Below are positions 1-35,143 of a stretch of 35,143 nucleotides of DNA, piece after piece. The DNA lies in the IMG/VR virus record IMGVR_UViG_3300046757_000883, positions 1 to 35,143 of that record, one strand, 5' to 3'. The translations under genes were made by a program, and so were the position numbers. The notes beneath the pieces were generated by a model. That model had not been told where the DNA came from, did no database searches, and saw only the letters and a program-made list of their open reading frames with translations. The stretch is from a virus. Each line of letters starts with the position of its first letter. Within the stretch, counting starts at the first letter, position 1.

Positions 1-406
1 TACCACTTACAACTACCACACTGCCATTTGGCAAACTTCTTTGTTCCATATCATGATGTAGAGCTTTGAATGCATTCCAATGGGCTGTAATAAACGAATC
101 GCCTTCCACAATACTAATAATTGCAATCCTGCATATTCCATGTTGTACACTCTGTATTACCTTTATAGGAATATTTAATAGTGTATTAAAGGAGTCAGGA
201 TTTCGTACATCACCTGTCCATTGAAAGGCATACTTAGAAACTTCTATAGGAAAAATACACTGTGACTCTGTTCCGGGATCTCCAAATGCAACTCCTACGT
301 CAGTAGTTTTGTGTCTTAAAATAAATTGTTTAAACGGCCGTACTTCTTTTATTTGAGGCACATGATCTAAATTCAGTCTATCACTATTAGAAAATTGAAA
401 CTTCAT
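1..406 (-). CDS. Partial gene, possible third glycosyltransferase-like family member (3' end outside window)
   Basis: An ATG at 406 overlaps the upstream stop (ATGA), and the frame is open through base 1, giving 135 codons. The product starts MKFQFSNSDRLNLDHVPQ and continues with VRPFKQFILRHK, FGDPGTESQ, FPIEVSKYAFQWTGD and CRIAIISIVEGDSF. The in-window part ends in LPNGSVVVVSG. The last part (strand ending in EG, about 25 residues, then P...VVVVSG) resembles the N-terminal ILFEGWAHD...RVIYVTN block of the gene at 5016. A relative of those glycosyltransferase-like proteins is therefore possible, but the diagnostic TEK...PF part would lie beyond the edge. Confidence 0.7.
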   Translation of the reverse strand, partial: MKFQFSNSDRLNLDHVPQIKEVRPFKQFILRHKTTDVGVAFGDPGTESQCIFPIEVSKYAFQWTGDVRNPDSFNTLLNIPIKVIQSVQHGICRIAIISIVEGDSFITAHWNAFKALHHDMEQRSLPNGSVVVVSG

Positions 407-987
407 TCCATGCCTCTTGTAAGTATGACACCGTTGTTACCACTGTGTACTATTTTGTAGCCGTGTATAACCAAATAAGGAATAACTGGTCCATTCTTAC
501 CAAAGTACACGCCTGACGATTTATCAAATGGAGTATCATCACAAATTATAATACTTTGTTCATCCATACAAGACATACAGTTTATCATTTGTTCTAAATG
601 TTCACGCTGACAATCAAAGTTTGTCATGTCAACACCTCTATCATTGTACTCGTCTATCATTTGCTGTTCAACAGGACGTATACTATTCATAGTACTAATC
701 CAATCGTAATTGTCAAGATACAATACACTAATTTTTTTACTGTTGTTTTTTGCCCATTTAGATCCTGCACTAGTAACAATAAAATTAGTATTTTTTAAAT
801 GCGTTAACGTAGACGATGCATAGTTTGTAACATCTACAGAGTAAAAATCTTTGTTAAGTTGTTGTGCTATAGTATCAAACCATGCTGTGCTACCTTCGCC
901 ACGTTCACTTCCTATTTCAACTATAATGGAATCTGAAGAGGTTAGTTTGTCTATAAATGGTTTTGCATAAAGATGAAAGTTTGCCAT
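403..987 (-). CDS. SAM-dependent methyltransferase-like protein, 194 aa
   Basis: It begins MANFHLYAKPFIDKL and carries a class I methyltransferase-type motif I, IIVEIGSERGEGSTAWF (21-37). An acidic end of the next strand follows (FYSVDV), then VLYLDNYDW and IIICDDTPF in the positions of later Rossmann strands. Phage proteins with this pattern are usually annotated as methyltransferases or class I SAM enzymes of unknown target. Here a sugar or glycan O-methylation is possible from context. GAGG lies a few bases before the ATG, six bases after the oxygenase stop. Its own stop overlaps the next start as ATGA. Motif I is E-x-G-x-x-x-G rather than the textbook form, so confidence is moderate. Confidence 0.65.
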   Translation of the reverse strand: MANFHLYAKPFIDKLTSSDSIIVEIGSERGEGSTAWFDTIAQQLNKDFYSVDVTNYASSTLTHLKNTNFIVTSAGSKWAKNNSKKISVLYLDNYDWISTMNSIRPVEQQMIDEYNDRGVDMTNFDCQREHLEQMINCMSCMDEQSIIICDDTPFDKSSGVYFGKNGPVIPYLVIHGYKIVHSGNNGVILTRGME

Positions 988-993
988 GCTACC

Positions 994-1674
994 TCACATA
1001 AATTGAGATCTGCGTGGTTCCTTTTCCCATGTTCCGTTGCTAGTATAATAAAATAATATTAAATTATCCCTTGACGTATCATCAGGCGTTTGTAGTTGGT
1101 TAGGAAACCCATGCACAAGATCTGTATCATATTTCCAAAATGCAAGTCTATTAGGCTTAGGTGCTAATCTATGCATACATTTTGTTTTTTCGTTATCCCA
1201 GAATTCTAAATCTCCGCCCCAAGATTCGTCCCAGCAGTTGTTTAAGTAAAGTATTAAATTTACTTGTCTGTTTAGTTTAATTTGGTCATTCCAATTAAAG
1301 TCTGTATGCAAGTCTAACTTAGATCCGCTTTTTATTCTGCATAGTCCTCCACCACGCAAATGCGGGTCAGGCACAAGATGTGGTACCCCTACTTGTTCTT
1401 GTAACCAGTTAATTGTTTTACTTGAATTAAGAGTATTTTGTAGTGTTTCTAATAGTGGTGCATTTACAGGATTTCTGCATTCTGTCCTACTACTAGATTC
1501 ATTTTCAAATGTGTTATAATTTGCATCCGGAATATCAGCAATTTGTTTAACTATTGCTTCATAAATATTCTGCGGTAAGAAGTTATCTACAACATAAATG
1601 TCTGTAGGATCGCTACTAACTTTTCTTGGTGTAATATCTAAACTATTAAAGTGTTGATAAATTTCATTATGCAT
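994..1674 (-). CDS. 2-oxoglutarate/Fe(II)-dependent oxygenase, 226 aa
   Basis: The iron-binding triad is visible: H123-x-D125 in LDLHTDFNW and H188 in DLVHGFP, with R202 in SRDNLILFYY to bind the 2-oxoglutarate carboxylate. These sit on a double-stranded beta-helix pattern (VNLILYLNNCWDESWGGDLE, then LAFWKYDTDLVH), as in prolyl-4-hydroxylase-type family members. It would hydroxylate or otherwise oxidise a substrate; such genes are frequent in marine T4-like phages, with no known target in most cases. Position after the sugar genes allows a glycan or tail-protein target, but this is inference. Start overlap with the upstream gene is ATGCATAA (8 bases). Confidence 0.85.
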   Translation of the reverse strand: MHNEIYQHFNSLDITPRKVSSDPTDIYVVDNFLPQNIYEAIVKQIADIPDANYNTFENESSSRTECRNPVNAPLLETLQNTLNSSKTINWLQEQVGVPHLVPDPHLRGGGLCRIKSGSKLDLHTDFNWNDQIKLNRQVNLILYLNNCWDESWGGDLEFWDNEKTKCMHRLAPKPNRLAFWKYDTDLVHGFPNQLQTPDDTSRDNLILFYYTSNGTWEKEPRRSQFM

Positions 1675-2782
1675 TTTGTTTCTCTACAAGTTTACGAAAG
1701 TTGTACTCGGTAATTTCTTTTATACCTTCTAGTACATCTGCATACTCTTGTGGAGGAAGATTGCAAATGCGAGTAATTTCGTCTACAATCATATTTATCC
1801 GTTTTTCGTTGTCTGTCTCTACATCATACGATTCATCTATATACGGATTAAAAGTTTTAAAACCCAATGCCCTAAAGTCTACAAGCATACGGGGCGTACT
1901 AAATGCAATAAATGGTTTCTTACATGCTACAGATTTATATGTCTTTTCTGTAATACTTGTAGGTGCATAATTTCTATCATATGTATTTTGATTAGTATAA
2001 TACGTTTGATCAAAATGTGTCTCAATAGCAATATGAAAATCTGCTGATAATATTGCGTCATATGTTACATTTGACCATTTGTTTAACACACTAGTATTTG
2101 CATCTAATTCATGTGGACACTCTTTAAGCCAACGATATGCTTCTTTACTTGTTGATACAGAACGCTTTTCTAAATCTTCTACTATTTGTTTTGCTTTAAA
2201 AACCTTTGGAGGATTTTGGTATGGCCATATGTTAAAGAAACTGTATTTGAAATGTTCTTGTAGAACACCGCTATCAAGTAGTTTTACATATAGCATTGCT
2301 CGCCAGTCTCTGTAATTACGGCTAAGACTACTAAATTTATGTGTTATTTCTGCTTCATGAGATTCTGGTATAGTAACTTCTTTTAACAAATAATTATCAA
2401 CTACAATATTACAATCTCTACCATATTTTGCAAGGTATGATTGTAAAAATTGTTTGTGATTTTCGTCCATTACAATAACTTGAATGTCATCGAATCCTAA
2501 ACTGTATTCAACTAAAGTATTTTTTAGATCTTCTGCAAAGTCAATACTAAATGTTTCACTATCGTTTTCATGTACTAAGTGAACATCTTTAAAACGCTTT
2601 ATATGATTCCAATTTGGTTCATTTAATGCATTTAACAAAGGCACACCTTCCATCAATGAATCATAAGGATGATGGTAGTATAAAACTTCTTTACTTTCAA
2701 GATCTACTGTACTTAGGTCTTCTACATCGCTGAATGCTAAGTCATGTGACCATTTCTTGCCTGTTTTACTGTGTACGCTCAT
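1667..2782 (-). CDS. Probable glycosyltransferase (same family as the 5016 gene), 371 aa
   Basis: Start placed at the ATG at 2782, with AAAGGA 8 bases before it; a TTG lies one codon upstream but has poorer spacing. It shares the family blocks: DIQVIVMDENH (99-109), KFSSLSRNYRDWRAMLYVKL (149-168) and SITEKTYKSVACKKPFIAFS (276-295), then LGFKTFNPYIDESYD. The middle part is different from its relative, which suggests another acceptor. It lies directly after the GDP-mannose epimerase with a 17-base overlap, so it is a good candidate user of the epimerase product. No signal peptide was seen. The GT10-like reading rests on the TEK...PF block only. Confidence 0.68.
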   Translation of the reverse strand: MSVHSKTGKKWSHDLAFSDVEDLSTVDLESKEVLYYHHPYDSLMEGVPLLNALNEPNWNHIKRFKDVHLVHENDSETFSIDFAEDLKNTLVEYSLGFDDIQVIVMDENHKQFLQSYLAKYGRDCNIVVDNYLLKEVTIPESHEAEITHKFSSLSRNYRDWRAMLYVKLLDSGVLQEHFKYSFFNIWPYQNPPKVFKAKQIVEDLEKRSVSTSKEAYRWLKECPHELDANTSVLNKWSNVTYDAILSADFHIAIETHFDQTYYTNQNTYDRNYAPTSITEKTYKSVACKKPFIAFSTPRMLVDFRALGFKTFNPYIDESYDVETDNEKRINMIVDEITRICNLPPQEYADVLEGIKEITEYNFRKLVEKQNA

Positions 2783-3740
2783 CAACTTTATCCTTTATCC
2801 ATGCATAGGTATGTTTAAGTCCATACTCTAAATCTTCACTAGGGCGCCATCCAAGTAATTCTTCAATAAGATTGTTATGACTAGTTCTACCCATCACGCC
2901 AATTGGACCATCTACATTGTTAATTTCTAAAGTATTCTTACCGGCAATTTGTCCTATAAGTTGTGCTAGGTCATTGATAGAAATCATTCTTTCGCTACCA
3001 AGGTTCACTGGTTGATCAATATTACTTGCCATAATTTTTTGTAAGCCTGTAATACATTCTTCTATATACAAGAAACTTCTAGTTTGATTTCCTGGTCCCC
3101 ATATATCTACAGTACCATCGCTTTCAGCAACTTTACGACACAGTGCCGCTGGTGCTTTCTCTTTGCCATCTTCCCAACTTCCAAGTGGGCCAAAAACATT
3201 GTGTAGTCTTACAACCTTTGCATCAATGTCATAGTTTTTCTTGTGTGTTAGATATAGTCTTTCACTAAACAATTTTTCCCATCCGTATTCTGTATCAGGC
3301 TCTGCTGGATATGCACTAGACTCTTCACAATAAGGATTGTCAGGATCTAACTGATTACGTTCAGGATAAATGCATGCACTACTTGTATAAAGGATTTTCT
3401 TTATGCCCTTTTTAGTTGCTTCGTGTAATACATTTAAATTTATCAATGCACTGTTATGCATAATATCACTATCATGATCGCCAATGCCAATATATCCTGT
3501 TCCGCCCATATCTGCCGCAAGTTGGTACACTTCATCTAAATCAGATTTTACACAACCAGCAACAAAGTCTGGGTTACGTAAATCTACTTGAAAAAATTCT
3601 TGTGCGTTTGTAGGTTCAAAAGCAGGTTGTTTTATATCTGCACCTATTACATAATGCCCTTGTTCAACTAGTGTGTTAACTAGATGATGTCCTATGAAGC
3701 CGCCTGCTCCACATACTAATATTTTCTTTTTAGTTTCCAT
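2766..3740 (-). CDS. gme: GDP-mannose 3,5-epimerase homologue, 324 aa
   Basis: Extended short-chain dehydrogenase with the Rossmann NAD loop GAGGFIG (11-17). It matches plant GDP-mannose 3,5-epimerase nearly along its whole length, from memory: QLAADMGGTGYI, SSACIYPE, YPAEP, YGWEKL, RLHNVFGPLGSW, EKAPAALCRK, WGPGNQTRSFLYIEEC, PVNLGSERMISIND, GRTSHNNLIEE and LGW. The catalytic set is present at a constant offset of 22 from the Arabidopsis enzyme: S121, C123, Y152, K156 and K195 (plant S143, C145, Y174, K178, K217). The plant enzyme turns GDP-D-mannose into GDP-L-galactose and GDP-L-gulose. AAGGAG lies 4 bases before the ATG, which overlaps the upstream stop by 11 bases. Alternatives such as GDP-fucose synthase or UDP-glucose epimerase fit less well because they lack the catalytic Cys/Lys context. 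Confidence 0.88.
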   Translation of the reverse strand: METKKKILVCGAGGFIGHHLVNTLVEQGHYVIGADIKQPAFEPTNAQEFFQVDLRNPDFVAGCVKSDLDEVYQLAADMGGTGYIGIGDHDSDIMHNSALINLNVLHEATKKGIKKILYTSSACIYPERNQLDPDNPYCEESSAYPAEPDTEYGWEKLFSERLYLTHKKNYDIDAKVVRLHNVFGPLGSWEDGKEKAPAALCRKVAESDGTVDIWGPGNQTRSFLYIEECITGLQKIMASNIDQPVNLGSERMISINDLAQLIGQIAGKNTLEINNVDGPIGVMGRTSHNNLIEELLGWRPSEDLEYGLKHTYAWIKDKVDERTQ

Positions 3741-5016
3741 ATTGCTCCTTAAAATGTTCTAGTTCTTGATGCTTCATTGTATCAAAATGATTGCAATTAT
3801 AATCAAGAATAGATTTTACATCTTTTGTTAATTGTATTTTTTGCTCTTGTGACCAATTAGATATTTCATTAATTAGTTTAAAGATAGTTATCATTCTTTT
3901 ACTATCTTCTTGGTTATCATAAGATTCGTCCCAAAAGTCACTAAATGTTTTAAACCCTAAATCTTTAAGATGTCTTAAAGAACCTTTTGCACCTATCATT
4001 ATAAAAGGTTGTTTAAATGCAATAGGCTTAAATGTTTTTTCAGTCAAGTGTATTTCTGGACTGTAAAAATAAGTTTCTTGAATAATATTTATAAGTGAAT
4101 TTTGGTAGTAATGTTCGGTGCTGAATTGTGTTTCTTCCATAGGATAAGAACTAAAATTAGTTGTATCTAATATAAGTGGTAAACTGTGTTTTGCCGCTAC
4201 TGTTTCTTCTTGTGTAATTTTAAGTTCTGGTCTTCTATTTGCTAGGTGTGTTATGTTGCTTTCAAATGATTGCCCACTTTCTGGCTGTGTTGCATCCATG
4301 CTCATATAAAACTTGTCTAACATATTACTACGATGCATTTCCATATAAAATGCAAGTCGTTGATCATTATACCGTCTTTGAAAACATAAGAAGTCTTTTT
4401 CTCTTGGACCGCATACGTATTCTGTTGTAACGTATTTTTTTGTTACTTCTTCTAAATTTGTTCTATCATATCTAAATGTAGGAAAATGTTCTACATTAAG
4501 TTTAGTCTGTACATTTCTTTTATTACAATAGTTGTTGTATATCTCAGATACATTATGACAGTTAGTAACATAAATTACTCTGTCTAACGGTATGTTATAA
4601 TGTGTAAAGAACCTTGACATTTCATCAAATAATTGATCGTGTGCCCATCCTTCAAATAAAATTGTAACTAAAAAATAACCATTGTTTGCAAGTAGATAAT
4701 CTATGTCTTCTTGAGTAAATGCTTGATTGGAAAATGGACCGTCATTAATACTAAACAGTTTCCGCCAGTTCCTATAATGATAGGGTGAAAAATTAAGTTC
4801 GTATAAAAACTTACCTTTGGGTATCTTATGGCAACTTACAATATTTGCATCATCGCCAAACCTTGTATGAAAATGAGGTTCTTGTAATAAGTCTCGTGGC
4901 GGGCGATGTTCGCTATTTAAAGCCCAAGATAGATCTGCTATTGTAGGTATTCTGTTATTAGTTATTGGTCCGTTTGGTCCAATCCATTGATATGCAAAGT
5001 TTAATTTTTTAGACAT
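3730..5016 (-). CDS. Probable glycosyltransferase (GT-B/GT10-like C-terminal motif), 428 aa
   Basis: Three blocks are shared with the gene at 2782: an N-terminal YFLVTILFEGWAHD / VIYVTNCHN region (113-155), DFLCFQRRYNDQRLAFYME (208-226), and a C-terminal LTEKTFKPIAFKQPFIMIGA (324-343) followed by LGFKTFSDFWDESYD. The TEK...A...PF pattern recalls the donor-binding motif of GT10 fucosyltransferases, and I have seen this block in other marine phage proteins. A GT-B-type sugar transferase is therefore likely but unproven. The ATG overlaps the upstream stop by 8 bases. The next gene is the GDP-mannose epimerase, which could supply its donor (GDP-L-galactose or similar). Confidence 0.68.
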   Translation of the reverse strand: MSKKLNFAYQWIGPNGPITNNRIPTIADLSWALNSEHRPPRDLLQEPHFHTRFGDDANIVSCHKIPKGKFLYELNFSPYHYRNWRKLFSINDGPFSNQAFTQEDIDYLLANNGYFLVTILFEGWAHDQLFDEMSRFFTHYNIPLDRVIYVTNCHNVSEIYNNYCNKRNVQTKLNVEHFPTFRYDRTNLEEVTKKYVTTEYVCGPREKDFLCFQRRYNDQRLAFYMEMHRSNMLDKFYMSMDATQPESGQSFESNITHLANRRPELKITQEETVAAKHSLPLILDTTNFSSYPMEETQFSTEHYYQNSLINIIQETYFYSPEIHLTEKTFKPIAFKQPFIMIGAKGSLRHLKDLGFKTFSDFWDESYDNQEDSKRMITIFKLINEISNWSQEQKIQLTKDVKSILDYNCNHFDTMKHQELEHFKEQYGN

Positions 5017-6385
5017 TGCTACAGTCCTTGTAAAAATGTTCTAACTCAGGAAAAGTTTCAACTAAGTTTGTACCTCTACGTTTATCATACTCACTAAACC
5101 AAGAATAGAAGTTACGCATGCCGTGTATAACTTTATCTTGATCATAATTAGTATTTTTCATATAGTCTATTACACGTCTAAATCTTTCAAATTCAAGAGA
5201 ACTAAATTTTGTTCTATCTTTATCATCTGTATTTTCTTCTATAAACTTTAGATGTTTTTCCATGTAAGGTAAAAATTCATCCTTAGGCAAAATATTCATA
5301 TCAAATTGCAAAGGCTCTTTAAGATAAGGTGTGTCAAATCTTACACGTTGCCATTGTGTTTCGTTTGCGTCAGTGTTATACTTTGTACGCCATTCTAATA
5401 TTTTTTCTAACAAAGAACTAAAACTTGTAACTACAAATAAATTAAATGTAACCATAAATGTTACAGGCCAACCTGTTGCTGTAAGATAGTAATCTAAGTT
5501 ACGTTCCCATAGTTCAACATCTAAACCTGTACGTGTATATTCTGCACGTTTACCCCAAGTGTCAATACTTGTGTATAATTTAAAACTATTGATGCAACCT
5601 TTTTCTTTTAGATCTTTTACACGCTCTACTAGCCTGTATACCATTGCAGGCTTAACGCCCATGTTACTATTAAGTTCAATATTAAGGTGTGGCTTAGGAT
5701 TTTGCTCTAGTTCGTCAAACAGCCGCCATGTGCTTTTATGCATTAATGGTTCGCCGCCAGTTACACGCAAAATGTTTAGTGTCTTGCTTACTTCAGGCCA
5801 CCATTTCCACCATGCGTCTACATAAGGGTTAGTATCTTCTTCATATAATTCAAACCAGTCAATATCATTACGGTGTTCTGTACTATTACTATATGGTCCG
5901 TTTTGTTTTATTTCGCTGTAGTATCTACTACTAAATTTAGGATGACAGTAACCGCATTTAAAATTACATTCATTACTAAAGTTAACTTCAATGTATTCAG
6001 GATTTATATCGTAATCCCAAGGATTATTTTTTATTTCTTCAATGCGTTCTGGTGTATAAATGCTGGTTGTCTTTATATGTCTGTCACTAACATAGTCTTT
6101 GCCCATACACTCAATATTCCAACAGTACTGACAGCCTGCTGGCTTTTGGCCGTTAAGCATAGCAAGTCGTTCTTGTTTCTTTTGTGGAGTATTATGTAGT
6201 TGACTAGGATTTTGTTCAAGGCCTTCTAACGGAATCTTGTGGGGAGCAGGATGATAACAACTATGTGTTTCGCCAGTTTGTAAATAGATTGTTACATGAT
6301 GCCATTTAGCCAAACAAAAAGTAGGTGAAGTCTCTTTTTCAACACCCGGCATTATTTCCTTAATCCTAATTAATTCGGTGTTCAT
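5009..6385 (-). CDS. Radical SAM enzyme with N-terminal cysteine cluster, 458 aa
   Basis: The radical SAM core is clear: C140-x3-C144-x2-C147 (NECNFKCGYCHPKFSSRYY) binds the 4Fe-4S cluster that cleaves S-adenosylmethionine, and VTGGEPLMH (208-216) is the SAM-binding GGE motif. Before the core, C24, C43, C85 and C88 (CLAKWHH, SCYHP, GCQYCWNIEC) could hold an auxiliary iron-sulfur cluster of the twitch/SPASM kind, here at the N-terminus. Proteins of this type are common in marine phages with unassigned reactions. The context of glycosyltransferases and an epimerase suggests a sugar or glycan substrate. That is inference; peptide modification is also possible. The ATGA overlap upstream and ATGTCTAA overlap downstream show coupling. 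Confidence 0.87.
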   Translation of the reverse strand: MNTELIRIKEIMPGVEKETSPTFCLAKWHHVTIYLQTGETHSCYHPAPHKIPLEGLEQNPSQLHNTPQKKQERLAMLNGQKPAGCQYCWNIECMGKDYVSDRHIKTTSIYTPERIEEIKNNPWDYDINPEYIEVNFSNECNFKCGYCHPKFSSRYYSEIKQNGPYSNSTEHRNDIDWFELYEEDTNPYVDAWWKWWPEVSKTLNILRVTGGEPLMHKSTWRLFDELEQNPKPHLNIELNSNMGVKPAMVYRLVERVKDLKEKGCINSFKLYTSIDTWGKRAEYTRTGLDVELWERNLDYYLTATGWPVTFMVTFNLFVVTSFSSLLEKILEWRTKYNTDANETQWQRVRFDTPYLKEPLQFDMNILPKDEFLPYMEKHLKFIEENTDDKDRTKFSSLEFERFRRVIDYMKNTNYDQDKVIHGMRNFYSWFSEYDKRRGTNLVETFPELEHFYKDCSNV

Positions 6386-7272
6386 CTCTTTTTAATAATC
6401 CTTGGAGTATTGTGGTAAACACTTTTAAAGAACTTGCTTCCTAATGCGTCTATATCAGCAATTTCTAAGTTTAATTCTGATCGTATAAGGTTGCCATATC
6501 TAAATAGTTCAGAGCTAACATCTAAATCAGCAACTTTTTCATCTTTCCAGTAACTAGTTAGGTATTTAAAGTCACGTACATTTGTGTAATCCCAATCTGT
6601 ACACATAGTCATATAGCAACCCATCCTTGCTCCTAACATACTCCAGTTACCATTTTCTACATCGGCACCAATGCTACACCAAATGCGTAATCTGTCTAAA
6701 TTTTGCCACCAAATGTTTTGTATGTCAACGTGTTTTGCCCCTTCATTTAGGCTCATTTTAACACCTTCACGAAAACCTGCTCTCCATGCCTGAAATGGGG
6801 TAGCGTTTGTGTAACTTGTACTGTAGTTGTCATTAAATTGGTAATATTTTTCATCAAAACAGAATTCCACTAGGCCTGCGGTATCATCAGAATCGCTGTT
6901 TTCATGTGTTTTCATGTTATGAACAAATTTACGTGTCCATAATTTTAGTCCGCCATTGCCGTACATCAGTCCATTTACATGAACATTGCCGCACCAACTA
7001 AAAACGTGGTCAGGTGTGACTCCTAATTTTTCAATATCAATTTCTTGTTGTAAGAATTCAGTGTCAATGATGTTATCGCCATCAACAGTAACAAAATATT
7101 CTGTTTCACTAAGATCTGCGCATGCTTTATGTGCGGCATCTGACCCATCTACACCGTGTACACGTTTTGCCCATGGTAATTTGTTACATAAATCAGCATA
7201 ATTTTTTTCTGCATTGGGTTCATCGTAGGACAAAAAGATAATGTCCTGGTCAATAATTTTAATTTTATCCAT
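6382..7272 (-). CDS. Glycosyltransferase-like protein with DGDN motif, 296 aa
   Basis: It opens with IIFLSYDEPNAEKNYADL, then LPWAKRVHGVDGSDAAHKAC, and places D64-G-D66-N in a YFVTVDGDNII strand. This is the GT-A nucleotide-binding order with a DxD. Later: VFSWCGNVHVNGLMYGNGGL, FDEKYYQFNDNYS, FQAWRAGFREGVKMSLNEGA. I recall this family from T4-like marine phages, usually labelled glycosyltransferase or hypothetical; no substrate is known to me. It overlaps its neighbours by 8 bases (upstream) and 4 bases (ATGA, downstream), so it is co-translated with the radical SAM enzyme. Confidence 0.75.
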   Translation of the reverse strand: MDKIKIIDQDIIFLSYDEPNAEKNYADLCNKLPWAKRVHGVDGSDAAHKACADLSETEYFVTVDGDNIIDTEFLQQEIDIEKLGVTPDHVFSWCGNVHVNGLMYGNGGLKLWTRKFVHNMKTHENSDSDDTAGLVEFCFDEKYYQFNDNYSTSYTNATPFQAWRAGFREGVKMSLNEGAKHVDIQNIWWQNLDRLRIWCSIGADVENGNWSMLGARMGCYMTMCTDWDYTNVRDFKYLTSYWKDEKVADLDVSSELFRYGNLIRSELNLEIADIDALGSKFFKSVYHNTPRIIKKR

Positions 7273-7840
7273 CTACAACCTCGCACGAATACTTTTGGAA
7301 CTTCCTATTAGTATATACACTAAAATTGTCAAAATCATACTGACTCTGGCTATCAATAATTATAGGTTCGTCTAACAACAGTTCTACAGTTGTTGTAAAA
7401 TATTCGTACAAGATATTAGGATTATTTTTTTGAGTAATGCTAAACTGTAATCTTTGGTTAATAAGTTCTTTCTTTGTCGATAAATCTTTTTTAGCTGTGT
7501 CCGACAGTGTTATTTTCCATTTATTTGTAGATTTTATATATTGCACAAAAATTTGTGCATTGTTTTGCTGTTCAATTTTATAAACATTGTCGTTTACATC
7601 TGATTCTATTTTTTTGTACTTGTCTACAATAACATATGCTGACGTTTTTATGTCATAGATTACTTTGTGTCTTGTAATACTTTTTTCACCATTGATATAC
7701 GGTCTAATATCATCTATATCTGCTACAAAGGAATTTTCTATATCTTGTTCTACATTTGAGATAGACAAAATATTGCCTGTATTCTTATCAAAATATACTT
7801 TGTATACTATTTCGTATTTGGGCGTTTCTAAAACAATCAT
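7265..7840 (-). CDS. Beta-rich protein of unknown function, 191 aa
   Basis: Not recognised. The protein alternates hydrophobic and charged residues in a strand-like way (YEIVYKVYFDKNTGNILSIS, KVIYDIKTSAYVIVDKYKKI). It is Lys, Asn and Asp rich and has only one cysteine (SCEVVDG at the end). No signal peptide, membrane helix or enzymatic motif was seen. It lies between two glycosyltransferase genes with an ATGA overlap upstream and an ATGGATAA overlap downstream, so it is made with them. It could be an accessory or virion protein that receives the glycan, but this is only suggested by position. Confidence 0.72.
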   Translation of the reverse strand: MIVLETPKYEIVYKVYFDKNTGNILSISNVEQDIENSFVADIDDIRPYINGEKSITRHKVIYDIKTSAYVIVDKYKKIESDVNDNVYKIEQQNNAQIFVQYIKSTNKWKITLSDTAKKDLSTKKELINQRLQFSITQKNNPNILYEYFTTTVELLLDEPIIIDSQSQYDFDNFSVYTNRKFQKYSCEVVDG

Positions 7841-8673
7841 AAATTTACCCTTTTTTCTAGCACTTGCACAATATCATCTGTTAAAAAGTCATCTTCTGTG
7901 TAATGAAATATACCAGATTGTTTATAGTTACCTATGTACAGTTCAGCATCATCAGTAAAATATGTGCCAACTTTAGTTTGCCAACTTTCTCTAAGGTCAT
8001 TCCACCCTTGTATATTTGCTTTCATGTGTGTAAAACTAGGAACTGATACATTTTCATTAGTAACTTTTGATTTGCAATCAAGTATATCTACAGTCATTGC
8101 CGCTGTAAGGTCCATACTTGCAAAATTTTGTATTTGTTTTTCGCCACCTAGTTTGTAAAATTCTTTCCAGTTATTTGTAATAGTATCTAACCAGGTGTAA
8201 AACTCTAGTGCAAAGTCGCTTTTCTTAAAATAATGTAACCCCATATAAGTGTTGGGCAAGTTGTGCTTGGCAAAATTCTTTCTATAGAACGTATCTGTAA
8301 TTTTGTTTCCTCTGTAATCAAATACTGTTGATGTTAGAAACATGTCATACTGTTGTAAATAATCATACCAAGATGTAATATCTTCAAGTACAAGCATATC
8401 TGTATCTAACACTATTGCATCTTCATAGGGTGAAATAAAATACGTTTTCCATCTATTGTGTATTTTCCAATCATACTTGTTTGCTAAGTCTCCCCAAGGT
8501 ATTTTGATTATGAGATCAAACAAGCCTTTATACTTTGCAGGTACTTTGTCATCAGTGAGTATACTAATTTTGCTGTTTGGAGTAGTTGCATGTATACTCA
8601 TAGCAAGAGCACACGCCTGTTTTACATAATCTACTTCTAATGTATTTTGGGCAACAAGAATAAAATTAGGCAC
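7837..8673 (-). CDS. Glycosyltransferase, GT-A fold with DxD, 278 aa (paralogue 2)
   Basis: GTG start supported by a strong GGAGG 9 bases upstream. It is a paralogue of the preceding gene: VDYVKQACALAMS, KISILTDDKVPAKYKGLFD, and DTD at 90-92 in YEDAIVLDTDMLVLED. Later motifs are NTYMGLHYFKKSDFALEFYT and a terminal SGIFHYTEDDFL, whose histidine may help bind the donor as in GT8 enzymes. There is no signal peptide, so it should act in the host cytoplasm. The two copies have diverged through most of the middle, suggesting different donors or acceptors. The stop overlaps the next start as ATGA. Confidence 0.8.
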   Translation of the reverse strand: MPNFILVAQNTLEVDYVKQACALAMSIHATTPNSKISILTDDKVPAKYKGLFDLIIKIPWGDLANKYDWKIHNRWKTYFISPYEDAIVLDTDMLVLEDITSWYDYLQQYDMFLTSTVFDYRGNKITDTFYRKNFAKHNLPNTYMGLHYFKKSDFALEFYTWLDTITNNWKEFYKLGGEKQIQNFASMDLTAAMTVDILDCKSKVTNENVSVPSFTHMKANIQGWNDLRESWQTKVGTYFTDDAELYIGNYKQSGIFHYTEDDFLTDDIVQVLEKRVNL

Positions 8674-9496
8674 TTAAATTATCCTCCAAAGTATACTTGT
8701 TCATTACATGCACACTGTTGCCTTGAATTTGACAAGGGCTAAAATTGTCTAGCGAGTCTTTACATTGTAGCAGAAAGATAAACTTATCTCCGTCTATAGA
8801 ATGTAATATATCTCTGTCTGCTGTAAAGAATAATCTACCGGGCATTTTTTTTGCAAAGTTGCCTTGTTTAAATCCGTTCATTATATGAATTGCAATACTA
8901 AATGCAAAGTCGTTGCGATATGTTGTTGATTGAATATTATATACTTTCCTGTAGTGTGTATAGTATTCTTGTATATGTTTTATTAAATCAAAAAAGCGTT
9001 TGTTTAATTCTGTCTTTCTAAAGAACACGCAAGTTGCCCAATAAAAATCTACACTTGTTTCGCTTATGGTACTAAATTCACCAGTATCTCTATTGCCGGC
9101 GATATCTATAGCGTCTTTGTATAATAAAAAATCGTATGTACTAGTAAAACAATTTTTGAATACATCATCTGCTATAACATAGTCACTGTCTAACATTAGT
9201 GTTTCATCATACGGACTAAGCTCGTATGCTAGGCAACGATTGTCATTTTTAAATTCTAAAACACTGTGAGTTTTTGCTCCATTGTAATATTGCTTTTTAG
9301 TTGACGCTGTTGGTATTTCATTAATGATAATTTTATCAAACCAATCTTTATATCTGTCACCAATACTTTCTTTATCAGTTACAATACTAACTGGCAAGTT
9401 AAGATATTCTTTTGCTCTACCAGCAAGAAATGCCGCTTGTTTTACGTAATCTATTTCAGCATTATTGTGTGCAAAAACAAGAATACCTTTAGTCAT
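8666..9496 (-). CDS. Glycosyltransferase, GT-A fold with DxD, 276 aa (paralogue 1)
   Basis: Start set at the ATG at 9496, not the TTG 15 bases upstream. AGG lies 8 bases before it, and the protein then begins MTKGILVFAHNN, matching the MPNFILVAQNT start of its downstream paralogue. Motifs: IDYVKQAAFLA near residue 15; LPVSIVTDKESIGDRYKDWF near 34; the metal-binding DSD at 103-105 in YDETLMLDSDYVI; and a C-terminal HVMNK. This order fits GT-A glycosyltransferases resembling GT8. The enzyme would transfer a sugar from a nucleotide donor using Mn or Mg; donor and acceptor are unknown. The overlap with the upstream gene is ATGACTAA (8 bases) and with the next is GTGCCTAA. Confidence 0.8.
   Translation of the reverse strand: MTKGILVFAHNNAEIDYVKQAAFLAGRAKEYLNLPVSIVTDKESIGDRYKDWFDKIIINEIPTASTKKQYYNGAKTHSVLEFKNDNRCLAYELSPYDETLMLDSDYVIADDVFKNCFTSTYDFLLYKDAIDIAGNRDTGEFSTISETSVDFYWATCVFFRKTELNKRFFDLIKHIQEYYTHYRKVYNIQSTTYRNDFAFSIAIHIMNGFKQGNFAKKMPGRLFFTADRDILHSIDGDKFIFLLQCKDSLDNFSPCQIQGNSVHVMNKYTLEDNLSA
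8683..8687 (-). promoter_or_regulatory. Shine-Dalgarno GGAGG that fixes a GTG start
   Basis: GGAGG on the minus strand, 9 bases before GTG at 8673. No ATG lies at suitable spacing in that frame, so the rare start codon is probably real. Confidence 0.7.
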
Positions 9497-9836
9497 TAAA
9501 TATGCCTGCAACTGAACGTTGTTTTTTTAATTTGTTATATTCATTGAAGTATTTGTTAGATGCTGTTGCATATGTGTTTACTAGATTTTTTGTAAACACA
9601 GGTAAATCTTCTATTAAAGAAGGAAGTCCATTATCGTCTATTAGAACAATTTGATCTTGCTCTAATGATATTAAACTTTGACAAAAACTAATTAGTTCTT
9701 TACTAGATGTAAATTGGCACCCATTTTCGTAATGAATTAGTCCAGCATCATATTGCTGTTGTAGTATCTTTTTTTGCTGATTAATTGTGTCAAGCAAGTT
9801 ACTTGCTTCAAGTGCTTTTGCTAGTTTTTCGTCCAT
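9489..9836 (-). CDS. Small helical protein of unknown function, 115 aa
   Basis: First gene of the sugar module, about 20 bases downstream of the predicted start site, with GGAG 7 bases before the ATG. Charged, helix-favouring residues dominate: LAKALEASNLLDTINQQKK near the N-terminus and LVNTYATASNKYFNEYNKLK near the C-terminus. A short IVLIDDNGLPSLIEDLP stretch lies between them. A coiled coil is plausible. No signal peptide or catalytic motif was seen, and I do not recognise the family. Its position directly after fibre genes is where T4-like phages may keep a fibre chaperone (as with gp38), but nothing in the sequence proves that. It overlaps the next gene by 8 bases. Confidence 0.75.
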   Translation of the reverse strand: MDEKLAKALEASNLLDTINQQKKILQQQYDAGLIHYENGCQFTSSKELISFCQSLISLEQDQIVLIDDNGLPSLIEDLPVFTKNLVNTYATASNKYFNEYNKLKKQRSVAGIFND

Positions 9837-9851
9837 ACAACATCTCCAAAG

Positions 9852-9869
9852 GTATAATAGTAATTATAC
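9852..9869. promoter_or_regulatory. 18-bp dyad overlapping the -10 element (candidate operator)
   Basis: Perfect inverted repeat: minus strand GTATAAT, TACT, ATTATAC (7-base arms, 4-base centre). One arm contains the whole -10 hexamer and the other covers the expected start site. It could be a repressor site or a weak AT-rich 5' hairpin. It lacks a following U-run, so it is not a terminator. Confidence 0.45.
9863..9868 (-). promoter_or_regulatory. Promoter -10 element TATAAT
   Basis: The minus strand reads TATAAT at 17-bp spacing from the TTGACA. Transcription should begin near 9855-9857, giving a leader of about 20 bases before the ATG at 9836. The site also overlaps one arm of an 18-bp dyad. 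Consensus quality suggests recognition by host vegetative RNA polymerase, unlike the TATAAATA late box at 13669. Confidence 0.8.
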
Positions 9870-9885
9870 ACTCGTATAGGTCAAA

Positions 9886-9891
9886 TGTCAA
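9886..9891 (-). promoter_or_regulatory. Promoter -35 element TTGACA
   Basis: The minus strand reads TTGACA, identical to the sigma70 consensus -35. It is separated by exactly 17 bases from a perfect TATAAT. It lies in the 67-base gap upstream of the eleven-gene sugar module and just after the stop of the last structural gene. Confidence 0.8.
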
Positions 9892-9903
9892 GAAAAAGAT
9901 AAG

Positions 9904-11082
9904 TTATTCTAATGTTGTAATTGTAGTAGCTGTTGGGGAAGGTATTCCTAAAATTGAATCAACACGTTCACTAACTGTACTTGTGATGTCATTAGTAACA
10001 TATTCGTCTACACTACTATACTGACCGCCTGATTCAAAATCATTATCTTGTAATTCTATTCTAAATCTCATTGTGCTAGGCGTTGATGCACTGCCAGCGG
10101 CTGTTTGCCATGCCTCAATCTGATATTTAATATCAGCATATATACCAGAGCCATTTTTAGTAAAAAGTATAACACGTTGAGAAGAACTAGTTAAATTCCA
10201 ATCTGCATAATAGTTTCCTATTGTAGGACTGCCAGTACCTGGTGATGATCCATTTGCTACTGTAGAATTTTTACCAAATGTAATTGTTCCCATAGTGTCT
10301 AATATAGAACGCCAAAAATCGTTTTTAGAATTAGCAACAACACCACCTGCTAAACTAGCATCAAATTTAAGTTCGCCGCCTGCGTTAAAGAAGTATCTTC
10401 TTTGGTCAGCGTTTGTCCAAGTAATTTCAACTTCATGAGTAATTTTAGCTCCAGGGGCTGCTGGATCTTCTCCGCCCCAGTTAGAAGTTCTTGTGCTAGT
10501 AGATTTTGCTGTAGTTGAAAAGTTATCAGGATCGTGTACATTTATATTTGCAACTATTTCGTCAGCAGCTGATTCAAAATCTAAATAGCCGCCTCCAAGG
10601 TCTTCTTCTGCATTTGTACTTGTAGGTGCTACTCTAGCAGTACCTGTACCAGTTCCTGGCCCTGATGCTGTAAATTTTATTCCTGCTTCGTTAGCAGAAG
10701 CACCTATTAATGTAAAATTACTATCGCCAGTGTCAATAATCACATACTCTCTTGATGCAACAAGTGCAAAAATAGCGATTGGTGTTTCGTCACCTATATC
10801 AGCGGCAGCTGCACCAACATCGTCACCTTCAATAATTGATTCAAGACCATCTGCGTTGGTCCATGTTACTGGGTTTGCTTGGTGTTTTCTTGCTTTGAAT
10901 AAGTCAGTGTATAAGTCTGCCATGTCTTGTGCGGCAATAATATCACCTGATGATTTTGTAGAACTTGCTAATGCACGACCGTAACCGTTTTGAGCGCCAT
11001 CTCCGACACCTAAAACATCTTGTATTTTACCTTGGATTGTATTATAATTTGCCGCGGTAACATTTGTTCCAATTACAGCCAT
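9904..11082 (-). CDS. Virion structural/fibre-associated protein, 392 aa (paralogue B, with insert module)
   Basis: It is clearly a duplicate of the upstream gene: VLGVGDGAQNGYGRALASS, DMADLYTDLFKARKHQ, TWTNADG, WTNADQRRYFFNAGGELKFD and YQIEAWQTAAGSASTPSTMR. Residues about 100-152 hold an extra module, REYVIIDTGDSNFTLIGASA then GIKFTASGPGTGTGTARV, that is absent from paralogue A. I recognise this as a small module found in many phage and marine structural proteins. The ATG is preceded by AGAGGA. It is the last gene before a 67-base gap containing a strong promoter, so it probably ends the structural block. No terminator hairpin with a U-tract was seen after it. Confidence 0.78.
   Translation of the reverse strand: MAVIGTNVTAANYNTIQGKIQDVLGVGDGAQNGYGRALASSTKSSGDIIAAQDMADLYTDLFKARKHQANPVTWTNADGLESIIEGDDVGAAAADIGDETPIAIFALVASREYVIIDTGDSNFTLIGASANEAGIKFTASGPGTGTGTARVAPTSTNAEEDLGGGYLDFESAADEIVANINVHDPDNFSTTAKSTSTRTSNWGGEDPAAPGAKITHEVEITWTNADQRRYFFNAGGELKFDASLAGGVVANSKNDFWRSILDTMGTITFGKNSTVANGSSPGTGSPTIGNYYADWNLTSSSQRVILFTKNGSGIYADIKYQIEAWQTAAGSASTPSTMRFRIELQDNDFESGGQYSSVDEYVTNDITSTVSERVDSILGIPSPTATTITTLE
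10627..10785 (-). other. Inserted Y-x-I...G-x-x-x-F-T-x-I-G-A module
   Basis: This encodes about 52 residues (YVIIDTGDSNFTLIGASANE, then FTASGPGTGTGTA) inside paralogue B. Paralogue A continues directly from AAADIG to a short linker at the same point. The boundaries are approximate because both linkers are low-complexity. Confidence 0.6.
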
Positions 11083-11108
11083 TCGTGTTTCCTCTTAATG
11101 TACTGTAC

Positions 11109-12122
11109 TTATAGATTTGAATTAACTGTTAACGCCGGTTTAGGTATTTCTAACGCTCCACTAGCATAAACAAATGAAACTGTGCTTTCAGTTACACCAG
11201 TAACGTCTTCATCTTCTGGACCTGATGAACTGGCTCCGCCTGCATCGTCGCCTATATCATTATCTATGAGTACAATATTAAATCTTAAACTATTAGACGC
11301 TGTTTCCCAAGCATCAATATAATATTCGTTTTCAGCATACAAGCCAGCACCGCTTTTTGTAAAAATTCTTACTGGACTTGACGAACTTGATCCTGACCAA
11401 TCATAGTAATTACCAATTGCTGTGCCTGTACCAGGATTAGTACCATCTGATGCTGTTATACCTTTACTAAATCTTACAGTACCCATTGTACCTAACATTG
11501 TTTGCCATATTTCATCTTTAGTAGCAGGTGGTGTTGTTGTAACGTCTCCAGGCACACTTGTTCCGCCTGTTAGGTTAGAATCAAACTTAATTGTTCCACC
11601 AGTATTAAAAAAGTATCTTCTTTCATCAGCGTTTTGCCAAGTAACTGTTACAGTATGATTAATACTGCCGTTCCAACTTGACTGCCTTGTGTTTGTATCT
11701 TCTATAGTTGTACTAAACTGTGATGCATCAAATACATCTTTATCAGTTAAAATATCCTGTGCCGCAGCTTCAAAGTCTGCAAAACCTTCTGCTTGATCTG
11801 CTGTTGCATCTGCACTTGTTCCACCTGGTCCAATATCTGCTGCATACACACCAACTAATTCGCCTATTGACGGAACTGCAAGTCCGTCTGCATTTGACCA
11901 TGTTGGAGGATTGCCTTTTTGATGCGTTCTTGTTTTAACTAAATCGTTAAAAAGTTTCTGCATATCAGCAGCATATATCACATCGTTATCAGCCTTGGAT
12001 TCACTCTCAAGCGTTCTACCGTATCCGTTTTGGGCGCCGTCGCCAACTCCTAATACATTGTTTATAGAACTTCTAATCGCATTGTATACGGACGAGTTAA
12101 CTAAGTCTGTTACAGCCGGCAT
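11109..12122 (-). CDS. Virion structural/fibre-associated protein, 337 aa (paralogue A)
   Basis: The N-terminus YNAIRSSINNVLGVGDGAQN followed by GYGRTLESES matches a family I recall from T4-like marine phages (pattern: I...V..VLG.G.G..GYG..L.S). It is followed by DMQKLFNDLVKTRTHQ and a W-x-N-A-D motif. The C-terminal half is beta-rich: HTVTVTWQNADERRYFFNTG, GTAIGNYYDW and YYIDAWETASNSLRFNIVL. It lacks the 50-residue insert found in its downstream neighbour at the equivalent point, near residue 98. TAGGAG overlaps the upstream stop, ten bases before the ATG. It is probably a virion surface protein; the exact location is unknown. Confidence 0.78.
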   Translation of the reverse strand: MPAVTDLVNSSVYNAIRSSINNVLGVGDGAQNGYGRTLESESKADNDVIYAADMQKLFNDLVKTRTHQKGNPPTWSNADGLAVPSIGELVGVYAADIGPGGTSADATADQAEGFADFEAAAQDILTDKDVFDASQFSTTIEDTNTRQSSWNGSINHTVTVTWQNADERRYFFNTGGTIKFDSNLTGGTSVPGDVTTTPPATKDEIWQTMLGTMGTVRFSKGITASDGTNPGTGTAIGNYYDWSGSSSSSPVRIFTKSGAGLYAENEYYIDAWETASNSLRFNIVLIDNDIGDDAGGASSSGPEDEDVTGVTESTVSFVYASGALEIPKPALTVNSNL

Positions 12123-12132
12123 GTGTTTTCTC

Positions 12133-13632
12133 CTAAAGTTTTAATATGCACTCTACTAATTTTTCTTCTTCGTCTAAGTTGCTTTCAAGTGCTATACCAA
12201 CTAAAGGATTACCGTCGAATTTTATACTTGCACAACCTTCAGCATCTACGTAAACTTTATCACCTTTACGTACTTCGCCTATACATCTTACAGGAACACG
12301 TCCTTCAAGTGCTATTGCTTGACCATCTGCTTCTGCATTCATTAAGTATGCTGGCTTTTCAGATATAACACCTACTGGATAACTATCTAGCAAACATGGT
12401 GCAATTTCATATTCACCTGCTCTGCTTACATACATAACTGTTCCTACAGGATGATCTTTTTCTACTGTGTATTTTTCTGCCAAGTCAGCAAATTGTGCTT
12501 GTGTTGCTGTACCTTGGAATATGTCTGCAACTAATTTTGTATTAGAACCGTCTTGTTCTCTTATTGCAATAGTTCCGCCTACATTTGATGCTGTAGCATA
12601 CGTGTAAGAAGTACCTGAATTACCAATTCTTAATTGGTTTGCACTATCTGCAATACCTTTAAATGCTGTTGCATGTACTTCGTCCCAAACATTTCCACTT
12701 TCACCTAATTTTAAATCAGTTGATGCAACACCTGGCATTATGCCGCCTGCTGTAATTGCAACAGAGTGTGTAAGTGTACCTGTGGAAGGTGCTTTTAATT
12801 CAAAGTCAATTTGATTTGCATTTGCACTTGTATTTTTAATTAATCCAGTTTGGTTGTCCGGACGCATTGTAAAGTAAAAGTTACTATGAGTAACTAATCC
12901 TGAACTAAGGTCTAACTGTGATGAAAAAGTAGGTGTTCCGCCTTGTACAAAATCACCTGCACTTAGGCCTCCTAATTTTTCAGCGTTTGTTGCTGTACCA
13001 TGGAATCTAACTGCTGTACTTGTTACACCCGAAGCTGGCGTGTCTTTTAATGTAACACCTTGTTGTATATCACTAAATCCGCTTATTTCGTTGTCTGCAC
13101 CTGAGCCTAGCGTAAATGCTACTGGTGATATAACAAACTGTACAGAATCATTTACTGTTGCTGTAATAATACTTCTTGAAACACCTGTTGGACTTGTATT
13201 ATCAAGTACAGTACGACTAACCATTGCTGTTTGGCCTTCGCCTGCGTCTTGTGGTCCAATTAGGACAAAATTTGAACCATTGTAAACATAAAGTTGTTCG
13301 TTAGCACTATCCCACCAAAAATCACCTTCTGCTAATCCTGCTGGTTGAGCACCGGAAACTTCTGCACCGCCTACTGTTCGCCAGTTTTGGTTACCGTCTC
13401 TAAACTTCATTCTGTCTGAGCCACTGTCAAACCAAAGTTGACCGCTTAGTGGTTTAGGTGGCTGATTAGCACCTGCAAAGTTTTCTAGCAAGAATAAGAA
13501 GTTTTCGTTATGTATTTCTCCATATCCTGCATAATTTTTACCTACAAATTTAATATCTGTAGTTTCGTCAAGAGTACCATCCTCTACTGTTGTTAAAGGG
13601 CTCTTATTAAATCTATCTATTTGATACGCCAT
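12133..13632 (-). CDS. Tail fibre protein, 499 aa (third paralogue)
   Basis: Residues 1-225 again carry the shared N-terminal domain: DIKFVGKNYAGYGEIHNENF, LLENFAGANQPPKPLSGQLW, FWWDSANEQLYVYNGSNF and FVLIGPQDAGEGQT. The C-terminal 120 residues (from about 379) are a distinct domain: FADLAEKYTVEKDHPVGTVM, YPVGVISEKPAYLMNAEADG and IALEGRVPVRCIGEVRKGDK. I recall this from other marine T4-like phage fibres, where it forms the C-terminus. The ATG is preceded by AGGA at 8 bases and by an exact late-promoter box, so this gene may also be transcribed from its own start. No protease or lyase motif could be firmly assigned. Confidence 0.83.
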   Translation of the reverse strand: MAYQIDRFNKSPLTTVEDGTLDETTDIKFVGKNYAGYGEIHNENFLFLLENFAGANQPPKPLSGQLWFDSGSDRMKFRDGNQNWRTVGGAEVSGAQPAGLAEGDFWWDSANEQLYVYNGSNFVLIGPQDAGEGQTAMVSRTVLDNTSPTGVSRSIITATVNDSVQFVISPVAFTLGSGADNEISGFSDIQQGVTLKDTPASGVTSTAVRFHGTATNAEKLGGLSAGDFVQGGTPTFSSQLDLSSGLVTHSNFYFTMRPDNQTGLIKNTSANANQIDFELKAPSTGTLTHSVAITAGGIMPGVASTDLKLGESGNVWDEVHATAFKGIADSANQLRIGNSGTSYTYATASNVGGTIAIREQDGSNTKLVADIFQGTATQAQFADLAEKYTVEKDHPVGTVMYVSRAGEYEIAPCLLDSYPVGVISEKPAYLMNAEADGQAIALEGRVPVRCIGEVRKGDKVYVDAEGCASIKFDGNPLVGIALESNLDEEEKLVECILKL

Positions 13633-13668
13633 TTTTTTTGTCCTATATAATCCTGTGTTTACACGTTG

Positions 13669-13676
13669 TATTTATA
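13669..13676 (-). promoter_or_regulatory. T4-type late promoter box TATAAATA
   Basis: The minus strand reads TATAAATA exactly, in the 44-base gap between two fibre genes. It is followed after about 37 bases by the ATG at 13632, with AGGA 8 bases before it. TATAAATA is the T4 late-promoter consensus recognised by the gp55 sigma factor, and similar late boxes are known in marine T4-like phages. It is the only exact match seen in an intergenic gap of this window. Confidence 0.65.
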
Positions 13677-15506
13677 CTAATTTGCAGTCCATGCCCCATT
13701 AGTAATTATAAAGTTTCTTTGCCCTCTTGTAACGCTTAACGTAAATGTAGGAGTTAAAGAGTTAGGTAAACTTATGCCCTGTATTACACTTACTACGCCG
13801 CCTGCGGCTGCATTAACATCAACTTCAGTTGTTGTAGTAGGTGTTCCAATATCAATTGGGTCTGTTGATTGTCCTGCATAAGACGTTGTAGCAATTCTTG
13901 CTTCTTTGCCATTTGCAAACGTTGTTGCAGGGTACAGACTTTGTAATATTGTAATAATTTCATCATTAATACTAACCATGCCTGTAATATCTAGTGCCAT
14001 TATTAATGGTTCTGTTTGTACAGTTTGATCAGCATATACTTTATTAACACCATCTCCGTCTGCTGTTGGAGTTAATAAGTTTGTAATTTTGTTACTGTTT
14101 AAATCAACATCGCCAGCAACGTTAATTGACAGACCTGAGCCTGCGCCTGGTCTTGTAATTACACCTGCATTGGATATATTTAAACTTGCTGTGCCGCCAG
14201 TACCAATGTTAAGTGTTTCAAGTACGCCAAGAGTTCTTATGCTACTGTTAATTACACCAGCGCCAACTGTTGTAGCACTTAGTACATCAGTATTATTAAT
14301 CTTATAAGTTTTGCTAGATACTAGATCTAAGTGTTCACTACTTGTCCATGCACTTGATAAATTTAACCATTGGAATGTTTTATCAGTAGTACCTTTAAGT
14401 GTAATGCCGCCTTGGTCACATGTTAAATTAGTTGGACTATCAACTACAGCCAACTCAATGTTTTTATCTGCTATTTGTAGTGTTTCTGCTTCAGTTACAA
14501 AACTGTCGCCCTCTACTGTTAAATTGCCAGTGATACGCACATCGCCCGTAACATCTAAATTGTAAGCAGGATTTGCATTAAATAAACCTATACGTTTTGA
14601 TGTAGGTTTAATTACTAACGCATTTGTTTGGTCAAGTACATCATTAGCACCACGTACAAGAATATTAAAATCATCGCCTGCTCTAGTATTCCTAATAGTA
14701 AAACCGTTATCCATAAACAATCTAGTATCATCGTTTTCACCAATTGATATACCTGCACTTACTCTAACGTCTAATCTTCCTTCTAATACCTGATCAGTAT
14801 TATTTTTCATTAATTCGGATTCTTTAACTTCTAACCCAGTTTCTGAATTAATTAAGTTTTCTGCAAACTCAGCGGTACCTCTATATTTGAAGTTTGTTCT
14901 GTCTATTAAGTTTACACCTTTAAAAATAGTGCCTGTAGCATTATCAGATGTAACTAGTCCTGGTACTAAGTTGTTAGGTATTGGGTTTGGTGTAAAAGTT
15001 TCACCTGCTATTACAGCCTGTAATATTTCGTCTACAAAAACTTTTAGTACTGTTTTTGCATTAAGATCTGTATCAAAAATTGTATCTGTAATAACACCAC
15101 TTTTGCCTTGTAATCTACTAAATGCTGGACCAATTAATGTCCATGTTTCGCCGTCATACAAATAAAATTGTTTTTCTTCTGTGCTAAACCATGTATCGCC
15201 TGGTACTGGTCCTGAAGGAAAAGTTTCGCTAATAAAACTACCAGCCGCTGATTGAAAACTAGTGCCATCAAAGACCTTTAATTTGTTTTCGCTTGTATCA
15301 TACCACAGTTGTCCTTTTAGTGGAGTTACAGGACTATTTGGATTAGCAAAGTTTTCTAGCATCTTTATAAAGTTTTCATTTATAAATTCGCCGTATCCAG
15401 AATAGTTTCTACCTACTAAACTTATGTCAGTAGTGTTGTTATCTAATATACCATCTACAAGTTCTGTAAGTAGTGTTCCATCTGTTTTATTTAAATTATA
15501 ACTCAT
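13677..15506 (-). CDS. Tail fibre protein, 609 aa (second of three paralogues)
   Basis: Residues 1-235 repeat the N-terminal domain of the preceding gene: DISLVGRNYSGYGEFINENF, MLENFANPNSPVTPLKGQLW, then WFSTEEKQFYLYDGETW and LIGPAFSRLQG. The central part holds the widespread fibre shaft motif (DVRITGNLTVEGDSFV, then ETLQIADKNIELAV, residues about 320-360). The C-terminal 150 residues are a separate beta-type region (LPNSLTPTFTLSVTRG near the end) that lacks the collar motif. The ATG follows TAGGA, which overlaps the upstream TAG stop, eight bases away. No enzymatic motif was seen. It is probably a baseplate-attached fibre with a receptor-binding tip of unknown specificity. Confidence 0.83.
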   Translation of the reverse strand: MSYNLNKTDGTLLTELVDGILDNNTTDISLVGRNYSGYGEFINENFIKMLENFANPNSPVTPLKGQLWYDTSENKLKVFDGTSFQSAAGSFISETFPSGPVPGDTWFSTEEKQFYLYDGETWTLIGPAFSRLQGKSGVITDTIFDTDLNAKTVLKVFVDEILQAVIAGETFTPNPIPNNLVPGLVTSDNATGTIFKGVNLIDRTNFKYRGTAEFAENLINSETGLEVKESELMKNNTDQVLEGRLDVRVSAGISIGENDDTRLFMDNGFTIRNTRAGDDFNILVRGANDVLDQTNALVIKPTSKRIGLFNANPAYNLDVTGDVRITGNLTVEGDSFVTEAETLQIADKNIELAVVDSPTNLTCDQGGITLKGTTDKTFQWLNLSSAWTSSEHLDLVSSKTYKINNTDVLSATTVGAGVINSSIRTLGVLETLNIGTGGTASLNISNAGVITRPGAGSGLSINVAGDVDLNSNKITNLLTPTADGDGVNKVYADQTVQTEPLIMALDITGMVSINDEIITILQSLYPATTFANGKEARIATTSYAGQSTDPIDIGTPTTTTEVDVNAAAGGVVSVIQGISLPNSLTPTFTLSVTRGQRNFIITNGAWTAN

Positions 15507-15514
15507 ATCGTTTC

Positions 15515-17593
15515 CTAAACATTATCGGCAAATATTATGTAGTTTACTGTAGCGAACGGTGGTAACCCATCAATTGCTGTACCTAATTGTTCTGCACCTC
15601 TAAATGATCCTTGTCCGTCTGTTCCGCCTTCTTTTATTCCACCGCTTGATGGAATACCGCTAGTTGTTTGTGTGCCTTGGGAAATATTTAACGGTTGGTT
15701 AATACTTCCTTGCTCGCCGGGTGGTACAGTATCATCAATAATTGCATAATGCTGTGTACCGCCAGGTGACTTCATGTCGTGTTCGTGTTCTGGTAAGTTT
15801 TCTTTCTTAATATCTATAAATTCTGAACCTGCTGTTTTACCTACAGCATCTGCATTAGTATTTGTTGTAGTATTTGCTGGTAAGCCGCCCATGTTATCAG
15901 CACCTAATAAAAATCTACCTCTAAAATCTGGTAAAGTAAAGAATGATGCTGACGAATTATCCATATCAACCGGATTTTTAAATTTAAATCCAATAACGTT
16001 GTATAATGCTGATGCTTCTGTTTGTCTAATTTCTTTTCCATCACACAAATACCAACCCGGAGGTGCAACTTCGCCTGCAAAAGGTACAATCATTGCTACT
16101 GGATTTTTTGGAACACCTTTCAACAAGTTTGTTTGAGATATTCTAAATAATCCGCCTTCGCCTTGTGTTCTGTTAATTAATAATTCGTCTCCTGTTTGAG
16201 GAGTAACAACAACACTTTTATCTGATATAAATCTATCACTTAATGTAGTTGTAAATGTTTTTGTAAGATCGCCTGCACCATCAAATGTTATTGGATCTGA
16301 ACTTACATCACCTGTCATTTCAAACACAGTTTTATTGTTAAGTTTTGCCGCGCTTGATGCTGTACCGTTAATAGTACCTGACACACTTCCGTTAAAGAAA
16401 CCTTCAAATGTATCTGCTTTAACAGTGCCAAACCCTTCCATATTAGGTTTAGTTAATGCATCCGGGTCAGCAACAACATCGCCACCGATATTTGTTTGAC
16501 CTTTTACAGTAAGTTTTGCGCCAATTTTAAGATTCTTAGCAACACTTGCACCACCTGATGTTACAATAGTACCTTCAGTTAATGTATCATTAAAACTATC
16601 ATCTGCATCTTCAATGCCATTAACATCTAAGTTACCTGAAAAACGACCACTACCTGTTACATCTAACGGTACTTGTGGATTTTCTTGATTGATACCAACA
16701 TTAGTGTCAGACTTAATTCTAATTGCTGTTTGTTCGCCTTGATCATTTTTAACTTTGAAGTCTAAACTAGCACCATTGAAGTTGCTTTTTACAACTCCGC
16801 TTTCTCCTGATGCTTCTAATGCTAACTGTGAATTTGCACCTACTTGCACACCTTGGTTATTCTTAACATAAAGTATACCATTTGACGTTGTATCTACATC
16901 AGCACGTAAAAAGTTACTAGATGGAATATTATTGTTTCCAATTCTAAGTGCTTCTGCTGATTCTGCTGTGCCGTTATATTTGGCAATAGTACTTGACAAT
17001 GTTAAATTAGTTAAATTAAATCCTGGCTTAAGAACTGAAAAGCCTCTAATGTTTACTTTAGGTGTAAATTGTGCATTTGTTATAATTGCTATAGGTTGTG
17101 CATCTACTTCAATTTTTAATATTCTATAACTTTTGTCATCGGTACCTTGAATTAGTTCTGCTTTTGTACCCGAAGATAATCCTTCACTAAATTCTGGTCC
17201 TACAAGTATCCAACTTGAACCGTTGTTCAAATATAATTGCTGATTACTAGTATCTACCCAAAGGTCGCCAATTACGCTGTTTCCAACTTCAGGCTGTGAC
17301 GCACCTTTTTTGATGCCTCCTGATTCAATCCAATTTGTTCCGTCATATACTTTAAGTGCATCGACGCCAACTGTTGTATCATACCATGTTTGTCCTTCAA
17401 CAGGATTAGCAGGCGGATTGTTATTTGCAAAGTTTTCTATAATATGCAAAAAGTTGCTTGCAATCGCTTCGCCGTATGCTGTGCTGTTTCTGCCAGGTAG
17501 AGATAAACTAGTATCAGTATTGTTTATTTCTCTGTCTTCTACAACAATAGATCCTTTATTTGTAAAATCTGTAAATTGGATTTGATATGCCAT
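15515..17593 (-). CDS. Tail fibre / collar protein with gp12-like C-terminus, 692 aa
   Basis: Residues 1-230 are the N-terminal domain shared with the next two genes: (S/L)PGRNSTAYGEAIASNF, HIIENFANNNPPANPVEGQ-TWYD, then a second W-V-D-T...L-Y-L motif and IVGPEFSEG. The middle (about 300-450) is a beta-rich shaft with a GRFSGNLDVNG-type segment. From about 500 there is a phage tail-collar domain: VPFAGEVAPPGWYLCDGKEI, then FFTLPDFRGRFLLGADNMGG. A metal-binding-type HxH follows (NLPEHEHDM, near 600), and the end is LPPFATVNYIIFA, as in short-tail-fibre/microcystin-dependent-type proteins. In T4, gp12 uses histidines to bind zinc; whether this one does is inferred. GGAGG precedes the ATG, which overlaps the upstream stop. 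It probably works at the baseplate as an adhesin. Confidence 0.88.
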   Translation of the reverse strand: MAYQIQFTDFTNKGSIVVEDREINNTDTSLSLPGRNSTAYGEAIASNFLHIIENFANNNPPANPVEGQTWYDTTVGVDALKVYDGTNWIESGGIKKGASQPEVGNSVIGDLWVDTSNQQLYLNNGSSWILVGPEFSEGLSSGTKAELIQGTDDKSYRILKIEVDAQPIAIITNAQFTPKVNIRGFSVLKPGFNLTNLTLSSTIAKYNGTAESAEALRIGNNNIPSSNFLRADVDTTSNGILYVKNNQGVQVGANSQLALEASGESGVVKSNFNGASLDFKVKNDQGEQTAIRIKSDTNVGINQENPQVPLDVTGSGRFSGNLDVNGIEDADDSFNDTLTEGTIVTSGGASVAKNLKIGAKLTVKGQTNIGGDVVADPDALTKPNMEGFGTVKADTFEGFFNGSVSGTINGTASSAAKLNNKTVFEMTGDVSSDPITFDGAGDLTKTFTTTLSDRFISDKSVVVTPQTGDELLINRTQGEGGLFRISQTNLLKGVPKNPVAMIVPFAGEVAPPGWYLCDGKEIRQTEASALYNVIGFKFKNPVDMDNSSASFFTLPDFRGRFLLGADNMGGLPANTTTNTNADAVGKTAGSEFIDIKKENLPEHEHDMKSPGGTQHYAIIDDTVPPGEQGSINQPLNISQGTQTTSGIPSSGGIKEGGTDGQGSFRGAEQLGTAIDGLPPFATVNYIIFADNV

Positions 17594-18213
17594 TAGCTGT
17601 TACCTCCGCTAAGGCTTTGTACTCGAACCGTATAGTCTACTTGGATCAATCTGTTTAGTGACTTTTGTACAGGGTGGAAAATAACATGTGTTAATAATCT
17701 ACCGTTGCCTATAATACCGTCTGCACTAGCACTTCTTAACCCTAATTCGTCAAATACAAAACTGTTATCTGTATCAGATGCTGTATCAAATGCATCTTGA
17801 CCATTTGGTTCGCCGTAATCTAGTAAACATGTAATAACAATATCAGTATAATTTGTACCATTTACGTGTCTAGTTTCAATCTTGTTTCTAGTAGGATCTA
17901 AATTATCTGTATTTCTATCGTCAACTATCTTTGTAAACGTTTGATTGTACAAACCTGCGTTTGTTCCTGTTGAGTTTGGAGTAAGATATGTTATTACTCC
18001 TGTTGTATCTATATTTGTACCGCCGTTGCCGAAGCTCATTACAGCAATAGGCCCTTGTCCTGCATTACCTAAAGATTCTGCAAGAGCAATACTCATATTT
18101 TCATAGTGTATGGCGTTCTTTTTGTTAACAAAGACTTCGCCGCTGCTAGGGTCACTTATTTTAATATGCCCCTGTACAAATACACCGTTTTGTTCATTAA
18201 TTGTGTTTGTCAT
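17593..18213 (-). CDS. Virion structural protein, 206 aa
   Basis: A compact, mostly beta-type protein with no signal peptide or membrane helix. It opens with NGVFVQGHIKISDPSSGEVF and a KKNAIHYENM segment, and ends in an HPVQKSLNRLIQVDYTVRVQ strand-rich tail. I recall similar small proteins between the large structural gene and the fibre genes in T4-like marine phages, but cannot name a function. The ATG start is preceded by TAGGA at good spacing, 21 bases after the giant gene's stop. Its own stop overlaps the next ATG by one base (TAATG), so it is co-translated with the collar/fibre gene. A baseplate-edge or fibre-connector role is a positional guess. Confidence 0.7.
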   Translation of the reverse strand: MTNTINEQNGVFVQGHIKISDPSSGEVFVNKKNAIHYENMSIALAESLGNAGQGPIAVMSFGNGGTNIDTTGVITYLTPNSTGTNAGLYNQTFTKIVDDRNTDNLDPTRNKIETRHVNGTNYTDIVITCLLDYGEPNGQDAFDTASDTDNSFVFDELGLRSASADGIIGNGRLLTHVIFHPVQKSLNRLIQVDYTVRVQSLSGGNS

Positions 18214-18231
18214 TTTCTATTCCTACTAGTA

Positions 18232-18239
18232 TATTTATT
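18232..18239 (-). promoter_or_regulatory. Weak late-promoter-like box (AATAAATA)
   Basis: Read on the minus strand as AATAAATA, one mismatch from the T4 late consensus TATAAATA. It overlaps the stop codon of the giant gene and lies about 20 bases before the next ATG. A transcript starting from it would have a leader of only about a dozen bases, and an AT-rich genome gives such matches by chance. Confidence 0.25.
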
Positions 18240-21200
18240 CGGGTAATTCACTTCTTGCTCCACGTAAGAAACTACCAATGTCGTTTTGAGCATCTTTTAA
18301 TGGAGTGCCCGGGTCTGTCCACAATTTACCTACTTTTCTAATAACAACTAACTTTTGATCTGCTTTCATTGGACTTGTTAGTGTTAATGTATTGCCATTT
18401 ACAGTGAACTCTGCTGGTGTATTTACATCACCTTCAGGTGAATCAATTGCAAGTACGGGATCAAATGTAGCTATAGCAGCCTTATTTAACCTCTTTCCTG
18501 CAGCAAACACTTCAAACTCATTTACACTATTAGGTGTAAAATCAAGTGTAAATTCAGTTTGTCCTTCGGTTACAGCATCAACTGGTGTCCAAGCTATAGT
18601 TTGATCAGTATATGGAATATTTTTCTCTACTCCTGCGCCGTAAACTCTAGATCCTGCACTGTGTATTGATGCAATACCTGTTCCTAATGTGCCTCTACGT
18701 AACTGTCTTAAGTCATTGCCTGTTTTTGCAAAGTACTCAATACGTTCGCCGCCAATCCAAATAATGCCTGGTTTATTAGAACGCTTATCTGGCCTTGGTA
18801 ATCTATCTGCTCCTTCAACAACAACAATTCTAAGATCATTAAATGCTAAATCTTGTGCTAGTTTTACACCATCGTTATTGTCAACACGTTTATAGTGCGT
18901 TCTATTAAGAATATCTTTAAACTGTTGCCATGCAATAGTTGGTGTACTAATTGGTGCTGTAAAGTGTATAATATCTATTGTATCATTTTCAGCAGGTTCG
19001 TTAACAAGCTCAATTATTTTCATGTTACTCTGTAACTTATAATCTACACTTGGTGATAACATGGAACCGTTTTTAAATAACCAAACATATTCAACACCGC
19101 TGGCTGGTTGATTTAACAATACTCTACCACCTGTTAATTGATGGTACGCTGAAAAGTTATCTGATCCAGGCGTTAATGCACTTCTATTAATAACATCATA
19201 ACTTATGCGGTTAATATCTAATATATCATGATTACTAAATGTGTAAACATTTATAATATCGTCTTCTGCTGGTAAATCCGTAAATGTAACTTGGTTACCA
19301 ATAACACGATAATCACCATTTCTAAAGTAAACAGTTAGTATATCACCTTGTGACAAAATATTACTTCCTATTGTAATACTACTTTGACCAATGTTAACAG
19401 CATAACTATCTTGCTGGTTTAATAATTTACCATTAAGATATATTTCAGTATCAGCAGGACTTAGAGTTGACTCTTGTACTTGGAATGTTTCTAAAGTATA
19501 TTCTCTTCGTGTTGCATCTGTAATATGGAATACTTTTGAGTAGCCTGGCTTTTTAATAGCACCATTAACTTCTACAATGCTAAAGAACTCTGCAGGTGTT
19601 TCGTATATTGCACTAGTTGATAAGTTATATGTAACACTTGAGCCGTCAGCAATAATATTGTCTTTTTGTATTTTACTATAATTAATTTGTGTATTATTAG
19701 AGTAAATTTCATAATCTAGTCTTGTGCCTTCTGGAGGCGGTACTGGACTAAACACAAATTCAATAAAGCCTGTATCACTTTTCTTAGCAATCAATTCAGG
19801 TCCGTCTGGCTCTTGTCCATCTTTTCTAAGATAAACTGCATAACTATCACTCCATAAAATATTTGTTACATACGAACTTTGTCCTTCTTCTGTAAACAAT
19901 ACTCCAAGATCAATTATATTTTCTCCGTTTATTCCAACTGTAAGTATTGTTAGTACTTGGTCTGTTGTAGGTGCATTATTAAATGTTACTGTAAGGGCTT
20001 TGTAATCTAATGTGTACTGTGCTTTATCAACTATTGTATTACCTAGTTTAACAATTACAGCATCGTTACCGTGTGGCGCTAATCCTAGTGGATAAGTTGT
20101 AGTTGTGCCATCAGTTAAGTAATTTTGATTATATATTTGTCCCTGACCTTCACCGTTTCTTTCATAAACTGTTATATTAACAGAGTCCATAACTTGACCA
20201 TTAACTAATTCTTCTGGACCGCCTGTTGTTAACGGAGTAACAAATAAATCTCCGTCTAAGATAATGTCGTCTGCGTTAATACCACCAGCATTACCATAAG
20301 TTAGGGCGCCGCCTTCAAGTATTGTATCGTAACTATCACCGTCTGGTTTAAAACTACCATCTGAAGTTGTTTTTCTAATAGTAACAATATCACCATCTGA
20401 AACTTCAATATCATTTTCTGCTAAGTTTATTGTTTGTGTTACACCGTCACCTGTTAGTGTTTGCATCATTGCTAATTTATTAGTAGGATTATTACCATAG
20501 TTAGGATCATCAATTCTAATTGCCTTTGTTTGACTAAAGCGTTTTAAGTAAACATTATACTCAACACCGTCTTCTAAAGGTTTAGCAAGTTCAATAGCAA
20601 CAGTTGTACCATCTGCAAAGAATATTTCATCTTCAAATGTGTTATCGTAACTGTCCCAAGTGTCTGTTCCATATTCGTCAGTCATCCATCCTGATGTACC
20701 TTCAAAGCCAAAGCTCTTAACTTCTACACCACCGTAGTCAACACCAACCATTAGTTGTGATAAATCTTTACCAAGCATTCCTGTTGTAGGATTGTACAAG
20801 TGATTAATTCTATCTTGTGCATTTAATATTGCAGGATCTTTTTCGTATTCAACTACAATAATACTTCCTAATGCAGGAGTGTTACTAAACTGTATTTGAC
20901 CTTTTTGTCTAGCATATGTATATGTTTTATCATCTATGTTAGTAAATGCATATTCACTACGTAACAATAATGTGCCATTAATTGTAACTTTTATTTTATT
21001 ACGTTTTAAATTAATAGGCCATTTTAAATCAAACTTATTGTTTATTGCTGTACCTGTAAATGTTTCTGTTTCAGGCAACGTTGTAATAAAGTATTGTCCA
21101 GACACTCTGTCAAACTTAATACCAACTTGTAGACTTCTAACAACACTGTTACCAATTTGTGCTGATGCTATTGCTGTTGTAGAACCATCTGCTTGTGATC

Positions 21201-24200
21201 CGCTAATAGTTATAGTTGGCGCACTAGTATATCCGCTTCCTGGATTAGTAACTTCAATGTTAACTACTTTGCCTGCACCAATATATGCTCTTGCTGTTGC
21301 GCCAGTGCCGCCACCGCCTGCAATAGTTACTGTTGGTGGATATGTATATTTGCTTCCGCTATTGTAAATATTAATTGCTGTAACTTTATATCCGTAATTT
21401 TCTTTCCATGACTGGTATGGATATTCATCAAAGAACGCATCTGCTCCAAGCAACTCGTTATCTTTAATTTTTACAGATTTAGTTTTTATTCCGTTTTGTG
21501 TATAATCGTAATACGGAGGAACATCAAAATCACTTGTTTGAGTATTAGTATTGTCTACATTTTCATAAGAACTTAGATATTCACGTATGTTTGTCTTATA
21601 AGGTTTAACTTCGTTAATGTAATCATTATAACTACTTAGATTATCATTTTGATAATTTATCTTTTGCTCTAGTTCGCCTACATTATGTTTTGCTTTTACA
21701 AAACTTGTTTTATATACCCAGTCAACATTTTGTTGTTCTGACAATACATATCTAACACTTGCAAGGAATAATTCTTGCCATTTAATTGCTAAGTTATCTA
21801 CAAATATATCGTTCTTTAATGCTGTTAATATTTGTCTACCTTCAGTTACTGGTTCAGTATCAAAGAATCTATTGTCGTAGCCTAGTAAATCATAACCAAC
21901 TGTATTTTCTATTACATTATAAATTTTACTACTAATTTCTATTGTACCGTTTTCTCTACCAATAGTTTCATAATCAATTGTATAGTCTAAAGAATTAGTA
22001 TCTGCAACACGTTTTAATAATAACCAGCCACCGTTACCTATATTATCAATCTTAACAATTTGGCCAATCTTAGCATTTGCTGATGCTAACTGATAACTTT
22101 CATCTACTCTATGATCAATTCTTGTAAATTGTGTATAACCTGTTGCATACCAGTCTACATAATCCCAATATTCTTTTGTATCGTAACTTTGTGATTTTAC
22201 TCTATCCCAAAGACTTGATGATTTATTCCATTCGTAAATAGCCCATTTGTTATTTACTGTACTATCGTTTTCAACTAATACTGTAAGCGGTCTTACTTCA
22301 ATTATTAAATTTTCATCATAACCAGAACCACCGTTAATAATGTTTACTTTGCTAACTTGTCCTAAGTTATTAATTTCTAAATTAAAGTCTAATCCGCTAC
22401 CGTTACCAAACAATTCAAAACTTGGTCCGTGTCTTACAACACTTGTAGTATTGTCGTATGTAGGATCGTTATAACCTCTACCAGTATCAGTAATTCTAAT
22501 ATCAGTTACTACACCACTATGCACTGATGCTTGTAGTGTTGCGGTTTTAATTTTATTAATACCAATAAAGTTTAATTCATCTAATGTATCAATTTTATAA
22601 TCATATGTTCTGTCAGTTACAAACGGTTGGACATCTTCACTGTTAAGAGTTTTAAAACTAAAGTCATCTACAATAATAGTTTCTTGAAGTGCTAAGTTTG
22701 CTCTTTCAACAACTTGCTTAAATGCTTCTTGTCTATTAACAAACCAACTTTGTCTTGGACTATTTAATGTACCATATTTGTCTTTTGCACTTAACTCAGG
22801 ATCTGGAACAATACGTCCTCTTGAATCGTAACCAAGTAAACTGTCAATCCATTTTCTTTCTATGTCTGCTTTAGGTACACTTGTTTCTAGTCCTTCTGTT
22901 AACAGACTATATTCAAAATGTCTATTTTGTTCTTGTGTATCTTGTGTATAGTAACTTACATGTAAAGCAATGTCTTTGTCTTTAATTAAACTTTCACAGT
23001 TGTAAAGAACAAATCTATCATTACTTAATAATGCTACAAAACTATAACCTTGTCCTCTTGGATTAGCAATTAATTTTGCAACTTCAGATGCACTAATTGT
23101 TCTTGCTTCTTGAACAGGAACAGTTACTTTATTTTTAACCCAAAAGTAATATTTGTCGCTAAATGTTTGTGATACAGGATCGTAAACTAATTTTTGGCTG
23201 TATGCATCATTGCCGTATTTAGATAACCCACTTATACCTTTTGCAAAGCCTGCGGCTGTGTCTGCTTGGTTATCCCAATCTGCTGGAACAATATCACTTT
23301 CTACCCATTCATAAATATCAACCGAGTAGTTAGGTATTAACTTGCTCCAGTTGTTTGCCTGGTTAGTAATATCTTCTTGATATACATTAAAGAATTTTGC
23401 TGTAGATAAATCCCACCATAGTTTGCCAACATGTTGTTCTTCCCAATTAGAAGTTTCACTAAAGTAGTCAGGTAATGTTGTAACATTGTAACGTGCAAAA
23501 TCAATGTTTGATTTAAATGTTAATTCTTGTTCTGCCGGTCCTGCAATTTTACCTTGTACAGGATCAATATAATCTAAGTATGTAGATAATTGATTTGTTT
23601 TTACGTTGTACAAAAATGCTGATTTAATTTTTTGTGTGTCAACAACTTCATTTGGTGTTCTTAATAATGTCCACGGTTTTTTATCTTGTGTAACTTGATA
23701 GTCAACAAAACTTCCAGGATTTATATCTTCATCATAATATGAGTTTGGATCTGCTGGAACACCTACATAAATGTGATTGTCATTAATTAAAACTTGTTCG
23801 CCAAATCTACTTGCAACTAGTACATTATCATCGCCGTCATAATCTAATTCTTCTGCAAGTATGTATGCGTCTTTAACTTTTTGGTATAGTCTAACACTAC
23901 CACTGTCTATTCTTTTATCAGGGTATGTTGTAAATGTATCATCAAATGACGTAGTACCGTTATCAAATATTGTTTCAGTAATAATGTCGCCATTGCCGCT
24001 TGTTACAGCAATAATATCTTGTGAAATGCTAACCTTAGTACCAAACTTTTCACTGAGTGTTCCTGTACCTGATAATGTTTGATGTAATTCAAACGCTCCA
24101 TTTACTTTTGCATAGACATATACTTTTCCTGTGTTGTAGCCTTGTACATCACTCTCAGGATCAGCAACTATTAAAGTGTCACCGTCTTCGCTAAGGCTTA

Positions 24201-27200
24201 TACTACTTCCCCAACCAGTGTTTGATATAGGTGCAACAATAGTTTGATCAAAAACATATCTGTCATCTAATATTCTATAAACAAGTACTTTGTTATCAGG
24301 GTCAACACTTGTATCAGTAATTACACTTATTGCAAGTACTTGACCGTTTTCGCTTACACTTATTTCTTTTGTAAAGTCTAATACACCTTCGCCTAAATCA
24401 TTAAACACTGGGTCATTGTAAATGTTTACATCATTTGGTAATGATGGAAGATAATTTACTGTACTATTTAATGTTGTCCATTTAAGTGTGTCAGTGGGTA
24501 AAACACCTTTTAGAAATGTAAGTGCTGAATATAATTGATTGTTATATAAAACTATCTCATCTGTTTTATATGATGCATCAGCTGAGTATGGTCCTCTATA
24601 ATGAGGATTAATATCTAATGCATAATTATATTTTTTACCGTACTTGTCTATACCGTGTTTTAAAACTGTTAGGTTTTCTTTTGAACCTACATAAAATCTG
24701 TATAGTTCGCCGTCTTGTGTTACAGCAACTTGCTTACCAACATTACTGTTTGTAGTACTTCCCGGAATTGTCCATGTTCCTCTGTTGGTCCATGTGTTTC
24801 CTACCCTATTAAAGATACTGTATACACCTTGATTTACAGGTTTGCTTACTTGCGAACCGCTAGTGTCTACTGGTAAATTATAAACAAGACGCCAGTCACT
24901 ATTTGCTGTGCTAGGTATGCTTGCTTCTGCTTCTTTACCTGCTTCTGTTAAGTTTTCTTGGTATACCCAAAATTCTTTATTAATGTGTGCAAATGCATTT
25001 AAATCTCTAAACTGCTGTAAACCGCCATATGATTCTGGGTGTGCAGGAAAGTTAGTTCCCCTTTGCATAACAGCAATTTTACCTGTATTACTTCCTGTAA
25101 CAGATATTTTGTTAATTGGACCCATAATACGTTGGTTTGGTAATTGCGATGGTCCTTCTAATGTTTCTAATAGTAATCTGTTACCTTGAGTAAATGTTCC
25201 TGTAACATCTTTAAGATATACTCTACCTTGGGTTCCAGCACGTCTTATATAATATGCAACACGGCCTCTAGCGCCAGTAATTTCATCTCTAATAAAGTCG
25301 CCATCTGCTCCGTTAATGTTAATAATATTTCCGTTTATATCTGAAAATACTTTACCTTCATAAGCAGGTTCAAAGAAGTCACCAGTGTCAACGTCTGGAT
25401 CTGATAACATATCAACATCAGCACCCTGTGTTTTAGTAAATGTAAAGTCAATATATCCTTCCCACATATCTACAACAGTGTGTAAGTTGTCGTTGATGTA
25501 ACTAGGGTCAATACCTAACAAATCAAAGTCTGGAGAATCTGCTTGATCATTAATATATGCTCTAAACTGATCACCTGCGGTTGTAATTTCTCCAGCTAAG
25601 TTTGACGGAACTCTCATCAACCATCTGTTGTCTACAATATTTTGTACGCCGTCAACGTCAACATTTACGTATGCCGCACCTCTATGAGAAAGAACACTAA
25701 CAAATACTGGTTCGTCTCTATCTGGGAATATAGTGCTTGCAACATCATCTAATCCATTTGCATAAAAGTTTGGTATAGTTCTAGCATATGTTTGAGTATT
25801 TTCATTGTAAACTAATACATCTTGATATACTAGACCGTAAGCTGGTACGCCAAAATCTTTTGTTTCTGTAAATTCATCTGATGTTAAGTAGTTTGTGCCT
25901 GTGTTAATATACCACCAGCCACCTACAGCACCAGTTGTGCCGTTATAGTTTGGTTGTGTATAATCGCCAATTGGTGTTCCGTTACTATTTGTAATAGTTC
26001 CAGTTGGTCCAAAAACTCCATTTGTATCTTTTATGTAAAGTACAAGTTTAAAGTCTCTTTGGAATGCTTTGTAAACTGTTGCTGAGCCGCCAACTGCATT
26101 TATTATGTCGCCATCTACTGGAGGATCAGTAAACGGTTCTACTAATAATACAGCATCAATCTTTTCTACAATAACATGTTCGCCATTTATAAATGTTGAT
26201 GTTGGCTCTGTATATGATGCTGCTGAATTCTGTGCGTTAATACCTTCTGGGAATACTTCTACAGGACTTGCACTACCTATGTTTCTATTAAAGTTTGTAT
26301 AATTGTTCCACTTAAGAACTAGTTTGTCTTGTGGCTTAGAACCTCTATATTGATCAAAAGGTGCAGCAATTAACAAGTGATCTGTTTGTGTGTTTGGTAA
26401 GTATGGACTACCTTGTAAAATTAGTGTTAGTAAACTACTGTCACTTGATCTTTCAAAGTTTGCATAACTGTCAAAAGTACTAAATGCAATACTGTTACTT
26501 TCAGGAGTAATTGTTCTTACAGCCTTCCAATAGTTTTCGCTATACTTAACAATATCGTTTTCATTATACGCTATAGTTTTACTATAATCGCTTTGGTAAT
26601 TAGAAGCAACTTCACTTGCTGTACTTGACCCAATAATTAAATATTTGCCGTCTTCACTTATGTCAATGTCTGCTCCAAAGCGATGTCCGTCTGCCATTGG
26701 ATATGCATCAGTGTCTAAGGTTAACGTGTCTTCAAATAATAAATCTCTTAAATTTGATCCTCTTTGATAAGTGTAAACATTACCATTTAAATTATTTGCA
26801 CTATGATCGCCAAGTGCTAATCTAGTGTTTGCTTTATTAGATGATATAGCAGAGCCAAACTCATATGCAGATGTAATGTCGTAATCGCTAGGATTATTAT
26901 AATGCGACTTATCATTGTATACATTATCTTGTATAGCAACTACCCAGTCATTTTTAGTTGATCCATTAATCCAAACTTTTTGGTCTTCAGCTATTTTTTC
27001 TTCTAATACAATGTTTGCTTCTTTTATAGTGTCAAAATTTACTGATCGTAAAATACTTACGTAACCATTAATATCACTTAGGTCTTCGATGCTATTGTTT
27101 GTACCAGCAAGAACATTTACACTAGTTGGCTTTACAACTTCTACAGTGTAAAAACCATCATTCTGTGTTGATGTATTTTGCAAGCCAATTATATCACCTC

Positions 27201-30200
27201 TTTTAAAAGAGTGTGATCTGTCAAATTCGATTGTGCCGCCTGGATTGTCTACACCAACAAATGCGTCAGCACCTTCGTCAAACCCTGTTATATTAGTTAC
27301 TCTAATATCAGTAGTTACATGTTGTAAAACGTCCCATGGCTGTTCGTCGCCTGTTACCCAAACATAATCCTTAGCACCAATTACATTAATATTAGCTGTA
27401 AGTATATCTGCCTTATCATTAATCCTATATGCAACATCTGCATCAAACACAAATCCGGCGTCTTTAGTAAATTGTTTGTAATCTACAACAGTCGGAAACG
27501 GTTTATGATCGTAGTTTTGAGGTCTTTTATATACGTCTGCTGGGGTGAGTTTATAAATAGTGTCGGTATCATTAGCAGGTAAATTAGTTACAAGCTCTAT
27601 TGGCTGTGGATTAGTTTTAATTTGCTTTTCGTCAATTAAAAATTCAACATCGTCAAAATTATCAGTAGCACCGTACTGGCCAACTCTAATTGCCCATTCT
27701 TCGTAGAATTCTAAACTTTCTTTATCAGCACTTGCAAGAGCATCAAACAGTTTTACTAAACTATTTTTTGTACCTTTATCTTGTAACATTCCTTGATAAA
27801 ACTTATACTGACTTACATCGTCATTTATAATGTTTTCTAAGTACTTACGTTTTTGATATCCAATTAAATGCTGTGCATGTTTTTGTTGTTCAAGATCAAA
27901 GTTGTCTGTATCTAAGTCATAAAAGTCTGCAAACTGATTAATTTTATATTCAAAGTTAGGAACTAATTGTGCCTGTGGACGATTTTCTAAACGTTCCCAT
28001 TGTGAATCAATAAACACTTCTGTTCCAGTTACGTTAGCCAATGCAACGTAATAAAATTCTTTATGCTTAACTAATTTGCCAATACCATAATCTTTGTATT
28101 GTTGCCAGTCTCTTACTTCTGCTTCGTCATATATAAAGCCTGGTATGTTTAGTCCACCGGACCAGTTATCACTTCTATATCCAGTAACTTTAATTCTTTC
28201 TTGTCTGTAACCTGCTTCTTGGTCATATATAACATCGCCGAACACAGTTTTATTATCTAATAATATTACATGTTCTCTTTGTACCAATGGTAGTTTAACG
28301 CTGTAAATACCATCTGCTGTATTTCTAACACTTAGACCAAAATCATTTTCAGTATCTCTAGCAATGCTACTAAACGATCTTTGTAATTTTTGACCGTCTG
28401 CTTTTAACAAACTATAATCATAAAAATTATCAAAGATATTATCTACAACCATATATTGTCTGTTGAATGTAAACTGTTGTGCGCCCGGACTTAGTGTTAG
28501 TACACTACCAGCCGCCCAATTTTGTGTAGTCCAGAACATAAATTCTTTTACACTAAATGTCCAATCTTCAACAACACTTATATCTTTGTTATAATATTCA
28601 AACTTAAAACCTTGTGCTTTTAAGTATGCTTCATATCCTAATAAAAAGTCAACAACTTCTTGTGTACTTGTAAGCAATGTTCCATAAGGTATAGTGTTAA
28701 CACGATTTGTAAACTTTCTTCTAAGTACATTTGATCTACCGCCTACAAGTGGAAGCTCTGCTAACTTAGACATTTTAGTATCGTCAAAATTTGGACCACT
28801 AACATGGCTTGAATTTACTCTATAATAAAAATTATTATATCGAACATTTTGTCCTTTAACATATTGTTTTCCGCTATCCCAATTTACAAATGACTCTGAA
28901 ATGCCGCCTATGTTTATTACAGGATCTGATGATGCTTGTATAGGTTCATAATAGTTAAATGCAGCTGAAGCCTGATCGTATCCTTTTACAACATAACCAT
29001 TTGTATTTTTCTGAATTACAACACCGCTGTAATTTGCAATTTCTATAGGTACAGATGTGTTTAAAAATAATTTATAGTTTTCTTCTGGTACAAATACATT
29101 GCCTTCATTTAAAGGTGTTCTGCTATCTAGTATTAATTTAAATTTACTTTTATCAGTAAAGCCGCCAACTTTAAGTGCTAGTTGATTCTTTAACGTTTTT
29201 AATTCTGCTTGGTACTCATTATAACTAGTGTTTATATCACTAACTATGTAGTTGTATACAAAGTTAACAAGACCACTTGTAATAACACGTTGATTGTCTG
29301 TATACGTATTTGGAAATACTAAATCTTTTAATCTAATAATTGTATTAGATGGACTGTAAACAAGATTGCCTGTTTTATTTCTTAGCATTCTTGATAAGTC
29401 AAAACCGGTACCCATTACTTTTGCTGGTTGATTTAATATCCAACTTGTAATTAGTGCAAATGGATATTCACTACTTTTTCTCCACGCACTTTCAGTAGGA
29501 GTATGATCTCCAAATGCATATGAATCTCTTGTTCTTACAGCAACAAAGTTTTGTGCATAGTTACTATCTAACGGACTTAATAAATTTCCATTTTCGTCTG
29601 TAGGAATATGATTTGTTAATCCAGGACGCTTATATCTGTTATCAACTTTTGCTGGTTTACCTGGCTCTTTAATTAGGCCTTTTTCAAGATCTTCCCAAAG
29701 TACAAAATTATTTCTAGTATACGGTGCTGGACCATATTCTGCTTCCCACCATGAAGGCTTAATAGTAAAGCCAAGCATTTCCCAAGGATGAGTATGAGGA
29801 CGATCAGTGTCGTATGCATCTTTGTATACACCTCTCCAAAATCCTGGTAAAAGTTTACCTGTTGGAGATGACATATTTTTATAGTTGTATCTAAATGTAT
29901 CCGTGTCTTTCCAAAAAGTATTTGCTGTATAATTTGGATCGCCTGCAATTATTGACCATTGTACAAAATCACTTACCATTGCACTATCAACGTCTTGCCT
30001 GCTAAACCCTGTATCTCTATAGTTGCCGCCTGCAAATTCATGTACATCAAAAACATCTGTGTTATAGGCTTGCTTTAGATTATTATAAATTCTTCTTTCA
30101 AAATCTAATATTAGATTATCACGATAATCGCCATACGCAACAGTAATACTTCCGTCATGTCCTTGAATTACGTTACGCGGTGTTTCTTGCGTTGTGTCTA

Positions 30201-33200
30201 AATACAGTTCAGGCTTATAAGCAGGATACAATCCTAACTTAGTTGGTGTAGTAGGAACAAAACAACCGTCAGTTGTATCATACTCGTAAATTTCTAGTTC
30301 GTCATCAACAGCAAGTGTTGCTGATACTTTTACAAATCCTTCTGCTGTAAATGTGTAATCTGTACCGTGACATAGAGCTACATCATTAAGATATACTAAC
30401 ACTCCTCTTTCACTTAAATTTGATAAACTAAATGTTTTAGTAAGCGGATAAAACACGCCATCACTTGCTCTTACAATATGTAATGTACGCTTAGACGCAC
30501 CATGTGGTATCATGTCTGAGAAATAAAACGGCATTCCGTCAGTTTTTTGACTGTTTATTTCTTCAATAATTTTATCTACATGATCTTTAATTGGACCATC
30601 GTACCCTAAAGTATCTGCTACTTGCAAAAATAATCTTTTGTATTTTGCGTATTCTAATCTAGCATACTTTAGTGCTTTTATAATATTTGCATTTTTGTCT
30701 GTAAGATGATAACTTGCAAGTGCAATAGGTCCCGTATGTTTTACAAAACGTGTACCAAATTGACTTAGGTTACCAATATCTCTTAAATTACTAACGCCTG
30801 GAAATCTATTGCCGTTATAATCAAAAGTGTTTTCAATTATTGTGCTTACATGATCTGTAACTTCACCAATAGTAAAATCTCCTATGTTTTCATTCATAGG
30901 ATTACGTTCTAAGTTATATGCTAATTCGTAATAACCGTTGTCTGTTTTTGTTGCTTTACTAAAGCATCTTAATAATACAATATCATCTGTTTCTAAATCA
31001 GTTTTAAATGTTACATAAGCAACACCATTTATTCTGTTAATATCGTAATGTGTTGATTCTTTCTTAAAAGTATTGTTTACATAAACTTTAACAACTAGGT
31101 CGTTTAAGTCACCGCTACGGTCAAATACATCTACAGCAAAATCATTTACAGTAGTATCTGCTACATACTGTCTTACTATTGCTTGTGAACTTGGCTTGTT
31201 TGCTTTGATCCAACCGTTTTCACTTACGTATGATGTTAGGTCAGTATACTTTCTTACATAACCAGTTTCAACGTTTACAGTAATATTACTATTATTTTCT
31301 TCATAAACAAATGAGTCACTTACTAATGGAAATTTAAATTGTATATCGCCAAAGTTTTCAATAGCTCTATATGATAATGGAAATCCTAATTCAGCATCAT
31401 TTGTACCTGTGCCTTTTGCATATGCAAATAATTCTGTACCACTAAATGTGCTTGCATTGTAAGTACCAAAACTATCATCGCTTTCGTCAAAAACATCAAA
31501 TAATGGTTGCTGGTTTACTTGTATCTTTCTTTGTGACTCTTTCCAATTAGTGCCATCAAAGTAAAACAGTCTACCTTTATATGTGTCGCCACCTTTAATT
31601 AATACTGTTTCATTTACTTGTGCTGTAGCATCAGTTTCTTCTACTAAACTAATTTGTCTAATATTGTCAATTAAGATAAAGTTAACTTTGTAAATTTTAC
31701 CTCTTACATTTCTATCAGTATCAGCATTAAAGATAACACGCATACCGTCTGCAAGATTTGTATTGTCTACATTGTATCCTGTGCCGCCTTCTACTGTACT
31801 AAATGCATCAGTAGTTTTGTAATCAATTAAGTCTACATCGTCTTTTGCTTGAGTACCAAAATTAAATAATTTTAGTCCTGCGTTAAATTCAATAATTGGC
31901 CTTGATGCTCTGCCACTTTGATCAATGCTTGCTACTTCGTTGTTGTATTCTGCAGACTTTTCAATTACATCTTTGTGGAACCATTTATTGTAACGTGTCC
32001 AAGCATTTCTGTCAACACTTGATCTGTTAATAACAACATAATCTTTTGTTCCTGCAAACGCACTAGCATTACCAAACGGCAATCTGTCAAAACCTTCGCT
32101 ATCAAATGGAACTAATTTGTCACCTACGTAACTTGCAGGTATAACTAAATCACTTTCTTTAACTAATCTAATATCAGTACCAACACCTTCAACATACCAC
32201 TCATCGTTAGCATATATTTCCGGAGTTACTTTACCAGCAAATTTTACTTTAAGTCCATTAGTAAATTGTACTTTGTTTGAACTTGTGTAGTTTTTCTTAC
32301 CGATGATATCGCTTACATCAATTTGTGTGTTTTCAATAATATCAAAAACTTTAATATAGCCACTTGTGTTAATGTCACTACCACTTGTGTAATATAATTG
32401 CTCTGGTGCTTCAAATGGTACAGTAAAAGTAATTCTACCTTTTTCAACATTTACAGGATCAATTTCATTACCCTCTAAATCTATTGCTGTAAGTCCTTGT
32501 ACATAAAGGCTTGACACATTGTCTGCACTTCCTGATATAACTTTATAACTACCGTCATCTTGTTTTTCAAGTGTAAACGGTGCGTCTGCAAAACGTCTAT
32601 CAGTTGAGAATGAAAACGGATGTCCTGGTGTGTCTATTTCAAATGTATATGTTTGTCCTCTATATAAAGTAAGTGCAGGATTTGGTTCAAACCCCGGAGG
32701 AGAAAATTTGTATACTACATTATCACCTTGGTCCTCTGTAGTAACTGTATATGTGCTTACTTCTTCTAAAGTTTTTCCAAATACTGAAACAGTTTGTGGA
32801 CCGTTTGGTAACCAATAATATTCACGGAAATTTGTAAACTTGTCCCAGTCTACATTTGGATTCCATGCATAATATTCTTGACTGTTTAATCTGCTTTGAT
32901 CTTCGTTGTTACCTGAAAAGTTTTTAACTTGGTTAATATAATCGGCGTAATCTGCAAAAAAGTTTACATTGCCTAAATCGTCTACAGATACAGTAGCAGG
33001 TTCTAACTGTCTATCTTGTCTTTGTTGTGTAACGTCAGCAATATACGTGTCACCTGCCTTAAATGCTTTTGCATTTTTGCGGCCCATGTAACCGTTTATT
33101 TTTTCTGCTGTGCCAGGTTGTACAAGTTGGTCTATTGTACTCGAAAGTATTTTCTTATTTGCTTGTGTTCTAAAATACTTAGGAAGTAAATCTACACTCT

Positions 33201-33261
33201 TTCTATCGCCTTTTCCGCCTGCTGGCAAAGGTGCGTCTGTCTGATCGTTATCGTAAGACAT
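18235..33261 (-). CDS. Giant mosaic virion structural protein (5008 aa)
   Basis: One intact frame of 5008 codons, roughly 550 kDa. The N-terminus (LLPKYFRTQANKKILSSTID, residues 25-44; SWNP/YYWLPNGP-type segment near 135-155) resembles, from memory, a large structural protein family of T4-like marine phages. Later segments fit that family too (FPGVSNLRDIGN, GPIALASYHLT, MPFYFSDM). Modules seen in order: a GQTYTFEI...GHPFSF motif near 200; four short CBM5/12-like motifs (Y-x-x-G-x-x-V-x-Y...Y-x-A) near 1457, 1715, 2225 and 2890; FG-GAP/beta-propeller-like repeats near 2140-2215 and 2950-3180; GSGY-type beta repeats near 3575-4015; and at least seven NG...Y...GD-x-I beta modules from about 4090 to the end. 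Residues near 4810-4860 carry a conserved-looking IIWIGGERIEYF...LRQLRRGTLGTG. No signal peptide or membrane segment was noticed. Position between baseplate and fibre genes suggests a baseplate-peripheral or fibre role; the exact function is unknown. Confidence 0.88.
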   Translation of the reverse strand: MSYDNDQTDAPLPAGGKGDRKSVDLLPKYFRTQANKKILSSTIDQLVQPGTAEKINGYMGRKNAKAFKAGDTYIADVTQQRQDRQLEPATVSVDDLGNVNFFADYADYINQVKNFSGNNEDQSRLNSQEYYAWNPNVDWDKFTNFREYYWLPNGPQTVSVFGKTLEEVSTYTVTTEDQGDNVVYKFSPPGFEPNPALTLYRGQTYTFEIDTPGHPFSFSTDRRFADAPFTLEKQDDGSYKVISGSADNVSSLYVQGLTAIDLEGNEIDPVNVEKGRITFTVPFEAPEQLYYTSGSDINTSGYIKVFDIIENTQIDVSDIIGKKNYTSSNKVQFTNGLKVKFAGKVTPEIYANDEWYVEGVGTDIRLVKESDLVIPASYVGDKLVPFDSEGFDRLPFGNASAFAGTKDYVVINRSSVDRNAWTRYNKWFHKDVIEKSAEYNNEVASIDQSGRASRPIIEFNAGLKLFNFGTQAKDDVDLIDYKTTDAFSTVEGGTGYNVDNTNLADGMRVIFNADTDRNVRGKIYKVNFILIDNIRQISLVEETDATAQVNETVLIKGGDTYKGRLFYFDGTNWKESQRKIQVNQQPLFDVFDESDDSFGTYNASTFSGTELFAYAKGTGTNDAELGFPLSYRAIENFGDIQFKFPLVSDSFVYEENNSNITVNVETGYVRKYTDLTSYVSENGWIKANKPSSQAIVRQYVADTTVNDFAVDVFDRSGDLNDLVVKVYVNNTFKKESTHYDINRINGVAYVTFKTDLETDDIVLLRCFSKATKTDNGYYELAYNLERNPMNENIGDFTIGEVTDHVSTIIENTFDYNGNRFPGVSNLRDIGNLSQFGTRFVKHTGPIALASYHLTDKNANIIKALKYARLEYAKYKRLFLQVADTLGYDGPIKDHVDKIIEEINSQKTDGMPFYFSDMIPHGASKRTLHIVRASDGVFYPLTKTFSLSNLSERGVLVYLNDVALCHGTDYTFTAEGFVKVSATLAVDDELEIYEYDTTDGCFVPTTPTKLGLYPAYKPELYLDTTQETPRNVIQGHDGSITVAYGDYRDNLILDFERRIYNNLKQAYNTDVFDVHEFAGGNYRDTGFSRQDVDSAMVSDFVQWSIIAGDPNYTANTFWKDTDTFRYNYKNMSSPTGKLLPGFWRGVYKDAYDTDRPHTHPWEMLGFTIKPSWWEAEYGPAPYTRNNFVLWEDLEKGLIKEPGKPAKVDNRYKRPGLTNHIPTDENGNLLSPLDSNYAQNFVAVRTRDSYAFGDHTPTESAWRKSSEYPFALITSWILNQPAKVMGTGFDLSRMLRNKTGNLVYSPSNTIIRLKDLVFPNTYTDNQRVITSGLVNFVYNYIVSDINTSYNEYQAELKTLKNQLALKVGGFTDKSKFKLILDSRTPLNEGNVFVPEENYKLFLNTSVPIEIANYSGVVIQKNTNGYVVKGYDQASAAFNYYEPIQASSDPVINIGGISESFVNWDSGKQYVKGQNVRYNNFYYRVNSSHVSGPNFDDTKMSKLAELPLVGGRSNVLRRKFTNRVNTIPYGTLLTSTQEVVDFLLGYEAYLKAQGFKFEYYNKDISVVEDWTFSVKEFMFWTTQNWAAGSVLTLSPGAQQFTFNRQYMVVDNIFDNFYDYSLLKADGQKLQRSFSSIARDTENDFGLSVRNTADGIYSVKLPLVQREHVILLDNKTVFGDVIYDQEAGYRQERIKVTGYRSDNWSGGLNIPGFIYDEAEVRDWQQYKDYGIGKLVKHKEFYYVALANVTGTEVFIDSQWERLENRPQAQLVPNFEYKINQFADFYDLDTDNFDLEQQKHAQHLIGYQKRKYLENIINDDVSQYKFYQGMLQDKGTKNSLVKLFDALASADKESLEFYEEWAIRVGQYGATDNFDDVEFLIDEKQIKTNPQPIELVTNLPANDTDTIYKLTPADVYKRPQNYDHKPFPTVVDYKQFTKDAGFVFDADVAYRINDKADILTANINVIGAKDYVWVTGDEQPWDVLQHVTTDIRVTNITGFDEGADAFVGVDNPGGTIEFDRSHSFKRGDIIGLQNTSTQNDGFYTVEVVKPTSVNVLAGTNNSIEDLSDINGYVSILRSVNFDTIKEANIVLEEKIAEDQKVWINGSTKNDWVVAIQDNVYNDKSHYNNPSDYDITSAYEFGSAISSNKANTRLALGDHSANNLNGNVYTYQRGSNLRDLLFEDTLTLDTDAYPMADGHRFGADIDISEDGKYLIIGSSTASEVASNYQSDYSKTIAYNENDIVKYSENYWKAVRTITPESNSIAFSTFDSYANFERSSDSSLLTLILQGSPYLPNTQTDHLLIAAPFDQYRGSKPQDKLVLKWNNYTNFNRNIGSASPVEVFPEGINAQNSAASYTEPTSTFINGEHVIVEKIDAVLLVEPFTDPPVDGDIINAVGGSATVYKAFQRDFKLVLYIKDTNGVFGPTGTITNSNGTPIGDYTQPNYNGTTGAVGGWWYINTGTNYLTSDEFTETKDFGVPAYGLVYQDVLVYNENTQTYARTIPNFYANGLDDVASTIFPDRDEPVFVSVLSHRGAAYVNVDVDGVQNIVDNRWLMRVPSNLAGEITTAGDQFRAYINDQADSPDFDLLGIDPSYINDNLHTVVDMWEGYIDFTFTKTQGADVDMLSDPDVDTGDFFEPAYEGKVFSDINGNIININGADGDFIRDEITGARGRVAYYIRRAGTQGRVYLKDVTGTFTQGNRLLLETLEGPSQLPNQRIMGPINKISVTGSNTGKIAVMQRGTNFPAHPESYGGLQQFRDLNAFAHINKEFWVYQENLTEAGKEAEASIPSTANSDWRLVYNLPVDTSGSQVSKPVNQGVYSIFNRVGNTWTNRGTWTIPGSTTNSNVGKQVAVTQDGELYRFYVGSKENLTVLKHGIDKYGKKYNYALDINPHYRGPYSADASYKTDEIVLYNNQLYSALTFLKGVLPTDTLKWTTLNSTVNYLPSLPNDVNIYNDPVFNDLGEGVLDFTKEISVSENGQVLAISVITDTSVDPDNKVLVYRILDDRYVFDQTIVAPISNTGWGSSISLSEDGDTLIVADPESDVQGYNTGKVYVYAKVNGAFELHQTLSGTGTLSEKFGTKVSISQDIIAVTSGNGDIITETIFDNGTTSFDDTFTTYPDKRIDSGSVRLYQKVKDAYILAEELDYDGDDNVLVASRFGEQVLINDNHIYVGVPADPNSYYDEDINPGSFVDYQVTQDKKPWTLLRTPNEVVDTQKIKSAFLYNVKTNQLSTYLDYIDPVQGKIAGPAEQELTFKSNIDFARYNVTTLPDYFSETSNWEEQHVGKLWWDLSTAKFFNVYQEDITNQANNWSKLIPNYSVDIYEWVESDIVPADWDNQADTAAGFAKGISGLSKYGNDAYSQKLVYDPVSQTFSDKYYFWVKNKVTVPVQEARTISASEVAKLIANPRGQGYSFVALLSNDRFVLYNCESLIKDKDIALHVSYYTQDTQEQNRHFEYSLLTEGLETSVPKADIERKWIDSLLGYDSRGRIVPDPELSAKDKYGTLNSPRQSWFVNRQEAFKQVVERANLALQETIIVDDFSFKTLNSEDVQPFVTDRTYDYKIDTLDELNFIGINKIKTATLQASVHSGVVTDIRITDTGRGYNDPTYDNTTSVVRHGPSFELFGNGSGLDFNLEINNLGQVSKVNIINGGSGYDENLIIEVRPLTVLVENDSTVNNKWAIYEWNKSSSLWDRVKSQSYDTKEYWDYVDWYATGYTQFTRIDHRVDESYQLASANAKIGQIVKIDNIGNGGWLLLKRVADTNSLDYTIDYETIGRENGTIEISSKIYNVIENTVGYDLLGYDNRFFDTEPVTEGRQILTALKNDIFVDNLAIKWQELFLASVRYVLSEQQNVDWVYKTSFVKAKHNVGELEQKINYQNDNLSSYNDYINEVKPYKTNIREYLSSYENVDNTNTQTSDFDVPPYYDYTQNGIKTKSVKIKDNELLGADAFFDEYPYQSWKENYGYKVTAINIYNSGSKYTYPPTVTIAGGGGTGATARAYIGAGKVVNIEVTNPGSGYTSAPTITISGSQADGSTTAIASAQIGNSVVRSLQVGIKFDRVSGQYFITTLPETETFTGTAINNKFDLKWPINLKRNKIKVTINGTLLLRSEYAFTNIDDKTYTYARQKGQIQFSNTPALGSIIVVEYEKDPAILNAQDRINHLYNPTTGMLGKDLSQLMVGVDYGGVEVKSFGFEGTSGWMTDEYGTDTWDSYDNTFEDEIFFADGTTVAIELAKPLEDGVEYNVYLKRFSQTKAIRIDDPNYGNNPTNKLAMMQTLTGDGVTQTINLAENDIEVSDGDIVTIRKTTSDGSFKPDGDSYDTILEGGALTYGNAGGINADDIILDGDLFVTPLTTGGPEELVNGQVMDSVNITVYERNGEGQGQIYNQNYLTDGTTTTYPLGLAPHGNDAVIVKLGNTIVDKAQYTLDYKALTVTFNNAPTTDQVLTILTVGINGENIIDLGVLFTEEGQSSYVTNILWSDSYAVYLRKDGQEPDGPELIAKKSDTGFIEFVFSPVPPPEGTRLDYEIYSNNTQINYSKIQKDNIIADGSSVTYNLSTSAIYETPAEFFSIVEVNGAIKKPGYSKVFHITDATRREYTLETFQVQESTLSPADTEIYLNGKLLNQQDSYAVNIGQSSITIGSNILSQGDILTVYFRNGDYRVIGNQVTFTDLPAEDDIINVYTFSNHDILDINRISYDVINRSALTPGSDNFSAYHQLTGGRVLLNQPASGVEYVWLFKNGSMLSPSVDYKLQSNMKIIELVNEPAENDTIDIIHFTAPISTPTIAWQQFKDILNRTHYKRVDNNDGVKLAQDLAFNDLRIVVVEGADRLPRPDKRSNKPGIIWIGGERIEYFAKTGNDLRQLRRGTLGTGIASIHSAGSRVYGAGVEKNIPYTDQTIAWTPVDAVTEGQTEFTLDFTPNSVNEFEVFAAGKRLNKAAIATFDPVLAIDSPEGDVNTPAEFTVNGNTLTLTSPMKADQKLVVIRKVGKLWTDPGTPLKDAQNDIGSFLRGARSELPE
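18325..21000 (-). repeat. Tandem degenerate beta modules in the C-terminal fifth of the giant protein
   Basis: Protein-level repeat of about 45-60 residues: (V/I)x(V/L)NGxxL...Y...I.F...P..(G/D)D.(I/L).V. Copies read at about 20850-20990 (KVTINGTLLLRSEYAF), 19935-20065 (VKLGNTIVDKAQYTL), 19700-19840 (LRKDGQEPDG), 19230-19580 (two: IVEVNGAIKKPGY and EIYLNGKLLNQQDSY), 18965-19095 (WLFKNGSMLSPSVDY) and 18325-18525 (FEVFAAGKRLNK). Two further copies lie near the N-terminal third, at about 30960-31100 and 30280-30405. Similar beads occur in phage tail fibres. The copies are too diverged to be a DNA-level repeat. Confidence 0.6.
21200..22560 (-). repeat. GSGY-type beta repeats in the giant protein
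   Basis: Four related segments: VVTDIRITDTGRGYNDPTY (near residue 3585), VSKVNIINGGSGYDENLIIE (near 3640), VTAINIYNSGSKYTYPPTVT (near 3970) and VVNIEVTNPGSGYTSAPTIT (near 4010). The last two are separated by a glycine/alanine run (GGGGTGATARA). Shared pattern: V-x-x-I-x-I-x-x-x-G-x-x-Y-x-x-x-P-x-(V/I)-x-(V/I). This module is common in marine phage structural proteins; its binding target is not known to me. Confidence 0.65.
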
Positions 33262-35143
33262 TAGTAGTAACTTCCTCCACTATTTGATCCGCTGTTGTTT
33301 GAGCTATTGCTGTTTGAACTGTTTGAACTAGTAAACGAAGCAGAGCTTGTTATACCAGTATTTGTTGTTTCGCTTGAAGTAACAACGTTACCTGATGCGT
33401 TTAATCTAGTTGCTGTAATTTGATCTATTATTTCAATATTTGCAACAGTTGCACTATTAATAAAAATTTCATCAACTTCGCTTCTTATTTCAAACAAACT
33501 TCCAAACCCTTGTGTAATTTGATTTGGAACAATTACTACACTCACTAAGTCAGGAGCAATCCTGTTCATAATATAAGTTGCTAATTCTTGGAAGTAAAAA
33601 GTATCTCCAAAGTCCCAATTTTCTAAAGCAAAATATTGGTTAATTGCTTCAATACATCTTGTTTTAATATCATTATCGTTTAGTACAACACCTGGATTTT
33701 TTACTAATTTAAATGTTGCTTGCAAGTCTGACTTTGCAGCACTACCAAATAATTCTTTGTATTTCACAGGATGGTAAACAACTTCGTCACTAATAGATTT
33801 TATCTTATTGAGCTCAGCACCGTAGGACCTAAACAATTCATCCGAACTTGGTGGTAACGGTTTTTGTGTAAGTTGTCCATCTAAATAAAGTCTATAATTT
33901 CTATCATATGTTTTTGTAAGCATATATGTATCAATCATATTACTTGCACTTGGATCTATTCTATTGTTAGTATCTGCAACATGCACATAATGGAATTTTA
34001 ACTTGTCTCTACCAACAAACGCTTTGTAGTCACTGTTAGTTTCTAATTCAAGTGTTGTTGCATTTAACTTTTTAAATACGTCTGCATCTCTAAAGTAAAA
34101 TAATTGTCCATTTGTATATGTGCTTAACGGTTGTATTGCTGTTTGCGATTCTAAAATTTGTATATTAGAAGCATCAATATATCTAAAATCTTCAACACCT
34201 GCTTCTGTAAAATATTTTTCGTGTATAATAAGTTTTGTTAATGGTGCTGTAGCTTCATCAACAATATGTAAAAATAGTTCAGGGTCGTCAATAATACCAT
34301 CTGCATCTTTATCAGCAAAAGTTATTTCTATCTTTTTAGTATCTACGTACCCTTCTTTATCTCTATAAGACTCTAAGATATCAAAATCAAAATTATCTGT
34401 AAATGGTGATGTGCTGTCAGGCTGTGTATTAATACTTAAAATACTTAATTTGTCTTTAATTGTTTTACCAGTTTGTGAATCATAAATTTTATCACCACTG
34501 TCGTAGTAGAATTTAATTTCTCTATCACTTTCAAATACGTATCTTAAACCTCTGTAAGTTACTTTGTATGTTTCGCCGTTTGTTTCAAATAACAACAACC
34601 AACTTGCATCAAGATTTCCGTTACTTACATTGCCTGCAAAACCTGTACTAAAATTACTTCTCTTATCAAGGTCACTTGCTTTAATTAATCTCCAAACTCT
34701 GTTAACATCATCATAACGTAAACCAAAGTCATTGTATGCAAAAGTTTGATCAATAATTTCTACTTTTACATCATCTATAAGACTACTTGCTAGTTTAGGA
34801 CGAATTTGTATAAGTCTACATAGGCTTGGTATTTTGTCTGCTAATGCAATAGCACCTTGTGCATCTGACAACCCTACTGTTAGCCCGTTGCCTGCAACCG
34901 CTACAACCTTTGTCCACTTGTATATTGAACTTCCTGGATGATCTGCAGCGCCTGCCATAAGCGAACCATCTTGCATAAAGTGGAAGCCTTCAGGTGCTTG
35001 GAATTTAACTGCTGTGCCTGCTTCGATATATTTTAAACTGTTTGTTGTAAATGTGCCAACATTATATCCAGTTCCGTCTGTTGATTGGAAATTTCCTGTA
35101 AATGTATTTGTGTCTTCACTTACAACATTCCAAAATACGTTTA
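33261..35143 (-). CDS. Virion structural protein, probably baseplate component (5' end outside window)
   Basis: The frame stays open from the first in-window ATG (34976) up to the right edge; the upstream 55 codons read sensibly (FWNVVSEDTNTFTG then AVKFQAPEGFHFMQDG). The ATG at 34976 is therefore internal and the gene is 5'-truncated by the window. Seen: an EF-hand-like calcium loop (DKDADGIIDDPE, about 34280-34315) and an alpha/beta C-terminal part with IKTRCIEAINQYFALENW and LATYIMNRIAPDLVSVVIV, which resembles the C-terminal part of baseplate J/gp6-type wedge proteins. The protein ends in a Ser/Asn/Gly-rich tail (SSNSSNNSGSNSGG). The stop overlaps the next ATG by one base (TAATG), implying translational coupling to the giant gene. 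In T4-like marine phages this position follows the baseplate wedge genes, so a gp6/gp7-like role is inferred from position and the C-terminal pattern. Confidence 0.75.
   Translation of the reverse strand, partial: NVFWNVVSEDTNTFTGNFQSTDGTGYNVGTFTTNSLKYIEAGTAVKFQAPEGFHFMQDGSLMAGAADHPGSSIYKWTKVVAVAGNGLTVGLSDAQGAIALADKIPSLCRLIQIRPKLASSLIDDVKVEIIDQTFAYNDFGLRYDDVNRVWRLIKASDLDKRSNFSTGFAGNVSNGNLDASWLLLFETNGETYKVTYRGLRYVFESDREIKFYYDSGDKIYDSQTGKTIKDKLSILSINTQPDSTSPFTDNFDFDILESYRDKEGYVDTKKIEITFADKDADGIIDDPELFLHIVDEATAPLTKLIIHEKYFTEAGVEDFRYIDASNIQILESQTAIQPLSTYTNGQLFYFRDADVFKKLNATTLELETNSDYKAFVGRDKLKFHYVHVADTNNRIDPSASNMIDTYMLTKTYDRNYRLYLDGQLTQKPLPPSSDELFRSYGAELNKIKSISDEVVYHPVKYKELFGSAAKSDLQATFKLVKNPGVVLNDNDIKTRCIEAINQYFALENWDFGDTFYFQELATYIMNRIAPDLVSVVIVPNQITQGFGSLFEIRSEVDEIFINSATVANIEIIDQITATRLNASGNVVTSSETTNTGITSSASFTSSNSSNSNSSNNSGSNSGGSYY

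Follow-up and report, generated by a model that had tools for sequence, protein, structure and literature searches.

Hairpins that hold a promoter at the start of translation have been described in bacteriophage T4, where genes e, soc, 49 and I-TevI carry a late promoter inside such a structure (review PMC3014915). In these genes, the promoter lies in the 5' part of the translation-start hairpin, mRNA arriving from upstream folds, the mRNA that starts at this internal promoter is devoid of the 5' arm, and the hairpin sequences vary between phages. These features appear to recur at the locus described here, which is read from its sequence, whereas the gene e device was tested by experiment. The timing differs as well. 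The internal promoter of gene e is late (TATAAATA) and the silenced read-through transcript early, while the promoter found here is of the sigma70 type, host-like and very probably early, and a late read-through transcript would be the silenced one. A word search of the literature, limited in extent and thus weak evidence of absence, found no early promoter inside such a hairpin. As a promoter, the site resembles the sigma70 and T4-like early promoters, with TTGACA, 17 bases and TATAAT, and by its sequence would require unmodified host polymerase and no phage factor; it differs from them in that its spacer is constrained by pairing with the leader and in that it sits directly behind late virion genes.

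The gene layout also has described counterparts. Pelagimyophages possess a host recognition cluster with glycosyltransferases, and in these phages searches for late promoters failed and software was used to predict early ones (PMC7029224). Fiber genes adjoin GT8-type glycosyltransferases there too, in an uncultured marine T4-like lineage, but neither a conserved promoter nor a hairpin was reported, and the likeness rests on gene layout, with no identity to the present phages implied. The DUF4376 domain has been found in tail-fiber chaperones of Alteromonas phages (PMC7289586, PMC10579305). Like these chaperones of phages V22 and A5, the first protein of the present module is small, is encoded directly after a fiber gene and has a similar predicted fold; unlike them, it does not match the Pfam family in sequence.

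Promoter and Dyad

The window, meaning the whole 35,143-nt stretch of viral DNA analyzed, reads TTGACA TTTGACCTATACGAGTG TATAAT on its minus strand at 9891-9863. The first-pass annotation had seen an exact sigma70 consensus in the largest intergenic gap, and both points were confirmed: the -35 (9886-9891) and -10 (9863-9868) hexamers, 17 bases apart, match at 12/12, which no other site in the window does, and the gap that holds them (67 bases, 9837-9903) is indeed the largest between genes. Shuffling gave 0.16 such matches per window by chance (spacers 15-19), so that the match alone would be about a 1-in-6 event per whole window. Chance becomes much less likely because the promoter lies in this gap, with a leader of 26 bases before the start codon at 9836 and a GGAG ribosome binding site in it (9844-9847; TTTGGAGATGTTGT-ATG). 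The reality of the promoter was settled by its conservation among relatives (see below), and a working promoter is almost certainly located here.

An 18-bp perfect dyad had also been reported, covering both the -10 box and the place where transcription should start (~9856). The span (minus strand, 9869-9852, GTATAAT-TACT-ATTATAC) and the two perfect 7-bp arms stand, but only 14 of the 18 bases are paired, the four central ones being asymmetric and forming the loop. When flanks were shuffled, about 4% of promoters still had arms of at least 7, so the dyad of the window is unremarkable when taken alone.

Conservation of the Promoter

The first gene of the module was found in 17 viral contigs, at 47-100% identity. 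All 16 contigs with upstream DNA (16/16) carry the promoter, matching 11 or 12 of the 12 positions, and have a 17-base spacer, a score of 11/12 being reached in 0.7% of cases in shuffled upstream DNA. The spacer bases differ among these 16 contigs and the upstream gene is replaced in several; hexamers and spacer length thus stay constant while the spacer sequence drifts and the upstream neighbor changes, as expected of a sigma70 promoter. Alignment-based scans yielded more than 500 relatives of the first gene, and the best 80 per scan gave 95 different leaders from 212 IMG/VR loci, 83 of which match at least 10 of 12 positions, nearly all with spacer 17; these 83 include L169, whose 10/12 match is weak and which also has an exact late box. 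TTGAC is present in 79/79 of the aligned leaders scoring at least 10/12 at spacer 17, and the -10 box of relatives reads TATAAT or TATACT. A comparison of this gap in related phages had been proposed as a check on both hexamers and dyad, and the two fared differently: the hexamers are kept in nearly all relatives, while the sequence, arm length and spacing of the dyad vary between them.

Among the cultured-phage records searched, neither DNA nor the sequence of the first protein revealed a relative, and the gp6-like baseplate protein alone has distant kin in cultured phages (29-35% identical). For this uncultured marine T4-like group, absent from those records, a firm class of early promoters can now be named, together with a late box and a control device that lends itself to testing. 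Gene end and promoter are tightly packed in L005-L009 and L012-L013, where the -35 hexamer TTGACA contains the upstream gene's stop codon.

Promoter Class and Expected Timing

Exact TTGACA-16..18-TATAAT occurs 45 times in 16 contigs, which are not independent as two of them overlap almost fully, vs. once for the reversed pattern. In a 152-kb contig, sigma70 promoters stand before gp55, gp47 (SbcD-like) and the genes for GTP cyclohydrolase and a NifU-like protein. Structural genes carry late boxes (ATAAATAC) in place of the sigma70 promoter, with ATAAATA at 18 starts vs. 0.85 expected. As the phage group encodes the late sigma factor gp55 and its structural genes carry ATAAATA, a T4-style division into early and late genes is likely. 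Exact TATAAATA was no commoner than its reversed form over whole contigs, its enrichment being seen at gene starts only. Within the window, the sole exact late box in a gap does precede a fiber gene, as previously noted: TATAAATAC lies at 13676-13668 on the minus strand, 44 bases before the gene at 12133-13632.

The occurrence of the sigma70 class before gp55, gp47 and other non-structural genes gives good support to early transcription by host polymerase. The earlier suggestion that the module is transcribed by unmodified host polymerase, perhaps early, is in line with this and with the kept hexamers and 17-base spacing. It thus appears very probable that the promoter is host-type and early, a timing that we infer. 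The module would then lie physically behind late genes and yet use the early promoter class.

A hybrid promoter, in which TATAATTAC would also be a late box for the gp55-polymerase (TATAAATAC with one change) and the operon both early and late, is highly improbable. The site at 9891-9863 reads TATAATTA, not the T4-type TATAAATA but one base off it, and two lineages do have late boxes where the promoter would stand (see below). However, most relatives have TATACT or TATAATA, hence no near late box, and the late boxes of the group keep ATAAATA or TGTAAATA.

Two further observations concern promoters of this class. An identical promoter, TTGACATAATTAAGTATGTAGTTTATAAT, is found in G010 (147241), G001, G004, G007 and G011, gp55 being identified downstream in G010 alone. 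At G010:C1:99870 (-), G005:C1:35775 (+), G016:C1:8916 (-), G012:C1:41064 (+), G015:C1:77626 (+) and loci L298-L377, consensus promoters have a -10 box that ends 5-6 bases before the ATG of MYDI(I/V)F.. genes, the mRNA of which would therefore be leaderless; among the matches listed from viral contigs, this gap is 6 in 48/80 and 5 in 11/80.

Complementarity Between Spacer and Leader

The 17-base spacer of relatives complements the transcribed leader, and does so through sequences that are unrelated among divergent leaders: the spacer CTCCTATAAGA can pair with the leader TCTTATAGGAG in L097, CCTTAGACTATA with TATAGTCTAAGG in L207, and ATACTCCTAT with ATAGGAGTAT in L224. Over 45 divergent leaders, the mean MFE was -9.4 vs. 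-6.5 with swapped spacers (z about -10), and the effect was also observed with 30, 17 and 12 leaders less than 60, 55 and 50% alike (z -8.8, -6.1 and -4.0; p 0.00025 for the 12). A clustering that chained AT-rich spacers had given only 12 groups and was replaced. Shuffling the spacers in place gave z -12.8, and the 17 bases before the -35 box showed no complementarity effect in the swap test (z +0.7). Individually, 18/45 leaders reached p <= 0.05 vs. 1/62 late-gene starts, and the other sigma70 promoters of these phages display a weaker form of the same feature (7/26 at p <= 0.05). The hairpin is not unique to this operon, since some of those promoters have one, and several of the leaders show no spacer-leader stem. 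Very probably, it has been selected in this phage group.

These data bear on the simplest alternative, a plain strong early promoter in which dyads are AT-rich by-products of TATAAT/TATAC runs without a role of their own. The -10 boxes are indeed half-palindromic, the single dyad of the window is within the chance level of about 4% given above, and the ribosome binding site of the window stays open. Swapping or shuffling the spacer alone, with -10 box and leader kept, nevertheless costs the fold a mean of 3 to 4 kcal/mol, and L097, L100, L207 and L224 have arms of 10 to 13 bp, which makes this explanation unlikely.

The first-pass annotation had suggested that a repressor might switch the module off through the dyad. 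As a DNA operator over -10/+1, bound by a phage or host repressor, the dyad would be well placed, its position fitting a classical operator. Folding of the opposite strand is almost as strong (z -8.9 vs. -10.1), as a DNA dyad predicts, and G-T mismatches were not favored over A-C in a test of RNA vs. DNA; a DNA-level dyad is therefore compatible with these results. The variation among relatives stands against an operator. The eight nearest different leaders share the core GTATA...TATAC, but the dyad gap goes from 8 to 7 bases in L012, the right arm is mutated in L005, L009 and L010, and the inner stem varies in the close family of the window, where no compensatory change was seen. In distant relatives the dyads are unrelated to that of the window, and loci with late promoters retain dyads too. 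A common operator was thus rejected, the dyad of the window not being shared beyond close relatives. The proposed repressor switch is left unsupported, an operator is quite unlikely, and spacer-leader complementarity, as a general feature, is better read as a hairpin.

This hairpin resembles that of gene e in that a 5' arm upstream of the start site complements the leader, and its predicted inner stem, the dyad at 9869-9852, is present in the window, in which no RNA family of Rfam was matched. Elsewhere, another sigma70 promoter, at G005:C1:67954 (-), lies in a long perfect hairpin (-17.9 kcal/mol), and the gene that follows appears homologous to the GTP cyclohydrolase gene of G010.

Ribosome Binding Site and Proposed Insulation

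We propose that a strong early promoter of the host sigma70 type drives an operon encoding a probable fiber chaperone, followed by glycosyltransferases and sugar enzymes, and that this promoter occupies the loop of the hairpin together with its 5' arm. Late mRNA reading through from the upstream fiber genes, the nearest of which is at 9904-11082 (minus strand; another gene takes this place in several sister contigs), would contain both arms and fold over or beside the ribosome binding site of the first gene, where it would be poorly translated. The mRNA initiated at the promoter would start between the arms, without the 5' arm formed by the spacer (9869-9885, minus strand), and would be translated. 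As only this mRNA would escape the fold, the operon would depend on its own promoter and be insulated against the late transcript of the virion genes. Promoter, conservation and complementarity are established in the sequences themselves; read-through and translational silencing we infer from them. The explanation by a promoter in a hairpin, taken as a whole, stands for us at even chances, and insulation as the role of the hairpin is plausible but held with slightly less than even confidence.

Predicted folds lend modest support to occlusion of the ribosome binding site across the group. In the 45 leaders, pairing rises just before this site and extends into it, and the site is open at a mean of 0.72 in the promoter's own mRNA vs. 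0.40 in read-through. Its pairing to the spacer exceeds 80% in 10/45 leaders vs. 5.0 by swapping (p 0.006). The occlusion signal was z -3.1 with the 45 leaders, and z -1.7 and -1.3 with a stricter 34; an earlier test with 39 partly redundant leaders gave no significant effect at the ribosome binding site. The correlation between stem end and position of this site (0.54 vs. 0.44 by swapping) was uninformative. In the window's own fold, the stem forms and GGAG is left unpaired (open 0.59-0.96), so that this particular sequence gives no prediction of insulation. In the sister contigs L088-L091, ACTCC of the spacer pairs with GGAG in predicted folds.

If this proposal is true, the gene e trick of T4 works in both directions, and promoter-holding hairpins could help to find insulated operons in phage genomes. 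The promoter also suggests when the surface-sugar enzymes are made during infection.

Late Boxes in Place of the Promoter

Natural exceptions were found among the relatives. In one clade (L154, L167, L169), the start is preceded at 27-29 bases by an exact TATAAATA; sigma70 matches do not exceed 8/12 in L154 and L167, and L169 has only its weak one. In another clade, L212 and L240 have TGTAAATA at -31. Loci L154, L167 and L169 fold more stably than shuffles (p <0.0025, 0.035 and 0.040), while folding was not significant in L212 and L240 (p 0.10 and 0.17), such late-box loci being few, five with these two included. By the boxes and folds of these loci, the promoter class has changed at least twice and the hairpin persists in at least one such clade. 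Since the hairpin would outlive promoter swaps, the insulating loop rather than the promoter class may be what is conserved. It is a tentative idea, which we consider possible though rather doubtful, that a hairpin-held insulating loop, outliving swaps between early and late promoters, is the conserved unit and insulates an early chaperone/glycosyltransferase operon from late read-through in a widespread marine T4-like group.

Persistence of the hairpin when the promoter class changes would also be expected if it were a 3' end stabilizer or processing site of the upstream fiber mRNA, overlapping the next promoter by chance. Its place just after the fiber stop codon and its independence from sequence agree with this, as does L225, where a strong hairpin (-23.9 kcal/mol) is followed by a T run. 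The T run is usually absent after the hairpin, however, 62 other late-gene starts have no such stems, the stem ends at the ribosome binding site, and some sigma70 promoters elsewhere share the stem, which together render a 3' end function very unlikely. In L225 itself (2440-2500), no promoter is recognizable, and the hairpin, CCCTCCTTATT...AATAAGGAGGG, and its T's stand right before the start codon.

The Gene Module and Its Neighbors

The module had been described as eleven genes devoted to sugars. Eleven complete genes are present, to which must be added one further gene cut by the window end, and the sugar label suits the later genes, encoding glycosyltransferases and sugar enzymes, but not the first, which by its predicted fold looks like a fiber-assembly chaperone. 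All are given here on the minus strand. The first gene (9489-9836) encodes a 115-aa protein with a predicted structure (pLDDT 91) of helices and beta hairpins, in a prefoldin-like order of helix-hairpin-helix-hairpin-helix. Its comparison with prefoldin beta gave Z 8.4, a value that helical proteins can reach by chance. In Foldseek searches of BFVD, the top match was an unnamed protein and the named matches were mostly DUF4376, at E about 0.003 and weaker (TM 0.5-0.6). Pfam gave no family at E 0.001 for the first protein of the window, and the DUF4376 model no match at E <= 1 for 18 members of A2. With this DUF4376-like predicted fold, the first gene probably encodes a tail-fiber chaperone.

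The second gene (8666-9511; 281 aa) is glycosyltransferase-like, with a weak match to Mannosyl_trans3 below the cut-off. The third (7837-8673; 278 aa) has a predicted GT8-type fold, of the kind seen in glycogenin, LgtC and GlyE, its AlphaFold model (pLDDT 90) matching GT-A folds such as glycogenin and LgtC at Foldseek E 8e-8 to 2e-7. Further along, the module comprises a radical SAM protein (5009-6385), a nucleotide-sugar epimerase (2766-3740) and a 2OG-Fe(II) oxygenase (994-1674). A homologue of the second or third gene adjoins the first gene in 163/163 first loci examined, and fiber homologues lie upstream of it in 130/163. Elsewhere in the window, 18235-33261 (minus strand) is occupied by a single open reading frame of 5008 aa, the counterpart of which in G010 has 5005 aa.
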